The position numbers were made by a program, and so were the translations under genes. A DNA stretch of 64,000 nucleotides. Source: Rheinheimera sp. UJ63. Its GTDB lineage: Bacteria > Pseudomonadota > Gammaproteobacteria > Enterobacterales > Alteromonadaceae. Positions 1 through 64,000 of the stretch are shown in pieces (the first letter of the stretch is position 1; each line of letters opens with the position of its first letter). The stretch covers positions 248,001 to 312,000 of the forward strand of contig NZ_JAKGTQ010000003.1 in assembly GCF_021568285.1 (NCBI RefSeq). The letters run 5' to 3'. The notes beneath the pieces are model-generated. The model saw only the letters and a list, made by a program, of their open reading frames with translations, searched no databases and had not been told where the DNA came from.

Positions 1-643
1 TATTGATGCCATTTTAGAACCGGGTGATATTTTATATATTCCACCAGGTTGCCCGCACGATGGTGTGTCTATTGATAACAGCTTAAATTACTCTGTGGGT
101 TTTCGAGCACCGGCACAAAAAGATCTACTCACCGGTTTGACCGATTATTTAATTGACCATGAGATTGTTGGTAAACGTTTCACCGATCCTGCTCGGCAAT
201 TAACCCCGCAAAACGGCGCGATCAGTGAACAAGATTTAGATCAGGTGCAGCAATTATTACTACAACTGATAAGTGATCGACAATTACTCCCGCAATGGTT
301 TGGCCAATACATTACTCAAGCTAAGCATGAATTAGATCAGCAAGAGCCTGATCCGCATTATCAAGCCGAAGAAATTGCGGAATACTTAGAAGAAGGCTCC
401 GTACTGGCCAGTATCGGCGGTTTACGCTGCAGTTATTATCAGCAAAAACCTGACAGTGATATTTTGTTGTTTATTGATGGTGAGAAAATCGTGTTACCCG
501 CAGAGGAATTACACACCGCGCAACTGCTGACACAGAGCCCCACCATTAGCCAGCAAGACTGTATGCATTTTATTGCCCGCGAAGAGCGTTTGCTGCTGCT
601 AACCGATTTGATCAATCAAGGGTTGTGGTACTTTGTTGAGTAA
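1..643 (+). CDS. roxA: Ribosomal protein uL16 arginine hydroxylase, C-terminal part (JmjC/cupin oxygenase)
   Basis: The gene enters from outside the window; the frame is open from base 2 and ends at TAA 641-643. This family (YcfD/RoxA) is a cytosolic Fe(II)/2-oxoglutarate oxygenase that hydroxylates an arginine of ribosomal protein L16. The visible part starts in the JmjC core with the PGDILYIPPGCPHDG segment, whose histidine matches the last iron ligand of the family. It continues through the dimerisation region and the winged-helix C-terminus with acidic stretches. The N-terminal half with the HxD iron ligands lies outside, so only the second half is verified. A GTG at 65 is internal and not the start. 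A strong terminator follows at once. Confidence 0.85.
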   Translation, partial: IDAILEPGDILYIPPGCPHDGVSIDNSLNYSVGFRAPAQKDLLTGLTDYLIDHEIVGKRFTDPARQLTPQNGAISEQDLDQVQQLLLQLISDRQLLPQWFGQYITQAKHELDQQEPDPHYQAEEIAEYLEEGSVLASIGGLRCSYYQQKPDSDILLFIDGEKIVLPAEELHTAQLLTQSPTISQQDCMHFIAREERLLLLTDLINQGLWYFVE

Positions 644-656
644 GCTCTCTGCCTAG

Positions 657-684
657 AAAAAAACCGCTTAGCAGCGGTTTTTTT
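657..684 (+). terminator. Rho-independent terminator after roxA
   Basis: A CCGCT-TAGC-AGCGG hairpin lies between an A-run and a T-run of eight, 14 bases after the roxA stop. The flanking A/T runs make it work in both directions, so it may also end transcription of the convergent minus-strand gene at 721-1146. Confidence 0.85.
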
Positions 685-720
685 GTAAAGATTAAACTAC
701 AGATTTAAGTGCAGTTTGTG

Positions 721-1146
721 CTAGCTCTGCCACAATTGTTCGTCATCAAACAAGTCGTATAAACCGTGCGCACGAGCAACCAATAAATTAGCAAAATCAT
801 GCTGAGTTTTATCAGACACACCCGCTTGAATAATTTGCTCGGCCTTTAACTGCCAATGTAACGCAAAAGCACGGATCGCTTCCCGCGCATTAGGGGCCGC
901 GCCGATCGCCATATGGTCGGTTGGTAAGTCGCCACTGATCACCCAAAACGATTTTTTCTCGCGGGTATTCAGTTTCCAAATCGCCACATAAGGCGGTAAA
1001 TAACGGCTTTCACTCACGGCAACGTTATCGGGGATAATACCTTTAGTTGCAAGGTATTCGTTGGCTTTTTGAAACTGCGTTCGCACCCACTCTGTGCGCT
1101 CCGCATCACTGATTTCAGCATTATTCTGAGTTAACGACTCACTCAT
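721..1146 (-). CDS. DUF4826 family protein
   Basis: This encodes a soluble 141-residue acidic protein without signal peptide or membrane segment. The sequence matches what I know as DUF4826, a family of gammaproteobacterial proteins with a central region around YLPPYVAIWKL and FWVISGDLPTDH, followed by a helical C-terminal half (roughly residues 85-141). Its function is not known. The ATG is preceded by AGGAAG at a good distance. It is convergent with roxA and shares its terminator. Confidence 0.7.
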   Translation of the reverse strand: MSESLTQNNAEISDAERTEWVRTQFQKANEYLATKGIIPDNVAVSESRYLPPYVAIWKLNTREKKSFWVISGDLPTDHMAIGAAPNAREAIRAFALHWQLKAEQIIQAGVSDKTQHDFANLLVARAHGLYDLFDDEQLWQS

Positions 1147-1529
1147 AAACGGCTTCCTATGTTGTAGTTGCCGCTACTTTAGGTGACTCGCTGCCGACAA
1201 TCAAGTCTTGATAGCGCAGAATCAGCCCATCCCACCCCAAAAGTTCACTCGTCAACCCCATATCACCTCCGACCACACTCAGACACCGGTCCGACCACAC
1301 TCTGAGACACATCTGACCACACTCTGAGACAATTTAGAGCTGAATGATGCTTTGCTGGCAACAGACAGATCAGACCTGTCTCTGAGTGCGGTCTGACCAG
1401 TCATTATTTCATGGGAAAGCTGGCATAAAGTAGGACTAAATGGTAAATTCCGCGCCATAAACATCGGCTACAGTTAACGTAAACGTAAACGGTAGCGCTT
1501 TATCCGCTTTTATTCCAATGGAGTTCATT
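1147..1529. other. Intergenic region with short repeats
   Basis: This stretch separates the DUF4826 gene from leucine dehydrogenase. It contains three direct 22-bp repeats and one inverted partial copy (1271-1393, listed separately). Both flanking genes are transcribed away from it, so it must contain two promoters; I could not place either with confidence. The open frame on the minus strand across the repeats has no ribosome binding site or recognisable product. Confidence 0.6.
1271..1393. repeat. 22-bp direct repeats plus an inverted copy
   Basis: GACCACACTCTGAGACA-type units start at 1271, 1293 and 1315, a spacing of exactly 22 bp. The first copy is imperfect. An inverted copy, TGTCTCTGAGTGCGGTC, lies at 1377-1393 with two mismatches. 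Multiple terminal repeats facing an inverted copy resemble the ends of IS21-family elements, so this may be the scar of an element that lost its genes. An operator array is the alternative. No transposase fragment is visible. Confidence 0.6.
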
Positions 1530-2576
1530 GTGGCAGTATTTAATCATCCTGAATTTGATCAACACGAACAAGTGGTTTACTGCAGTGATCAGGAATCTGG
1601 CTTAAAAGCCATCATTGCTGTGCACAGCACCCGCTTAGGCCCGGCTGTCGGCGGTTGCCGCATGTGGGATTATGTCTCAGATGAAGATGCACTGGTCGAT
1701 GTACTGCGCTTATCTCGCGGTATGACTTACAAAAACGCTATGGCCGGTTTGCCATTAGGCGGTGGTAAGTCTGTGATTATCGGTAATGCTAAAACTATCA
1801 AGTCTGAAGCCTTGTTTCGTGCCTTTGGTCGTATGGTGCATCGCTTAAATGGCAGCTATTACAGTGCTGAAGATGTGAACATTACCACACACGATATTAT
1901 GCAAGTGAACCAGGAAACGCCTTTCGTGGCTGGTTTAGAAGGCAAAAGCGGTAACCCTGCACCCTTTACTGCGCTAGGCACCTACCAAGGTATTAAAGCC
2001 GCTGCGATGCATCAATTTGGCTCGGCCGATCTGAACGGTAAAGTTGTCGCGGTGCAAGGTTTAGGCAGCGTGGGTTTTTACCTGTGTGAATATTTGCACG
2101 CTGAAGGCGCGAAACTGATTGTTACTGATATCAATGAAGACGCTGTCACTCGGGCGGTGAATCAATTTGGCGCAACAGCTGTAGGCTTAAATGACATCTA
2201 TGCGGTAGATGCAGATATCTATGCCCCCTGTGCTCTGGGGGCTACATTAAATGACGACACCTTGCCACAGTTAAAAGTAAAAATTATCGCAGGTTGTGCC
2301 AACAACCAGTTAAAGCGCGCAGAGCATGGCCAGAAGTTGCGTCAAATGGGTATTTTATATGCGCCAGACTATGTGATTAACGCCGGTGGCATTATCAATG
2401 TCGCCTTTGAGATGCGGCCACAAGGCTACAGCAGCTCTGAGTCAACGGCAAAAGTGAAGCAAATCTACGACACCTTGTTGACCATTTTTGAACGTGCTGA
2501 TGCAGAAAATTTACCCACCAGCACCGTAGCGGATCTGATGGCGCAAGAAATTATTGCTCGCGGTAAACTGTTATAA
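1530..2576 (+). CDS. ldh: Leucine dehydrogenase (Glu/Leu/Phe/Val dehydrogenase family)
   Basis: This cytosolic NAD-dependent enzyme oxidatively deaminates branched-chain amino acids to 2-oxo acids, linking leucine, valine and isoleucine breakdown to ammonia. The N-terminal dimerisation domain has the glycine-rich GPAVGGCRMW segment and the catalytic-lysine region MAGLPLGGGKSV. The C-terminal Rossmann domain has VQGLGSVGFYL, followed by the PCALGA and NAGGI segments typical of the family. The length of 348 residues fits. I chose the GTG at 1530 because GGAG lies six bases upstream and the protein then begins (M)AVFNHPEF. The ATG at 1518 lacks a ribosome binding site. The gene stands alone, with a long hairpin after it. 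Confidence 0.88.
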   Translation: MAVFNHPEFDQHEQVVYCSDQESGLKAIIAVHSTRLGPAVGGCRMWDYVSDEDALVDVLRLSRGMTYKNAMAGLPLGGGKSVIIGNAKTIKSEALFRAFGRMVHRLNGSYYSAEDVNITTHDIMQVNQETPFVAGLEGKSGNPAPFTALGTYQGIKAAAMHQFGSADLNGKVVAVQGLGSVGFYLCEYLHAEGAKLIVTDINEDAVTRAVNQFGATAVGLNDIYAVDADIYAPCALGATLNDDTLPQLKVKIIAGCANNQLKRAEHGQKLRQMGILYAPDYVINAGGIINVAFEMRPQGYSSSESTAKVKQIYDTLLTIFERADAENLPTSTVADLMAQEIIARGKLL

Positions 2577-2910
2577 CGTTTTTTAATGCAGCATTGTATA
2601 AAGGAAATGATGGCTTAAGGCAACGCGGTTAATGAGCCGCGGTTTGCTTTAAGCCATCAATGCCATGGCTGGCAAACACAGCATCTTACTCGGATCTACT
2701 TTGCAACACTGGCCTGCCAGTGCTGCAAGGTAGACCGCAGCTAAAACTTAAACCTCTGTTTGGCGTGTTAACAAGCTCAAGCGCGTTATCTTGCACACTA
2801 AACTGCACAGTAACACGCTGATATGCTCTTTGTGGCTCATTAATACAGACAACCCACACCATTTCAGCCTGGCCAGTTTACGACAAAACAACGCCGCAAC
2901 AGCTCAAGCC
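2577..2910. other. Intergenic region after leucine dehydrogenase
   Basis: This contains a long imperfect hairpin at 2609-2658 and little else that can be named. A start-less open frame (2752-2934, plus strand) looks mildly protein-like near its end but has no initiation signal. No promoter, tRNA or repeat was recognised in the remainder. Confidence 0.5.
2609..2658. repeat. Long inverted repeat downstream of leucine dehydrogenase
   Basis: GATGGCTTAA at 2609-2618 pairs with TTAAGCCATC at 2649-2658, and the interior forms further pairing between CGCGG and CCGCG. There is no T-run after the stem, so a classic rho-independent terminator is unlikely. It could protect the 3' end of the mRNA or be a dispersed palindromic element. 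Confidence 0.55.
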
Positions 2911-3114
2911 CTACAAGATAAACTTAACGATTAAATCCCAGCCTATGAGTAAGATTGATAAGATAATCAATAAAAAAATACTGACATGTAGCCAAAACAT
3001 CGATTGCGGCTTTGCCTTACTCACTCGCTGTTTGAGCACAACCTTAGCCGGTTGCTTATTGCTAGAGGAAGACGCTGCGCCAGCCGTTGCTGACGCTTTT
3101 TTCACTTGAGCCAT
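2911..3114 (-). CDS. Small single-pass membrane protein, function unknown
   Basis: A 67-residue protein starts MAQVKKASAT. It has a Ser/Ala- and Lys-rich N-terminal half and one hydrophobic helix near the C-terminus (FWLHVSIFLLIILSILLIGW), giving a likely N-in small inner-membrane protein. The ATG at 3114 is preceded by GAAGGA about 12 bases upstream, somewhat far. A longer frame from GTG 3150 is possible but begins only three bases after the stop of the upstream acetyltransferase. The two genes are probably co-transcribed. I do not recognise a family. Confidence 0.5.
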   Translation of the reverse strand: MAQVKKASATAGAASSSSNKQPAKVVLKQRVSKAKPQSMFWLHVSIFLLIILSILLIGWDLIVKFIL

Positions 3115-3153
3115 TTTCAACAACAATCCTTCAGAAAATGTTAACGCCACTCA

Positions 3154-3648
3154 TTAATGCGGATAAGAGGCCGCTAATGCCTGTAATTCCGCCCCAGCAA
3201 CACGAGTGATCCGCCAGTCATGCATAACACTGGCACCTTGCGCTTGATAAAAATCGATTGCCGGTTGATTCCAATCCAGCACTGACCATTCAAAGCGGCC
3301 ACAGCCACGTTCTACGGCCAGTTTTGCTAAATAGCTTAATAATAATTTACCTAAACCCTTACCCCGATATTCAGGTAGAACAAATAAATCTTCTAGATAA
3401 AGCCCAGGTTGCGCTAAAAATGTGGAGTAATTATGAAAAAACAAAGCAAAGCCCGCTGGCTGCCCTTGATACTCAGCAATCACCACTTCGGCTGCACGCT
3501 TCTCGCCAAACAAGCTTTGTTGTAACTTTTCGGTGGTGGCGACCACCTGATCTGCCATTTTCTCATATTCAGCTAAGCCCTGAATAAAAGCTAAAATTAA
3601 GGCGCAATCAGCCTCGGTTGCTATACGGATAGTGCTGTGATTAATCAT
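3154..3648 (-). CDS. GNAT family N-acetyltransferase, diamine/thialysine acetyltransferase type
   Basis: This is a cytosolic acetyl-CoA-dependent acetyltransferase of 164 residues. The acetyl-CoA binding motif is seen as LFVLPEYRGKGLGKLLL (about residues 88-105), preceded by LYLED. The C-terminal segment RFEWSVLDWNQPAIDFYQAQGA is characteristic of the spermidine/spermine (SSAT)-like branch, so a polyamine or small amine is the likely substrate. AAAGG precedes the ATG. The small membrane-protein gene at 2911-3114 follows closely on the same strand. Confidence 0.82.
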   Translation of the reverse strand: MINHSTIRIATEADCALILAFIQGLAEYEKMADQVVATTEKLQQSLFGEKRAAEVVIAEYQGQPAGFALFFHNYSTFLAQPGLYLEDLFVLPEYRGKGLGKLLLSYLAKLAVERGCGRFEWSVLDWNQPAIDFYQAQGASVMHDWRITRVAGAELQALAASYPH

Positions 3649-3720
3649 AAAATACCTTTGAAATCATAAAATGTCAGGCTAGGCTCAAATTGAGATACTA
3701 CTATAGCCTGCGTTATGGCG

Positions 3721-3746
3721 AAAAAAAACCGGAGTATACTCCGGTT
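3721..3746 (-). terminator. Rho-independent terminator after fadE
   Basis: CCGGAGTATACTCCGG (3729-3744) is a perfect palindrome. On the minus strand it is followed by a run of eight T, 20 bases past the fadE stop, which fits termination of the psrA-fadE transcript. Confidence 0.85.
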
Positions 3747-3764
3747 TCTTCAACGCGTTAGCGA

Positions 3765-6080
3765 TTACGCTGCATCTTTACTCGGTAAACTGAATTTTTC
3801 GAGTTCGCCGGGTTTAAAGCTATCCACACTGATGGCTTTAAACCGCAATTCATTCATTTTATGCAGCGACGCAGCTTCAGCTTCTGAAATAATCTTCGCC
3901 GCTAACGCTTGCTTAATGGTATCCACCATCGGTTGCTTACGCGCTAACTGACCAGACTTTTGCGCCTGAGCTATTTTCTTCAATAATGGTTGAGCTTCAT
4001 ACATCGCAACAAAAGCCGCTTCCATTAGCCCTGTGGCATCATCCGCGCCTTCACCGACATAACACAGATGCGTTAAGCGATCGCGCACCACATTGGGTTT
4101 AGACAGTGTTTCGCAAATTTGCTGCGCCACTTCATCGGTTGGCAGTTTGTAGCCGATACCAAATGGGAACACCAAAGTACGTAACGTGCGTGCCACAATA
4201 CGATTAGGGAAGTTAGCAAAGAAACCATCAAAGGCTTTACCAATTTCATATAAAGCACGCGCCACACTGTAATGCACAAAGGGCAGATCCGCTTGCTGAC
4301 GGCCGTTATCTTCATAAAACTTCAATACGGCCGAAGCAATATACAACTGGCTTAACACATCGCCTAACCGCGCAGACAGCATTTCTTTGCGTTTTAAATC
4401 ACCGCCCAGCATCAACATAGATACATCAGCACTTAGTGCTAAGGCACGGCTCATGCGGCTTAATTGCTTGTAATAACGAGCCGTGTCACCCGACACCGGT
4501 GCAGTGTTAAAGGCACCGGCCGTTAAGCCCTGCCATAACGCTGAAAACGTATTGCCTACCGCAAAACCAACATGCGCCATTAATAGCTTATCAAACTGCG
4601 CTAAACCTTCATCGGCATTCGGGTTGGCTGCGGCTTCTAACTCCGCTAACACATAAGGGTGACAACGCGTGGCACCTTGACCAAAGATCATCAAGTTGCG
4701 CGTTAAAATGTTCGCCCCTTCAACGGTAATCGAAATAGGCACGCCCATATAACCGTGTGCTAAATAGTTCATCGGTCCGCACTGAATGGCTTTGCCGGCA
4801 TGAATATCAAACGCATCGTTTAATAAAATACGTGACATCTCCGTCATGTGATATTTAGCAATGGCGGTAACGACGGCAGGGCTAAGTTTTTGATCAATCG
4901 CACCCGCGGTCATCACGCGCATGGCTTCTAATGTGTAAGTTAAGCCCCCGATACGCGCTAAGCCTTCTTGCACACCTTCAAATTTACCAATTGATAAACC
5001 AAACTGCTGACGCACATAACCATAAGCGCCCGTCATCCGAGCCGCTAAGTGACCCGTTGCGGTGGCCAGCGCCGGTAATGAAATACCGCGACCTGCCGAC
5101 AAGCACTCGACCAGCATACGCCAGCCACGACCGGCATATTCTGGCCCACCGATAATCCAATCAATGGGGATAAATACGTCTTTACCGTAAGTGGTACCGT
5201 TCATAAAAGCCATATTCATTGGGAAATGACGATCGCCTATTTGCACACCAGGATGGCTGGTCGGAATTAACGCACAGGTGATGCCTAATTCTTCTTTCTC
5301 ACCCAGTAACTTATCAGGATCAGATAATTTGAACGCCAAGCCCAACACCGTTGCCACAGGTGCTAAGGTGATATAGCGCTTATCCCAGTTCAAACGAATA
5401 CCCAGTACTTCGTTACCTTCAAATTCGCCTTTACACACTACGCCGGTATCAGGAATACCGCCCGCATCAGAGCCCGCCTCTGGGCCGGTTAAGGCAAAAC
5501 ACGGCACATCAGTACCATTGGCTAAGGGTGGCAACCAGCGGTTCTTTTGCTCTTCTGTACCGTAGTGCATTAACAATTCACCGGGGCCTAAAGAGTTAGG
5601 CACCATGATGGTCACGGCGGCGGTTAAGCTGCGCGTAGCAATGCGCGACACGATGGTCGAGTTGGCTATCGCTGAAAACTCACGCCCACCATAGCTCTTA
5701 GGAATAATCATGGCGAAGAAACCTTCGCTTTTAATGTAATCCCACACGGCTTTAGGCAGGTCTCGCTCTTCTTGCACAATCTTGTAGTCATCCAGCATTT
5801 TCAGCAAGGTTTCAACTTGATTGTCCATAAAGGCTTGCTCATCGGCCGATAACTCGGCTTTAGGAATGCTGTGCAGTTTTTGCCAGTCTGGTTTACCTTT
5901 GAACAGTTCACCATCCCACCACACATCACCCGCTTCCATCGCTTCACGTTCAGTATCTGAAAGAGGCGGTAAGATTTTTTTGAAAATGCCAAACACAGGT
6001 TTGGTGATCAGACTGCGTCGAATGGAGGTGACACCGAATACCACCACCAGAATAACGATAATTAATAATAAAAAGACCAT
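3765..6080 (-). CDS. fadE: Acyl-CoA dehydrogenase FadE
   Basis: This FAD enzyme carries out the first step of fatty-acid beta-oxidation, acyl-CoA to trans-2-enoyl-CoA. The 771-residue protein has an N-terminal hydrophobic helix (residues 1-20) that anchors it to the inner membrane. An acyl-CoA dehydrogenase N-terminal domain follows, then the middle domain with CFALTGPEAGSDAGG (FAD/substrate segment), the C-terminal dehydrogenase domain with SITVEGANILTRNLMIFGQG, and the extra C-terminal domain typical of FadE. E. coli FadE is slightly longer (814). It lies 18 bases after the tetR-type gene on the same strand, so the two form an operon controlled from 6777-6822. Confidence 0.93.
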   Translation of the reverse strand: MVFLLLIIVILVVVFGVTSIRRSLITKPVFGIFKKILPPLSDTEREAMEAGDVWWDGELFKGKPDWQKLHSIPKAELSADEQAFMDNQVETLLKMLDDYKIVQEERDLPKAVWDYIKSEGFFAMIIPKSYGGREFSAIANSTIVSRIATRSLTAAVTIMVPNSLGPGELLMHYGTEEQKNRWLPPLANGTDVPCFALTGPEAGSDAGGIPDTGVVCKGEFEGNEVLGIRLNWDKRYITLAPVATVLGLAFKLSDPDKLLGEKEELGITCALIPTSHPGVQIGDRHFPMNMAFMNGTTYGKDVFIPIDWIIGGPEYAGRGWRMLVECLSAGRGISLPALATATGHLAARMTGAYGYVRQQFGLSIGKFEGVQEGLARIGGLTYTLEAMRVMTAGAIDQKLSPAVVTAIAKYHMTEMSRILLNDAFDIHAGKAIQCGPMNYLAHGYMGVPISITVEGANILTRNLMIFGQGATRCHPYVLAELEAAANPNADEGLAQFDKLLMAHVGFAVGNTFSALWQGLTAGAFNTAPVSGDTARYYKQLSRMSRALALSADVSMLMLGGDLKRKEMLSARLGDVLSQLYIASAVLKFYEDNGRQQADLPFVHYSVARALYEIGKAFDGFFANFPNRIVARTLRTLVFPFGIGYKLPTDEVAQQICETLSKPNVVRDRLTHLCYVGEGADDATGLMEAAFVAMYEAQPLLKKIAQAQKSGQLARKQPMVDTIKQALAAKIISEAEAASLHKMNELRFKAISVDSFKPGELEKFSLPSKDAA

Positions 6081-6098
6081 TTCAGCTTCCTTCCAGCA

Positions 6099-6773
6099 TC
6101 AGGCTACGGTTTGTGTTACGCCTGTCGGCATAACATTCGTCAACACAGGCGCAGCAATGGCTGCCGCCAAATAAGGGATCAAGCGTGCTATCACGCCTTC
6201 GATATCAACCGACTCGTTAAAATCGGCTAAGGCAATTTCTGCCAACGCATCGTTGGATGCCATGGTAAAGACAATGGAACCCAGTGAAAAATGCAACCGC
6301 CAAAACAACACGCTCGCAGGCAAATGTGGACAGCTTTGTTGCACAAGTAACACAAACTTATCTAGGGTTTGGCCATAATGATGATTAATAAACCAACGCA
6401 AGTGGCCTTGCACATCGGTATAACCGCGCCCTAACAGTTGCAAGAAAGTACGGGTGCCTTTGCGCTGCACATGGTTAAGCTCTAACAAGGGCTTAACGAA
6501 AACAGCGAGGATATCCGGTAAGCTATGCGGCTGGGTTTTCGCCAGTAATTGATCAAACTCATGATCTAAACGCGGCATCAACACTTGCAAATAACGCTGA
6601 AGCACCGCTTGGATCAGTTCTTTTTTCGAGCCAAAGTGATAATTAACCGAGGCCAGATTCACTTCCGCTTTGGTCGTGATCTGGCGTAGTGAAGTATCAT
6701 TGAAGCCGGCTTCGGCAAACAGATTTTGCGCCGCATCCAAAATTTTTAGTTGTGTATTCACTTTCACACTCAT
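6099..6773 (-). CDS. psrA: TetR-family regulator of fatty-acid degradation, PsrA-like
   Basis: This 224-residue DNA-binding repressor has a TetR helix-turn-helix in the first 55 residues (ILDAAQNLFAEAGFNDTSLRQIT, then VNLASVNYHFGSKKEL) and a C-terminal ligand domain. This N-terminus closely resembles PsrA, the long-chain acyl-CoA-responsive repressor of fad genes in Pseudomonas and Alteromonadales. The position immediately before fadE and the repeated CAAAC/GTTTG half-sites upstream support this and suggest autoregulation. I chose ATG 6773; a TTG three codons earlier is possible. No strong ribosome binding site is visible. Confidence 0.8.
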   Translation of the reverse strand: MSVKVNTQLKILDAAQNLFAEAGFNDTSLRQITTKAEVNLASVNYHFGSKKELIQAVLQRYLQVLMPRLDHEFDQLLAKTQPHSLPDILAVFVKPLLELNHVQRKGTRTFLQLLGRGYTDVQGHLRWFINHHYGQTLDKFVLLVQQSCPHLPASVLFWRLHFSLGSIVFTMASNDALAEIALADFNESVDIEGVIARLIPYLAAAIAAPVLTNVMPTGVTQTVA

Positions 6774-6776
6774 TTT

Positions 6777-6822
6777 ATTCAAACATGTTTTTTAAACACC
6801 TGTTTGAAATGTACGTTTGAAT
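6777..6822 (-). promoter_or_regulatory. Putative PsrA operator cluster upstream of psrA-fadE
   Basis: TTCAAACATGTTT (6778-6790), AAACACCTGTTTGAA (6794-6808) and a further ACGTTTGAA half-site (6813-6821) lie within 50 bases of the start codon. They match the C/GAAAC-N-GTTTG/C pattern reported for PsrA. Two adjacent sites suggest cooperative autorepression of the psrA-fadE operon. Confidence 0.65.
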
Positions 6823-7026
6823 CACTGGTCTGTCAAGTGACATTCTGCAGTGAGTGCAAGTAATACCGTGATGTTGCGTTAGTCAGATAAAGGGTTTTAG
6901 GCAGGCGGTTAAGTTTGCCATTCGCTGTATAGCGGCGTTTCAGCGCGTTGATCTCGCCAAGTTATCGCTTTTTTTAGGTAGGCAAAGTAACAGGCCGACT
7001 GAACCGCCGACCTGTTAGCGTGGTTT
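6823..7026. other. Intergenic region between psrA and dipeptidyl peptidase genes
   Basis: This about 200-base stretch holds the distal psrA promoter side and the 3' flank of the peptidase gene. TAACAGG/CCTGTTA arms around 6990-7018 can form a hairpin just past the peptidase stop on the minus strand, but no T-run follows. Confidence 0.35.
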
Positions 7027-9246
7027 TTACTTCAGAGTACGCTCAAAAAAGCGCGTAATGCTTTTATGTAAATGCGTTTGAACCGGCTGACCAAACATCG
7101 AGTGTTTACTGCCTGGGTAGTCAATCATCTCAAACAACAGGCCTTTATCCTGTAAGTGTTTATACAGCTTAGTACTGTGGGTAAACAACACATTATCATC
7201 TGCCATACCATGATAAATCAGCAAATCGCCTTTTAGCCCATCGGCATAAGGGAAGACAGCGCTATCACGATAACCCTCGGCGTTTTGTTGTGGGTGCCCT
7301 AAGTAACGCTCAGTGTAATGAGTATCATACAAGGCCCAGTCGGTAACAGGCGCACCCGCAACGCCGGCGGTGAAGTAATCACCGGCTTTAAACAGGGTCA
7401 TGATGGCCATATAACCGCCATAACTATGGCCATAAATCGCTATTTTCTGCGGGTTAACATGAGGCAAAGTACGCAGGTACTTAACACCGGTGATTTGATC
7501 ATCCACTTCGACCTCACCGAGTTTTTTATAGATCGGATCTTCAAAGGCTTTACCTCGATTGTACGAACCACGATTATCTAATTGAAATACCAGATAGCCT
7601 TGTTGCGCGAGGTAATGCAAATACAAATTGCGCTGACTCCAACTGTTCGTCACGCGCTGAGCATGAGGCCCGCCGTAGACACTGACGACCACAGGGTATT
7701 GTTTGCCTGGCACGATATTTTTGGGTTCAAATAAACGGTAATGTAAGGTTTGACCATCTTCGGCCTGTAACGTGCCAAAACGCGGGGCATTCAGCTCGCT
7801 ATGATAAGGGCTTAACGGATGATCTGCGTTCAAGGTGTTTTGCGCTAACCAGGTGAGTACCTGACCATCAATGGCCCGCAGCGCTACTTTATCGGGCGTT
7901 GTGACATTGGAGAAACTATCTATAAAACTGCTACCATCTTTGGCCACAACCACGGCATGATCATAACCGGCTTCTGTGATGCGTTTAATATTGCCATCTT
8001 TTAAACTCACCTGATACAGGTGACGTTCTAGCACGCTATCTTTGCGCCCGGTAAAGTACAGCAAACCTTGCTGCTCGTTGACGGCATCTAGCTGATCCAC
8101 CACCCAGTCGCCCGCGGTGAGCTGACGCAGTAACTTGCCATTAAAATCATAGTGATATAAATGTTTATAACCACTGCGTTCAGAGGCCCAAATAAAGCCT
8201 TGATTATTACTTAAAAAATGTAGGTCATCATGCAGGTTCAACAACGTGTTGCTGGTTTCCGTTAACAGTACTGTTTGCTGATCCGTTTTAAGATCAACCA
8301 AGCGCAGTTCTAATTGCTGTTGGTTACGGCTTTGCCATTGATAACTTACATACCGCGCGTTTTTGCTCCACTCGACTCTTGGCAGATAAATATCAGCATC
8401 ATCACCGTGCGGTAGCCACTTCACACTACCATCGTTTAATGTCACAACACCCAATTGGATGGTCGCATTGGCGGTGCCGGTATAAGGATAACGCTGTTTA
8501 AACAATTTAATTTCGTCAGCATAAATTTCATTACGAACGACTTCGGCAACCCCACTTTCATCAGTGCGGGTAAAGGCAATTTTACTGTCATCCGGAGCCC
8601 ACCAATAGCCTGTCATGCGGCCCATCTCTTCCTGTGCTACAAACTCGGCCATCCCGTTTTTAATATCACCACCGCCATCAAAGGTCAGTTGGGTTTCTTT
8701 GCCGGTTGCTATCTCTTGCACAAACAAGTTTTGCTCGCGAATAAAAGCAACATAACGGCCAGTAGGTGAAATGGTGGCATCGGTTTCAAACTCTGGGGTA
8801 TTTGTCAGCTTTTTTGCTTTATTGCTGGCGAGCTGGTAGTAATACAAATCACCATTTAAAGGGAATAATAAAGCGTCACTACTTTTAGACCAACTGTAAC
8901 TGACAATACCCGAAGCAAATAAACGTAGTCGCTCGCGGCGGGCTTTTTCTTCATCAGACAGTGTTTCTGCACCACTAATTAAATGGTCGGCATTCACCAG
9001 TACACTGTGTTTGCCCTCTTTAATATGGTATTGCCACAAATCTAAACGGTTGGCATCTTCAACTTTGCCCTTAAGATAGGTAACACGGCTACCGTCAGGT
9101 GCCATGGTCAAAGAACGAGGCGTCGTGCCGCTTAACACTGGATCGGCGAACAGTCGCTCCAGTTCAAGTTGCTTTGCATCAGCCATAGCGGCACCTCCAA
9201 GTAATAAACTGAGTGTTATCAAAACACGTGGTAATTTCACTGGCAT
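7027..9246 (-). CDS. Dipeptidyl peptidase IV, S9 family, exported
   Basis: This serine peptidase removes X-Pro or X-Ala dipeptides from peptide N-termini, acting in the periplasm or at the cell surface. Starting at ATG 9246 (AGGAAC upstream) gives 739 residues with a signal peptide ending near GGAAMADA. Residues about 70-480 form the DPP-IV beta-propeller. The C-terminal alpha/beta-hydrolase domain carries the nucleophile in GHSYGGY (Ser about 608), the Asp in MADDNVLF (about 683-684) and the His in SKHSMF (about 715). The glutamate pair of the propeller appears as VAQEEMGR. The open frame extends 48 codons further upstream, across the divergent upp promoter; that part is not coding. It is divergently transcribed from upp. 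Confidence 0.9.
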   Translation of the reverse strand: MPVKLPRVLITLSLLLGGAAMADAKQLELERLFADPVLSGTTPRSLTMAPDGSRVTYLKGKVEDANRLDLWQYHIKEGKHSVLVNADHLISGAETLSDEEKARRERLRLFASGIVSYSWSKSSDALLFPLNGDLYYYQLASNKAKKLTNTPEFETDATISPTGRYVAFIREQNLFVQEIATGKETQLTFDGGGDIKNGMAEFVAQEEMGRMTGYWWAPDDSKIAFTRTDESGVAEVVRNEIYADEIKLFKQRYPYTGTANATIQLGVVTLNDGSVKWLPHGDDADIYLPRVEWSKNARYVSYQWQSRNQQQLELRLVDLKTDQQTVLLTETSNTLLNLHDDLHFLSNNQGFIWASERSGYKHLYHYDFNGKLLRQLTAGDWVVDQLDAVNEQQGLLYFTGRKDSVLERHLYQVSLKDGNIKRITEAGYDHAVVVAKDGSSFIDSFSNVTTPDKVALRAIDGQVLTWLAQNTLNADHPLSPYHSELNAPRFGTLQAEDGQTLHYRLFEPKNIVPGKQYPVVVSVYGGPHAQRVTNSWSQRNLYLHYLAQQGYLVFQLDNRGSYNRGKAFEDPIYKKLGEVEVDDQITGVKYLRTLPHVNPQKIAIYGHSYGGYMAIMTLFKAGDYFTAGVAGAPVTDWALYDTHYTERYLGHPQQNAEGYRDSAVFPYADGLKGDLLIYHGMADDNVLFTHSTKLYKHLQDKGLLFEMIDYPGSKHSMFGQPVQTHLHKSITRFFERTLK

Positions 9247-9262
9247 TTTTGTTCCTGTGTTT

Positions 9263-9293
9263 TTACTGTAATTAAGCGTAACGTTTGTATAAT
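9263..9293 (+). promoter_or_regulatory. Probable sigma-70 promoter of upp
   Basis: A perfect TATAAT lies at 9288-9293, 70 bases before the upp ATG. A weak -35-like TTACTG lies at 9263-9268 with a 19-base spacer, longer than optimal, so the -35 assignment is uncertain. Confidence 0.45.
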
Positions 9294-9362
9294 GCTTCGA
9301 TATAAACTGCAAGCGAAAGCAGATTGCGTTAGGCTTATCTGCGCTGAACAGAGGAAATCTTG

Positions 9363-9989
9363 ATGAAACTGACCGAAGTAAAACACCCACTGGTGCAGCA
9401 CAAAATTGGTTTATTACGCGCAGCCGATATTAGCACTCGCCAATTTCGCCAATTAGCCGCAGAACTAGGTAGCCTCCTGACTTATGAAGCAACCAAAGAT
9501 CTGCCAACTGAGCAACTGACAATAGAGAGCTGGAACGGCCCTTGCGACGTGCAACAAATTCAAGGTAAAAAAGTGACCGTAGTGCCCATTCTGCGCGCCG
9601 GCTTGGGCATGTTAGACGGCGTTTTAGATTTAATCCCCAGCGCTCGCATAAGCGTGGTGGGTATTTATCGTGATGAAGAAACACTGCAACCGGTACCCTA
9701 CTTTCAAAAACTCGCTGCCGATTTGGATCAACGCTTAGCGATTGTTGTTGATCCCATGTTAGCCACGGGCGGCTCGATGATTGCAACCATCGATTTACTT
9801 AAACAGCATGGTTGCCAACAAATCAAAGCTTTAGTGCTGGTTGCCGCGCCTGAGGGGATTAAAGCGTTAAGCGAAGCGCATCCTGACATTGAGCTTTATA
9901 CCGCAGCAGTAGACCAAGGTTTAAATGAGCAAGGTTATATCCTGCCAGGCTTAGGCGATGCCGGTGATAAATTATTTGGCACTAAATAA
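9363..9989 (+). CDS. upp: Uracil phosphoribosyltransferase
   Basis: This cytosolic salvage enzyme converts uracil and PRPP to UMP. It is 208 residues, the same length as E. coli Upp. Visible motifs are [14 protein letters not shown] in the uracil-binding half, the PRPP-binding loop [17 protein letters not shown] (about residues 128-144), and the C-terminal [19 protein letters not shown] 9363 is preceded by GAGG; a TTG immediately before it is ignored. It is divergent from the dipeptidyl peptidase gene. A uracil permease is usually nearby in enterics, but none is present here. Confidence 0.95.
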
Positions 9990-10049
9990 GCCGTTAGTGC
10001 CCAGGTACAGTATTAAATGCTTAATGCGTATTTTTTGAAGTGAAAATTC

Positions 10050-10937
10050 ATGCAGTTGATCCCATGGTCTTATAACAGCGCACAGGGTCTAACCGTGCGC
10101 GGACAACACAGCGTGCCTAGTGGCAAGCCTGTATTACATTTTATGCACGGTAACGGCTTTAGCGGCCTAACCTACAGCCCCATGCTACGCCAACTAAGCC
10201 TACACTATGATTTGTTCTTGTCGGATGCCCAAGGCCATGGTGATAGTGATCATGGTGAGCAGTTTTTAGGCTGGAATAACATTGCGCAGATTGCCGCAGA
10301 AGCGTGGTTAACCCATCGCCCATTGTTTGGCACTGCGCCCGTTTACGGCATAGGCCATAGTTTTGGTGGCGTATTAACCGCCCTGATCCACGCCGAGCAT
10401 CCACAGTTATTTCAAGGGGTGGTATTACTTGATCCGGTGTTATTTCCCCCCTCTATGCTATTACTGGCCAGAACCCTTGAAGGTGTGCGGCTATTTAAAA
10501 AAAATCCGTTAGCCAAAGCCGCGTTAAGGCGACGCCAACATTGGCCGGATCGCCCTACTGCCTTAAGTTACTTTCAAAGCCGTAGCCTATTTCAAAGCTG
10601 GGATGCACAGGCGCTTAATGCTTATGTTGAACACGCCTTAGCTGACCAAGAAGATGGTGTGCGCTTAAAGTGCTTACCAGAGCGTGAAGCCGATGTGTTC
10701 AGCTCCTACCCAAGAGGGCTATGGCCGGCGCTTCGTAAAGCAAAGGCACCGGTAAAAATCTTTTATGGGGAACAAACCTTTCCATTTGTCGTCAAAGCCG
10801 TGGCTAAATGGCAACAATTAAACAACGGGGTGCAAAGCCGGCAAGTGCCTGGTGGCCATTGCTTTATGCAAGAACAACCGTTACAAAGTGCACTTTGGGT
10901 GCGCGAAGCATTACAAGGGTTTGCACCGATAAAATAG
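10050..10937 (+). CDS. Alpha/beta hydrolase
   Basis: This 295-residue cytosolic protein has the alpha/beta-hydrolase fold. The oxyanion-hole segment HFMHGNGFSG is near residue 32, followed by DAQGHGDSD. The nucleophile elbow is GIGHSFGG (Ser about 102), then LLDPVLF. The catalytic His is in GGHCFM near residue 274. The substrate cannot be told from sequence; small esters, lactones or C-C bond substrates are all possible. It lies 60 bases after upp on the same strand and may be read through from its promoter. Confidence 0.8.
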   Translation: MQLIPWSYNSAQGLTVRGQHSVPSGKPVLHFMHGNGFSGLTYSPMLRQLSLHYDLFLSDAQGHGDSDHGEQFLGWNNIAQIAAEAWLTHRPLFGTAPVYGIGHSFGGVLTALIHAEHPQLFQGVVLLDPVLFPPSMLLLARTLEGVRLFKKNPLAKAALRRRQHWPDRPTALSYFQSRSLFQSWDAQALNAYVEHALADQEDGVRLKCLPEREADVFSSYPRGLWPALRKAKAPVKIFYGEQTFPFVVKAVAKWQQLNNGVQSRQVPGGHCFMQEQPLQSALWVREALQGFAPIK

Positions 10938-10940
10938 GCC

Positions 10941-10968
10941 TGTTTCCTAAGTGTGCATGCGTTATAAT
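10941..10968 (+). promoter_or_regulatory. Probable promoter of the NlpE/META lipoprotein gene
   Basis: A perfect TATAAT at 10963-10968 lies 31 bases before the start codon, with TGTTTC at 10941-10946 as a poor -35 and a 16-base spacer. It lies just after the stop codon of the hydrolase gene. Confidence 0.45.
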
Positions 10969-10998
10969 GGCCGAAATGTTTAGGCAGGGATTTCTAAG

Positions 10999-12120
10999 AT
11001 GAAAAAGCTAGTTGTCGTCACCGCATTATTATTATCGGCCTGTAGTCAATTACCCGATATCGGCGCTGACAAACCCACCACCTTAAGTGCCGAGAAAAAA
11101 CCGGTATTAGCCGTACCCATCCCGGCACCGGTTACCGATGCCAACGAAGTGGCTAATAACGATACGACCGAATCGTTAGCAACCGATTTCGAACATATTT
11201 TCATTGATACTGATATGACTTTTGAAGGCGTCTTGCCGTGTGCGGATTGCAGCGGCATCGCATATCATATTAATCTGTATCGTGATGGCCGCTTTGAAGC
11301 GCGTCAAGAGTATCTTGGCCGTGGCCAAGTGCAATTAATTAGCGGCTCTTGGTTGTTAGAAAAACGCACTTTGCATTTGATTAATCAGCAAAGCACGCTG
11401 CCGGTTTTTCATTTTCGCAGCAATCAGCACTTAGTGATGACGGATTTGGCCGGTAAGCCCATTTTATCGTCTGAAGCATATCAATTAAGCCGTTATGCCT
11501 CGCTGAAAAAGCTCGACCCACGCCAACCGCTACTGGGTATGTATCAATTAAAAAACAATGTTGCGACCTTTATAACCTGTCAAAACGGTGACACCTTACC
11601 GGTGGCTAATACACAAAATCATTTACCCATGATGCGCCTGTATCAACAAGATACACGCTTAAATAATAAACCGGTTATTGCCACCTTAGTTGGGCGTAAA
11701 AGTGCGGATCAGCACGGTATTGACACGCTTTACATCGATAAATTTGAACAATTTTGGCCTAATGCCACCTGCCCTGATCAATTTGCCCAAAAACAGTTAC
11801 AAGGTATTGTCTGGCGTGCTGAGAAAGTGGCTAACCGTTATATTCCACACCAGTTAAATGTTCGGCTAATTTTTGAAAAAGACCGTTTATACGGCTTTAG
11901 CGGGTGTAATAACTTTAACGCCAGCTATCAGCAACAAGCCAATACCCTGAGCGTGCAACCGCTTGCCAGCACGCGAAAGTTCTGCGCTGAGGCCAGTAAC
12001 ATTGAGCAGCAATTTACCGAAAAACTGCAGCAAGTTGACCGCGCGGAAGTGAACGCCGATAAACTGCAATTATTTTATAATAACCAAGTTATTTTAGAAT
12101 TGGTGCCTGCGGTTAACTAA
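10999..12120 (+). CDS. NlpE-like and META (HslJ) domain lipoprotein
   Basis: This is a 373-residue lipoprotein. The signal sequence ends in the lipobox LLSAC with the lipidated Cys at 15. An NlpE N-terminal-like domain (about residues 70-160) has GVLPCADCSGI, keeping the CxxC of that family. The C-terminal part (about 265-365) is a META/HslJ domain with YGFSGCNNFNASY and a further Cys in RKFCAE. NlpE senses envelope or copper stress and lipoprotein trafficking in enterics, and HslJ-type domains are linked to envelope stability. A role in envelope stress is inference. The two domains are usually on separate proteins, but such fusions are found in Alteromonadales. Confidence 0.82.
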   Translation: MKKLVVVTALLLSACSQLPDIGADKPTTLSAEKKPVLAVPIPAPVTDANEVANNDTTESLATDFEHIFIDTDMTFEGVLPCADCSGIAYHINLYRDGRFEARQEYLGRGQVQLISGSWLLEKRTLHLINQQSTLPVFHFRSNQHLVMTDLAGKPILSSEAYQLSRYASLKKLDPRQPLLGMYQLKNNVATFITCQNGDTLPVANTQNHLPMMRLYQQDTRLNNKPVIATLVGRKSADQHGIDTLYIDKFEQFWPNATCPDQFAQKQLQGIVWRAEKVANRYIPHQLNVRLIFEKDRLYGFSGCNNFNASYQQQANTLSVQPLASTRKFCAEASNIEQQFTEKLQQVDRAEVNADKLQLFYNNQVILELVPAVN

Positions 12121-12165
12121 CACAGCTCATTGTTATTTAACATATACCGAAAATCTTCTACGCAT

Positions 12166-12201
12166 AAAAAACCCCAGTGCATGACAACACTGGGGTTTTA
12201 A
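12166..12201. terminator. Bidirectional rho-independent terminator
   Basis: CCCCAGTG and CACTGGGG arms with an 8-base loop are flanked by an A-run and TTTT. It sits between the convergent NlpE/META and PEP-CTERM genes and can serve both. Confidence 0.85.
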
Positions 12202-12226
12202 AATAGCCATTAATTATCAGATTGAA

Positions 12227-13021
12227 TTAATTCTTCTTACTATTGCGCCGACGTCTGGCAACCGCACCTAACCCCATAAGCCCACCAAACATCAGCATTA
12301 ATGCTGAAGGCTCTGGCACACTAGCAGGTACTTGACCAAAAATAATGTCGATCGACGTTGAGGCAGATCTGTTGTTTTGACGATCAAAGGCTGACAACGT
12401 AATGGTATACATACCCTGAGTTTGCACATCGAAGCCTAAAGGTTCAAAAAAGCCCAAATTCCATGAATTCTGTGCGACATTATTTGTTGAAAGGTAAGAT
12501 AGATAATCCGAAACAGAAGAAGTGGTTCTTAAATCATTTGCACTAGTGGTTGTATTATTGCCAATTGAATGATCAAAAAGTGGGTAATCTGCACTGGGAT
12601 TAATTAGATCAAATTCCACAAAATCAACATTGGCGCTGGGATCATAATCAATCTGCAATAAGTAGGTAAATTGGTTTAAAAATGTTCCCTGATTTCCAGT
12701 TGGATCGACGTTAATCGACCAATCAAAACTAAACAATGAACGGTCTACTGGGGCTACACCATCACTAGGCTGAAAAGTATAGGTTTTATTACCATCATAG
12801 TTATAGATGCCTGCGGGTTGACCTGCCAAGTTGTAACGCAATTTACCCCGTAGCGCTAACTCAAAAAAACCATCGTTTATACCGGTAAATGACCCATTCG
12901 CATTACCAGAACCAAAAATGACATTGGGTGTTACATTACCTGTACCGTTAATTAAAGCGGCATGTGCGGGCACTGCAATTAAGGTCGTTGCTAAAGCTAA
13001 GACTGCTGGAAAATATTTCAT
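12227..13021 (-). CDS. PEP-CTERM sorting domain protein, exported
   Basis: This is a 264-residue secreted protein. A signal peptide (first 21 residues, ending AHA) is followed by a low-complexity, Asn/Asp/Ser-rich body with beta-strand character and no recognised catalytic site. The C-terminus has the complete sorting signal: VPEP, then a hydrophobic segment, then the RRRR cluster. Proteins with this tail are processed by exosortase in organisms that make exopolysaccharide. No exosortase gene is in the window. AAGGA lies before the ATG. The gene is monocistronic between two strong terminators. Confidence 0.85.
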   Translation of the reverse strand: MKYFPAVLALATTLIAVPAHAALINGTGNVTPNVIFGSGNANGSFTGINDGFFELALRGKLRYNLAGQPAGIYNYDGNKTYTFQPSDGVAPVDRSLFSFDWSINVDPTGNQGTFLNQFTYLLQIDYDPSANVDFVEFDLINPSADYPLFDHSIGNNTTTSANDLRTTSSVSDYLSYLSTNNVAQNSWNLGFFEPLGFDVQTQGMYTITLSAFDRQNNRSASTSIDIIFGQVPASVPEPSALMLMFGGLMGLGAVARRRRNSKKN

Positions 13022-13240
13022 GATGCATCCTTGTTGTTTATATAACGGTTTATTTTACTGTACAAAAAAACAAGCAAAACTTTAGCATAAATTAAGCCAA
13101 TAAATTAATCGCATTAAAATCAGCAGCCTACAAATTAAGGTTTTTATTTTTTTGTTTATTTGTAAAATTTACTGACAGCCAATAGTTGAAAATACCCCCT
13201 AGCCGCTCATTCAAATTACAAAAACTTAAATTGCGGACAT

Positions 13241-13270
13241 AAAAAAACCACCCTAGGGTGGTTTTTTTAT
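13241..13270. terminator. Terminator after rplT
   Basis: ACCACCCTAGGGTGGT is a perfect palindrome with seven A on one side and seven T on the other. On the minus strand it terminates the thrS-infC-rpmI-rplT transcript 12 bases after rplT. Confidence 0.88.
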
Positions 13271-13281
13271 TCAAGCAGTGT

Positions 13282-13638
13282 TTAGACTAAAGCTTCTTTT
13301 GCTTTTGCTACGATAGCAGTAAAAGCGGCTTTGTCATAAACAGCGATGTCGGCCAGGATCTTACGGTCGATTTCAATTGAAGCCTTTTTCAGACCTGCAA
13401 TTAAACGGCTGTAAGACATACCGTTCATCCGTGACGCTGCGTTGATACGCGCGATCCACAGTTGACGGAACTGACGCTTACGCTGACGACGGTCACGGTA
13501 AGCATATTGACCGGCTTTGATAACAGCCTGGAAAGCAACCCGGTAAACACGACTACGGGCACCGTAGTAACCTTTAGCCTGTTTTAATACCTTCTTGTGA
13601 CGAGCATGTGCCGTCACACCACGTTTAACTCTTGGCAT
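13282..13638 (-). CDS. rplT: 50S ribosomal protein L20
   Basis: This primary 23S rRNA-binding protein is needed early in large-subunit assembly. It is 118 residues, the standard length, beginning [16 protein letters not shown] with the long basic N-terminal extension and the conserved [11 protein letters not shown] segment. It lies 17 bases after rpmI. In E. coli L20 represses its own operon by binding mRNA upstream of rpmI. Confidence 0.97.
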
Positions 13639-13655
13639 TTCTGACTCCTATTAAA

Positions 13656-13853
13656 TTATGCGTACGGCATGCAACGGACTAAGCCGGCAATATCCACTTT
13701 TGCGACTAAGGTTTTTGGACCTAACTGACGCTTACGCTTAGAAGTCTTCTTCGTCAAGATGTGGCGAAGGTGAGATTGCTTACGTTTAAAGTTACCTGAA
13801 GCAGTCTTTTTAAAACGCTTCGCGGCACCTTTGTTGGTTTTCATCTTTGGCAT
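13656..13853 (-). CDS. rpmI: 50S ribosomal protein L35
   Basis: This is a small basic ribosomal protein of 65 residues, beginning [15 protein letters not shown]. The open frame runs ten codons further upstream, but homologues start at MPKMKT, so ATG 13853 was chosen. It lies between infC and rplT in the conserved order. A terminator-like hairpin precedes it. Confidence 0.96.
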
Positions 13854-13899
13854 AGTATTGAAACTCGCATTGTTAAATGACAACGAATAATAAGGCGTT

Positions 13900-13924
13900 A
13901 AAAAACTGCGGCAAGCCGCAGTTT
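13900..13924 (-). terminator. Terminator-like hairpin between infC and rpmI
   Basis: On the minus strand AAACTGCGGC-TT-GCCGCAGTTT is followed by TTTTTT, 20 bases after the infC stop and about 45 bases before rpmI. It should terminate part of the transcription coming from thrS-infC. Its position, where E. coli has the L20 control region, suggests an attenuator for L35/L20. Confidence 0.75.
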
Positions 13925-13944
13925 AATAAACTTGAAGGCGCTTA

Positions 13945-14487
13945 TTACTTCTTATTTGGGGCTAGCATCATGATCATCTGCCGACCTTCTACCCGGTTAG
14001 GGAAAGATTCACAGATGGCGATATCGCTAAGATCCTCTTTAATACGAGAAAGCATTTCGATACCGATTTCCTGATGCGCCATTTCACGACCACGATAACG
14101 TAGTGTTACTTTAGCTTTATCACCCTCTTCAATGAAGCGACGCAGGTTGCGTAGTTTTACCTGGTAATCGCCTTCATCAGTTCCAGGCCGGAATTTAATT
14201 TCCTTGATCTGGATCTGTTTTTGCTTTTTCTTTTGTTCTTTAAGAGCTTTGCTCTTTTCGAACAGGAACTTACCGTAGTCCATCAACTTACAAACTGGTG
14301 GTTCTGCTGTAGGGCTGATCTCTACTAAATCAGCACTTGCTTCTTCAGCTAACCGAATTGCTTCTGTCGTGGTAACGACGCCCAGCTGTTCACCTTCCAT
14401 ACCAATTAATCGCACTTCTGGCAGATTAATTTCTTCGTTTATCCTGTTAGGACGGTTGGCCGGTAATGTTTTCTTTCCTACTTTAAT
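13945..14487 (-). CDS. infC: Translation initiation factor IF-3
   Basis: IF-3 binds the 30S subunit, prevents premature 50S joining and checks start codons. The start is the rare ATT at 14487: GGAGGA lies at a proper distance and the protein then begins [19 protein letters not shown], as in E. coli, giving 180 residues. Internal GTG/ATG starts would remove the N-terminal RPNRIN segment. The N-domain motif [13 protein letters not shown] and the C-domain motifs [12 protein letters not shown] and [15 protein letters not shown] are present. The non-canonical start is the basis of IF-3 autocontrol in E. coli and is conserved here. Confidence 0.96.
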
Positions 14488-14525
14488 AGTATGTTCCTCC
14501 GAAAATTTTATAATTCACTTAAAGC

Positions 14526-16436
14526 TTATACCCGGTTTTTAATTTCAGTCAGCATTTTCTCGACAAAGCTGGCAACCGGCATTTTGCCTAAATCATCAGC
14601 TTTACGTGTTCTGACTGCAATATCACCTGCTTCGACTTCTTTATCACCGACGACAACGAGGTACGGAATGCGCTTAAGTGTGTGCTCGCGAATTTTAAAG
14701 CCTATCTTCTCATTTCTCAAGTCACTTCTCACTCTAATACCGTGAGATTTGAAAGTTTTTACTAATTCTTCGACATATTCGGCCTGATTATCGGTAATAT
14801 TCATAATTACCACCTGCGTGGGTGCTAACCACGTCGGGAAAAAGCCGGCGTACTCTTCGATGAGAATACCAATAAAGCGCTCTAACGAACCTAAGATAGC
14901 ACGGTGAATCATCACCGGAACCAGTTTTTCGCCGCTTTCAGACACGTAACTGGCCCCTAAACGACCCGGTAACGCGAAGTCGAGTTGCACTGTGCCACAT
15001 TGCCATGCACGATTTAAACAATCGTGCAAGGTGAATTCAATCTTCGGACCATAAAAAGCACCTTCACCAGGTTGCAGTTCATAGGCAATATCATTGGCTT
15101 TTAATGCGTCCATCAAGCCTTGCTCGGCACGGTCCCAAATCTCATCAGAACCAATCCGTTGTGCCGGACGTGTCGATAGCTTCACTACGATGTCTTTAAA
15201 ACCAAAGGTACTGTAAGTATCAAACACCATCTTGATACATTTAGTCACCTCTGCCTGCACTTGATCTTCAGTACAGAAGATATGCGCATCATCTTGGGTA
15301 AAGCCGCGCACGCGCATCAAGCCGTGTAAGCCACCTGAAGGCTCATTACGGTGGCAACAACCAAACTCGGCCATACGCAGCGGTAAATCACGGTAAGACT
15401 TTAACCCCTGGTTAAAGATTTGCACGTGGCCCGGGCAGTTCATCGGTTTGATAGCGTACTCACGATGCTCAGACTGGGTAGTGAACATATTATCGGCATA
15501 CTTTTCCCAGTGTCCCGATTTTTCCCACAACACACGATCCATCATTAATGGACCTTTCACTTCGTCGTAGTCGTACTGACCCAGCTTCTCGCGTACAAAA
15601 GTTTCTAGCTCACGGAAGATAGTCCAACCATCGTTGTGCCAGAACACCATACCCGGTGCTTCTTCTTGCCAGTGAAATAAGCCCAGTGCTTTACCAATTT
15701 TACGGTGGTCACGCTTCTCGGCTTCTTCTAACTGGGTTAAGTAGCCCGCTAATTGTTTCTTGTCTGCCCAAGCCGTACCGTAAACACGCTGCAGCATTTT
15801 ATTTTTTGAATCGCCGCGCCAATAGGCACCGGCCACTTTCATAATTTTAAAGTGTTGGCAAAAGCGCATGTTGGGCACGTGCGGGCCACGACACATATCA
15901 ATGTATTCTTCATGATGATACAGCGCAGGGGTGCTATCACGCGGAATATTTTGCTCAAGAATTTCTTGCTTGTAGCTTTCGCCACGTGCAGCAAAGGTAT
16001 CCCAAGCTTGTTGCCAGCTCACCTTGTTTTTTACCACATCGTATTCGGTTTTGGCTAACTGCAGCATGCGCGCTTCTAGCACCGCTAAATCATCACTGCT
16101 GATCGGCTGTTCTAAATCAACGTCATAGTAAAAACCATTATCGATAACAGGGCCGATAGCCATTTTCACGTTTGGCCAAAGTTGTTTAATCGCGTGGCCT
16201 AATAAGTGTGCACAAGAGTGACGTAAAATCTCTAAGCCTTCTTGATCTTTGCTGGTTACGATACTTAAGCTGGCATCTTGTTCAATCAGTTCACAAGCAT
16301 CAACAAGTTCACCATTAACTTTACCGGCAATGGTGGCTTTAGCTAAACCTGGGCCAATGTCTTTCGCAACATCAAGTACAGTAACGGCATGGTCAAAGGC
16401 GCGCTGACTACCGTCAGGCAGAGTAATAACTGGCAT
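14526..16436 (-). CDS. thrS: Threonyl-tRNA synthetase
   Basis: This enzyme charges tRNA-Thr; 636 residues. An N-terminal TGS domain (residues 1-62, [12 protein letters not shown]) is followed by the editing domain with [10 protein letters not shown] and its partner motif CRGPHV. The class II catalytic core carries the zinc ligands in NCPGH, HRNEP and HRAILGS, and an anticodon-binding domain covers the last 100 residues. The start is ATG 16436 with AAAGGA before it; the frame extends 11 codons further but without support. It is the first gene of the thrS-infC-rpmI-rplT operon. Confidence 0.97.
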
Positions 16437-16586
16437 GATCAATCCTTTTACAGTGGTGGCCCAAACCAAGGGTCACTTGTTTATCTAAGATAAGAGGTTT
16501 CGTCACCTTGCTGTGCAGTTAATGGCTTACACGAAAAGCCATCTGCAGAACGTCGGCAGCGAAGCAAAAAAGCGGTGGCTATAGTA

Positions 16587-17117
16587 TCACTTCATGCTGG
16601 GTGTGACCAGACAACGACAGGCTTTTACTTCACCGTTTAACCAAAGCCCTGGTAATTGCAGCGTATTGCGCAAAATGGGGGCAATTAAACTGTCGTCAAC
16701 CGAGCAAAGTGGGCCTGTGGCATAAGGCCCGGCATAAATTAACTGCCCCTGTTCAAATATGAGCACTGCCGGTGCAGCCGGCAAACTAAAACCTGCTGCC
16801 TGCAATTGTTCGGCAGAGAATTGAAATTGCCGGTTAGCGGTGATTTGATAACTGTGGGTAAATAAATCGCGATGTTCAGCTGCTAGGCGATTGCAGACAC
16901 AACCGGTTTGGGTTACGTGCACAACCTGCTTATCATTGGCGGGGGCGATACCCAAGCGTTCGATAGCAAAGGCAGCCGATGTTTGCCTTTGCCATACCCC
17001 CGTTTGATCAAACAAGCCATAGTACTGCTGGCCAAAAAGATACAAACCAATACTTGCGATAGCGATCCAACTGATAAAGAGTAATGCGACCAAACGCACT
17101 CGATGTTGCATCTGCAT
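16587..17117 (-). CDS. DUF6436-like thioredoxin-fold membrane-anchored protein
   Basis: The 176-residue protein has one N-terminal transmembrane helix (about residues 9-29) and a periplasmic domain. The sequence HVTQTGCVCNRLAAEH holds a CxC pair where thioredoxin-like proteins have CxxC. A downstream LPAAPAVLIFEQGQLIYAGPY segment resembles the cis-Pro region of a thioredoxin fold. Further Cys pairs occur near the end (GPLCS, KACRC). I assign it to DUF6436 from memory of this pattern. Function is unknown; redox or metal handling is inference. It lies six bases after the chemoreceptor gene, so the two are likely co-transcribed. Confidence 0.6.
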   Translation of the reverse strand: MQMQHRVRLVALLFISWIAIASIGLYLFGQQYYGLFDQTGVWQRQTSAAFAIERLGIAPANDKQVVHVTQTGCVCNRLAAEHRDLFTHSYQITANRQFQFSAEQLQAAGFSLPAAPAVLIFEQGQLIYAGPYATGPLCSVDDSLIAPILRNTLQLPGLWLNGEVKACRCLVTPSMK

Positions 17118-17123
17118 CAGCGG

Positions 17124-18617
17124 CTACACATTAAACTTTAACGATTCGTTATTTAGCGCCTGCGTAATGTGCTCTAAATTGTCTGCCGTTTTTAGCACCT
17201 TTCGGCCTTGCTCATTTTGCTCGCTGGTCATGTGGCTCAACTGCTGGGCACTTTGCGCAATTTCGTTACTTGAGGCACTTTGTTGCTGTAATGAATTGGC
17301 CATAATATCGGCTGAAGTACTGACTTGCTGCGCTTGTTGCAAAATCGTTTGCAGCAATGTGCCGCTTTGCTTTGCATGCTCACGCGTATGTTGTAGCTGT
17401 TCAATACTGCGCTTTACTTCGGTAACCGACTCGCCGCTGTTTGCCAGCAAGCGCTCAATCATGACTTTTATTTCATCGGTAGAGCCGCGTGTACGAGAGG
17501 CTAAGGTACGCACCTCATCGGCAACAACAGCAAAGCCACGGCCTTGCTCGCCCGCGCGGGCGGCTTCAATAGCGGCGTTTAACGCCAGTAAGTTAGTTTG
17601 CTCGGCGATAGATTGAATCACATCTAAAACTTTACGAATATCCACGGTTGCTTGAGCAACGTCATCGACCTTTTGGCCAGTATCATTTAATTGTTCTGAC
17701 AGTTTCTGTACCGAGGTAACCGTGCTTTCAACAGAGCTTCTACCTGCCGTCGCCGCTTGCTCGGCTGCTTTAGCAAACTGCTGTACCTGCTGAGACAAAT
17801 TAAACACTTCTTCAATGCTATGCGACATTTGTTCAGTCGCCGCGGCAATTCGATCCACTTCTTTCATCTTTTGTTGCATGCTGTCAGACAAGGCCCCGCC
17901 TTCGGCCAGCATGTTTACGGCCTCTGTTCTTAGCGCAACCGTTTGTTGATCGATGATCTTTACCGTACCTTGCAGGGTATCAAGCACCTCATTGAAACGT
18001 TTAATCACGCGCGAGTTTAAATCGGCACAGCGCCCTGTTAGCACTATTTTACCGTCCTCGGTTAACAAGGCTTCTGTACTGTCAAACAAGGCTTGCCCCA
18101 CTGTCGCCTCACGGTAACTTTGCCGAGCAATCACGATTAATACTGCTGACTCCAGCACCACAAAAGCGGCATGTATCATAATAATACCGAAGCTTAAACT
18201 TTGTACGGGTACCAAATATACGCCAACATCTTGCATTTGTAGGTACATAAACAACAGATGGTGCACGGCTATCGTGACCGCTGCGGTCAAGATCACCCAA
18301 AAGTCGCGAAAGGCAATTAACACCGCTAATAAGGCAAAAATACTAAAATGCATTTCTAACATGCCGGCTGATTGATGAATGTGCAACGCGGCAAAAAACA
18401 TAAAACTGACACCAAAGCTAACTCTGGCTAAATAATGATCCCCGAGTAAACGATAAAACATGATCGGTAATAAGGCGCTAGGTACACCAACAACAATAGC
18501 GGCCAGCCAACTGCCATGCCAACTGGCGAGAAACAACGCCACTAGCAACAACAGAATATTCACAAGGCTCATAATGGAAAATGCGTGCAGACGAAAGCGT
18601 GGAGCGATAGTAGACAT
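17124..18617 (-). CDS. Methyl-accepting chemotaxis protein with a polytopic membrane sensor
   Basis: This is a chemoreceptor of 497 residues. The first 180 residues form about six membrane helices with little periplasmic sequence and several His residues ([19 protein letters not shown]), rather than the usual two helices with a periplasmic ligand domain. The cytoplasmic part is a coiled-coil signalling domain with the conserved hairpin [17 protein letters not shown] followed by [15 protein letters not shown] (about 340-373), which binds CheA and CheW. The signal may be a membrane-dissolved or redox cue (inference). The DUF6436-like gene follows directly. Confidence 0.85.
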
Positions 18618-19093
18618 GGCTACTCCTATTTTTGCAGTCTGAAGAGACTACGACCTTAAGTTTAGCAGTGATTGAGCAACCTCGGCACATTGATATTAGG
18701 GTTTGTTGACATTTGATGGTTATTTTTGCAGCTGAGTGGCTGGTATTTATTCAAGGCAGAGCTTGTGCCGTGTAGTTATTCTACATAAACAAGCGATAAC
18801 GAAGTAGAAATGCCAGCCACACGCTGCCCGAAGGGTTCGTCTGGCGATGCTTTGCTCTTTGTGGCCTACATGGATGTAGGTCAGGGGCGAGAGCAGGACG
18901 CGGTAGCTTCACTCGTCGTTTATTTAGAATAACAAACCGGGTACCGCGTACTTCACTCCTCATTTCGCGAGCAAAACATCGCCAAAAGAACAAAATCTAA
19001 TCAGCAAACGTCAACAAGCCCTAGCATTATTAAAAATTGTTCAGAATTTTCAGCCATAATTATAGAAGAGCAAGCAAACAAAGGATCAGTCGC
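18618..19093. other. Intergenic region holding a nested palindromic repeat
   Basis: This is the divergent region between the chemoreceptor and ketosamine-kinase genes. Most of it (18697-19023) is the repeat element listed separately. Open frames inside it follow the repeat and are not credible genes. A weak promoter-like pair (TTGTTC at 19037, TTATAG at 19060) precedes the kinase gene. Confidence 0.6.
18697..19023. repeat. Nested inverted-repeat element, MITE-like
   Basis: Outer arms TAGGGTTTGTTGACATTTG (18697-18715) and the reverse complement of 19005-19023 match at most positions, about 19 of 23 over the full arm. Inside, GTTATTCTACATAAAC (18775-18790) pairs with GTTTATTTAGAATAAC (18918-18933) with one mismatch in 16. 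The 159-bp core is GC-rich compared with its flanks. No transposase is present. The structure suits a non-autonomous mobile element or dispersed intergenic repeat; I have a weak memory of similar sequence in other Alteromonadales. Confidence 0.7.
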
Positions 19094-19978
19094 ATGTGGC
19101 AACAAATAGCAGCACAAATTAGCTTGGAGTTGGATATCGATTTTCAGGTCGAGCGCAAGATTTCGCTTACCGGTGGCTCTATTAATCTGGCGTATAAAAT
19201 ATCCGGCGGTGGCCATGATTTTTTTGTCAAATTGCACCATCGCGAACAACTAGAACAATTTGAAAACGAACAATTATCCTTAGTTTGCCTTGCGCAAACA
19301 CATTGCGTGCGAGTGCCTAAGGTTATTTGCGTGGGTCAAACGCTCGACAAGGCTTTTTTGGTACTCGAGTATTTACCGCTGGAGCCAGCCAAAGCCGATC
19401 ACCCCGCCTCGTGGCATCGCTTAGCCGAGCACATCGCTAAACTGCATCAACAACACGAACAAGCCATGTTTGGTTTTGATTGGGACAATCAATTAGGGCT
19501 AACCACCCAACCTAATCAATGGCAAGGTAACTGGAGTAGTTTTTTTTCTGAACAACGCTTGGGTTGGCAATTACAATTGCTGTTAGAGCAAGGGTTTGGT
19601 TTTGGCAATATTGATCATATTGTTGAACAGTCTCGACAGCGCTTAATGCATCACAAACCCAAACCCAGTTTATTACACGGCGATCTATGGCGCGGCAATG
19701 TCGGTTTTACGGCAGAAAGCCCAGTGATTTTTGATCCCGCCAGTTATTTTGGTGATCGAGAAGCGGATATTGCTTGTAGTAGCCTTTACGGTAGCTTTCC
19801 TGCCGAGTTTTATGATCATTATCAGCAATATTACCCCTTAGCGGCTGATTTTGAAGAACGAAAAGCGCTGTATAATCTGTATCATATTTTAAACCACGCC
19901 AATTTGTTTCGTGGTAATTATCTGATCCAGGCACAAGAACAGATCAAACTACTTTTTCACTTAAAAGGCCAAGCATGA
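19094..19978 (+). CDS. Fructosamine / ketosamine-3-kinase family protein
   Basis: This 294-residue cytosolic kinase of the aminoglycoside-phosphotransferase fold phosphorylates sugar residues on glycated proteins, leading to deglycation. Motifs: the ATP loop LTGGSINLAYKI (about residues 24-35), VKLHH with the Lys, the catalytic HGDLWRGNVGF (about 195-205) and the metal-binding FDPASYFGDREADIA. I chose ATG 19094, preceded by AAGGA, over an upstream in-frame ATG that would overlap the promoter. It overlaps the next gene by ATGA, so translation is coupled to the pteridine reductase. Confidence 0.85.
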   Translation: MWQQIAAQISLELDIDFQVERKISLTGGSINLAYKISGGGHDFFVKLHHREQLEQFENEQLSLVCLAQTHCVRVPKVICVGQTLDKAFLVLEYLPLEPAKADHPASWHRLAEHIAKLHQQHEQAMFGFDWDNQLGLTTQPNQWQGNWSSFFSEQRLGWQLQLLLEQGFGFGNIDHIVEQSRQRLMHHKPKPSLLHGDLWRGNVGFTAESPVIFDPASYFGDREADIACSSLYGSFPAEFYDHYQQYYPLAADFEERKALYNLYHILNHANLFRGNYLIQAQEQIKLLFHLKGQA

Positions 19979-20727
19979 CCGACTCGAATCACCCGGTAGC
20001 ATTAGTCACCGGCAGCGCCCTGCGATTGGGCAAACAAATGATTATCAGCTTGCACCAACAAGGTTATCGAGTACTGATCCACTATCGCCGTTCTGCAGCG
20101 GCGGCCGAGCAACTCGCCGCGCAATTAAACCAACTACGCGCTAACAGTGCAGCCACGCTTTGTGCGAACTTAACCGACGATGCGGCAATTGCCCCCCTCG
20201 CCCAGCAAGCCATTGCTTGTTTTGGCCGTTTAGATTTATTGGTTAATAACGCTTCAAGTTTTTATCCGACACCGCTGGCTAACGCCCAGTTGGATGATTG
20301 GCAAGAGCTGTTTGGCTCGAACGTCAAAGCGCCGTACTTTTTAAGTAAAGCTTTAAGTGCCGAACTGACAAAGCGCCAAGGCTGCATTATTAATATGGTG
20401 GATATTCACGCCGATAAACCCTTAGCTGAGCACAGCATTTATTGCATGGCCAAAGCGGCCTTGCAAATGATGACCAAAGCCTTAGCTCGCGAGCTGGCGC
20501 CAGCAGTTCGGGTTAATGGTATCGCGCCAGGCGCCATTTTATGGCCAAGCCAAGCACTCGACGATGCCGATAAAGACATGGTATTACAGCAAGTACCCCT
20601 GGCACGCTTAGGTGAGGCCAACGACATTGCCAATACTCTGCTATTTTTAGCACAGGCACCTTACATTACGGGGCAAATTGTTGCGGTAGACGGTGGCAGA
20701 AGTTTAGGTGGTGCCAATAAAGCGTAA
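19975..20727 (+). CDS. Pteridine reductase, SDR family (FolM-like)
   Basis: A 250-residue short-chain dehydrogenase. The N-terminal NADPH motif TGSALRLGKQ has the pteridine-reductase form of TGxxxRxG, followed by HYRRS, NNAS, the active-site Asp-x-His in DIHADKP, Tyr-x3-Lys in YCMAKAA, and GAILWP. These features distinguish pteridine reductases from ordinary SDRs. It reduces dihydropterins such as dihydromonapterin or dihydrofolate. The start overlaps the ketosamine-kinase stop. Confidence 0.85.
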   Translation: MTDSNHPVALVTGSALRLGKQMIISLHQQGYRVLIHYRRSAAAAEQLAAQLNQLRANSAATLCANLTDDAAIAPLAQQAIACFGRLDLLVNNASSFYPTPLANAQLDDWQELFGSNVKAPYFLSKALSAELTKRQGCIINMVDIHADKPLAEHSIYCMAKAALQMMTKALARELAPAVRVNGIAPGAILWPSQALDDADKDMVLQQVPLARLGEANDIANTLLFLAQAPYITGQIVAVDGGRSLGGANKA

Positions 20728-20771
20728 TATGCCGAGCCCTAAACCGCTCAGGCAAAACGGGAGAAGGCAGT

Positions 20772-20972
20772 ATGAAACCCATATTTCAAAGTGTGAATTG
20801 CCCTTTTTGTGGTTATCCCAGCGATATTTGCGTGGAAGCCTCAGCAGAGGATCAAGATTACATCGAGGATTGCAGCAATTGCTGCAATCCGATGCATATT
20901 CGAGTGCATACTGATGATCTGCAGCATCGTGTGCAGATCTTCGTCGATGCCGATGACGAACAGTATTACTGA
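20772..20972 (+). CDS. CPXCG motif-containing cysteine-rich protein
   Basis: This 66-residue small protein has CPFCG (about residues 10-14) and CSNCCNP (about 33-40), two Cys pairs suited to bind one zinc. The rest is acidic. It matches the family named for this motif, common in Alteromonadales; its role is unknown. The stop codon overlaps the end of the convergent riboflavin synthase gene by 7 bases. Confidence 0.8.
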   Translation: MKPIFQSVNCPFCGYPSDICVEASAEDQDYIEDCSNCCNPMHIRVHTDDLQHRVQIFVDADDEQYY

Positions 20973-21601
20973 GCTTGCTCAGTGTTGGCAAAGCGTGCTG
21001 CCATCACGCGCTCAACGGTGCGAATAATCGTCACGGTTTGTTGATCGAGTTCGATATTAATGCGATCGCCAATCACTTTATCGCCTAAGGTTGTTAGCGC
21101 CAAAGTTTCCGGGATCAGATACAAACCAAAGCCTTCGGCAGTGACTTCGCCCACGGTTAAACTGCAGCCTTCCACCGCGATAAACCCTTTCGGTTGGATG
21201 TAAGGCAGCATGGCCGGATCCACTTTCAGCAGCAGCTGACAGTTTTGCGCATCTTGGGTTTTCCCGATCAATTCGGCCGTTGCTTGAATGTGGCCCGAGA
21301 CAATATGGCCGCCAAGCTCGTCGCCAAAACGCAGAGAACGCTCTAAGTTCACTCGGCTACCGACTTTTAGCGTACCAAGATTGGTTTTATCTAACGTTTC
21401 AGCAATAACATCAAAGCAAACCCAACCAGCCGCACTGTCAAAGTCGGTGGCGGTAAGGCAAACACCATTAATCGCAATACTGGCGCCACGTTGCAATTGC
21501 GCCAGATGTGTGGGGGCAACGTTTAGGGTTAAGGTCCTAAGACCGGGTAAATCAGCAATTTGCTTGATGGTGGCGGTGGTTTGCACTATTCCAGTAAACA
21601 T
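20966..21601 (-). CDS. ribE: Riboflavin synthase alpha subunit
   Basis: This enzyme makes riboflavin from two molecules of 6,7-dimethyl-8-ribityllumazine. The 211-residue protein is the typical tandem of two lumazine-binding domains: MFTGIVQ, then GVCLTATDF and FDVIAETL in the first repeat, and SGHIQ with EGCSLTVGEV and LIPETL in the second. Enteric homologues are called ribC/ribE. It stands apart from other riboflavin genes. The 62-base upstream gap to norM is too short for an FMN riboswitch. Confidence 0.93.
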   Translation of the reverse strand: MFTGIVQTTATIKQIADLPGLRTLTLNVAPTHLAQLQRGASIAINGVCLTATDFDSAAGWVCFDVIAETLDKTNLGTLKVGSRVNLERSLRFGDELGGHIVSGHIQATAELIGKTQDAQNCQLLLKVDPAMLPYIQPKGFIAVEGCSLTVGEVTAEGFGLYLIPETLALTTLGDKVIGDRINIELDQQTVTIIRTVERVMAARFANTEQAQ

Positions 21602-21663
21602 AAAACCTCAGTTGTGTTAAATTGCGCGGCTGACAACACTGTAGCAAAATTAAGACGGCGCTC

Positions 21664-23037
21664 ATGTTACCTTTTTCCCGCTTTGAAGCCAGAACCATTT
21701 TAAAATTATCCGGCCCGATCATTCTGGCACAAGTCACGCAAACCTTAATGATGTTTGTCGATACTGTGATGGCCGGTCGTTACGGTGCTGTCGACATGGC
21801 CGCTATTGCGGTTGCGTCAGGCTTATGGCTGCCAATTGTGATGACCTTACAAGGTTTGTTGCTGGCGTTAACGCCGATTATCGCCCAGTTTTTTGGCAGC
21901 AAACAAACCAGCTTAGTCAGCCACTATACGTTACAAACCAGTTATTTGGGTTTACTGCTCGCGGCATTATTGTTTGTTTTAATGCTGTTTGCTGAAATTC
22001 CCATCAGTAAATTACACATGGAAAGCGAACTGCAAACTAAGACCCTGCAATACCTGTACTACGTTAGTTTTGGGCTGTTTCCTGCTGTCGGTTACATTGT
22101 TATGCGTAATTTATTTGAAGGCCTTGGCAATACTAAAGCCAGTATGTGGATCAGCTTTGTGGGCCTGTTAGTGAATATCCCTGCCAATTACGTGTTTATT
22201 TATGGCAAATTGGGTATGCCCGCGCTTGGGGGGGCCGGCTGTGGTATTGCCACCAGTTTAGTGTTTTTAGCGATGTTTTTGGCGATGCTTTGCTACGGTT
22301 GGTTTAGCCGCTCGACTCGGCCTTATCGGCACTGGCCAGTCAGTTTAAAATTAAATTGGCCAGCACAATGGCAAATTTTTCGTATCGGCACGCCCATTGC
22401 CGCGTCTATTTTCTTTGAAGTCACCTTATTTGCCTGTGTGCCGCTGATGATTGTGCATTTGGGGCCGGTGATCGTCGCCGGTCATCAGGTAGCGCATAAC
22501 TACAGCTCGATTATCTTTATGATCCCGTTATCACTGGGTTTAGCCACTACCATCCGCGTCGGTCACTTAGTAGGCGAGCAAAATTTGCAAAGCCTGAAAA
22601 AGTCCATCGGTTCGGCATTGATCCTCTCAATGCTGCTATCCATCATCACTATTGTGTTTACCTTGCTGATGCGCCAGCATGTGGCAACCTTGTATTCGCC
22701 CGATCCTGCGGTGATTGCCTTGGCCAGCTCATTGTTAATTTTAGCCAGCTTTTATCAATTTTCAGATGCCATCCAAGTGGTGTCGTCTTGTGCCTTACGC
22801 GGCATGAAAATTACCATGCCGGTATTTTTTATCACGCTGATTTCCTATTGGCCAATCGGTTTTGGCCTTGGCTGCGTACTAGGCTTAACGAACTGGTTGG
22901 TTGAACCGATGGGCGCACATGGTTTTTGGATCGGCATTATTGTTGGCTTAACGGTTTCTGCCATTGCCTTAGGTTTCGTGTTACGCAAACAATTAAACAG
23001 GATGGAACATGAACATAACGCAGGGGCTACTGCTTAG
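21664..23037 (+). CDS. norM: MATE family efflux transporter (NorM-like)
   Basis: This is a 12-helix inner-membrane sodium- or proton-coupled multidrug exporter of 457 residues. The N-terminal half begins LSGPIILAQVTQTLMMFVDT and the C-terminal half repeats the fold from RIGTPIAASIFFEV. Conserved MATE features include VDTVMAGRYGAVDMAAIA and GHQVAHNYSSIIFMIPLSL. It is divergent from riboflavin synthase. Its last 29 bases overlap the DUF3080 lipoprotein gene in another frame. Confidence 0.9.
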   Translation: MLPFSRFEARTILKLSGPIILAQVTQTLMMFVDTVMAGRYGAVDMAAIAVASGLWLPIVMTLQGLLLALTPIIAQFFGSKQTSLVSHYTLQTSYLGLLLAALLFVLMLFAEIPISKLHMESELQTKTLQYLYYVSFGLFPAVGYIVMRNLFEGLGNTKASMWISFVGLLVNIPANYVFIYGKLGMPALGGAGCGIATSLVFLAMFLAMLCYGWFSRSTRPYRHWPVSLKLNWPAQWQIFRIGTPIAASIFFEVTLFACVPLMIVHLGPVIVAGHQVAHNYSSIIFMIPLSLGLATTIRVGHLVGEQNLQSLKKSIGSALILSMLLSIITIVFTLLMRQHVATLYSPDPAVIALASSLLILASFYQFSDAIQVVSSCALRGMKITMPVFFITLISYWPIGFGLGCVLGLTNWLVEPMGAHGFWIGIIVGLTVSAIALGFVLRKQLNRMEHEHNAGATA

Positions 23038-24022
23038 TGTTGCTACCACACTTTTACTTGGCTGCAGCAAGCCAGCAGGTAAAGCGGAACTCGCGGATTA
23101 TCAACAACGTTTAACTCGGGTGTTGGCTTTAGACAAAGCTAACATCTCGCTCTTACCTACTACTCCGTTACCGGCCAAAAATAGCCTACTAGTGCCGCAA
23201 CCTGATTTACGCATGGATCTTTTAGATGCGTTTGCAACGCGCCAGTGTGGTTTAGATCAGCTTATTGCCGAGCGCAACAGCAGCATGGGCCGCGTATTTA
23301 GCGTGAGTAAACGGCTTAACTACGAATTACGTTTACTGGCGGTGTTAGCTGATTGCGATCAGCAAGATTGGCCTGAGCCATTAAAACAACAAATAACGGA
23401 GGTTTATCAGCAGAAACTCGCCCAAATCAACAGCGTGTTTTTAAACATGCTGCAAACCGATGACACCTTGCGCAAACGTTGGCACAACAGTGACAGCATG
23501 CTCGCGCCCAATGATAGCAGTGGCTTTAACGAAAGCTTGGCCGCTTTACAGTTGCTAGTAGAATTGAAACATGCCATCAATGCCAAAGATTGGCAACGCG
23601 CCAGCCAAATGGATCCTGAGCGCGCGCTAGAAAGTTTATATCGTTATGATTTTCTGTCAAAACTGCAATACAGTTTGCGCTATACCCGCAGTTGGTTTGT
23701 GGCGATTAACCCCAAATTACAACAGATCGCCCCGCGCACACTGTGCACCACTAACCGCAATACCGAACAGTTAACGATATTAACCACCGTCTTTCGCAAG
23801 TTTTTTATCGGCGATATCCAAGCCTATCTTGCGCAGCTTAGTCGCTTTCAGCAACAAAGTTGGCCGCTGTTAGATGAACTGTACCAAGATACGGCGCTGC
23901 ATCCTGTGTTAGCGCAGCGCTACTTAGAGCAAGCAGAGCAATTACAACGTTTATTGTTAGCGCACGTGGGATGGTATCAAGAGCTTAATAAGGTGTGCCC
24001 GGTAGGCTTAACCTCAAGCTAA
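23009..24022 (+). CDS. DUF3080 family lipoprotein
   Basis: A 337-residue lipoprotein whose signal sequence ends LLLGC with the lipid Cys at 19. The body is helical, Gln- and Leu-rich, and matches DUF3080, a family restricted mostly to marine gammaproteobacteria and often found beside norM. Function is unknown. It begins inside the norM 3' end (29-base overlap), so the two are translationally linked, suggesting a shared envelope role. A long hairpin covers its stop codon. Confidence 0.78.
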   Translation: MNITQGLLLSVATTLLLGCSKPAGKAELADYQQRLTRVLALDKANISLLPTTPLPAKNSLLVPQPDLRMDLLDAFATRQCGLDQLIAERNSSMGRVFSVSKRLNYELRLLAVLADCDQQDWPEPLKQQITEVYQQKLAQINSVFLNMLQTDDTLRKRWHNSDSMLAPNDSSGFNESLAALQLLVELKHAINAKDWQRASQMDPERALESLYRYDFLSKLQYSLRYTRSWFVAINPKLQQIAPRTLCTTNRNTEQLTILTTVFRKFFIGDIQAYLAQLSRFQQQSWPLLDELYQDTALHPVLAQRYLEQAEQLQRLLLAHVGWYQELNKVCPVGLTSS

Positions 24023-24043
24023 GCACACACTTAGCTTGAGGTT
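24010..24043. terminator. Long hairpin between convergent genes
   Basis: AACCTCAAGCTAAG and CTTAGCTTGAGGTT form a perfect 14-bp stem with a 6-base loop, overlapping the DUF3080 stop codon. There is no clean T-run, but the strength and the convergent position suggest a transcription stop for both sides. Confidence 0.6.
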
Positions 24044-24051
24044 GTTGCAGG

Positions 24052-26901
24052 TTATTTACTGGTAGGTTGATAAGGCATACCTTGTTGCCACCACTTGGGT
24101 GCCGGCTTACCTTTTAAATAATGGTCAAAAAATTCAAGCATTTTAATGGTGTAGTCAATTTTATTGGCATATTGCTTTAAATGATGCGGCTCACCTTCGT
24201 ATTGCAACATCACCACCGGCTTATTAAGGCGGCGCAGCGCTAAATAATACTCAATGCCCTGCTCCCATGGCACTGCGCCATCGTCATCCCCAAATTGAAT
24301 TAACATCGGTGTGTTAATGCGCTCGGCAAAAAACACTGGCGAGTTATCAATATAGGGTTTTAAATTTTCAAACATCGAGGGGCCAATCCGGCTTTGCCCG
24401 GTTTCATACTGAAACTGCCGCGCTAAACCTGACTCCCAACGAATGCCACTGTAAGCACTGGTCATGTTCGACACCGGTGCACCCGATACCGCTGCGGCAA
24501 ACATATCGGTTTCGGTGACCACAAAGGCGGTTTGATAGCCAGACCAGCTGTGGCCATGTAAGCCAATGGCTTTAGGATCAGCAATGCCCAAATCAATCAA
24601 TTTTTGCACGCCCGGCACTAACGACTCAGTGGCGCTTGGCCCCGGCGCGCCCTCACGAAAGCGCACATCCGGTAAAAACACCACATAATCTTGGCCTAAA
24701 TAAAACGGAAAATTCGGCCGGTGGTTAATCTTCATTTGATTATAATGGTTTAGGCGCTGTGAAAACTGCTCATAGTAATACACCATAACCGGATAGCGTT
24801 TATTGGCATCATAACCATCAGGCGTTAACACCACCCCTTGTAAACGCTCGCCATCGGCGGTGGTCCAGTCAATTAAATGGCTGTCACCCCAAATAAACTC
24901 GCTTTGCTGCGGGTTAACATGGGTTAACTGCAGGCGCTCGCTAAAGTCATAACTGGCTTGCCACAGATCCGGGAATTGCCGGAAGCTTTGCTCGGTAAAC
25001 AGGTAGCGTTGTTGTTGCTCAAGTGCTTCGACAAAGTCATAGCGCTTTGCACCTTGTACTAAGGTGGTGAGCGTACCATTGGCCAGTTCAAACTTGGCAA
25101 AACCATAGCCCTTGTTTTCTTCGTGATACATGGCCAATAACAAGGTGGCGTTTGGCGCGAAGGCAAGCGTCTCATCGGTTTTTTCTACCCGATATTGCAC
25201 CTCATTGGCACGGCCTTGCTGGGTCAGGTTTTGGCTAGTGCCATCTAAAGCCAAGGCCCAAATGTCAAAGCGATCATACACCAGTACGGCTGAGCTATCC
25301 GCAAGCCAGCCGGCTACGCCATAGCTTCGCGCTGGCATGGGTACGTCATTTTCTTCATCGACCCAAGATACGTTAACGTCTTTACCCAGCAGTTGCTGTT
25401 GACCGGTTTGACTATCAAATAGCCGATATTGCGCATCATGCAAATACACGACAAAACGACCATCAGGCGATAGGTGCGCCCATTCTTGGCTGCGATTCGC
25501 GGTAAATATCGGCTGGCGTTTGCCGGTTGTTAAATCCACATGCCACATATCATGCAAACGGCCGTTCCAGCTCAGCTGTTTCAGGTGAGCACGGCCATTA
25601 CTGATTAACTGCGCACTGCTGTGTTCGGTTAAGCGCAGCCGATCTTCGATATCATCACTTAACGCCACCATCTTTAAGCTATCAAGCCAAATCACCGCAG
25701 GGGCAGTACGTTTTTGTGCCTCTTTATATTCGGCTTTTTGTTGGCTATTGATGCGCTCATCTTCGCCATGCCATACCTGCAAGCGCCGATCAGCTAATAA
25801 GCGGTTGATGTCATACAATTCTGCTTCGGTTTGCGGTAAGCCCGGCTTCGCCATTTGCTCGCCCAGAGCGGGCCGATGCCCTACAAATAAGCGCTGGCCA
25901 TCTTGACTAAAGCGCGGGGGATAATGCTCGCTTAACAGCCAGCCGCTACGCGCAGTGTTCACTGCTTGTGCCGCTTCAGTATCTACTGACCAAAGCCATA
26001 ATTGCTGCGCGGCTTCTGCTTGTTTACTGGCAGTAAGCTGCGTTTTAGTAGGGCCTGAGAAAAACGCTAACTGCGTGCCCTGCTGATTAAATTGCAGCTG
26101 CTGCAGTTTTTGCTCAGCGTGAGCTAAAGCAGCATATTGCTGATTGGCGACACTGTCCCAGACAATCAGCGCTTGCTTAGCGGCGCTCTCAGTATCTTTT
26201 TCCTGCTCGCTTGCCTTATCAGACTGCTGAACAACCCAAGCCACTAAGGGCCCGGTTTCAGCTGCCGCAAAGTCTGTCACCTGCCCTAAAGTTGTGAGTT
26301 TACCGCTGGCTAAATGCAGCGCTTGTAAGCTTTGCGTCTCGTCTTTGCTGTCGGCTTTACGTACCAATAACAGCGCATAGTGGCTGTCACCGCTAAAAGC
26401 AAAACGGTCAATATTGGCAATCACCTGCCGTTCGCCGGTGGCGGTATTAAGTAACACCGCGTTTTGTTCAAGCGCATCACGAGCTTTTTTATCTGCGGCT
26501 TGTTCACGGGCTAATAACGGCGCTTGCTGGCGAAACAAAGCAAAAGCGCCATTGGCGCTTACTTGGCCGCGATCGGCATTTGGCACGCTAAACTGTTGCC
26601 CTGTAGCAATGTGCACGACATAACCGGTGCTGTCACCAAAATCTGGCATGGCGGTATACACCATAACCTGCTGATTTTTACTGACTTGGCGCTGGCTAAT
26701 CTCCCGAAACTGCATGATATCGTTCAGGCTTAACGGTTTAAGATTGGCGGTACTGATTTGACTGGATTGGATCACAGCCGAGGTTGTGACATCGCCGCGT
26801 GCCATAGGTGTAGTGCTTTGATACTGGCTACAGGCGACACTGGCAAAGGCCAGAATCAAACAGCCAGCTAGGCGGCTAAAGCCGCGAACAGTATTAGACA
26901 T
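24052..26901 (-). CDS. S9 family prolyl-oligopeptidase-type lipoprotein peptidase
   Basis: A 949-residue exported serine peptidase. The signal sequence has a lipobox-like SVAC with Cys 24, so it is probably anchored in the outer or inner membrane. A very long beta-propeller-like region (about 60-690) precedes the hydrolase domain. Catalytic residues: Ser in GLHGHSWSGYQ, Asp in FGDDDGAVPW and His in EPHHLK. It differs from the dipeptidyl peptidase at 7027-9246 by its longer N-terminus and the GHSWSGY elbow. The substrate is unknown; extracellular peptide scavenging is a fair inference. GAGGG precedes the ATG. Confidence 0.85.
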   Translation of the reverse strand: MSNTVRGFSRLAGCLILAFASVACSQYQSTTPMARGDVTTSAVIQSSQISTANLKPLSLNDIMQFREISQRQVSKNQQVMVYTAMPDFGDSTGYVVHIATGQQFSVPNADRGQVSANGAFALFRQQAPLLAREQAADKKARDALEQNAVLLNTATGERQVIANIDRFAFSGDSHYALLLVRKADSKDETQSLQALHLASGKLTTLGQVTDFAAAETGPLVAWVVQQSDKASEQEKDTESAAKQALIVWDSVANQQYAALAHAEQKLQQLQFNQQGTQLAFFSGPTKTQLTASKQAEAAQQLWLWSVDTEAAQAVNTARSGWLLSEHYPPRFSQDGQRLFVGHRPALGEQMAKPGLPQTEAELYDINRLLADRRLQVWHGEDERINSQQKAEYKEAQKRTAPAVIWLDSLKMVALSDDIEDRLRLTEHSSAQLISNGRAHLKQLSWNGRLHDMWHVDLTTGKRQPIFTANRSQEWAHLSPDGRFVVYLHDAQYRLFDSQTGQQQLLGKDVNVSWVDEENDVPMPARSYGVAGWLADSSAVLVYDRFDIWALALDGTSQNLTQQGRANEVQYRVEKTDETLAFAPNATLLLAMYHEENKGYGFAKFELANGTLTTLVQGAKRYDFVEALEQQQRYLFTEQSFRQFPDLWQASYDFSERLQLTHVNPQQSEFIWGDSHLIDWTTADGERLQGVVLTPDGYDANKRYPVMVYYYEQFSQRLNHYNQMKINHRPNFPFYLGQDYVVFLPDVRFREGAPGPSATESLVPGVQKLIDLGIADPKAIGLHGHSWSGYQTAFVVTETDMFAAAVSGAPVSNMTSAYSGIRWESGLARQFQYETGQSRIGPSMFENLKPYIDNSPVFFAERINTPMLIQFGDDDGAVPWEQGIEYYLALRRLNKPVVMLQYEGEPHHLKQYANKIDYTIKMLEFFDHYLKGKPAPKWWQQGMPYQPTSK

Positions 26902-27174
26902 AGAACCCTCAATAACGGTGTTTATCGTTTTATTTTGTCAAAACTTACCACAAGCCAACAACGTTGTGGCAAGCCATAGCCTGAGCACCACCCTAGATAC
27001 GACCAACTCCAAGCCATGTGCGGTTAATTACCCTACAATAGCGCCCACCGCAGGCCAACACGGCTAAATTTCAGCCAAACACATCAAACAGGCAGAAAAA
27101 CACTTGCCAACAGGCCACTAGCGCAATAACATAGCGCCCGTTGTCGATGACAGTTATCAACAACCACTCAGTGT

Positions 27175-27251
27175 GCGTCCTTAGCTCAGCTGGTTAGAGC
27201 ACTACCTTGACATGGTAGGGGTCGGTGGTTCGAGTCCACTAGGACGCACCA
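27175..27251 (+). tRNA. tRNA-Val (GAC)
   Basis: A complete cloverleaf: acceptor GCGTCCT pairs with AGGACGC, D-stem GCTC/GAGC, anticodon stem CTACC/GGTAG around loop TTGACAT (anticodon GAC), T-stem GGTGG/CCACT with TTCGAGT loop, discriminator A and encoded CCA. Its 3' part is the attachment site of the genomic island that follows; a mutated second copy of this part lies at 47816-47867. Confidence 0.95.
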
Positions 27252-27255
27252 AAAA
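27204..27255 (+). other. attL, left attachment site of the genomic island
   Basis: The 52 bases from ACCTTGACATGG in the anticodon arm through CCA and AAAAA are repeated at 47816-47867 with two G-to-T changes. This copy belongs to the intact tRNA gene, as expected when integration restores the gene with element-borne sequence. Confidence 0.85.
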
Positions 27256-27262
27256 TTCTAAT

Positions 27263-27297
27263 GAAAACGCCACCTTACGGGTGGCGTTTTTGTTTTC
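27263..27297 (+). terminator. Terminator following tRNA-Val
   Basis: AAAACGCCACC-TTACG-GGTGGCGTTTTT lies 12 bases after the tRNA. It sits on the island side of attL, so the tRNA now uses an element-borne terminator; the old one is probably at 47876-47908. Confidence 0.85.
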
Positions 27298-27367
27298 AGC
27301 ATTTAAAAAATCCAGTGCGCACAAACATTACGCAAACATGAGTAGTTGCAGCATGACTTTTCACCCA

Positions 27368-27514
27368 CTACAGCGCCCCCGTCTGCGCTACGCATGGCGT
27401 ACCTGAGACGCCATCTAACGATCTAAACGCAACAAACTATACCGCTACAACGCTCCCGTCTCCGGTACGCTTGCCGTACCTGAGACGCCATCTAACGATC
27501 TAACCGCGACAAAC
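27368..27514 (+). repeat. Two 70-bp direct repeats near attL
   Basis: Copies at 27368-27437 and 27445-27514 (period 77) share GTACCTGAGACGCCATCTAA and most of their flanks, with about eight differences. Each copy contains a smaller inverted repeat around GGTACGC/GCGTACC. There is no coding potential. Confidence 0.75.
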
Positions 27515-27538
27515 CTAGGTGTAGCAAGGCTGAATAAT

Positions 27539-27564
27539 CAGGTAAACAGGTAAACAGGTAAACC
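27539..27564 (+). repeat. 8-bp tandem repeat
   Basis: CAGGTAAA is present three times in tandem just after the 70-bp repeats. Short iterons like this near the end of an integrative element can be arm-type integrase or excisionase sites, but this is not shown. Confidence 0.5.
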
Positions 27565-27594
27565 GGGGTTTAATACTTTAGCTGCAGCCGTCCT

Positions 27595-28605
27595 TCACTT
27601 CGCCTTGAAAACGTCGACTTTATTGCTGCAATCCTGGCAGATTAGTTGATACAACAACCCCGACTTACTCACTTTGGTATTCTGGCTGTTACATGACAGG
27701 CAAGGTCGCTTAAGCGGTGTATTACCGCCACAGCTAGCGCATTGCACGTAATAACCATAACGGCCAGATTGCGCGGTTAAACCGCTGCACTGGCCACAGT
27801 GTTTACACTGCGCACTGATTGACGTGCTTTGTACTGGTTTAGCTAAGGGCTTGTTTGCGGCCACATACGGCTGCTTGGGTGGCATTGCAAAGGCATGCGG
27901 TTCGGCGTTTTTGGTAACTGGCGATGCTGCAGGCGCTTCATTCAACGCATCGTTAGCTTGCTGTTGGGTGTTACCGAGTAAAAAGTGGCAAATCTGGTGC
28001 AGCTCGTCTCGGTTAAATGTTGGCCGGGTATCGTAAATCTTGCCTACAACATTATAGAACTTTTTAAAGTTCATCTTCTTGTCTAGGGCGTCGGTAACAA
28101 ACTCCGATTTCACCAGTTTATCGGCAATGCCCTTCGGCGCTTTGGTACGGTCAATAATGGCGTCGCTGGATATAGCACAAAACACATCGTAGCAACGCGC
28201 ACCCAGCCCCTGCTGAATTCCCAGAAACTTACCAATTACCTTTTCGGTATTGGCGCATAGGTATTGTTTAAGCAATTTTAATTGCAGCTCCGCCTGCTTG
28301 ATCGGTGATGGCATGCCACTCCATTGGCCTTTGTAGCTGCGGCTCCACTCACCTTGCTCATTCACCACTACTTCGCCGCGAATGCTCTTCGATTCAACTA
28401 CAATAAAGCCATAGGTATACACAATAAGGTGATCTATCTGCGCGCTCTCACCATCATGCTCAATACGCAGGTCATTAAGCACCATAACCTGGTCACTGTT
28501 CTTATAGGCCCGGCGCAGGTAAAACGCCACGCCGTGCTCTTGCTTAATGCCAGCGTCGAGTTTGATAGAGGCAGAGCTGGTCTGGGTTTTGTCTTTTAGT
28601 ATCAT
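27595..28605 (-). CDS. NERD domain nuclease-like protein with C-terminal zinc fingers
   Basis: A 336-residue protein. The N-terminal NERD domain (about residues 18-125) shows the nuclease-like Asp and Glu-x-Lys in AQIDHLIV (Asp 58) and VVESK (Glu 71, Lys 73). After a Pro/Ala-rich linker (215-262), the C-terminus has four Cys pairs (267/270, 289/292, 302/305, 323/326), resembling topoisomerase-type zinc ribbons. NERD proteins are related to restriction endonucleases and are common in defence loci. It starts two bases after the stop of the preceding gene and ends the seven-gene hsdM operon. DNA binding and cleavage are inference. Confidence 0.8.
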   Translation of the reverse strand: MILKDKTQTSSASIKLDAGIKQEHGVAFYLRRAYKNSDQVMVLNDLRIEHDGESAQIDHLIVYTYGFIVVESKSIRGEVVVNEQGEWSRSYKGQWSGMPSPIKQAELQLKLLKQYLCANTEKVIGKFLGIQQGLGARCYDVFCAISSDAIIDRTKAPKGIADKLVKSEFVTDALDKKMNFKKFYNVVGKIYDTRPTFNRDELHQICHFLLGNTQQQANDALNEAPAASPVTKNAEPHAFAMPPKQPYVAANKPLAKPVQSTSISAQCKHCGQCSGLTAQSGRYGYYVQCASCGGNTPLKRPCLSCNSQNTKVSKSGLLYQLICQDCSNKVDVFKAK

Positions 28606-28607
28606 AA

Positions 28608-29474
28608 TCAGTATCTAGCTAGGCCAATTTCTACTAGCAATAACGACAGACAATGCAACGCTGTTTGCGCATCTTCTTCAGAAACGTCTCGAGTGCCATG
28701 TTGCGCCTGAGCGTTAGGTTTTACTCGTGCATGTAAGCGGGCAATAATATTACCAGTGTATTGGCTAAGCATATTTTGCGGCATCAACTCAGCGAGTTTT
28801 TTTAATGCTTTGGCTAAATCTGGAACAGGGTCACCGATAGCAATACCCACCGCACAGGCCGCAGCACTGCGACAGCTTTCCACCAGATGAAATGGACTTA
28901 TTTTGCGGTTGGCTATTTGAACTTCATCTATAGTAATGGCTAGACGCTGATAATCTTCTGCATTCATAGTGCTAGGTAATATCACAGGCAGCACTCCATT
29001 TGAGCGAGTGCTTTTCAGTGTCACAACAATGTCACCACCAAACACTTGCTCAGCTGCTATTACTTTCCAGAATGTTGCATACTCTCCACTACCAAGAATC
29101 GCTTGATTGTTATTTGCATCAGAGATGAAGTGCCGCATTTTATAAATATAGTACTGATAAAAGGCTTGTTCCTGATGATATATCTGCGCAATACCGGCTC
29201 TCTCAACTTCTTTTACAAATTGACTCTGCATCCATACATTAGTCATTGTTGGATTGCTAAATACCCTGCCGCGTTTAATACCTGCAGCGGGCTCGTAAGT
29301 ATCTTCGAGAAAGATAAATGCAGGATACTCACCAAGACAGATGTTATCTTTTGAATCAATGACCGGAAAGATAATCGGCATGATAAGTTGATTTACAGCT
29401 ATAGATCTGCCGTAAATAGCACTATCGCCAATATAAACATTCTTAGTTTTATCGCTGATCCCAATGACTGACAT
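28608..29474 (-). CDS. Unknown protein in defence operon
   Basis: I do not recognise this 288-residue protein. No signal peptide or membrane helix is seen. The N-terminal 160 residues look like a mixed alpha/beta domain. The C-terminal 60 residues are helical, with HARVKPNAQAQHGTRDVSEEDA then ALHCLSLLLVEIG. The HG-T-R / EEDA-A pattern recalls the C-terminal helical domain of some abortive-infection proteins, but the match is weak. AAGGAG precedes the ATG. It lies 70 bases after the Mrr gene and two bases before the NERD gene, so it belongs to the same operon. Confidence 0.7.
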   Translation of the reverse strand: MSVIGISDKTKNVYIGDSAIYGRSIAVNQLIMPIIFPVIDSKDNICLGEYPAFIFLEDTYEPAAGIKRGRVFSNPTMTNVWMQSQFVKEVERAGIAQIYHQEQAFYQYYIYKMRHFISDANNNQAILGSGEYATFWKVIAAEQVFGGDIVVTLKSTRSNGVLPVILPSTMNAEDYQRLAITIDEVQIANRKISPFHLVESCRSAAACAVGIAIGDPVPDLAKALKKLAELMPQNMLSQYTGNIIARLHARVKPNAQAQHGTRDVSEEDAQTALHCLSLLLVEIGLARY

Positions 29475-29544
29475 AGCAACTCCTTTGCAAACTGTTATTT
29501 TAATTAATTCAATTGATTAAACTGCATTCATTCAGAACAAACTC

Positions 29545-30462
29545 TTAATCTTCAAAATAGTCGCTGTCGAACTTAGGAATTTTAACAATGCGAGTCGATA
29601 CACCAATCTCATAGTCGATCATGAACTCAGCGAGTTTAATTCCATCAACCAGCACAATGCGTTCAACCGATTTAGCAAACTCAACTGCCTGCGCGGTGTA
29701 GGCTGATGTAGTAATAAACACGCCCTTGGTTGCACGCTGTCCAGCCAATGCGCCATAAAAACCCTGAATTTCTGGCCGGCCAACACTGCTTTGCCAGCGT
29801 TTAGCCTGAACATAGACCTTTTCTAAGCCTAACTTGTCCAGTGAGATCACGCCATCAATACCGCCATCACCCGAGCCACCGACCCGCTGCAGGTCATTGC
29901 GGTTTGCGCCGTACCCCATTTTATGTAGCAAGTCTAAAACTATCGTTTCAAAGTAGGTTGGGCTAACCTTCGCTAATGTTTCCAGCAAGTCAGCGGCTAC
30001 GCTTTCACGCATCTCTATTACTGCAGCACCTAAGCGCTCCTCTGGGCTTGATGTCTCTGCTGTACTTTCGTTTTTCGTAAGAGCGCTTGCAGGTTCAAGA
30101 GTTGATGTAGCCTCTCTTAACCTTACATCAGTAAAGCCGGACGCCAGTTCCAGAACTTGCTCTACTGATAATAGATTTGGATGCGATGCTGCAAAATTTT
30201 GACCCTCATCCGTTAAGCACCACAAACCTCGCTTTGCCGAGCTAGACAAACCAGCCCGCTTTAACCGGTCGTGCGCCCAACCTATACGGTTTTTATATAC
30301 TTGCTGTGCCTGGCTGGGTAATAGCTCTGCACGCTCTTCATCTGTTAGCTGCATCGCATCAGCTGCAGCCTCATAAACCTCGCGAGCCAAAGCACCATCG
30401 GGACGAGTGGCTAAAAAACGAAGTACGGGTTCAATAAATTGGTCATAAGTTGGTATTGGCAT
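29545..30462 (-). CDS. mrr: Mrr-type restriction endonuclease
   Basis: This 305-residue nuclease is of the kind that cleaves methylated or otherwise modified DNA. The N-terminal winged-helix Mrr_N domain (about 1-95) runs from YDQFIEPVLRFLA to KRGLWCLTDEG. The C-terminal PD-(D/E)xK-like domain has GGSGDGGIDGVI (Asp 203) followed by VYVQAKRW (Gln 219, Lys 221), the D-QxK form typical of Mrr. It follows the HNH gene by 42 bases in the hsd operon. A type IV-like enzyme encoded with a type I methylase must tolerate that methylation; this points to a different modification target (inference). Confidence 0.87.
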   Translation of the reverse strand: MPIPTYDQFIEPVLRFLATRPDGALAREVYEAAADAMQLTDEERAELLPSQAQQVYKNRIGWAHDRLKRAGLSSSAKRGLWCLTDEGQNFAASHPNLLSVEQVLELASGFTDVRLREATSTLEPASALTKNESTAETSSPEERLGAAVIEMRESVAADLLETLAKVSPTYFETIVLDLLHKMGYGANRNDLQRVGGSGDGGIDGVISLDKLGLEKVYVQAKRWQSSVGRPEIQGFYGALAGQRATKGVFITTSAYTAQAVEFAKSVERIVLVDGIKLAEFMIDYEIGVSTRIVKIPKFDSDYFED

Positions 30463-30504
30463 TTATTCATTCCCTTCTAGTTTTTCGTTATGGGCTTATA
30501 CAGC

Positions 30505-31656
30505 TCACACCCCAAACTCTGCATTCAACGCCTGTTGATTCGTTTGCTGTATATTCCATTCCATTAATGCCCATACGCTCTGAAGTAAAATGTCGTCTTG
30601 TTGTGAAAGATATTGATAAAGTCTAAACAGCCAAAACCGCCACTCAGTCCGTTTAACATCTAGAGGAACATTCGCAGCATAATGCCGTAAGCGACTGGTA
30701 AACTCTTGAAAGCTGGTAGGTGCTAACAGGTCTGTAGTTAACCGCACTACTAGACTATCAGCGATAAAGGATTTTACACGGCTAGGCACTTGAAATGCGT
30801 CTATCCATGTATTTATCTTTTGTTCAATATTATAACTTGCGTTAGTAAAGCTAATCATGACATCACCTAGGGGTTGCTCCCAGTTGCCAACTGTCAGCTC
30901 ATGCAGCTGTTTTATCCCCATAGTTACCGACATGTAACTACTACAACTTTCTTGCAAAGGTGGTAAGGGATAGAAGGCTAAACGCCGCTGATTAGCTGCT
31001 CTGTATAGTAGATCAAACGAACCTTTGGCTTTTGAATTGCAAATGTGGCATGTGGGGATAAAGTTACCTGGATGAACGCCATAAATCGGATGTTTATCCT
31101 TGCACAAAAGATGGTCGTAATCAGCTCGCCATTGCTCGTTATCAGGACGCCCTATTCTATCTTGGGACAACTGACTTGTGCCGCAGACATAACACAGTTG
31201 GGTATTTCCGTTTGCTTGCCTAAATAACTGAAAATGAGCTTTGACTGCAGTGCCTGCCTGCCTTTCTATATTGACTAAGCTTGCTGTTCTAGTGAAAAGA
31301 TGTGTGGTTAGCTGCTTCAACACGTTAAATTGGTTATCTGGCAATCTAGGTGGTGAATTAAACGTATCGCTAAAAAAAGTATTGATTGTCTGGGCTGCGT
31401 TAATTTGATCATATAGCTGTTGCCTTTGAGGTACGTCCTGTGGAAGCTCATTCCAGAGCACCTGAAACTTCACCCGAGTAGGTTCATTTTCCCAACATTC
31501 ACTTCTAAGGATGTTTTGCCCATCCTGATATGTTGAAAATAATGCATCAGAAAACGCTGTTGCATTCACGCTTTGACACAGAAAATGCAGTAATTCGTCA
31601 TTCAATACTCTGAATACATCGCACTGTGGTGTATTGGGGTTCAAAGAAAATAACAT
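30505..31656 (-). CDS. HNH endonuclease-type protein coupled to an ABC ATPase
   Basis: A 383-residue protein. A helical N-terminal half of about 150 residues precedes an HNH/zinc domain: CYVCG (Cys 155, 158), DYDHLL (His 182), then NFIPTCHICNSKAKG (Asn 198, Cys 203, Cys 206). The remaining 170 residues are helical and not recognised. Its ATG overlaps the ATPase stop by one base, so the two are made together. ATPase plus HNH is the layout of PtuA-PtuB (Septu) and of the retron-associated PtuAB module. This protein is longer, and the ATPase belongs to a restriction-associated family, so I call it Septu-like only. Confidence 0.72.
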   Translation of the reverse strand: MLFSLNPNTPQCDVFRVLNDELLHFLCQSVNATAFSDALFSTYQDGQNILRSECWENEPTRVKFQVLWNELPQDVPQRQQLYDQINAAQTINTFFSDTFNSPPRLPDNQFNVLKQLTTHLFTRTASLVNIERQAGTAVKAHFQLFRQANGNTQLCYVCGTSQLSQDRIGRPDNEQWRADYDHLLCKDKHPIYGVHPGNFIPTCHICNSKAKGSFDLLYRAANQRRLAFYPLPPLQESCSSYMSVTMGIKQLHELTVGNWEQPLGDVMISFTNASYNIEQKINTWIDAFQVPSRVKSFIADSLVVRLTTDLLAPTSFQEFTSRLRHYAANVPLDVKRTEWRFWLFRLYQYLSQQDDILLQSVWALMEWNIQQTNQQALNAEFGV

Positions 31657-33311
31657 TAGCGCTGTAGCTTCCCTAGCAAATAAGCCTTTTCCATCGACTC
31701 GCCTAAATTGGTTTCAATCCATTCTCTGGCTTTCGTCAATTCTCTGCGGTCAGTCTCTTTATCAACAAGTTTGTCTGAGTTTAAGTACTGTTTCACCTCG
31801 GCAACTGCACTTTGCGAAATAGTCGATTTGAGGCCAAAATGCCGTTTGATTAAAATCTCAAATGTAGTGCCGTAGGTCTGTTCACCAATTGGCATCATTT
31901 CTATTCGATCATTTTGCCCCCGCTCAAACATAAAAACATTATTTTTACGCAACGACGAAATCATAAAAGGCGAATGGGTCGACAATAGCACTTGTGTATT
32001 TAGCTCAAACTCAGGTTTCAGCGCTTTTGATAAATGCTTATGAAAATAGGTGCGCCATGCAGGGTTTAGATGGGTTTCCGGTTCATCCAGCAAATACAAG
32101 GTATTGTCGCTGCTAAACAATCTTGCCATGCCCATAATCTCAATAAGCTGAGCTTCCCCATCTGACAGGTCATCATAATTAACTGTCGCAAATTTTCCAT
32201 CCGACAGCAAAAGCTCTTTAATGGTGATAGGCAATTTACTTTTCAGTGGCTTTTTAACGTTACCGAAATAGTTATCACGTCTTAAGCCTCTTACATCATC
32301 AGCACGCCACTTTTTAATCCCAAGCTGTTGTGCTTTAAACAAACGCTTAAAGAACAGAAACGGATTACCATAATTTGCCTCATACAACCTAGCACGAACA
32401 GAAGGATCGTTTAAATCTAAAGTGATTTCACCAGACATATTATCTAGCTCGAACATCTCGTATTGCAGTTCCGTTGATTGCTTACCAATGCCCAGATAAT
32501 TAGCCTCTCCAGCAACTCGTCTAAGCATTTTTATGTCACTCACCGTATCGGCTTCAACTTGGTCATTAATAAGGGCATATGCAAAGACGATTTTTGATGG
32601 GTATTTAAATTTGCATTCGGGAAATACATCATCAAGATCCTCCTTAGATAACATGCCTAGTGAACTAATCATCAACCTTGCGCTGTCGTAATCCAAGAAA
32701 ATTAACGAGCTTATTCCTGAAGGTGATTCTCGTATTTCGCCGTAACTGTCTTTCTCGAATAAATGAGGGTATTTTTCAACATACCGTTGATTTATCTCAT
32801 AATACTGTTTGTCATCGGTATTCTTGAATGACAACTCTTTTTGGCGCTTCAGCTTGATGCGTTGTACATCAAAATACTGCACCATATTTTTTAAGAAGCC
32901 ACCTTGCAAATTCGCATTTAACCCAGATGAGTACCCAACAATATGATCCGGAACAGGTATTTCATTGCCCCATGGGAACCAACCAACGTCATCCTGATAG
33001 GTATATGGCTCGGGCTCTTTCTCTGGTTTTATTACAATTTTAAATAGCGTCTGCCTTGCATCAGGGCTAAGCAGTTGTATCTGGTAAACAACCTCCACAC
33101 CAAAATTAAACCCTGTATTGGTTATAAAATCCTGTCTTTGCCAGCGCTCTACATAAGCAAATATTTCAGCTATCAGCTCTAGTAGCTGTGATTTCCCTGC
33201 GCCATTAAGGCCAATAAATGCCTGTATATTGCTGTCTATGCAGCTAAAATCAAACGCCTGATCTCTTAAGCCTTTGTATTGACCATTTAACTTTACCGAC
33301 ACGATTCGCAT
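31656..33311 (-). CDS. Restriction system-associated ABC/SMC-type ATPase
   Basis: A 551-residue ATPase of the RecF/SMC-like group. Walker A is GLNGAGKS (34-41), the ABC signature LSDGEAQ (382-388), Walker B LYLLDEPETHLNP (405-417) and the H-loop STHSPF (444-449). The long insert between Walker A and signature is the lid or coiled-coil region. No TOPRIM domain is seen, unlike OLD nucleases. It overlaps hsdS by one base upstream and the HNH gene by one base downstream. The sequence fits the family annotated as restriction-system-associated AAA ATPase. Proposed role: DNA- or complex-sensing motor that controls the HNH partner. Confidence 0.82.
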   Translation of the reverse strand: MRIVSVKLNGQYKGLRDQAFDFSCIDSNIQAFIGLNGAGKSQLLELIAEIFAYVERWQRQDFITNTGFNFGVEVVYQIQLLSPDARQTLFKIVIKPEKEPEPYTYQDDVGWFPWGNEIPVPDHIVGYSSGLNANLQGGFLKNMVQYFDVQRIKLKRQKELSFKNTDDKQYYEINQRYVEKYPHLFEKDSYGEIRESPSGISSLIFLDYDSARLMISSLGMLSKEDLDDVFPECKFKYPSKIVFAYALINDQVEADTVSDIKMLRRVAGEANYLGIGKQSTELQYEMFELDNMSGEITLDLNDPSVRARLYEANYGNPFLFFKRLFKAQQLGIKKWRADDVRGLRRDNYFGNVKKPLKSKLPITIKELLLSDGKFATVNYDDLSDGEAQLIEIMGMARLFSSDNTLYLLDEPETHLNPAWRTYFHKHLSKALKPEFELNTQVLLSTHSPFMISSLRKNNVFMFERGQNDRIEMMPIGEQTYGTTFEILIKRHFGLKSTISQSAVAEVKQYLNSDKLVDKETDRRELTKAREWIETNLGESMEKAYLLGKLQR

Positions 33312-34651
33312 CAGGCTTTCTTCCTTATTTTAACCTTCGCCCGCTCCGTCTTTATCCGCTCCAACAAAGCCTCAGCGCTATTCTCACCACTTAACAGCTC
33401 GGGGTGAGCCGCACGCCAATCGGCGGTGAGTTCGCCGCGAAAGGCTTTGGCGAGGATGGATTGGGTCAGGTTATTTACCCGGCTAAGCGCGGCCTGGGCG
33501 GCGTGTTCAATGCGGTCGGCAAAGGCGAAGAGTTCTTCTACCCGACAGACGATTTCGGTTTGAATATCTATAGATGGCAGGGATAACTCAATTGACATAA
33601 TATGCTTAGAACCAACGTTCCCTTGATTTACGCCACCCGTTTCACCAGCAAAAAATTGATCCCTAAACTTATCTGAGCGAACAAAGATATTTAAATATGC
33701 AGGCAAAACGCTTTTTTGATTAGGCATAAGCCTTCCAACGCGTTGATTAATTAAAAGGTTTTTCTGATCATTAACTAGACAACCAAAACCATAATCCTTT
33801 TTAAAACGAGTACCGGTCATACTTAAAAGTGTATCGCCAGTATTTGGAGTAAATTTTGCGAACTCTTCCGCAATAGAATTAGAGACAAATGCTGGAGAAT
33901 TTTCTAAAGCCAAATACCCATCTCTAATGTTGCCTAGCTTTATTACTTGGTATTGGCCAGTCGTTTCAAACCATTCACTTTTGAAAGCAAAGCCGTTCTG
34001 AAATTCAGCCACTTCAGCCAAAGTTGATTCTGTTGAACACCACTCCTCCGTCAACTTGCCACTTACCGCTGCGGCGAGCACGGATTGGCGGAAGCGTTTT
34101 AGGATCTCGGGGATGCGCTCGAGGCGGGCTTTGGTGTTGTCGACCTGTGCCAGCATGGTGACGAGTTTTTCGGCGATCACTTTTTGTTCGGCTAGTGGGG
34201 GGAGAACAAAAGGTGCTAACAACCCATCTTGTGTTCCAAGCCTGGGCATATTTACACCATAGCTAACCTCAACCACGTAATTTAAAAAAGTTTCGCCTTT
34301 TAACCAGTAAAATAAATACCGGTTGTCGATATGAGGCGCTGCATCCAGCGGAATAATTTCCGTTGAACAAACGCCATTCTGATCAGCAATAACAACCTTA
34401 TTCAGGTACGGCCGCAGCTTGCCGTACAATACTTCACCTTTTTTAAACTTATTTTTTGTACTCTTAAACGGTCGTGCGGCTGCATTTAACCTCTGAACAA
34501 TTCTGGAGCTCTCTTTCTCGACGTCTTCAAGCTCTAGTATCCAAGTATCGTTAGAGACATCTGATAGTTCGCACTTCTGTGTTTTGCCATACTCAACGAC
34601 ATCGCCAAGCTTGATGTATAACCAATCTGAAGGTAAATCGTCAAAGCACAT
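33311..34651 (-). CDS. hsdS: Type I restriction-modification specificity subunit
   Basis: This subunit determines the bipartite DNA target of the HsdM/HsdR complex. The 446-residue protein has two target-recognition domains (about 8-150 and 205-360). Each is followed by a conserved helix: LPPLAEQKVIAEKL with the spacer to residue 200, and LPSIDIQTEIVCRVEELFAFADRIE near the end. The second helix repeat ends SILAKAFRGELTADW. The start overlaps the hsdM stop (TAATG), and the stop overlaps the ATPase start (TGATG). The recognition sequence cannot be read from sequence. Confidence 0.92.
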   Translation of the reverse strand: MCFDDLPSDWLYIKLGDVVEYGKTQKCELSDVSNDTWILELEDVEKESSRIVQRLNAAARPFKSTKNKFKKGEVLYGKLRPYLNKVVIADQNGVCSTEIIPLDAAPHIDNRYLFYWLKGETFLNYVVEVSYGVNMPRLGTQDGLLAPFVLPPLAEQKVIAEKLVTMLAQVDNTKARLERIPEILKRFRQSVLAAAVSGKLTEEWCSTESTLAEVAEFQNGFAFKSEWFETTGQYQVIKLGNIRDGYLALENSPAFVSNSIAEEFAKFTPNTGDTLLSMTGTRFKKDYGFGCLVNDQKNLLINQRVGRLMPNQKSVLPAYLNIFVRSDKFRDQFFAGETGGVNQGNVGSKHIMSIELSLPSIDIQTEIVCRVEELFAFADRIEHAAQAALSRVNNLTQSILAKAFRGELTADWRAAHPELLSGENSAEALLERIKTERAKVKIRKKA

Positions 34652-36246
34652 TAGGCTGCACCTTCCAACGCCTTAAGCAATCCATCCAGCTCACTAAGCG
34701 CTGCCTCGAGCTCGTCTTTCGCCTCCCGGGCCAGTACATCAGGTTCTGGCAAATTGGCGGCATCGACGCTGTCTTTATCTTTTAGCCAGCTAATATCCAG
34801 CGAGTCGGCTTTATGCTCGCGGATCCACTCGCGGCTGAATTTGCGCCAGCGGCTGTGGGCTAAACGCTCGTCTACGCCGTCGTTTTCTTCCGTGGGGGCC
34901 ACTTCCACTTGCTCGGCATTAAAGCTGTACTCACCCTCTTCACGTGGGCTTAGGCCATTGGCATCTTCGCCATACACGGCTTCAAACGGTGTTAAGTGGC
35001 TATCAGCAAACGGCGTGCGTTTACCGAAGCTTGGCATATTGGTACGCAGGTCATACACCCAGACACTCTCAGTACAGTTTTCTTGCTGCAACTTGTCTTT
35101 GCTGCTGCCTTTGGTAAAAAACAGCACGTTGGTTTTAACGCCCTGGGCGTAAAAAATACCGGTAGGCAGGCGTAAAATAGTGTGCAGGTTGCACTTGTGC
35201 ATTAAATCGCGGCGTACGTCGGTGCCTACGCCGGCTTCAAATAGTACGTTATCGGGCAACACTACTGCAGCACGGCCGCCGGGCTTTAGGTTACGGTAAA
35301 TATGCTGCAAAAACGCCAGTTGTTTATTGCTGGTTTTATAGGTTAAATCGTCGCGGGTGTTACTGGCCTCACCGCCTTTGCTGGTGCCAAACGGTGGGTT
35401 GGCTAAAATAATATCGGCACGGGCTAAAGCTTTACCGGTATCGCCCAAGGCATTACCTAAATGCACCACGCCCTCGGCATCGCCCTCCATGCCGTGCAAT
35501 AAGCAATTCATTAGCGCTAAACGGCGGGTGCCGGGCACCAGTTCGATACCGACAAAGGCTTTATTGCGCTGGAAAGTTTGGTCAGCAGCCGTTAAATCAT
35601 ATAAGTCATCGGTATGTTTTTTAATGTAGGCATCGGCGGCAATTAAAAAACCTGCCGTACCGGCCGCCGGATCCTGCACAATTTCGCATGGTTTAGGTTT
35701 AATGCAGCGCACCATGGAGTTAATTAAGGCTCGTGGAGTAAAATATTGGCCGGCGCCCGATTTGGTTTCACCGGCGTTTTTCTCCAGCAAGCCTTCGTAT
35801 AAATCGCCCAGGCCGTCTTTGGCGGCGCTAAACCAGTCTATTTGGTCCAACGTTTTAATCATTTGCTCTAAATGGCGTGGCTCGCGCAGGCGGGTTTGTG
35901 CATCGGCGTAAATGGCGCTGATCAGCGGGTCTTCATGTACCTGCACTTCAATGGTTTTACCGACATTGTCTGGATCAGCAATCAGGCGTTTACCAGTAGA
36001 GAGTGCAAATAAAATCGCTTTGTAGTCGTTTAGCAGGTTTATGCCCGACTTGCCGTTAATATCAGTCCAGCGGCAGCCCTCTGGCAATGGGTGTTTTTTT
36101 AAGGTGCCGGCTTCGGTGTTTTCATGCACCATTTTAATAAACAGCAGTAGCACTAATTCGGTGACGTAATCGCTGTAATTAATGCCGTCGTCTCGCAGTA
36201 CGTCACACAGGTTCCAGAGTTTTTGTACGATGTCGTTATTGTTCAT
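34651..36246 (-). CDS. hsdM: Type I restriction-modification DNA methyltransferase subunit
   Basis: An N6-adenine methylase of 531 residues. An N-terminal helical HsdM_N domain (about 5-145) precedes the methylase domain with the SAM motif DPAAGTAGFL (192-201) and the catalytic NPPF (283-286). GAGQYFTPRALI before the SAM motif is typical of HsdM. ATG 36246, with AAGGA upstream, was chosen; the open frame runs 32 codons further without a signal. It is the first gene of a tight operon hsdM-hsdS-ATPase-HNH-mrr-unknown-NERD. hsdR lies 5.6 kb upstream on the same strand, separated by a glycosyltransferase cassette. Confidence 0.93.
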   Translation of the reverse strand: MNNNDIVQKLWNLCDVLRDDGINYSDYVTELVLLLFIKMVHENTEAGTLKKHPLPEGCRWTDINGKSGINLLNDYKAILFALSTGKRLIADPDNVGKTIEVQVHEDPLISAIYADAQTRLREPRHLEQMIKTLDQIDWFSAAKDGLGDLYEGLLEKNAGETKSGAGQYFTPRALINSMVRCIKPKPCEIVQDPAAGTAGFLIAADAYIKKHTDDLYDLTAADQTFQRNKAFVGIELVPGTRRLALMNCLLHGMEGDAEGVVHLGNALGDTGKALARADIILANPPFGTSKGGEASNTRDDLTYKTSNKQLAFLQHIYRNLKPGGRAAVVLPDNVLFEAGVGTDVRRDLMHKCNLHTILRLPTGIFYAQGVKTNVLFFTKGSSKDKLQQENCTESVWVYDLRTNMPSFGKRTPFADSHLTPFEAVYGEDANGLSPREEGEYSFNAEQVEVAPTEENDGVDERLAHSRWRKFSREWIREHKADSLDISWLKDKDSVDAANLPEPDVLAREAKDELEAALSELDGLLKALEGAA

Positions 36247-36519
36247 GTTAATCCTTGTTAGAAAATCATCCTGCTTGGGTAACGCTGGCAACCTTGTTTC
36301 GATAACACACACAAATGTGCTACAGAACTGTGATAAATTCAATAAAATAAAAGCTGTTTATCAGGTAATTAACCGCTTTAGGATGGCAGGGTTTTAATGC
36401 TGCCCTATGATATAAGCCGCAACCCATAGCAGCAACCACTGTGTAACCTTTGTGGTATGTTTTAGCTTAGGTAACCCAGCCAATTAATATAGTGCTTCAG
36501 CAAGCAATAAGGACGCTTA

Positions 36520-37254
36520 GTGTTAGCCCGTTTAAGTTATCGTTTTATCTATCGGTTTATTAAACCGTTACTGCCCTATTCTGCATTTAGCCAATACCTA
36601 AAATGGAAGCTGGCACTGATGCTAATTGGTACTGAGTTTCATCAGGATAACCTGCAAAATAACCGGGAAAAGTTAGCCCGGCATTTTGATGCGAATGCGC
36701 CACTGCAGCCTGAGCTGGCAGCTTTATTGCCAGCAAAAAGTATGCATTGTTTAAAGGTGCTGGACATTGGCGCAGGGCCAATGAGTAAAGTAGGTAAACG
36801 CCATAACGGCAGCAATATTGAGCTGGTTGCCATCGACCCAATAGCCGATAAATATCAGGCGTTGCTTAAACAGTTGGCCTTAACACCGCCCGTAGCTACT
36901 CTACCTGGCTTTGGTGAACGCTTACGGGAGCAATTTAGCGATAACAGCTTTGATCTTATTCATGCGCGTAACTGCATTGATCACTGTCGCGACCCGTTAT
37001 TGGTTATTCAGCAGGCCATTAGCGTGCTTAAACCGCAATGTTATTTTTACTTAAATCATTATCGCAATGAGGGCATTGCCGCAAACTACTATGGCCTGCA
37101 TCAATGGAACTTTGATGCAATAAACGGCAACTTTGTTATTACCGGCGCCTTTGGCAACACAACCAATGTAAACCAAGCGATAGCCTCGCAAGCAAAAGTG
37201 ACATCAATAGAAACCAGCGCTGAGCGCCTAGTAGTGGTAATACAAAAACGATGA
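36520..37254 (+). CDS. Class I SAM-dependent methyltransferase
   Basis: A 244-residue protein with a SAM-binding Rossmann fold: motif I VLDIGAGP (80-87), AIDPIADKY (104-112), then DLIHARNCIDHCRDP in the motif IV region and VLKPQCYFYLNHYRN. This is the small-molecule or sugar methyltransferase type, not a DNA methylase (no NPPY/DPPY). GTG 36520 is the start, with AAGGA six bases before it. It overlaps the next gene by ATGA. It lies in the glycosyltransferase cassette between hsdM and hsdR, so a glycan or glycosylated product is a plausible substrate (inference). Confidence 0.8.
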   Translation: MLARLSYRFIYRFIKPLLPYSAFSQYLKWKLALMLIGTEFHQDNLQNNREKLARHFDANAPLQPELAALLPAKSMHCLKVLDIGAGPMSKVGKRHNGSNIELVAIDPIADKYQALLKQLALTPPVATLPGFGERLREQFSDNSFDLIHARNCIDHCRDPLLVIQQAISVLKPQCYFYLNHYRNEGIAANYYGLHQWNFDAINGNFVITGAFGNTTNVNQAIASQAKVTSIETSAERLVVVIQKR

Positions 37255-38030
37255 GCTGGCATATTGTAGGTAACGGACCAAACACTGGTCATGCAATTGA
37301 AAACAACAACCCGCTCGCTAATCAGCAGCATATTGTTTTTAACCATGGCTACCCACAGTGGCTTAATAGCTGCCGTATTAGCAACCAGCGTTTAGCGGGC
37401 GGTAATAACGCTTTAAGTGTTAGCGGCACACTACCGTTCACGGGTTTTGCCCAGGCACTAAACCTGCAGCACCAACAGTTACAGGTAGCACTAAATGCTG
37501 TGCCATCCAGTGGTTTGTGCTGCCTAATGGTATTTGCCCTGGCAGGCATACCGGCAACGGTAAGCGGTATGACACTGCTGCCCAGCCTGGCGCGCACTGG
37601 CGGCTTGCAAGTGCGCCAGCCAATGGCTAGCTATTTTCATAATTGGTTGGCCGAGCGCAGGTTATTAATGCCATACATAGCTACATTAGATTGGCCGCAG
37701 TTTTATTTAACGCCGTTACCGGCGGCTAATGGCGCGGCTACTAAGCACACTGCTGCTAACCCTTACGACCAACTTAAACAGCTCACACAGCTTGATAAAC
37801 AGGCCGGTATGGCGGTTATTCGCGTGCTTGCCGACTTAGCGCCAGCCAACTGGTTAAACCACACCAATTCCGATAGTGTTAACGCTATGGCGCCCCTGTT
37901 TTACTTATCACGCACTGAAACACAGAGCCCAAACTGGTGGCTATTTGATGATGTGGCATCGCAGCTTATGGCTCGGGTGCAGTATCAACTGGCATGGGCG
38001 CAGCAACAGTATTTGCTAGCGCAGGTTTAG
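37251..38030 (+). CDS. Unknown protein, possible nucleotide-sugar-binding fold
   Basis: A 259-residue protein starts MSWHIVGNGPNTGHA. The VGNGPN motif at the very N-terminus recalls Rossmann-like bacterial sialyltransferase-type and DUF115-type proteins, which begin in a similar way; the rest is not recognised. It is translationally coupled to the methyltransferase (ATGA). Its last 65 bases overlap the end of the convergent multidomain glycosyltransferase gene, which is long for two real genes but both frames are otherwise convincing. A glycan-related role is inferred from neighbours. Confidence 0.6.
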   Translation: MSWHIVGNGPNTGHAIENNNPLANQQHIVFNHGYPQWLNSCRISNQRLAGGNNALSVSGTLPFTGFAQALNLQHQQLQVALNAVPSSGLCCLMVFALAGIPATVSGMTLLPSLARTGGLQVRQPMASYFHNWLAERRLLMPYIATLDWPQFYLTPLPAANGAATKHTAANPYDQLKQLTQLDKQAGMAVIRVLADLAPANWLNHTNSDSVNAMAPLFYLSRTETQSPNWWLFDDVASQLMARVQYQLAWAQQQYLLAQV

Positions 38031-41000
38031 CTAGCAACTCAGCAATAAGCTGATGTTCGCGCTGCTTTTCTGCAAAGCCGTAATCAAGCCGCTGATGCCA
38101 GTAAGCATAACCGGTGTCTAAATACATGGGCTTGGTAGCTAACTCTACCATGGGTAGCATGGTGACATAGTCGGTTACCCTGTCGAACCAGGTATCACCG
38201 TTTTTGAAGTATGCTTTGGGTACCCGCTCGAACAAGTATTTTTTAAATACCCGCAAGTGTGCCCATACATTTGCCGCAGCCTTAGCGCGTGGCGAAGTGT
38301 AATTGGGTATATACAACTTTAGCGGTTTATTAGGCCGGAACATCGGCAGTTGTATCAGATCGGCGCCTTGCTCTGCTGCCTTAATTAACTGGCTAACAAC
38401 GGTGTTTTGCATAAGGCAATCGTCCTGATCAAGCACGGCAATCAGCGTATCTGGGTTAGTGCATAACTGCTCAATGGCCTGAATAAAGTTTGGCATACGC
38501 CCCTGGTGCTGGTTATGCCGCACTAAGGTGGTTTTGGGCATTAAGTCGGCTAACAGCAGCGGATACTGCCAGTTGTGCTCAGCACCACTGCCATCGTCAA
38601 TTAATATAATGCCAAAGCACTGCTCTGTTTGCTGGCGCAGTGAAGTTAAGCAGCGTTGCAGTAATACCGTTTCAGTGAGGCGGCCTTTTAGTAAAAACAC
38701 CACTGGTTCGGCCCGGCTTGGGTATTGCCAGCGGGCGTCTGGTTGTAAATCAAATTGCTCAGCTTGGTCAGGCGGTATGGTTCCCTGTGCAATTAAATCG
38801 CGGATCACGCCAGAACATAAAGCGGCTTTATGCTCGTTTCTTGGGTGTACATAAAAACTGTCGGGGTTGCCACCACGCACAGAGCGAGCGCCGCTTAGTT
38901 TTTGCTGTGCCTGCAACGCCCGATGCCAGGTTAAACAAAAACGGCTATCTTGCACTGGGTTCGCTATGGGTAAACAGGCTTTAAGACGGGCAAGATCTAG
39001 CAAGCCAAAACGTACTTCAGGCGGAAACTGTCCAGGCTCGCCGTGGTAAGGTAAAAAGCCTGCTGTGCCTTTGGCGGTATCTTTGGATATGTTAAAGCCA
39101 ACGCAGTGCACATCAGCGGGCGCTATTGCATCTAGCATGTCGGCCAAATAATCATGCTGCCAGCACTTTCGGCCAATCAGCACATCGCTGTCGCACTGCA
39201 GCACATAGCGAGTAGTTACCTGGCTAAATGCCCATATTTGCGGCAACAACGGTGCGTTATTTACCGTATGGCTGGCCGTTACCTGGTTATTACCAAACCA
39301 CTGCTGATAATACTGCTGGGCGCAGGCAACTGCCTGCTCTGTTTCTGCCCCGGGTGACAGCCATACATCATCAATTAGCGAAGCGTCTTTTAATGCCTGG
39401 GCCTGGGCTATTACAACTGGTAAGTCCGCTTTAGCGTACTGGCGTAAAAACGGCCCGCTAAAACTGTCGATTAACAGCACCACCTTTGCAAATCGCTGTG
39501 GAAAGCTAAGCTGAGTAACAATGTGCGCAATTTGCTGCTGTAGCCCTGCTGCATCCTGCGCACAAGCTTTAATCAGCAAGGTAACGTTAGTACATACTGG
39601 CACAGGGTTGTCGTTGTGTTTAACGGCAATATAATGCGGGTGCAAAGCGCTGATAAGTTGTTGGTAAAACGCCGCGAAACTCGGCAGTTGCATTAAAGCG
39701 GCATCAGCTTTACGGAGGCTTTTACGCCGCACCAACTCTTCATCGTCATTGCCTAATACACCAATAGAATATAACCGCGCCGCCATATCTAAAAAGTAGG
39801 CGGTGGTTAGTGGCTGAATGTCTTTACCAATGTCGATATATAGCAGGGTGTTATCGGCATCAAGCAGTAAGTTATCGCGCTTTATATTCAGGGCGCAAAC
39901 CCCAGCTAAGTATAACCCGCGTAAAAACTGCGTTATCTGGGCAACGGTAATTAACTGGCCCACAGCACGCGTATTGCGAAGCGGCGTGGTGTAGCACCAT
40001 CCGCTTTGCTGCTTATGCCAGGTTACCGCTGGTAAACCTGAAATGGGCTTAGTCATAAGCTGCTGTAGTTGTATTACATCTTTATCCTCTATCGCCCAGG
40101 GATAAAACTGCTTGGTAATGGTGCTTTTGTCACACCAAACAATACCTTCCATACCCGAGCCCAGGATGTTGTAACCTAGCCTGCTGGCGTGCAACCAGGA
40201 CTGCGCTGCCACGGCAAGACGAACGCGTTGCTCTTGCCAGAACTGGTTTTGTTTATTGTGCTGTGTGTCGGCGCCATCAAGCGAATAGATACAGTAAACC
40301 GGGTTAGCCACGCATACCACCTGCTTTGGATATAACAGCAATAGCCGCAGCACTAACCAGTGATCTTCAGCACTTCTGATATTGGGGTAACGTAAACCAA
40401 CCTGCGTTTTAAGCAGCAAATTACAAGAAGGTAACTCATGCTGTTGCTGACCATGGCAAAACCGCTGCACCATAGCCAGCAACTGCTCGGCATTTAACAG
40501 CTCGTTTGCATCAGCGTAGTTGGTACCAGCAATGATGCTATTAGCCAAACGCAAACGGTTGCTACCAATGGCGGCGATGGCTTTTTGCTGCACTGCTGCT
40601 TGCCATAAGGCATGTACGCTATTGTCGCTGGCTAACTCATCGTCGGCATCAAGCCGCGCAACCCACTGCACTGTAGGCTGTTTGTCAGCCCAATCCAGTA
40701 ACATATTACGCGCTCTGGCGGGTGAACCACATTCTGCCGCAAGCAGTGTAATAGCAGGGTGCTTGGCTAAGGCGCAAGCCTTGTTGAATTCATCATTGCT
40801 TGAGCCATCGTCCAGCACAACTATACGTGCCCTTTTTTGCCGCACCATGTTTTGTATTACTGCGCTTGCAAGGGCTCGGGCTAAAAACGTAGGCTGATTC
40901 TTATGTGTAATGGCAATAACCAATTCAGCTTGTTGATAACTGGCATCACCTTGCTTAATGACCTGGCTTTGCCGGGTACACAATACCTCTGACACCACAG

Positions 41001-41034
41001 CAGGCGCAGTAAGAAAATAACTTTTTTCGGGCAT
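37966..41034 (-). CDS. Multidomain glycosyltransferase with an embedded kinase-like domain
   Basis: A 1022-residue cytosolic protein with four parts. Residues about 38-255 are a GT2-type GT-A domain (VIAITHKNQP, VVLDDGSS, LDADDE 128-133). Residues about 288-465 look like a protein-kinase fold: GSGMEGIVW loop (292), TKQF lysine, ALNIKRDN (381-388) where kinases have HRDxxxxN, and YIDIG (399-403) in place of DFG. Residues about 480-740 are a second GT-like domain with a CDSD motif (614-617). Residues about 775-1000 are a third GT2-type domain with LIDDGS and LDQDD (868-872). It starts directly after the GT2 gene stop. I know of no characterised protein with this order. Confidence 0.78.
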   Translation of the reverse strand: MPEKSYFLTAPAVVSEVLCTRQSQVIKQGDASYQQAELVIAITHKNQPTFLARALASAVIQNMVRQKRARIVVLDDGSSNDEFNKACALAKHPAITLLAAECGSPARARNMLLDWADKQPTVQWVARLDADDELASDNSVHALWQAAVQQKAIAAIGSNRLRLANSIIAGTNYADANELLNAEQLLAMVQRFCHGQQQHELPSCNLLLKTQVGLRYPNIRSAEDHWLVLRLLLLYPKQVVCVANPVYCIYSLDGADTQHNKQNQFWQEQRVRLAVAAQSWLHASRLGYNILGSGMEGIVWCDKSTITKQFYPWAIEDKDVIQLQQLMTKPISGLPAVTWHKQQSGWCYTTPLRNTRAVGQLITVAQITQFLRGLYLAGVCALNIKRDNLLLDADNTLLYIDIGKDIQPLTTAYFLDMAARLYSIGVLGNDDEELVRRKSLRKADAALMQLPSFAAFYQQLISALHPHYIAVKHNDNPVPVCTNVTLLIKACAQDAAGLQQQIAHIVTQLSFPQRFAKVVLLIDSFSGPFLRQYAKADLPVVIAQAQALKDASLIDDVWLSPGAETEQAVACAQQYYQQWFGNNQVTASHTVNNAPLLPQIWAFSQVTTRYVLQCDSDVLIGRKCWQHDYLADMLDAIAPADVHCVGFNISKDTAKGTAGFLPYHGEPGQFPPEVRFGLLDLARLKACLPIANPVQDSRFCLTWHRALQAQQKLSGARSVRGGNPDSFYVHPRNEHKAALCSGVIRDLIAQGTIPPDQAEQFDLQPDARWQYPSRAEPVVFLLKGRLTETVLLQRCLTSLRQQTEQCFGIILIDDGSGAEHNWQYPLLLADLMPKTTLVRHNQHQGRMPNFIQAIEQLCTNPDTLIAVLDQDDCLMQNTVVSQLIKAAEQGADLIQLPMFRPNKPLKLYIPNYTSPRAKAAANVWAHLRVFKKYLFERVPKAYFKNGDTWFDRVTDYVTMLPMVELATKPMYLDTGYAYWHQRLDYGFAEKQREHQLIAELLAKPALANTVAAPMPVDTAPEP

Positions 41035-41859
41035 TTAAGATAACCGCTGTAACTCGGTAAGAATGTCCTGCTGATTAATATTGAACAGCTTTTCCATGCG
41101 TTGAAAGTATTGCTGCATCTGCAGGGATGACATCCTATGTCCATGTGATTGAAGAAACTGTGCACATCCTTTGCGTTTTTGCACAGAGCCAGGTGCAGAC
41201 AACGCCGTATCGCATAAACCGCAAGCCCAGTTTACTGTGGCTTGCCTGGTATAAGTTACGCGAAAACGGTTTTCAGTCAGCAGTCTAATGGCGAGATCTT
41301 TGTCATTACTGCTAATCATGCCATTAGTAAAGCCGCCAACCGCTTGCAAGGCCTTAACACGCACAAACGTATTTGAGCCCTGCCAGCCAGGATTACCAAC
41401 CAGAAAATCGTTAACCGTAATATTGGTAGGTATGTTGACGGCAATATTATTATTGTTTTTGGTGACATTAATGCCAGATAACACTATATCAGCCTGACCA
41501 TCATCACTACTTTTATAACATAGTAATAAATGATCGGGCTGCCAGCTGTCATCATCATCTAAAATGGCGATGTAGCTGTGTTTAAATCGCTGAGCAATTG
41601 CATTTATGCCGGTGTTCCAACTTCCCGCCGCGCCGGGCAAGAAACTATTTTTTAAAGTGACTAACGGTAGATCACCAAGTAGTTCTTGAAGCAAAATGTG
41701 TTCAGCAGCGTTAAGAGCACGCTGATCTGACACGATAACTACTGCAACAGGACGCAATTTTTGGGCAACAATGCTTGGAATAGCTACAGACTGTAAATTG
41801 TTAAAACGCGGCGTTGTAGCAATAAGCACGACAATTGGCGTCACTAACTGGCCTGCCAT
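41035..41859 (-). CDS. Glycosyltransferase family 2 protein
   Basis: A 274-residue GT-A fold enzyme transferring a sugar from a nucleotide donor. It begins with the strand VVLIATTPRFNNL; VIVSDQ and the metal-binding AILDDDDSW (about 95-103) follow. GNPGWQGSNTFVR and SSNDKDLAIRLL are the acceptor-side segments. The start lies inside the hsdR 3' end (16-base overlap) and the stop abuts the next ATG (TAAATG), so hsdR, this gene and the 1022-residue protein are one translational unit. Acceptor unknown. Confidence 0.8.
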   Translation of the reverse strand: MAGQLVTPIVVLIATTPRFNNLQSVAIPSIVAQKLRPVAVVIVSDQRALNAAEHILLQELLGDLPLVTLKNSFLPGAAGSWNTGINAIAQRFKHSYIAILDDDDSWQPDHLLLCYKSSDDGQADIVLSGINVTKNNNNIAVNIPTNITVNDFLVGNPGWQGSNTFVRVKALQAVGGFTNGMISSNDKDLAIRLLTENRFRVTYTRQATVNWACGLCDTALSAPGSVQKRKGCAQFLQSHGHRMSSLQMQQYFQRMEKLFNINQQDILTELQRLS

Positions 41860-44800
41860 AATGAGTTACTTAATTCTGCCAGTACGCTATTTAACTGATC
41901 ATCCAACATCAGGTTTAAGCGCTTGGCACCACCGTCGTTAGCAAAGCAGTTATTCACAAATTCTCGGTCAACCACCACCTCATGCACCAGTTGTTTGGCT
42001 AAACGGTCTAACCATTTACGCTGGTTGGGGTTAAAGTTGTGTTGCTGATACATACGCTGCATAGCCTGTGCTACACGCTGCTCAAACGGTTGCAATGCTT
42101 CACCTAAGGCCGCACGACGGATATGGCCAATAATGCTGGCAGCAATGTCTTGATTGGTTTGATTGCGCACCGCGCTTTGCAGTTTAACCTCAGAATAACC
42201 GGCGTTATCCAGCAGTAGCTTCACTTCTTTTAACTGCTCGCGGGTTAAGTCTCGCGGTTTATTCACTACCACCGCTAAAGCCGCAGATTGATTAAGTTGG
42301 CTTTTAATAAACTGATTAAAGCTTTCTAGGTAATCCTCTGGTTTTTTATAGTTGCCGTAGTTTTGCTCGCGCACTACTAGCTCATCGGCATGCTCAGAAA
42401 TAACCGGTTTGTGTGATGAGCCAAGTAGTGCGTCAACCTCATTGAGCTGATTTAACAAACCGCTGTGTTGCTGCATAAAGTGTGCAGCTTGGCTGGGGCC
42501 CATTTCGCGCAAATGGGTATGTAAACTTTTAGGCTCTACGCCCCATAAGCTGTGTAACTCACCCAACTTTTGTTTTAAGGCGGGTTTAGTGTCGGCTAGG
42601 CTCTCTGCTTTGCGCAGCACGCGCATCACCTTTTGGCTGAGCTGACTTAACACCACATCGGCATGGCTTTCACCTTGCTGCTCACCAGGGCTTTGCAGTG
42701 CTTGCTCAAGCTTGTTAGGTGTAGTGAGCTCATCCACCAATTGCGCTAAAGTAATGTTCGGGTTTTTCACCAACGGCTTCATGGTACTGACATCTTGCAG
42801 TGCCGCGTAAATATCTACCGGATCATAAATACGGAATACCGTTTTACCAATATCATCGCAACGCCGCGTAGCACGGCCAATCATCTGCTCATACAAAATG
42901 CGCGATTTAATTCGGCGCATAAACACCAGGTGGCAAATTTTCGGCACATCAATGCCGGTAGTCAGTAAATCGACGGTAATGGCAATATTGGGGTAACGCT
43001 CATTTTTGTACTGGCGAATAAGCTGCTCAACTTTGTCGCTTTGCCCCGTAATTTTGGCTACCGCGGCTTGGTTATATTCGCCGTTGTACCTGGCTTTAAA
43101 GGCATCATCCAGTAATCGCTTTACCATATCGGCATGCAGATCGGTGGCGCAAAAGATCATGGTTTTCTCTTCGCCAAAGGGGTCTAGCTCTTCTGCTAAT
43201 TGTTCGCAAATAACGCGGTTAAAGTTCTCGTTAATCACCCGGCGATTAAAAGACTCGACCTCAAAGTTAAGCTCGTCGTCTAAATCAGCGGTTTCAATTT
43301 CACCCGTTTGCGTATTGATGGCACTGACTTGGCTGCCCTTTTCAAACTTAATCCCATTTTGACTGAGCAGTGTTTCATAGCGGATCGGCGGTTCATGATC
43401 GATAAGCCAATCATCAGCCACGGCTTCGCGGTAGGAATAGGTGTAAACCGGCTTACCAAATATCTCGCTGGTATGCTTGGCAGGGGTAGCAGTAAGCGCC
43501 ACTTTAAAGGCATCAAAGTAGTCCAGCACACGCCGGTAACTGGATAAATACTGGCTGGCATCACGAGTGGCTAGCTCGCCTTCGGTCATGTCTTGATCCA
43601 GCGTATAACCGCGGTGTGCTTCATCAATAATAATGCAGTCGAACTGATCTAACGGTGGCGGGTTATCACTCATAAAGATGCGTTTTACCATTGCCTGCAC
43701 AGTGGCTACCTGAATACGGGTTTCAGCCTCTGCCGCCATATCGCCTAGCTCAGCAATATTATAGATTTTCGCCAGCGTGTGGTTTTGCTCCAGTGGCGCT
43801 TCATTAAACGCATCTAACGCTTGCTGGCCCAGTGCAGTGCGGTCGACCAAGAATAAAATCCGTTTAAAGCGCTCCGCTTTTAAAAAGCGATACATTAAAC
43901 CGATGATGGTGCGTGTTTTACCGGTACCAGTTGCCATAGCGAGTAAGGCGGTACGACGGTTTTCAGCCAACGCCTGCTCTACTGCAATTATGGCTTTTTG
44001 TTGATAAGGCCGTACTTTTAAATAGCCAAAGGGTTCGTGCTGGAGTTTTTGCTCGGCAGCTTCTTTACTGCGTTTCAATAAGTCCAATAACCCCTCTGGG
44101 GTATGAAAGCTTTGTAACGCCCGTTTTAAATTACTTGGCTCTCGCACATCACGAAACCAGGTGCCGGATTGCTCTGCTAGCTGCGGAACATAGGGCCGAC
44201 CATTACAAGAATAAACAAAAGGCACTTTGTAATGGCCTTCAGCATGATCTGGCCAAGCTACAGTTTGCCCGGTCAACTGCCAAGCGCCCGTTAAAGGCGC
44301 AGCAACATTAAAACCCCGGCTGTAGCGCTCGGCTTGGTCAATTTTACCGGCCACATTTACGTTTTCTTTTTTTGCTTCCACTACGGCTATTGGGGTTAAA
44401 CCGCAAAACAGCGCATAATCGGCTCGGCCGCCCTCGCTGTTTAACTTGGTGGGCCACTCGCTAATCGCTTTATTTTGGCCTTTTTCTGGCCGGCAGCCTT
44501 TTTGATAGGTTAGCTCTTGCGTGTCGACTTCCCAACCAGCGTCTTTTAACTGTTGGTCAATCAGAATACGGGTGAGCTCTTCGCTTAATGTAATGTACTG
44601 GCTAGCGGCTTGAGTTTTTTGTTGTGCGGTACTTTGTTGTTCGGTCACCACATCGGCGGTTTGCGCGGTGAGCTGTTGTTGCAACAGCTTTATCTTTGCT
44701 TCGTAATCCTGTTGCTGCTGTTTAAGTGCCGCTTCATGCAGGGCCGCTTGTTGGGCGTGCTGTTTGGCCTCTTCGTCCATAGCCATTGCTAGCGCTTCAT

Positions 44801-45368
44801 ATTCGGCCTTTTCTTGCGTAATCAGTTCATGCAACTGCTGGCTAGAGTCAAGTTGCACATTGGCCGCACTTAAGTCTGATTTAAGCTTTTCAATATCAAG
44901 TTGTAGTTGCCGTAACTGACTGCTGGGATCCGCCGGCGGCACAAAGGCACCAGCGGTAAATTGCGTGCCGGCTTTACCAAAGGCACGATGAAACCAAATG
45001 GCTAATTCACGTGCCAGCCTTAACCCGGCTAACGCTTCACGATGTTGGGTTTTGAACTGATGGGTGGCTTTATTGCCTTCAATACGCAAGATATGAAATA
45101 ACTCACGTACACGGGGATCAAAGCCTAATTCGCGATTCAGCTTGTAGAGTAGATCCGCCTGGCTGGTTTGTTCGTCAAATACCACACCCGAGCGCGCAGC
45201 CACCTCTTGTGCAATGGCTTCAGCAAACTGGCGTAACTTGATTAAGGTGGTATTGGGATCGGCATTAAAAGCACGTTCAGCACTTTGCGCCAGCTGCAAA
45301 AACAGCGGGTCGTATTCGACGAGAAAAGCAAAATTACTTTGTGGTATCCGGTCAGCAGGCTGCGTCAT
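41844..45368 (-). CDS. hsdR: Type I restriction endonuclease subunit R
   Basis: This is the 1174-residue motor and nuclease subunit. The N-terminal DUF4145-like domain (about 25-135) is followed by a Gln/Ala-rich coiled coil (150-255), the HSDR_N nuclease with GGRADYALF and VVEAKKEN (Glu 331, Lys 333), and the SF2 helicase with MATGTGKT (478-485), IIIDEAHRG and the helicase C domain (MIGRATRRCDD). The C-terminus binds the M/S complex, EcoEI type. ATG 45368 with GAGGGA was chosen. It is not adjacent to hsdM; a four-gene glycosyltransferase/methyltransferase cassette separates them. Confidence 0.92.
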   Translation of the reverse strand: MTQPADRIPQSNFAFLVEYDPLFLQLAQSAERAFNADPNTTLIKLRQFAEAIAQEVAARSGVVFDEQTSQADLLYKLNRELGFDPRVRELFHILRIEGNKATHQFKTQHREALAGLRLARELAIWFHRAFGKAGTQFTAGAFVPPADPSSQLRQLQLDIEKLKSDLSAANVQLDSSQQLHELITQEKAEYEALAMAMDEEAKQHAQQAALHEAALKQQQQDYEAKIKLLQQQLTAQTADVVTEQQSTAQQKTQAASQYITLSEELTRILIDQQLKDAGWEVDTQELTYQKGCRPEKGQNKAISEWPTKLNSEGGRADYALFCGLTPIAVVEAKKENVNVAGKIDQAERYSRGFNVAAPLTGAWQLTGQTVAWPDHAEGHYKVPFVYSCNGRPYVPQLAEQSGTWFRDVREPSNLKRALQSFHTPEGLLDLLKRSKEAAEQKLQHEPFGYLKVRPYQQKAIIAVEQALAENRRTALLAMATGTGKTRTIIGLMYRFLKAERFKRILFLVDRTALGQQALDAFNEAPLEQNHTLAKIYNIAELGDMAAEAETRIQVATVQAMVKRIFMSDNPPPLDQFDCIIIDEAHRGYTLDQDMTEGELATRDASQYLSSYRRVLDYFDAFKVALTATPAKHTSEIFGKPVYTYSYREAVADDWLIDHEPPIRYETLLSQNGIKFEKGSQVSAINTQTGEIETADLDDELNFEVESFNRRVINENFNRVICEQLAEELDPFGEEKTMIFCATDLHADMVKRLLDDAFKARYNGEYNQAAVAKITGQSDKVEQLIRQYKNERYPNIAITVDLLTTGIDVPKICHLVFMRRIKSRILYEQMIGRATRRCDDIGKTVFRIYDPVDIYAALQDVSTMKPLVKNPNITLAQLVDELTTPNKLEQALQSPGEQQGESHADVVLSQLSQKVMRVLRKAESLADTKPALKQKLGELHSLWGVEPKSLHTHLREMGPSQAAHFMQQHSGLLNQLNEVDALLGSSHKPVISEHADELVVREQNYGNYKKPEDYLESFNQFIKSQLNQSAALAVVVNKPRDLTREQLKEVKLLLDNAGYSEVKLQSAVRNQTNQDIAASIIGHIRRAALGEALQPFEQRVAQAMQRMYQQHNFNPNQRKWLDRLAKQLVHEVVVDREFVNNCFANDGGAKRLNLMLDDQLNSVLAELSNSLWQAS

Positions 45369-45453
45369 AATCCCTCGTCGCAAGCTAATGATTTATCTTC
45401 AGATATAAAGATAAGTTTGTACCATTAGCGTGGACGGTTGGCAATACAACATT

Positions 45454-45467
45454 CTGAACTAGTTCAG
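45454..45467. promoter_or_regulatory. Perfect 14-bp palindrome upstream of hsdR
   Basis: CTGAACTAGTTCAG lies 86 bases before the hsdR start, in the divergent region shared with the lipoprotein gene. It looks like an operator of a dimeric regulator; no obvious regulator gene is in the island. Confidence 0.4.
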
Positions 45468-45624
45468 ATCACGCCCCTTACTCTTAGCTATAAATTACTT
45501 CTCTAAATTACATTGTTACTTCTTGAACTTTTGCATTTTTCCATTGGCGATCTAAGCTGCTATAGAAATGTAAAGAGGTCATATTCACTGTAGTAGAAAA
45601 TTAACTTAACCAAGGAAAGATATA

Positions 45625-46260
45625 ATGAATAAAAATATACTACTTAGTTTATGTGTTCTGTTATCAATGTCTGGCTGTTCAACAATAAAATCTTGGTTTG
45701 ATTCGTCACCCCAAACTACTGTAATAATCCAGAAAATTTCTGCGGAAACTCCGAAGATTGAAACTAAAATTGTTTACTTTGATGGTGTACATCAATACTC
45801 CGGGTGGGACGAAAGAAATTCAGGTGTTGCGGTTTATACAGCTGAATCAGGTTGGGTAATTACCGATGTTAAAGTCAATGAGTTGAGATCATGGCAACGT
45901 TCAGGTTACAGCCTTAAAAAGATTGCTGCTGATTCAGCCTCCGTATCTAAATCGGTTATCGAGGATAAATTTTCCTCCGCACAATCAGCTGTTGCCGAAC
46001 TTTGGAAAAATGAAGTTGAAAAAAAGAAAATCAGTGCAGCAATTAATGATGCAGCTGATAATTTCAGGAAAACGAGCGATATAGCAGCTTCCAGTCATTC
46101 CAAAGTTGAAATACATTGGAAAGCTGAAGGATCTAGAAATAGGTTCGATCAAAAACGAGGACAGATATGGGTCAAACTAGATATAACCTTGGTCAAAGTT
46201 CCGAACGAAACTGATGTTGATAAATATATCGAAGTAGTAAAAGAGGCACTTAAAAAATAA
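45625..46260 (+). CDS. Lipoprotein of unknown function
   Basis: A 211-residue protein with a signal sequence ending in the lipobox SMSGC (Cys 18). The mature part is charged, Lys- and Ser-rich, with predicted strands at both ends and a helix in the middle; I recognise no family. AAGGAA precedes the ATG. The gene is clearly more AT-rich than the hsd genes, which suggests a separate origin within the island. It is divergent from hsdR and convergent with the integrase. Confidence 0.75.
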   Translation: MNKNILLSLCVLLSMSGCSTIKSWFDSSPQTTVIIQKISAETPKIETKIVYFDGVHQYSGWDERNSGVAVYTAESGWVITDVKVNELRSWQRSGYSLKKIAADSASVSKSVIEDKFSSAQSAVAELWKNEVEKKKISAAINDAADNFRKTSDIAASSHSKVEIHWKAEGSRNRFDQKRGQIWVKLDITLVKVPNETDVDKYIEVVKEALKK

Positions 46261-46385
46261 ATTGATAGGTCCTATCTGCAGAAATGCGGATAGGACCACA
46301 AGTAAAATACTCAATATTAATAACAAAACTCTTGCAAATTGTTCATTCTCTAACCGCTTTCATTCTGAGCTAAGCTTATGTCTTA

Positions 46386-47657
46386 TTACAAGCAATCCAA
46401 ATACTCTTTGGCTTTGTTCTGCACCAAATGGCCATAATGACGGATTGTGGTTTGGATATTGGTATGCGCCATCAGTTTAGACACGGTAAGTAAGTCAGCC
46501 CCTTTTGATATCAGTTGGCTAGCGAAGTTATGCCGCAGGGTATACAAGTTAAGGCTATCTGGTAAGCCAGCTAAAGTACGTATTTTTCCCCATGGCTTTT
46601 GCATTGCCTTTTTATCCATACGTTTACCGGTAACCGCTGATGGAAACACTAGGCCTCTTGCAGGTTGTTTGTGTTGTTTATGCCACGCTACCAACACATC
46701 TGTTGCTTTAGCACTTAGCGGAAAGTTTCTTGTGTCACTCTGGTGATGTGCAGTTTTTTCTATAACTTTGCTAATGCTGCCAGACTGCAAATCAATATGC
46801 TCCCAACGCAAACCAAAAAGATCACCAGGGCGAAAACCGGTGTAATACATTAGCAAAAGCCATGGTTTTACATGGTCGACATATACCAAATTGCTCAGAT
46901 CAGCCAAATGCGCTTTACCGTGTGCGCGGCTATTTACCCGGGCTTTACGCCTCTGCTCCTGATAAAGATCCAGTGCGCTAAAAAAGGCCATAGTTTCAGC
47001 ATCGGATAAATACCGTCTTGAATCTGTGTCGTTTTCATCCGTATCAAAGCTGACAGGTGGTTTTTCTAAACTGACATGCTTTAACGGGTTGTCAGTTAGC
47101 ACGCCTTTTTTAACGGCATAGTTGAGCATGGTTTTAAGTGCGCCATAAACGCGCTGTATAGTATCGTGCGCTAAACCTTCTGCCTCTTTACTCAGCTGCC
47201 AGCTCTCAACCTGGTTACGATTTAACGACTGCATAGGTACGTTAGACCAGCGTTCAAAATGCCTTTCTATCATTTGCACAGTTTGACTGCCCGACTTCTT
47301 TCGGGCTTGATAAGCGCGGTAATGGTGTTCAAGAAAATAATCCAGAGTTTGTTGCTGCAGCAGAACCGCTTGTTCTTTGTTAGCCTTCTTCTCTTGCTGC
47401 GGATACTGCCCTAACGCGACAGCACCCAGCATCGCAGTTGCCTGATCCCGTGCTTGCTCAGGTGTCAGAGCACCTAAATGACCAATCGTTATGACTTGTT
47501 GTTTACCTGCTGTATTACGGTACGATAGCCGAAACGATACTCGCCTCTTACCAATGCGCATATGAAAACCAGCTAGCTTAGTGTCATACACATCACCTAG
47601 TTCTGAGAGCTCTAATTCAGCTTTTATTTTAGTAGCGTTAAGATGGATCTTTTTCAA
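46386..47657 (-). CDS. int: Tyrosine recombinase, integrase of the genomic island
   Basis: This 423-residue P4-type integrase catalyses site-specific recombination at the tRNA-Val 3' end. The N-terminal arm-binding domain (about 1-90) starts KKIHLNATKIKA. A core-binding SAM-like domain (about 100-190) and the catalytic domain follow, with Arg in YYTGFRPGDL, His-x-x-Arg represented by YTLRHNFASQL, and His/Tyr in MAHTNIQTTIRHYGH. I chose TTG 47657, preceded by GGAAGG, over a TTG eleven codons upstream. It sits about 160 bases from attR and is read into the island. Confidence 0.88.
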   Translation of the reverse strand: MKKIHLNATKIKAELELSELGDVYDTKLAGFHMRIGKRRVSFRLSYRNTAGKQQVITIGHLGALTPEQARDQATAMLGAVALGQYPQQEKKANKEQAVLLQQQTLDYFLEHHYRAYQARKKSGSQTVQMIERHFERWSNVPMQSLNRNQVESWQLSKEAEGLAHDTIQRVYGALKTMLNYAVKKGVLTDNPLKHVSLEKPPVSFDTDENDTDSRRYLSDAETMAFFSALDLYQEQRRKARVNSRAHGKAHLADLSNLVYVDHVKPWLLLMYYTGFRPGDLFGLRWEHIDLQSGSISKVIEKTAHHQSDTRNFPLSAKATDVLVAWHKQHKQPARGLVFPSAVTGKRMDKKAMQKPWGKIRTLAGLPDSLNLYTLRHNFASQLISKGADLLTVSKLMAHTNIQTTIRHYGHLVQNKAKEYLDCL

Positions 47658-47815
47658 ACCACTACCTTCCCGGCAGTTTCTAGGTAACAATAAGGTAGCA
47701 GATTAGCGAAATAACTAGCAATATACAGCCCCATAGAGCAACAAAATAATTAATCAAGATTATGTTTTAATTGAACTTATATATGTATAGCTGTTTGTGG
47801 AGATTTGTCAAGAAC

Positions 47816-47867
47816 ACCTTGACATGGTAGGGGTCGTTGGTTCTAGTCCACTAGGACGCACCAAAAA
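47816..47867 (+). other. attR, right attachment site, tRNA-Val 3' fragment
   Basis: This repeats 52 bases of the tRNA-Val gene from the anticodon arm through CCA, with two G-to-T changes, in the T-stem and T-loop. The changes would weaken a tRNA, showing the copy is no longer under selection and is the displaced original 3' end. Confidence 0.85.
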
Positions 47868-47875
47868 ATTCAAAC

Positions 47876-47908
47876 AAAAAAAGCCGCTCATTGAGTGGCT
47901 TTTTTGCT
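47876..47908 (+). terminator. Probable original tRNA-Val terminator
   Basis: AAAGCCGCTCA and TGAGTGGCTTT arms, with one G-T wobble, are followed by a T-run. It lies directly after the tRNA fragment in attR. Confidence 0.75.
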
Positions 47909-48143
47909 TTTAAAGAATTAAAAATTATAGCTTTTTTAACTGACCATAAAACGTTTCAAACAAACCCAATTTTACACATCCTTACCACTTGACCCCATTT
48001 AAGTTCAAAAAATAGTATCGTTGAACCAATGGTAACCACGTACATCCTAAAATTTGGATGCCGTTTACCTTTTTTGACCCCTAACCTAAAAAAACGTACT
48101 GCATAGCCATTTTAATAGCTTTATCAATTTAGACTATAGAGTG

Positions 48144-48659
48144 CTAATCACTGTTGTCTTCGCTGCCATGTACATTGTCGCTAGGTTCATAAGCGTTTAC
48201 TGCCGTGATCCGTTTTTTGATTTTTTGAAGCAAAGTAATCAATTGGTTGATTTCTTCAGGTTCGAGATCTTCAAGTAATAATGCCTCTCTTTGCAGAGCA
48301 ACATCGAGAATTTGGTCATGTAACAAGACGCCTTCTGGCGTCAGGGTAACAAGTACGGATCGTCCATCATTAGAATCTTTCTGATACGTTACCGCCTTTC
48401 GCTCAAGCAACGACTGCAGCGCTCTGCTAACAGCAGCCTTGTCTAAGCCAATTACCTGACTCATTCTGTTCGCAGTAATGTTCTGTTCGACTTTTAGCAA
48501 GGCCAGTAAACGCCACTCTGCAACACCAACCCCAAAATGTTTTCTGTAACAAACCGATGCACCACTTGATAGCTTATTAGCTAGGTAAGTCACAATTGCG
48601 GGCAGGTAGCGCTCTAAATCTAACTGACTTTTTCCTGTTTTTGCATCTAGCCTAGGCAT
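48144..48659 (-). CDS. MarR-family transcriptional regulator
   Basis: A 171-residue winged-helix repressor. The DNA-binding core (about 45-115) runs from VAEWRLLALLKVEQNIT through VIGLDKAAVSRALQSLLERKAV to the wing DGRSVLVTLTPEG. The C-terminal helix provides dimerisation; an acidic Asp/Glu/Ser tail of about 15 residues is unusual. It is divergent from the vanB/vanA-type pair, and two palindromes in the gap are its likely operators. It probably responds to an aromatic acid or its CoA ester (inference). Confidence 0.85.
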   Translation of the reverse strand: MPRLDAKTGKSQLDLERYLPAIVTYLANKLSSGASVCYRKHFGVGVAEWRLLALLKVEQNITANRMSQVIGLDKAAVSRALQSLLERKAVTYQKDSNDGRSVLVTLTPEGVLLHDQILDVALQREALLLEDLEPEEINQLITLLQKIKKRITAVNAYEPSDNVHGSEDNSD

Positions 48660-48766
48660 CTTTTTACTTCCCCAAAATATTCCAGCTAATCCTACTGATT
48701 ATGACGACTCTTGAACAGCATGTTCTATAAAGAAGGATTCGATAAAAAGCATTAAGGATAAACATA

Positions 48767-48811
48767 GTTGACACGTCAACCAAATTTGAAATATAGTTGA
48801 TGCGTCAACTA
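48767..48811. promoter_or_regulatory. Two palindromic operators, probably for the MarR regulator
   Basis: GTTGACACGTCAAC (48767-48780) and TAGTTGATGCGTCAACTA (48794-48811) share the arms GTTGA/TCAAC, with centres 29 bp apart. They lie 24 bases and more before the reductase start, where bound repressor would block transcription. Confidence 0.75.
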
Positions 48812-48834
48812 AAAATATAAAGTCAGGAAATATT

Positions 48835-49800
48835 ATGCTGAACGTTAAAATTCTTAAGAGGACTCAAGAAGCTTTAGATATCGTTAGTTTCGAGCTTGGA
48901 AATATAGACGGCTCAGCGCTGCCTCACTTTGACGCTGGCGCGCACATTGATGTGCAAATTAACGAAAATACCCTCCGCCAATACTCCTTGTACAATTCAT
49001 CAAATGAGCATCGTACCTACAAAATTGCAGTTTTAAGAGATGCAAATTCTCGTGGTGGATCGCAATGGATACATGACACCTTAAAACAGGGAGATATTAT
49101 TAAAATCTCTCATCCTAGAAATCTATTTTCGTTAAACACGGGCCGTCATCCCGTACTATTATTTGCCGGTGGGATTGGTATAACCCCCCTTATCTCAATG
49201 GCTGAGACTCTTCACAGTTTGAACCAAGCGTTTGAGCTGCATTATTTTGCTCGCTCGAAAGAGCATGCTGCATTCTTTTCACAATTAGCAAATGGCCCAT
49301 TTTCCAAAAATGTCTTTTTCCATTTCGAAGACCTGCGCGCTAGCCAAGGGAATGGCGTCAGAGACATTTTAACTGGAAGGCAAACTGATATTACACCCAC
49401 CCAAATATACACCTGTGGTCCAAATGGTTTTATGGATTTCATATTTAGTACTGCCAAAGAACTAGGCTGGCCTATTAGCGCTTTACATAAAGAGGTTTTT
49501 AAGGCCGACATTGTCGAGCCAAGCACCAAGGACAAGTGCTTTACACTGAACTTAATTAAATCCGGTATCACTATTGACGTTTCAGCGGATCAAACCGCAT
49601 TGGAGGCTTTAGAAGAAGCAGGCGTAGAAATTGATTCATCCTGCGAACAAGGTGTATGTGGGTCATGCCTTACGAAGGTTCTCAATGGCGTACCTGATCA
49701 CAGAGATCACTTTCTCTCTGACAGTGAAAGGTCAGCAAATGACCAGTTCACGCCTTGTTGCTCACGTGCATTAAGTGAATCACTTAGTCTTGATTTGTAA
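48835..49800 (+). CDS. VanB-type oxidoreductase (ferredoxin reductase) of a Rieske oxygenase
   Basis: A 321-residue electron-transfer protein passing electrons from NAD(P)H via flavin to a Rieske oxygenase. The N-terminal FMN-binding barrel has HFDAGAHIDV and RQYSLYN, the NAD domain has LFAGGIGITPL and YTCGPNGFMD, and the C-terminal plant-type 2Fe-2S domain has the cluster motif CEQGVCGSC followed by the last Cys in TPCC. GTCAGGA lies before the ATG. It is first in the operon with the VanA-type oxygenase 25 bases downstream, the reverse of the usual vanA-vanB order. Confidence 0.88.
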   Translation: MLNVKILKRTQEALDIVSFELGNIDGSALPHFDAGAHIDVQINENTLRQYSLYNSSNEHRTYKIAVLRDANSRGGSQWIHDTLKQGDIIKISHPRNLFSLNTGRHPVLLFAGGIGITPLISMAETLHSLNQAFELHYFARSKEHAAFFSQLANGPFSKNVFFHFEDLRASQGNGVRDILTGRQTDITPTQIYTCGPNGFMDFIFSTAKELGWPISALHKEVFKADIVEPSTKDKCFTLNLIKSGITIDVSADQTALEALEEAGVEIDSSCEQGVCGSCLTKVLNGVPDHRDHFLSDSERSANDQFTPCCSRALSESLSLDL

Positions 49801-49825
49801 AATTTAACGCTAGCAGGAGATAAAA

Positions 49826-50908
49826 ATGACAGTGCAACATTATAACCAAACGGGTGAACATGATGTGGTTACGCCAGATCGTTCATCATTTCCTCTCAAC
49901 ATGTGGTATGTAGCCGCCTTAAGTAAAGAAGTACAAAATAAACCGCTAGCACGCACACTTCTAAATGAAGCAATAGTGCTATATCGCACAGCAGATGGTC
50001 AGGTGGGCGCGCTGGAAGATCGATGCTGCCACCGTGCACTCCCCTTGTCATTAGGTACGCTTGAAGATAACGGAATTAGATGTGGCTACCATGGGCTACT
50101 ATTTGATAAAACTGGGACATGTATTGAAATCCCAGGCCAACAAAAAATCCCCTCAAAAGCTAAAGTCAATTCCTACATAGTGAAGGAGCAGAACGCTATT
50201 ATCTGGATTTGGTTTGGTTCGAAAGAGCACCCCGAACCGACCTGTCTGCCACCTGTCTATTCTGTACATAACGATGAAAAATACCTATATGATGGTGACG
50301 TCTACCATTATCAGGCTCCATATCAACTTATTCACGACAATCTACTTGATTTGAGTCATTTAGGCTACGTTCACCTGCATACCATCGGCGGCAATGCCAA
50401 AATCCATATGAACGCAGAAATGAACGTAGAGCAAATGGGTAACTCTGTAAAAGTCACAAGATATATGCCGAATTCAACGCCCCCGCCAACTTATACCGCT
50501 GCTTATCCGTTTAAAGGAAATGTAGATAGATGGCAAGAAATCACATTTTTCCCCTCTCATCTTGAAATCTGGACCGGTGCTGTTGATGTTAATAGTGAGC
50601 CTTTTGATAGTCCAGATAGGGGGGGATTTCATTTAAAAGGCTTCCACGGAGTCACGCCAGAAACAGATGAAACTAGTTTTTATATTTGGACACAGGCGAG
50701 CAACCCCAGCAGCTCCCCAGAAGAAAATATGAAACTGGTGATCGAACAAACTGCGCTTACTTTTGACGAAGACAAAGTTGTTATCGAAGCCCAGTACCAA
50801 AACCTGAAGCGTTTTAAAGGCAAAAAACTAGTCGATATTCACGTAGATGTTGGAGCGAATCGAGCACGAAGAATCATTGAAAAACTGAAAATAGATCAGC
50901 AAAACTAA
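49826..50908 (+). CDS. VanA-type Rieske aromatic O-demethylase oxygenase
   Basis: A 360-residue terminal oxygenase. The Rieske centre is CCHRALPLSLG (Cys-x-His) then CGYHGLLFD (Cys-x2-His), about residues 67-93. The catalytic iron site lies in NLLDLSHLGYVHLHT. The family removes O-methyl groups from aromatic acids, as in vanillate to protocatechuate plus formaldehyde. It differs clearly from the second VanA at 60198, so its substrate is probably different. The nearby pobA makes 4-methoxybenzoate (giving 4-hydroxybenzoate) a good candidate (inference). The stop codon lies in a repeat that recurs at 53573. Confidence 0.85.
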   Translation: MTVQHYNQTGEHDVVTPDRSSFPLNMWYVAALSKEVQNKPLARTLLNEAIVLYRTADGQVGALEDRCCHRALPLSLGTLEDNGIRCGYHGLLFDKTGTCIEIPGQQKIPSKAKVNSYIVKEQNAIIWIWFGSKEHPEPTCLPPVYSVHNDEKYLYDGDVYHYQAPYQLIHDNLLDLSHLGYVHLHTIGGNAKIHMNAEMNVEQMGNSVKVTRYMPNSTPPPTYTAAYPFKGNVDRWQEITFFPSHLEIWTGAVDVNSEPFDSPDRGGFHLKGFHGVTPETDETSFYIWTQASNPSSSPEENMKLVIEQTALTFDEDKVVIEAQYQNLKRFKGKKLVDIHVDVGANRARRIIEKLKIDQQN

Positions 50909-50975
50909 ACGTTACGGAGCGCCCTTCATTTTAAAGGAGCTCCTTACCAACGCCTTCTGGTGCCCTTACTGAGAA
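50906..50975 (+). repeat. 70-bp direct repeat, first copy
   Basis: This begins at the stop codon of the first oxygenase gene and includes the palindrome AAGGAGCTCCTT. A near-identical copy, one base shorter, lies at 53573-53641. The two bracket the araC-type and pobA genes. Confidence 0.85.
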
Positions 50976-51008
50976 ATTAACTGACCACTACAAGCAACAG
51001 ACCGTGGT

Positions 51009-51902
51009 TCAGCCTAACTCGTAGTGTTCACGGAATTGAAGTGCAGTAAGCTCAGTGTGTTGTTTGAAAAAACGACAAAAATAAGCCTGATCTTTAAAGC
51101 CAAGTGTCGCCGCCACTTGCTCCAGATTTTGACGGGTATAAATCAATCGCCGTTTAGCTTCTGTTAAAACACGTTGTTGAATTAAATACTTGGGCGACAC
51201 TTTGAGTATGTGCTGACATGCCCGGTTTAGTGTCGATACCGACACGAACAGCCTTTTGGCATAGTCATTCACTGTTAAATGCTGTTGAAAATGTGCATCC
51301 AATAAACTTCGAAACTTCAGAAGCAACGTTGTCTCACGGCTTAGCGGATGTGTCTGCAAATGCTGCAAACTGAGTTCGCGTTTAATAGTAATTAGAAACA
51401 AACTGAGTAAATGCGTAAGTGCCGGGGCACTGTCGATGTTAGCTCCGTTAATTTCTGAGCCAATTAGCTTCAAAATAGTTAGTATTGCAGAGGTGTCGTC
51501 CAGATCGATCAAATGATAACGCCAAAGGCTACCGGTTGCCTTAAGTTGGGTTAACTCGGATGCTGAGATTAAGTTGGTCATCAACTGGTTATGCACGGAC
51601 ATCACAAAGCCTTTAGTATCTGGTGCAAACACAAATCCATGAACCACGCCCGGCGGAATAACAATCAAAGAATTGCCAGAAGCCGTAAATGTTTGTCCGT
51701 CCAACGTCAGCTGACAGCGATTATCTAAAATTAATAAGAACTGAGTTAACTGCTGATGCCGGTGTGGAGCAATTTCCCAATGTAAGCCACTACTTCTGCT
51801 CGCGATGTCTTCCAGATGAACAAAACCCGGCTCAGCAAGAGCCTGATGTTCACCATACAGGTGATAGAACGGTACGGGATCACTCATCTTGTGCAGTTGC
51901 AT
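51009..51902 (-). CDS. pobR: AraC-family regulator, PobR-like
   Basis: A 297-residue regulator. The N-terminal cupin-like ligand domain (about 20-110) has HWEIAPHRHQQLTQFLLI and VIPPGVVHGF. The C-terminal AraC DNA-binding domain (about 195-295) has two helix-turn-helices, including LFVSVSTLNRACQHIL and QVAATLGFKDQAYFCRFFKQHTEL. This architecture and the divergent position next to pobA match PobR, the 4-hydroxybenzoate-responsive activator of pobA. The 121-base gap to pobA should hold its binding sites. Confidence 0.83.
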   Translation of the reverse strand: MQLHKMSDPVPFYHLYGEHQALAEPGFVHLEDIASRSSGLHWEIAPHRHQQLTQFLLILDNRCQLTLDGQTFTASGNSLIVIPPGVVHGFVFAPDTKGFVMSVHNQLMTNLISASELTQLKATGSLWRYHLIDLDDTSAILTILKLIGSEINGANIDSAPALTHLLSLFLITIKRELSLQHLQTHPLSRETTLLLKFRSLLDAHFQQHLTVNDYAKRLFVSVSTLNRACQHILKVSPKYLIQQRVLTEAKRRLIYTRQNLEQVAATLGFKDQAYFCRFFKQHTELTALQFREHYELG

Positions 51903-52020
51903 CGTCTTACCTAAGACACATACGTTGCTTCAAAAGTACAATAGATTGCCAGATAAGTGAATTAAAAACTTCGTTCGTAAACGGCACTATTAATTCTTCC
52001 TTGGTAAGAATCAGGTTTAG

Positions 52021-53235
<1,215 letters not shown>

Positions 53236-53572
53236 ATCCGGCAAATGGCATTTTATGGGCCTGTTTGCTGAAAATGGCCTTTTATAAGTAGATAGTTAAA
53301 ACAACGGTACAGCAACGATTTTGGAATAATCAGATTTTCGAATCGTTGCTAAGTGCCAATTGCAGACATTCCAATGTGTATGTATTAAAGTCCGCTTTTG
53401 GGTGCAAGCAGAACGCTACCATCACCAGCGACAAAGCCGCAGTGTTAAGTGCACGCTTTTGCAACCAGCGCATGACATGGTTAGATTTACCAAGGTATCA
53501 GAAGCCGTTTATCTGCATTATTTTTCTTTGCCTAAATTCGAGACTTGCGGATCGACAGCCCCTTGTATCAAT

Positions 53573-53641
53573 TAAACGTTACGGAGCGCCCTCATTTTAA
53601 AGGAGCTCCTTACCAACGCCTTCTGGTGCCCTTACTGAGAA
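53573..53641 (+). repeat. 70-bp direct repeat, second copy
   Basis: This matches 50906-50975 almost base for base, with one T missing near the start. It includes AAAGGAGCTCCTTA and CCTTCTGGTGCCC. The pair may be a dispersed repeat or the footprint of the event that placed pobR-pobA here. Confidence 0.85.
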
Positions 53642-53680
53642 CATGCCTAGAACTGTTGCTATGGCGTAAAGACAAAAAAT

Positions 53681-53709
53681 AAAGCCACTTCAATTGAAAG
53701 TGGCTTTAT
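53681..53709 (-). terminator. Terminator after the metallo-hydrolase gene
   Basis: AAAGCCACTT and AAGTGGCTTT arms are followed on the minus strand by ATTTTTTG. It lies about 28 bases past the stop codon at 53738. Confidence 0.8.
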
Positions 53710-53737
53710 GAACAACCCCATTTAAACCGTTTACATT

Positions 53738-54724
53738 TTAGCGTTTCAAAATAAACCGATCTAAGTCATTAGCGATTGTTATATCACCTTGGTAGTACTT
53801 AGCCACTTCACTGGTGTATTTTTGAAAATCTGCCGGTAAATCTAATCCTGGTGACATATGAGTGACCACCAGTTTTTTCACTTTGGCTTTGGCGGCTAAC
53901 TGGCCAACATCTGCTGGCACTAAATGGTGTTTAGATAAGTGTTGCCGCATGTGTTCAAAAGCAGGTGTTGGCATATTAGGGTTCATCCGTTTAACCAAAT
54001 TTACGGTGTAATCAACATCCATCATCTCACTGATCAGTAAATCGACGTTCTCAGACAATTGAGCAACGGCCTCGCTTGGCCCGGTGTCACCAGTAAAGAC
54101 GACAGTGTAATCAGCTAATTCAAACTTAAATGAAAGTGATTGAAATTTATGCCACTCTTCACTGTCTTTAGGCCAACTGTAATGCGAATTGCGAATGGCG
54201 CTTAACTTGAAGCCATCTAAATTGACCACGTCACCATCACTGATTTCTACAACTTGAACATTGTTACTTGCAAGTTCCGTTTTTTGACCCGGCACACCAT
54301 AGTTGCCCAACGCACCATAAGTCATGTAAGCAAAAATCCCTTCTACCGTTTGTTTGGTGCCAGGAGGCCCATACACAGTCAGCATGTTTTTTGTACTGGT
54401 TTGCCAGCGCAAACTTAACACAGCGGGTAAACCGCCAGTGTGATCAAAATGCAAATGACTAATAAAAACCGCATCGACGTTTTTGATGTTTAAGCCCGCC
54501 TTAGCCAATTGGCCCGCGGTACCATCACCCACATCAATCAGATATGTTTTCCCATTAACAACCATGGCATTAGCTGGTTGAGAGTGGGTCGCGTTTGGAA
54601 TGGGCCCTGCCATTGTTCCTAAGGTTATCCATTCATTTGGCATTGGGGTAACACTATCGGCGATTGCACAGCTCGCGATTGTTGAAGCCATTAGCAAGCT
54701 TGTAAGCGTTTTAAGTAATTTCAT
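53738..54724 (-). CDS. Exported MBL-fold metallo-hydrolase
   Basis: A 328-residue metallo-beta-lactamase-fold protein with a signal peptide (about residues 1-22, [19 protein letters not shown]). Cys in IASCAIA could be a lipobox, so it may be a lipoprotein. Zinc ligands: [10 protein letters not shown], the Asp in [10 protein letters not shown] and the His in VVTHMSP. This is the arylsulfatase / RNase Z-like branch. The ATG with AAGGAAAA upstream was chosen. Its role in the aromatic region could be hydrolysis of an ester or lactone before uptake, which is speculative. Confidence 0.8.
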
Positions 54725-54904
54725 TTGATTTTCCTTTATAACGTGTATGCAAACCTTACCCAAAACTAGCGTTCACTCATCATAAAAGCGGCTGAAGATT
54801 GCCACTATCTTTCGCTAGAGTAAGGTTAATGTTATTCATTACCAAAATAGTAAATTTAAAAAGTCTAGATACTTAACCTAGACTTTTACTGTTGATACTT
54901 GAAC

Positions 54905-57451
54905 TTAAAATTCGTAGCTAACACTTAAACCATAAGTACGCGGTGGTTCATAAGCAGATCCAACCGTATTACCAGAGCCCAACTGATAGGTCGCTGGGAT
55001 AGATTTATTGGTCATATTGCGAATAAAGGCATTTAAAGTCCAATCGCCTTTATTGGAAATTAAGGTTAACGCAGCATCCAAGGTAACATCACTGTCTACT
55101 CGACCACCTGGCAAATAGTTGAAGCCGAGTTCACGCTCAGCACGGTAACGACCATCAAGATTACTGATTAAGGCGAAGTTTTCGAATTCAATAGTATGTT
55201 GTAAACCTAATGACAGCGTTAAATCTGGTGCATTTAGCGCGTTTTTACCAGAGCAATCAACTGTAAACCCACGTTTAGCCCCCTCAACATCCAATGCAGG
55301 ATCATAAGCTACTAAGTTATCACCGACAAAAATACCCTGCGTATTTTGACACGCGTTTACTGGTGTTAAGAAGTTTGGTGGATCAATGCCTGCGTCAGAC
55401 AGGTCAACTTGTGTAAATTCGTAACTATCATACACAGCGTCGAGAAATTGCGCCGCACCACGAACTAAGAAGTTCGACTTAACCGCGTATTGAAAATCGA
55501 CTTCCAACCCTTTAATAGAAGACGCACCAACGTTACGAGTATAAAATGCGTTATTACCATTAACATCTAGCCCTAAAGCGGCAAGCTGTTGATCTTCGTA
55601 TTTCCAAAAGAACGCTTCAAAGTTTAGTTCTAACCGTCTGCCGAAGAAGCGATTTTTAGAACCTAGGGTATAAGCATCAATAAACTCAGGCGCATAAAAC
55701 TCACGCCCTTCTGCTAAGTTAAACCCGCCCGCTCTAAAACCTGATTCAAAACTGGTATAAACCAAGTTTTTGTCGGTCACATCATATTCAACAGCAGCGC
55801 GGTAAGTCATTTGGCTGTCATTATCTTTCTCATTAGTCGCGCCTGGGGTGATAACAAACAGTGCACCCGGACCAAACTGAGCTGGAGCAAACGCATTGAT
55901 AGGACCAAATGGACGAGCACCAGGTGTAATAGAACCATCTGCTCTAAGTGGTGACCCCGTTGGAAATAATGCAGGATTTAGCGCTGCTAGAGTATCAGCA
56001 AGCGTTAAACCAACCGGCATACTGGGTATTTGCGGGCAAAACGGTGCGCGGCCCTCTGGGTGTTCTAAACACACTATGGCTGATGCGGTTTGAACAGCGT
56101 TAATTTTGTAGGTGTCATCCGTAAACCGAACACCACCGACTAATCTTAGTGCATCGGTAACATGGTAGGTTAAACGTGCAAATAACGAGTTCGAACGAAC
56201 ATCACTTTGCCAATCATTATGCGTCACAGTTGAAAACTGGTTAAAAGCGTTTACTCCTGACACGCTTTCATCAAAATACAGGGCACCTAAGATCCATTCA
56301 ATGCTATCTTCTCCACCTGCTAATCTTGCTTCAATACTGGTTTGTTTTGCTTCATCTTGGTTAATTGCCGCTTTAAATGGCGGGCCATTAAACTGGTTAT
56401 CCAGCGTTGACACTCTGTGGGCGGGAATAACGGTCAATTTTGACCAGCCCAAATCATAATTAATTTCTGCATTCAGACCCCAGTAGGAGTCATCTCTATT
56501 AGGATAAACAAATCCTGAATAAGGCATAAAGCCTGGGGCACTAGCGACATTATTGCTAATATACGCAAGCACATCTGGGTTGTGTAAACCTGTAAAGTCA
56601 GCAGATATTGCCGCAGGCGCAGGGTTAAAATTCCAACTGGGCACCGGTAAGCTAGATTGAAATGCAGCAAATGAGTAATGTCCCATAAACTGAACCCCGG
56701 CCCCCACTCCTTTTTGAGTCGAATAGTCGGTCGATACACGAATGTCTAAATCATCTGTTGCTTGCAGGAAGTAGGAAGCACGCAAGGCGACATCATCTGC
56801 ATCAGAAGAACCATCAGAAAAATAGCCATCTCGTTTTGATATCGTGGCCGCAAGCCGAATGGCTGAATCATCTGAAACTTCAAAATTACCGATAGCCGTT
56901 AAATTACGCTCAGAGAAGTTACCAAACCCTAATTTAATACGACCGCTATTTTCATTAAGCACTGGCGCTTTTGATATAACGTTAATTGCACCACCAGTTG
57001 AGTTACGACCATAAAGCGTGCCTTGTGGGCCTTTTAGAACCTCTACCCGATCTAAATCGAGAAAAGATGAAATCGTTGAAGATGGCCGACCAATATAAAC
57101 ACCATCAATATTGAAAGATACGGCAGGGTTGGTATAACCATTATTTGTGAAGTTTCCCACTCCGCGAATAAAGTAGGCTGTATTGGCGCCACCACCCGTT
57201 GAAACCGATAATGCAGGGGCTATTTTGTTTAAACCTATTGCATCAGTTATGCCCAACTTTTCCAATCGCGCACCAGAAGCTGCATTAATAGGTATTGCTG
57301 CATCTTGCAATGATTCAGATTTTCGCTGAGCGGTTATTTGAATGACCTCTATACCAATTTCTTCTTCTGTTGGCTCATCAGCTTGTGCCCAACTCGCCAT
57401 CGGAAATGCAGAAGCACTTAATACCGGAATAATTAACGACAATTTTTTCAT
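54905..57451 (-). CDS. TonB-dependent outer-membrane receptor
   Basis: An 848-residue receptor. A signal peptide ends at ASWAQA, followed by a TonB-box-like IEVIQITAQR (about 33-42). The plug domain (about 50-160) has ALSVSTGGGANTAYFIRGVG and LKGPQGTLYGRNSTGGAINV. The 22-stranded barrel ends in the C-terminal Phe (SVSYEF). Receptors of this type in Alteromonadales and sphingomonads import plant-derived aromatic or polyphenolic substrates as well as siderophores. Placement between the metallo-hydrolase and an MFS gene in an aromatic catabolic region favours an aromatic ligand. The divergent 464-base gap to the MFS gene holds its promoter. Confidence 0.9.
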   Translation of the reverse strand: MKKLSLIIPVLSASAFPMASWAQADEPTEEEIGIEVIQITAQRKSESLQDAAIPINAASGARLEKLGITDAIGLNKIAPALSVSTGGGANTAYFIRGVGNFTNNGYTNPAVSFNIDGVYIGRPSSTISSFLDLDRVEVLKGPQGTLYGRNSTGGAINVISKAPVLNENSGRIKLGFGNFSERNLTAIGNFEVSDDSAIRLAATISKRDGYFSDGSSDADDVALRASYFLQATDDLDIRVSTDYSTQKGVGAGVQFMGHYSFAAFQSSLPVPSWNFNPAPAAISADFTGLHNPDVLAYISNNVASAPGFMPYSGFVYPNRDDSYWGLNAEINYDLGWSKLTVIPAHRVSTLDNQFNGPPFKAAINQDEAKQTSIEARLAGGEDSIEWILGALYFDESVSGVNAFNQFSTVTHNDWQSDVRSNSLFARLTYHVTDALRLVGGVRFTDDTYKINAVQTASAIVCLEHPEGRAPFCPQIPSMPVGLTLADTLAALNPALFPTGSPLRADGSITPGARPFGPINAFAPAQFGPGALFVITPGATNEKDNDSQMTYRAAVEYDVTDKNLVYTSFESGFRAGGFNLAEGREFYAPEFIDAYTLGSKNRFFGRRLELNFEAFFWKYEDQQLAALGLDVNGNNAFYTRNVGASSIKGLEVDFQYAVKSNFLVRGAAQFLDAVYDSYEFTQVDLSDAGIDPPNFLTPVNACQNTQGIFVGDNLVAYDPALDVEGAKRGFTVDCSGKNALNAPDLTLSLGLQHTIEFENFALISNLDGRYRAERELGFNYLPGGRVDSDVTLDAALTLISNKGDWTLNAFIRNMTNKSIPATYQLGSGNTVGSAYEPPRTYGLSVSYEF

Positions 57452-57915
57452 CTTCTACTCCCTTGCCTTTCATTTATATTTATAAGTAATTATTGTTTTA
57501 GCATTAGTGTTGAAGTGTCAGTAGTGTCTCGAGCAACTTAAACACAAAGCTTTTCGTCTTAAAATCACACAGCACAAAATTTACACAACACATTTAATAT
57601 ACTTAACAACCTTGTATCGGGGTAATTGAATTTAACGATGGGATTTATCAGTTTTCCAGATGAGTAAGAATTGTTCTTCCCTTTCTCACGACATTTTTAG
57701 ACAAGAACTATCCTAAAATAACGAGAGGCACAGCTTTAGTATCAGATTAACAGATAGTACAAATCAGTTTTATCCACTGTCATTACACACAAATCTATTA
57801 CATTATTTTTTCAGTTCTATGTTTTCATATTTTCGTTCAGACGATTTGTACGGCCAAGATCGTATCGTTTAGACAGCTTCTATACTTATAACAATTAGCA
57901 AATGGATAAAATCAA
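57452..57915. other. Divergent promoter region between TonB receptor and MFS genes
   Basis: 464 AT-rich bases with no gene. The part nearest the MFS start (57835-57895) contains TATACT and related ATCGT/ACGAT half-sites, suggesting a promoter with a regulator site. I could not define exact promoter elements. Confidence 0.4.
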
Positions 57916-59127
57916 ATGACAGAAAAAACCGCTGATATAGGAATTACAAACCACCCCACGCATCATGCATCAACCAAACATGGCATTATCCTGTTGCTGG
58001 CATCGGTAATGCCTGCGATGGCAATCATTTCTTTAGTGCCGGTACTACCTTTGCTTTTAATGGAGTTTTCCCATGTGTCAGGCTCGGTATTTTTAGTCCC
58101 TATTGCCATGACAATTCCCGCATTGTGTGTCGCTTTATTTTCACCGCTGGCAGGCTGGATTTCTGACAAAGTGGGCAGGAAGTCGATTCTGCTTAGTGCA
58201 CTTGTGGTTTACGCATTAATAGGTTTATTACCTTTTTTCCTGACAGACTTATTCCACATTATCGCGACACGCGTGTTACTAGGCGTAGCGGAAGCAGCAA
58301 TCATGACCGTTGCTACTGCGCTAATTGGCGATTACTTTAAAGGTAAAGCACGCGAGCGTTGGGTCACATTACAAATTGCTTCAGTCAGTTTAAGTGCAAT
58401 CGTATTAATTGCTATTGGCGGTATTCTTGGTGAAATATTAGGGTCTAGAGGCCCCTTCTTACTTTATCTTCTTGCTTTACCAATAGCACTCTTTGTTGCA
58501 ATAGTGCTATTTGAACCCACTAAAGTTGCTACTGAGACGACAACAAAAATCGTTTCCCTTCCTTGGCGGCGTATCATCCCTTTAATCCTCACCACGTTAT
58601 TTATCGGTATTATTTTTTACACCGTTATCGTAAAACTCGGCCAAATACTGGCTATCGCAACAGAGGTTTCACCTGCCATCATCGGAGGTATCGGGGCGGC
58701 TGCAAATATTGGTGTTGCACTTGGCTCGATTGCTTTTAGACGTTTTAAAGGCGCGTCAGGTCCAGCTTTAGTTGCTATTGGTTTACTCTTGGCGACAATG
58801 GGTTATTGCGGTGCAGCGCTTTCAGAAAACTTAGTATTAACCAGCGCAGCTGTCATTGTCGCTTGCTTAGGATTTGGGATCCTCTTGCCTACGATGTTAA
58901 CTTGGATCTTAAAAGAATTACCCGAACAGGTGCGTGGCCGCGGTACAGGGTTGTGGACTGGCGCATTCTTCTTAGGTCAGTTTGCCGCTCCTATTGTTGT
59001 TACCGCATTGCAAACTCAATTAGGTGGTTTAGATACCGTGCTATTATTGATAGCCGGGTTGTCTTTAATCGGCTCGATTATCGCAGCCACTAAAATGAAA
59101 AATGCTCAGGGATTAGTCACTCACTAA
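57916..59127 (+). CDS. MFS transporter
   Basis: A 403-residue 12-helix major facilitator. The conserved loop 2-3 motif appears as GWISDKVGRKSILLSAL (about 77-93), and the N-terminal half has RVLLGVAEAAIMT. There is no substrate-specific signature. It is next to the TonB receptor and upstream of the second vanAB set, so inner-membrane uptake or export of an aromatic acid is likely (inference). Confidence 0.83.
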   Translation: MTEKTADIGITNHPTHHASTKHGIILLLASVMPAMAIISLVPVLPLLLMEFSHVSGSVFLVPIAMTIPALCVALFSPLAGWISDKVGRKSILLSALVVYALIGLLPFFLTDLFHIIATRVLLGVAEAAIMTVATALIGDYFKGKARERWVTLQIASVSLSAIVLIAIGGILGEILGSRGPFLLYLLALPIALFVAIVLFEPTKVATETTTKIVSLPWRRIIPLILTTLFIGIIFYTVIVKLGQILAIATEVSPAIIGGIGAAANIGVALGSIAFRRFKGASGPALVAIGLLLATMGYCGAALSENLVLTSAAVIVACLGFGILLPTMLTWILKELPEQVRGRGTGLWTGAFFLGQFAAPIVVTALQTQLGGLDTVLLLIAGLSLIGSIIAATKMKNAQGLVTH

Positions 59128-59196
59128 GTGTTTTACAGGCCCCTCAACTGGCATACACATAGATGCTAGGGGTTTAAACCTTACAAATACTTAAGC

Positions 59197-59230
59197 AAAA
59201 CCTGACTGTTTTATTCACAGTCAGGTTTTT
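59197..59230. terminator. Bidirectional terminator between MFS and gntR-type genes
   Basis: AAAACCTGACTGT and ACAGTCAGGTTTTT arms with a short loop, flanked by A- and T-runs, lie between two convergent genes. Confidence 0.85.
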
Positions 59231-59280
59231 AAAACCAATCTACTCATGTCTCCTATCCGTCTTATCAGAACAAAGTAACC

Positions 59281-59994
59281 TTACAAAGGCTGTGAAAAAA
59301 TGGTCAACGCACCACGCTGTTCCAATTTGTGATAATTTCGGTCAAAGCCCAAAGTAGCATGAGCATGCTCTCGCATAATCCCCTCAGCTCTGGCACCTTG
59401 CTGAGCGCTAATCGCATGAAAAACATGGTGATGTTGTTGATGTGCAAAAGCAAAACGTTTCGCTTCTTGTTGCATATTATTTTTGTCAATCGCCAACGCA
59501 TTGACGGATGCAAAAGGCATATGGGCATTGCGGGTTAGCGCAGCTTGAATAGCAGGATTTTTGGCTGCCTCGATAATTAACTGATGAAAACGCTGATTCA
59601 TATGGTGATAACTTTCAACGTCAGCTTCGGTAAATACGGCGTCAGCAAACAATAAATCTCCTGTTGTAAGCAACATCTTCATTTCGTCCACTTGTTGCTG
59701 GCTAAGCCCATTTTCTGCTGCCTGGCGGGCAGCTAGCCCCTCTAAAACCCCCCTAACTTCTATTGCCCCCTCAATATCGATAGCCGATACCGAACGAACT
59801 TCATAACCACGTCGAGGCAACTTAGTTAACAATCCCTCCTGCTCCAGCGCTCTGAAGGCAATTCTGATGGGAGTTCGCGAAACATGCAAACGTTCAGCAA
59901 TAGGAATTTCAGCTAAACGCTCTCCAGCCTGCAACTCGCCAGTTAAGATCATCTGTCGCAATGTTGTAATAATGTTTAGGCCTGATGATGTCAT
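59281..59994 (-). CDS. vanR: GntR-family (FCD/FadR subfamily) regulator of vanAB, VanR-like
   Basis: A 237-residue regulator. The N-terminal winged helix (about 8-72) has GERLAEIPIAERLHVSRTPIRIAFRALEQEGLL. The C-terminal all-helical FCD ligand domain has the metal-binding His residues in YHHMNQRFHQLI and REHAHATL. ATG 59994 with AAGGAAG was chosen; the frame extends 11 codons across the first operator. It is divergent from vanA, with three identical-core operators in the gap. VanR repressors of vanAB in several proteobacteria belong to this family and respond to vanillate. Confidence 0.85.
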   Translation of the reverse strand: MTSSGLNIITTLRQMILTGELQAGERLAEIPIAERLHVSRTPIRIAFRALEQEGLLTKLPRRGYEVRSVSAIDIEGAIEVRGVLEGLAARQAAENGLSQQQVDEMKMLLTTGDLLFADAVFTEADVESYHHMNQRFHQLIIEAAKNPAIQAALTRNAHMPFASVNALAIDKNNMQQEAKRFAFAHQQHHHVFHAISAQQGARAEGIMREHAHATLGFDRNYHKLEQRGALTIFSQPL

Positions 59995-60009
59995 AAGGCA
60001 CTTCCTTAA

Positions 60010-60021
60010 ATTGGATCCAAT
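60010..60021. promoter_or_regulatory. GntR/VanR operator 1
   Basis: ATTGGATCCAAT is a perfect palindrome 16 bases before the regulator start codon, well placed for autorepression. Confidence 0.8.
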
Positions 60022-60101
60022 AATCAACTTATGCCTATATAGTTATCTAAACAAAAGGTTTTTGCTAGTAGCTAACGTTCACAGGCTGAAAAAAGTCAGA
60101 G

Positions 60102-60112
60102 ATTGGATCCAT
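60102..60112. promoter_or_regulatory. GntR/VanR operator 2
   Basis: ATTGGATCCAT repeats the core of operator 1 about 92 bp away, midway in the divergent region. Confidence 0.75.
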
Positions 60113-60153
60113 TATTTGTTTTATTTGTTCTATTTGCTGATAGTTTGGTCTAT

Positions 60154-60164
60154 ATTGGATCCAT
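60154..60164. promoter_or_regulatory. GntR/VanR operator 3
   Basis: ATTGGATCCAT lies 34 bases before the vanA start and about 52 bp from operator 2, where it would overlap the vanA promoter or transcription start. Confidence 0.78.
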
Positions 60165-60197
60165 TAATAGTGAATGCGTACTTCAGGAGATCACGCT

Positions 60198-61295
60198 ATG
60201 GCAAAGCAAACATTCATCAAAAATGCATGGTATGTCGCGGCAATGGCTGAAGAAATTGACAGCAAAAAGCCGTTAGGTCGAAAGATCTGTGGTGAAAGCA
60301 TAGCTTTTTATCGTCAAACCAATGGCGAAGTAGCCGCAGTATTAGACTTTTGCCCTCATCGTGGCGCCGCCTTGTCATTAGGTTACGTTGAAAACGGTTT
60401 ATTGGTGTGTGGATATCATGGACTGAAAATGGGGCCTGACGGTAAAACCCAAGCAATGCCATTACAGCGCGTACAAGGTTTTCCTTGCATGAAATCATTC
60501 GCGGTGGTTGAACGTTATGGATTTATTTGGGTTTGGCCTGGTGATAGAGCAGCCGCTGAACCTGATTTAATTCCACATTTAGAATGGGCACAGAATGATG
60601 ACTGGGCTTACGGTGGTGGTATATATCATATCAAATGCGATTACCGTTTAATGGTTGATAACTTGATGGATTTAACGCATGAAACCTATGTTCATGCCAG
60701 CAGCATTGGTCAAAAAGAAATTGATGAATCTCCGGTAATGACTGAAATAGAGGGTGACAAAGTTTTTACCCGTCGATATATGGAAAATATTATGGCGCCG
60801 CCATTTTGGCAAGCCGCACTTGAAGGTAATGGCCTCGCGTCAGACGTACCCGTTGACCGGTGGCAAATTTGCCGTTTTACCCCGCCTTCACATGTGATGA
60901 TTGATGTTGGAGTGGCGCATGCTGGGTATGGTGGTTTCAAGGCACCGCATAACAAGAAAGCCAGTAGTACGGTAGTAGATTTTATCACTCCCGAAACTGA
61001 AGATACCATGTGGTATTTCTGGGGTATGGCACGCAACTTCAAGCCACATGACAAGGTGTTAACTGCGAAAATTCAACAAGGCCAAGGGGATATCTTCCGT
61101 GAAGATCTGGAAGTGCTTGAACGCCAACAAGAAAATCTTAAAAACTTCCCCCAGTTTGATTTACTAAAACTCGACATTGATGCAGGTGGTGTGCAAGCGC
61201 GTCGAATCATCGAACGTCTTATTGATGCAGAGATAGCTTTGCAGAACGGTGCATTGAATAACGATGATGCCCCCTTAGCAACCATAACATTCTAA
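60198..61295 (+). CDS. vanA: Vanillate O-demethylase oxygenase subunit
   Basis: A 365-residue Rieske oxygenase. The Rieske motifs are CPHRGAALSLG and CGYHGLKMG (about 44-71), and the mononuclear iron site is in NLMDLTHETYVH. This is the classical VanA pattern, converting vanillate to protocatechuate and formaldehyde. ATG 60198 follows AGGAG by eight bases; an upstream in-frame ATG at 60174 has no such signal. vanB follows 11 bases later. Control by the GntR regulator is supported by operator 3. Confidence 0.9.
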   Translation: MAKQTFIKNAWYVAAMAEEIDSKKPLGRKICGESIAFYRQTNGEVAAVLDFCPHRGAALSLGYVENGLLVCGYHGLKMGPDGKTQAMPLQRVQGFPCMKSFAVVERYGFIWVWPGDRAAAEPDLIPHLEWAQNDDWAYGGGIYHIKCDYRLMVDNLMDLTHETYVHASSIGQKEIDESPVMTEIEGDKVFTRRYMENIMAPPFWQAALEGNGLASDVPVDRWQICRFTPPSHVMIDVGVAHAGYGGFKAPHNKKASSTVVDFITPETEDTMWYFWGMARNFKPHDKVLTAKIQQGQGDIFREDLEVLERQQENLKNFPQFDLLKLDIDAGGVQARRIIERLIDAEIALQNGALNNDDAPLATITF

Positions 61296-61306
61296 AAGAG
61301 GGCGCG

Positions 61307-62263
61307 ATGATCCCCGCCATTATCAGAAATTCTGTAGTAGAAGCCAAAGACATTGTTCGACTAGTAATAGGTCGAGCAGATAACACACCCTTGCCGCCTT
61401 TTGACGCAGGAGCCCATTTGGATATTAAATTGCCAAGTGGTTTGCTTCGCCAGTACTCATTATGTCGACTACAAAGTGATCAACGTTACTATGAAATCGC
61501 CGTGCTGAAAGATCCAAAATCGCGAGGAGGCTCGAAGGAAATGCATCGATTAGCAATCGGTGACAGGGTGGAGATAAGTGAGCCTAAAAATCATTTTTCA
61601 TTGGTCAACCCAAGTAAGAAAACCCTGCTGATTGCCGGAGGTATTGGTGTCACCCCATTGCTGCCCATGGCTCAAGTTCTAAAACGTCACGGCACCCCTT
61701 TTGCATTTCACTACTGCGCAAAATCGCCAGAGACAGCCGTATTCGCTAAGGCACTACAGCAAGGATCTTTTGCTGAAAACATGGTGTTTCATTTTAGTCA
61801 AAGTCCAGAGTCGGGCCGAATGAATGCACAGCAGGTCTTGGCAAAATCTATCGATGACACTGATTTATATGTTTGTGGTCCTGCAGAATTTATTACAGAC
61901 ATTTTGGAACAAGCTCGCTTACTCGGTTGGCGTGAAGAGGCGTTACATCGGGAATTTTTTGCTGCCCCATTGGTCGACAATAACGCTTTAACGAATAATG
62001 CTTTCACGGTAAAGATTGCTAGTACCGGCCAGCAGTTTGCCGTAAGTGCTGAGCAATCTATTGCCGAGGTGTTAGATAAAAATGGCATATTTTTGCCGAT
62101 ATCTTGTGGTTCGGGCGTTTGTGGCACCTGTCAAACTAAGGTACTGGCTGGTGAGCCTGAGCATAGAGATGTCTTCTTAACCGCTCAAGAGCAGCAACGT
62201 GGTCAACTGATTATGCCTTGTTGTTCCAGATCGAAAACAGACACTCTTACCTTAGACTTGTAG
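61307..62263 (+). CDS. vanB: Vanillate O-demethylase reductase subunit
   Basis: A 318-residue partner of VanA. The FMN barrel has PFDAGAHLDIKLPSG and RQYSLCR, the NAD domain LLIAGGIGVTPLLPMA and YVCGPAEFI, and the C-terminal 2Fe-2S domain CGSGVCGTC with the last Cys in MPCC. GAGGG precedes the ATG. It shares the architecture of the reductase at 48835 but differs through most of its length, so the two are old paralogues, not a recent copy. Confidence 0.9.
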   Translation: MIPAIIRNSVVEAKDIVRLVIGRADNTPLPPFDAGAHLDIKLPSGLLRQYSLCRLQSDQRYYEIAVLKDPKSRGGSKEMHRLAIGDRVEISEPKNHFSLVNPSKKTLLIAGGIGVTPLLPMAQVLKRHGTPFAFHYCAKSPETAVFAKALQQGSFAENMVFHFSQSPESGRMNAQQVLAKSIDDTDLYVCGPAEFITDILEQARLLGWREEALHREFFAAPLVDNNALTNNAFTVKIASTGQQFAVSAEQSIAEVLDKNGIFLPISCGSGVCGTCQTKVLAGEPEHRDVFLTAQEQQRGQLIMPCCSRSKTDTLTLDL

Positions 62264-62288
62264 CATCGCTGGCAAAGCTAAAAAAACC

Positions 62289-63656
62289 TTAGGCGCGGCC
62301 ACGTAGGCTTGAAACCAGCATTGCTACGATTACAAAACTTAAAGACATATTAAATGCCAGCGAAATGGTACTCATTAGGGCGTCATTAGTATCAGGAGAT
62401 AATGTGCTATCACCTAAAAAGTGATGGAACATCAAATTAACTAAACTCATACCAAACAAATTGCCAATAGTCCGAGACAGATTCATCGACGAGGATGCCA
62501 CGCCTAGTTCATTTCGGCTGACAGCCCCCATAATGGCATTGTTGTTTGGTGTTGAAAACAACCCAAAACCTACTCCGAGTAACAATAATGCACTACTAAT
62601 ATAGGCAATACTGGAGGTGACTGATAATTGTGATAACGCTAAAAAGCCCATAGCAACAACCAGACAACCGCTGGTCGCTATCATCCGAGGCTGTATTTTA
62701 TCAGCGAGTCGTCCTGCAAATGGCGCGACAATCGCCATAGTAACGGCTTGAAGTAATACCACTTGCCCCGCTTGCAACGGGCTGAGACCTTTGATGTACT
62801 GTAAGTATAAACTTAATAAAAAAGCTAACGAAAAATTGCTGGCGTACATAAGAAAAGATGTTGATAACGACAAACTAAATATGCGACTTTCAATGAACAT
62901 TTGTACCCGAATTAAAGGCTGCCTACTTTGACTTTGATGCACTACAAACAGCAATAAACAAAGAACAGAGAGAATTAATAACAACAAACCTAACATGCTA
63001 GGTACGTAGCTTAAACCAACGACTAAGCACACTGAAAAAAGTGAGAAAATCACCGTTCCCCACCAATCAAAGCGGGTTTTAAGCTCGCTTTTCCACTCAC
63101 CATGTAAAAATAATTTGATACTTAACAAAAGTAAGAGCACTAAAGGGACCTGGGAGAAGAACACCGCCCGCCATCCCCACAATTCGGTTAACCAGCCACC
63201 TATTGCCGGTGCGATACTCAAACCAATATAGACACAGGCAGCCGAAATACCTAAGGCCATGCCTCTTTTCTTATCAGGTGTTACAGAGGTAATAATTGCA
63301 ATACCAACACCAAAAATCATAGCCCCTGCTGCACCTTGTACAAACCGCCAGAACAAGATCCATTCAATTGAAGAGCCTATTGCACACATCAGAGCCGAAA
63401 ACGCATTTAATCCTAGACCAGAAGCATATACGCGTTTTCGACCATAATTGTCAGCCATTTTGCCGCAAGGCAGCATAAAAACGACACTACTGAGCAAATA
63501 GAGTGTAGGCAGCCATCCAACCATGCTAGCACTGGCTTGTAAATCTGCAGCAAGATTAGGAATAGCAATATTTACCGCTGACATGCCTAAAGGACCAATA
63601 ATGGCCCCGCAGCAAACAATGATTAGTGCAATCGTCGTAACTGGAAGTTTAAACAA
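62289..63656 (-). CDS. MFS transporter, DHA2 (EmrB/QacA) type
   Basis: A 455-residue transporter with about 14 hydrophobic segments. N-terminal features: MSAVNIAIPNLAADLQAS, GKMADNYGRKRVYASGL (loop 2-3 motif) and RFVQGAAGAMIFGVGIAI (motif C region SIAPAIGGWL). This group exports drugs or toxic organic compounds by proton antiport. It is convergent with vanB, 25 bases apart, so export of aromatic acids or aldehydes is plausible (inference). Palindromes upstream suggest a dedicated regulator outside the window. Confidence 0.85.
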   Translation of the reverse strand: MFKLPVTTIALIIVCCGAIIGPLGMSAVNIAIPNLAADLQASASMVGWLPTLYLLSSVVFMLPCGKMADNYGRKRVYASGLGLNAFSALMCAIGSSIEWILFWRFVQGAAGAMIFGVGIAIITSVTPDKKRGMALGISAACVYIGLSIAPAIGGWLTELWGWRAVFFSQVPLVLLLLLSIKLFLHGEWKSELKTRFDWWGTVIFSLFSVCLVVGLSYVPSMLGLLLLILSVLCLLLFVVHQSQSRQPLIRVQMFIESRIFSLSLSTSFLMYASNFSLAFLLSLYLQYIKGLSPLQAGQVVLLQAVTMAIVAPFAGRLADKIQPRMIATSGCLVVAMGFLALSQLSVTSSIAYISSALLLLGVGFGLFSTPNNNAIMGAVSRNELGVASSSMNLSRTIGNLFGMSLVNLMFHHFLGDSTLSPDTNDALMSTISLAFNMSLSFVIVAMLVSSLRGRA

Positions 63657-64000
63657 AACAGATCTCTTAAAAAAATAGTGAATACTAAGCGCTTAAAAGC
63701 GTGATGACCAAGTCATCGCCAAGTGCAGCCCCTCTATAAATAGCGCACAACAACGCAGATAAAAATAACATGCTACTGAAAGAAAACACCGCTATTTCTT
63801 AAGGCTATATGCAAACAGATTGGCTTTTTATCGCCGAAAAAAGAGTATGCAGAATGAGGTAAGGGTAAGCGATATAAGCATCTACGCAAATTTGAATTAA
63901 ATGATGTCAAGTATTGGCAATTCTGATAGCTACTATAAAAATAGTCGAATAGTGTTAAAGGGTTGCATTGGTTATGATTCATAACTTAAGGAAGCAAACG
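63657..64000. other. Right-end intergenic region
   Basis: 344 bases upstream of the DHA2 transporter with no convincing gene. It holds the two palindromes at 63690-63717. The only open frame of note (minus strand, about 63773-63982) lacks a ribosome binding site and a recognisable product. Confidence 0.5.
63690..63717. promoter_or_regulatory. Palindromic operator candidates upstream of the DHA2 transporter
   Basis: CGCTTAAAAGCG (63690-63701) and GATGACCAAGTCATC (63703-63717, arms GATGAC/GTCATC) lie 34-61 bases before the start codon. They are adjacent, which suggests binding by a TetR- or MarR-type dimer. Confidence 0.5.

Follow-up and report, generated by a model that had tools for sequence, protein, structure and literature searches.

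A glycosyltransferase cassette between hsdR and hsdM of a Rheinheimera type I restriction locus, a candidate accessory of anti-phage islands

RESULTS

A four-gene cassette lies inside a type I restriction-modification locus

In the window, a 64,000-nucleotide stretch of the Rheinheimera sp. UJ63 genome, a type I restriction-modification (RM) locus is complete: hsdR, hsdM, and hsdS are all recognized from their open reading frames (ORFs) and Pfam domains (Table 1). Four ORFs lie between hsdR and hsdM (36520–41859), where an earlier note on this DNA had placed them, and the resulting order (hsdR, cassette, hsdM, hsdS) gives them a position like that of prrC and TgvAB, inside a type I RM locus. 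The ORF list also bears out the tight packing that the note described: GT1 overlaps hsdR by 16 bp, the ATG of the large glycosyltransferase directly follows the GT1 stop codon, and the methyltransferase and the 259-aa gene, both on the forward strand, converge on the reverse-strand glycosyltransferase pair. The 259-aa gene and the large glycosyltransferase overlap tail to tail by 65 bp. Read by eye, the true start of hsdM is probably the ATG at 36246. The ORF adjoining hsdR on its other side is one that we take to be a tyrosine integrase; 87-aa pieces beside hsdR in two relatives (L033 and L034) are 89 to 90% identical to it.

Table 1. Features of the locus, with positions in the window.
Feature	Position	Strand	Basis
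Mrr type IV restriction enzyme	29545..30462	-	Pfam Mrr_cat 8e-39; PADLOC mREase_IV 4.7e-116
PtuB/PDC-M62B-like protein	30505..31656	-	PADLOC PDC-M62B 6.2e-11
PtuA-like AAA ATPase (Septu-like partner)	31656..33311	-	PADLOC PtuA 4.1e-48
hsdS	33311..34651	-	Pfam Methylase_S 1.5e-24; PADLOC Specificity_I
hsdM	34651..36342	-	Pfam N6_Mtase 1.9e-75
Stretch occupying the Fic-gene place of same-genus relatives	36256..41867		DNA comparison to L032–L034
Class I SAM-dependent methyltransferase, GTG start	36520..37254	+	Pfam Methyltransf_23 2.1e-8
Conserved 259-aa gene, sialyltransferase-like candidate	37251..38030	+	Model and structure comparison
Large multidomain glycosyltransferase, 1022 aa	37966..41034	-	ORF; Pfam; full-length relatives
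 C-terminal GT2 domain, residues 791–923	38266..38664	-	Pfam Glycos_transf_2, best stretch
 Middle region, residues 484–780, CDSDVL motif, putative third glycosyltransferase	38695..39585	-	Motif
 Protein-kinase-like domain, residues 278–467	39634..40203	-	Foldseek, VIA-align
 N-terminal GT2 domain, residues ~35–250	40285..40932	-	Profile against GalT1 (5hea)
GT1, GT2-family glycosyltransferase, 274 aa	41035..41859	-	ORF; Pfam
hsdR	41844..45383	-	Pfam ResIII 5.4e-35, EcoEI_R_C 1.4e-34
Tyrosine-integrase-like ORF, adjoins hsdR	46386..47690	-	ORF

The cassette encodes sugar-transferring and tailoring enzymes

Two genes of the cassette encode glycosyltransferases, as the note had it, but the larger product is multidomain. 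GT1 (12 rows in its alignment, A6) matches Pfam Glyco_trans_2_3 (7.5e-9) and Glycos_transf_2 (5.2e-8), both above the curated cut-off, and the large protein matches Glycos_transf_2 in two stretches (9.9e-25). Their Glycos_transf_2 bit scores, 33.4 and 87.8 against a curated cut-off of 23.3, place both in GT2. Full-length relatives of the large protein share 48 to 56% identity, and positions 43 to 254 of its profile (A5) match the solved GalT1 structure (5hea; E 1.5e-6). Its middle region, which has no Pfam match, is a putative third glycosyltransferase domain, as suggested by the conserved, DxD-like motif.

The domain between the N-terminal and middle regions is protein kinase–like by both Foldseek (E 3.5e-6, probability 1.00; model mean pLDDT 72) and VIA-align (Z 10.7, rmsd 3.8, 177 aligned), and all 50 VIA-align rows listed are kinases. 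K308, N383, and N388 are invariant in its alignment, as is D401 in 13 rows. What we take to be the HRD motif of kinases, placed by eye, has asparagine (Asn383) at the position of the catalytic aspartate in 13 of 13 rows, which does not fit an active kinase. The modeled fold may have been repurposed as a scaffold, regulator, or transferase.

Against NCBIfam, the two glycosyltransferases give weak matches, all far below the cut-offs and mostly to surface-glycan enzymes, while PHROGs yields a weak, generic glycosyltransferase match only. These matches, together with GT2 membership, argue against glycosylation of DNA or nucleotides as part of immunity. We consider that role, one of several that the note had offered, highly improbable: it is favored only by the fact that the cassette neighbors a DNA-modifying enzyme, and no obvious base-modifying partner was seen among the cassette genes or in general scans of their neighbors.

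The methyltransferase matches its Shewanella insulae homologue at 60% and is the variable fourth gene of the set; in eight other loci, a radical-SAM gene takes its part. Eight close pairs covering GT1, the large glycosyltransferase, the 259-aa gene, and the radical-SAM genes have dN/dS values of 0.05 to 0.28 (the single methyltransferase pair is saturated and yields no value), indicating that these four genes are under purifying selection.

The 259-aa protein has no profile match in Pfam, NCBIfam, PHROGs, or PADLOC, so naming it by sequence was dropped; PDB sequences gave one chance-level match only. The best eight VIA-align rows for its structure model (pLDDT 87) belong to two sialyltransferases, CstII (six entries) and ST6GALNAC2 (two), with Z scores of 5.2 to 6.9, below the guide value of 8, and the best Foldseek match (E 0.21) is weak and to a protein other than sialyltransferases. 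The model thus weakly suggests a sialyltransferase-like (GT42/GT29-like) protein.

Over their first 45 residues, the tailoring enzymes carry a net charge of +2 to +11, compared with −2 to +2 for the other cassette proteins examined, whereas their hydrophobic moments are unremarkable beside those of the other proteins. Membrane association of the tailoring enzymes is thus only weakly indicated. In a transmembrane scan, for which the Kyte-Doolittle guide value is 1.6, the 259-aa protein (1.97) and GT1 (1.68) of the window score above that value, and their homologues in L007 (1.21 and 1.24) below it; the scan speaks neither for nor against a transmembrane segment.

The cassette recurs in other genera but is rare

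Counting the window, the large glycosyltransferase is present in 14 related loci. GT1 accompanies it in all 13 in which the place in front of GT1 is readable (L014 starts inside the large gene), and the 259-aa gene is found in 14 of 14, in L011 as a partial gene only. These three genes, with the 259-aa gene convergent, recur in Vibrio, Photobacterium, Salinivibrio, and Shewanella. A sugar-epimerase gene lies divergently upstream in six loci, two of which have it in partial or split form. Close by several cassettes are transposase genes. The cassette is rare, occurring in 1 of 395 genomes of the family, 3 of 129 Shewanella genomes, and 5 of 227 Vibrio genomes; three same-genus matches are short hits to glycosyltransferase domains (20 to 25 bits) and are not relatives of the set.

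The cassette directly follows hsdR in 3 of the 13 readable loci (the window, L011, and L012). The other ten have no hsdR directly upstream of GT1, and the idea that the set is locked to hsdR therefore had to be given up. Nor did we encounter the situation that the note had named as a sign of chance insertion, a cassette mostly in polysaccharide clusters and beside hsdR only here: no flippase, polymerase, ligase, or group of sugar genes was found among the annotated or scanned neighbors, where the sugar epimerase was the only such gene next to the set. A chance insertion unique to the window genome is ruled out by L011, L012, and the survey of hsdR loci described below. We found no publication on such a cassette beside hsdR in the open-licence literature searched.

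Phage records hold no match to the large glycosyltransferase, and scans of viral contigs with the large glycosyltransferase or the methyltransferase pair likewise gave none, which rules out a phage-borne cassette within the records and contigs scanned. The radical-SAM scan of viral contigs gave two loci, at 23% identity.

Defence genes are frequent neighbors

The note had suggested looking for co-occurrence with defence islands, and recognized defence genes adjoin 9 of the 13 loci with flanks, a count for which PADLOC was run on chosen neighbors (none for L010 and L013, one for L005) and which has no control set of other island glycosyltransferases. RM, Wadjet-like, or Druantia-like genes are often found alongside the cassette. 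The four cassette proteins themselves match none of the PADLOC models (2023 release, E up to 0.01).

Of 12 genomes, 4 have a type I methylase gene (PF02384) within 20 kb of the cassette, where 0.19 would be expected (P = 4e-5); without the window, the figure is 3 of 11 (P = 6e-4). This test was picked after the adjacency had been noticed. The search covered 13 genomes or records, but not the L014 genome; the Salinivibrio replicon gave no match and does not enter the sum, and the L011 genome, whose cassette contig is only 8.7 kb, was scored as a miss. L017 has a type I methylase nearby according to PADLOC, yet does not count under PF02384.

This enrichment bears on the possibility that the cassette is generic island cargo, that is, a surface-glycan or metabolic cassette benefiting its host in ways apart from phages. 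On this account, recombination hot spots in defence islands and in the gap behind hsdR would explain why the cassette stands there. The rarity of the set and the nearby transposase genes are in keeping with it, as are three loci (L005, L010, and L013) in which annotation and Pfam scans found no recognized defence gene nearby. The excess of methylase genes and the named contents of the gap (below) speak against it. We regard such cargo as possible, and as only slightly less probable than the module favored below.

The cassette occupies the place of Fic

DNA similarity between the window and three same-genus relatives with Fic genes (L032–L034) ends at ~41868 and resumes at ~36255, so that the borders of the cassette lie within ~25 bp of the hsdR stop and 10 bp of the hsdM start. 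The cassette stands exactly where these relatives have Fic. Among 30 close hsdR loci, the slot holds Fic only in 16, AbiD (a family linked to abortive infection) in 1, an unnamed ORF in 2, the cassette in 3, and nothing in 8. L012 also has the order hsdR, cassette, hsdM, hsdS and keeps Fic next to the cassette. The note's view that a position between hsd subunits is meaningful gains from these occupants and from the scatter of cassette-bearing loci across different parts of the hsdR tree.

A single clade is rejected both for hsdR-linked cassettes in the large-glycosyltransferase tree (p-AU 3.1e-5) and for cassette-bearing hsdR genes (p-AU 3.8e-27), the hsdR tree being a quick tree with SH-aLRT only. 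Both trees thus reject loss-free descent from one ancestral hsdR-cassette unit, and the cassette likely entered the hsdR–hsdM slot repeatedly; the hsdR label has to change only twice on the large-glycosyltransferase tree and three times on the hsdR tree, however, and gains with losses could give the same pattern. Grouping the window with all three Shewanella rows is only weakly rejected (p-AU 0.024), and Mks-linked loci do not form a single clade (p-AU 5e-4). The rows of the window, L010, L013, and L014 have long branches.

DISCUSSION

The slot could be taken to mean that the cassette, like PrrC, is an RM-coupled intracellular effector: a block of restriction would lead it to glycosylate, and also methylate, a small molecule or a target in the cytosol, so that phage growth stops. 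The cassette has the position of Fic and AbiD, and GT1 overlaps hsdR. One report describes Sofic, a Fic AMPylator, as acting by abortive infection (PMC12249575), and another describes prrC inside EcoprrI, a type IC RM locus, with PrrC switched on by inhibition of the enzyme (PMC12707154). We nevertheless think an effector unlikely: several cooperating sugar and tailoring enzymes fit glycan assembly better than a toxin, most readable loci lack hsdR directly upstream, and L012 retains its Fic gene.

We tentatively favor a mobile oligosaccharide-assembly module that serves as an accessory of anti-phage islands and most likely alters a surface receptor. Under this reading, hsdR and the two glycosyltransferases would be carried on one transcript. 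GT1, the glycosyltransferase domains of the large protein, and the sialyltransferase-like protein would assemble a short sugar chain, which the methyltransferase, or the radical-SAM enzyme in relatives, would cap or alter. The acceptor would most likely be a surface precursor (lipopolysaccharide core or similar) at the cytoplasmic face of the membrane; since no exporter or polymerase gene was seen in the set, action on a native surface precursor would suit it. A surface changed in this way would therefore stop phage attachment, and the restriction enzyme would handle DNA that still enters. That membrane association is no more than weakly indicated lowers our confidence in this surface module. 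The other named occupants of the slot are intracellular effectors, and a surface role therefore fits less well; further points against the module are that defence islands gather unrelated cargo, that L005, L010, and L013 have no recognized defence gene nearby in annotation and Pfam scans, and that PADLOC has no model for the four genes.

A broader proposal, which we hold to be possible though far from secure, is that the cassette represents a class of anti-phage module not seen before, in which glycan-assembly genes are interchangeable with Fic or AbiD in the slot and coexpressed with hsdR, giving layered defence by an altered receptor or glycosylated target plus restriction. We put the cassette forward as a candidate for phage protection of a kind not yet described. 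Defence systems have been uncovered before among genes inserted in defence operons (prrC and TgvAB), and in a slot now mapped in 30 relatives, where the named occupants are of abortive-infection types, the newcomer consists of sugar enzymes. Should the cassette confer protection from phages, a single operon would link a change in surface glycans to DNA restriction, and this link is open to direct test. The large glycosyltransferase with its kinase-fold insert is a rare, specific family that can serve as a probe for more such islands.

Lipopolysaccharide core and O-antigen clusters combine GT2 enzymes, a sugar epimerase, a tailoring methyltransferase, and a kinase-fold domain, all of which also occur in or beside the cassette (the epimerase in six loci). 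However, the cassette comprises few genes, has no flippase, polymerase, or ligase that we could see, and is often beside defence genes. SoFic is the commonest occupant of the same hsdR–hsdM slot in close relatives, but is one AMPylating enzyme, and the window has no Fic at the slot. TgvAB comprises two genes within the type I RM operon of Vibrio cholerae VPI-2 and is also found outside such operons, as the cassette is (PMC11411939). It belongs to the GmrSD-type, modification-dependent restriction systems, and its activity against phages has been demonstrated, whereas the cassette has no recognized nuclease. The gene prrC, in turn, is a single tRNA anticodon nuclease gene, in contrast to a multigene glycan cassette; the likeness lies in a non-RM gene placed inside an hsd locus, where prrC is regarded as adding a second defence layer (PMC12707154).

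Organization of the cassette

The cassette is a recurrent, selected set of genes in an effector slot, the place between hsdR and hsdM, and often lies in defense islands. In the window, its ORFs were found where the earlier note had placed them. Beyond the methyltransferase gene come hsdM and then hsdS, both on the minus strand, and genes for a PtuA-like ATPase, a PtuB/PDC-M62B-like protein, and Mrr all lie downstream of hsdS. Mrr is followed by a 288-aa protein (28608-29474; no Pfam or PADLOC matches) and a NERD-domain protein (27595-28605). Relatives of both (66% and 79% identity, respectively) occur in L032, a defense locus from the same genus.

Open reading frames of hsdR and the adjoining cassette in the window
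Feature	Position	Strand	Remarks
hsdR	41844-45383	minus	ORF
GT1	41035-41859	minus	ORF; start 16 bp inside hsdR
Large glycosyltransferase (large GT), 1022 aa	37966-41034	minus	ORF; start directly after GT1 stop
Unknown, 259 aa	37251-38030	plus	ORF
Methyltransferase	36520-37254	plus	ORF

Pfam places GT1 in the GT2 family and finds a GT2 domain at both ends of the large GT, the N-terminal part of which resembles solved GalT1. Comparison of the structure model locates a protein-kinase fold at residues 278-467. In all 13 aligned large GTs, this kinase-like domain retains K308, N388, and D401, and Asn383 stands, as assigned by eye, at the position of the Asp of what we take to be the HRD motif. The middle region carries a conserved CDSDVL motif and is a putative third GT.

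The 259-aa protein gave a good structure model (pLDDT 87). Its eight top structural matches among Foldseek candidates represent two sialyltransferases, CstII and ST6GALNAC2 (Z 5.2-6.9, under the guide value of 8). Because these scores are low, Foldseek itself returned nothing significant with the model (best E 0.21), and a sequence profile search found no sialyltransferase, we treat the possible sialyltransferase likeness as a lead.

The fourth gene varies. It encodes a methyltransferase in the window, with a 60% identical homolog in the same place in Shewanella insulae; in 8 of the remaining 12 loci, its product is a radical-SAM protein. Cassette loci L010 and L016 have neither, and the place is unreadable in L011 and L014 (the latter a 4-kb contig). 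Right behind the radical-SAM gene, two loci carry a second, different methyltransferase (L008, 14685-15380, scanned; L017, 14684-15334, named by 83% identity to the L008 copy).

Recurrence and genomic context

We detected 14 cassette loci in total, including the window. A full-length large-GT relative on a Salinivibrio replicon was the sole match among 72,556 plasmid records; eleven further full-length relatives came from genome contigs, and one more, from Vibrio, through a genus search. Counted at E 1e-60 or better, the large GT occurs in 1/395 genomes of the window's family and 1/394 of its order (both being its own genome), in 3/129 of the genus Shewanella, and in 5/227 of the genus Vibrio. 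GT1 is present in 13/13 loci where its place can be read. The 259-aa gene is complete in 12 loci as well as in the additional Vibrio locus (L036); in L011, only a C-terminal stretch of 52 residues matches, at 81% identity to its L012 counterpart, and similarity ends before the contig end is reached. The large GT and the 259-aa gene overlap tail to tail in all 12 loci measured, by 12-86 bp (37966-38030 in the window), an arrangement that is constant despite the changing fourth gene. Separately, a Pseudoalteromonas donghaensis plasmid (L006, 11983-18505) encodes, shortly after tra genes, a 1116-aa glycosyltransferase; behind it come ribA-like, asparagine-synthase-like, and arylamine N-acetyltransferase genes.

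Of the 13 loci whose flanks could be read, 9 have defense genes beside the cassette. In L007, these are Mks/Wadjet-like genes and a WYL regulator (MksE, JetD_C, and WYL, scanned), as they are in L015, L016, and L035 (assigned by 81-96% identity to L007 proteins). The large-GT tree does not unite these four cassettes in a single clade (p-AU 5e-4). In each, the WYL regulator stands between the cassette and the Mks/Wadjet-like cluster. L016 also has a type I restriction-modification (RM) system behind these genes, and L035 has REase_I-like and PDC-S41 genes. L017 has HsdM and HsdS along with a GajB-like helicase, and L009 has a NERD/UvrD-like protein and a DruE-like one, scanned over its first 500 aa. 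The remaining three of the nine are the loci with the cassette directly behind hsdR (the window, L011, and L012). L008, which is not counted among the nine, shows only a weaker PbeA-like helicase match. In a background test picked only after the adjacency was noticed, PF02384 matches lay within 20 kb of the cassette in 4/12 genomes, versus 0.19 expected (P 4e-5), or in 3/11 without the window (P 6e-4).

Plain island cargo is a serious rival to the surface-receptor and effector readings discussed below. Cassettes L005, L010, and L013 lie amid housekeeping genes, with two transposase genes in L005; the one protein from these three loci run through PADLOC, an L005 neighbor, had no match. A sugar epimerase gene lies divergently upstream in six loci (L007, L009, L015, L035, L008 [partial], and L016 [split]); apart from it, no polysaccharide cluster was seen among scanned neighbors. 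A HipA-like gene (L009, 6604-7935) adjoins the epimerase gene. In Salinivibrio (L005, 20028-21044) and Photobacterium galatheae (L010, 13903-14973), ylqF-like genes stand beside the cassette, perhaps marking a shared insertion site.

Contents of the slot and history of the cassette

We surveyed the slot in 30 loci with hsdR relatives at ≥66% identity: from the same genus (4/31 genomes, own genome included), Shewanella (12 of 15 matching genomes read; 129 searched), and the order (17/394 genomes: the own genome, three whose coordinates coincide with those of genomes in the Shewanella set, and 13 new ones supplying 14 loci). Fic alone fills the slot in 16/30 loci. The cassette fills it in three, of which L012 has retained Fic after the cassette and L011 was read only through the large GT and into the 259-aa gene. 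One locus has AbiD (an AbiD/Abi_2 gene; L090, 3868-4863), and two have an opposite-strand ORF of 382-387 aa (L100, 3611-4774; L101, 7598-8746), with no Pfam match for either copy and no PADLOC match for that of L100. The slot is empty in eight, two of them (L095, L096) from one genome, and in three more distant hsdR loci (L069-L071; 41-43%). Fic was called by BLAST to SoFic of L012 or to proteins of the same-genus loci L032 and L033, and four calls (L012, L032, L033, L068) were Pfam-confirmed. The slot proteins include at least two Fic types, with and without a SoFic-like C-terminal domain, both found in the window's genus.

DNA similarity between the window and Fic-bearing loci of its genus stops at ~41868 and restarts at ~36255. 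The cassette therefore stands almost exactly at the Fic position; either it displaced Fic or it filled an empty slot. In L012, judged by eye, it has the hsdR stop codon on one side and the region before Fic on the other.

The cassette lies directly behind hsdR in the window, L011, and L012. A single clade of these three large GTs is rejected (p-AU 3.1e-5): those of L011 and L012 fall with that of L013, where hsdR is not adjacent, and the window joins Vibrionaceae (support 97/94), its placement beside all three Shewanella rows being weakly rejected (p-AU 0.024). Long branches for the window, L010, L013, and L014 call for caution with this tree. The cassette-bearing hsdR genes are likewise not one clade (p-AU 3.8e-27; quick tree), and each is placed on the tree next to a Fic-only relative. 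For the L011-L012 pair, dS is 1.49 in hsdR versus 0.57 in the large GT, a difference that would fit a move of the cassette later than the split between the two hsdR genes. Repeated entry of the cassette into the same slot is the simplest reading. Gains followed by losses, or whole-block exchange by recombination, are possible alternatives.

Possible function and relation to known systems

The cassette enzymes are predicted to assemble a sugar chain, which would subsequently be methylated or modified by a radical-SAM enzyme. We favor a membrane-bound acceptor, chiefly on the grounds that the set showed no gene for an exporter or polymerase. The N-termini of the tailoring enzymes are more positive than in most of the other cassette proteins tested; in hydrophobic moment, these enzymes are unremarkable. 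The slot, for its part, would point to an intracellular effector. Gene content and N-termini, the points for a membrane-bound acceptor, put modification of a surface receptor slightly ahead.

Literature searches of an open-licence library listed no description of a glycan cassette at the hsdR-hsdM position. The TgvAB paper (PMC11411939) cites work by Payne and colleagues on genes embedded in defense clusters. Precedents for additional defense genes in or beside an RM locus are provided by PrrC in EcoprrI (PMC12707154), TgvAB in a Vibrio cholerae type I operon (PMC11411939), and Sofic (PMC12249575).
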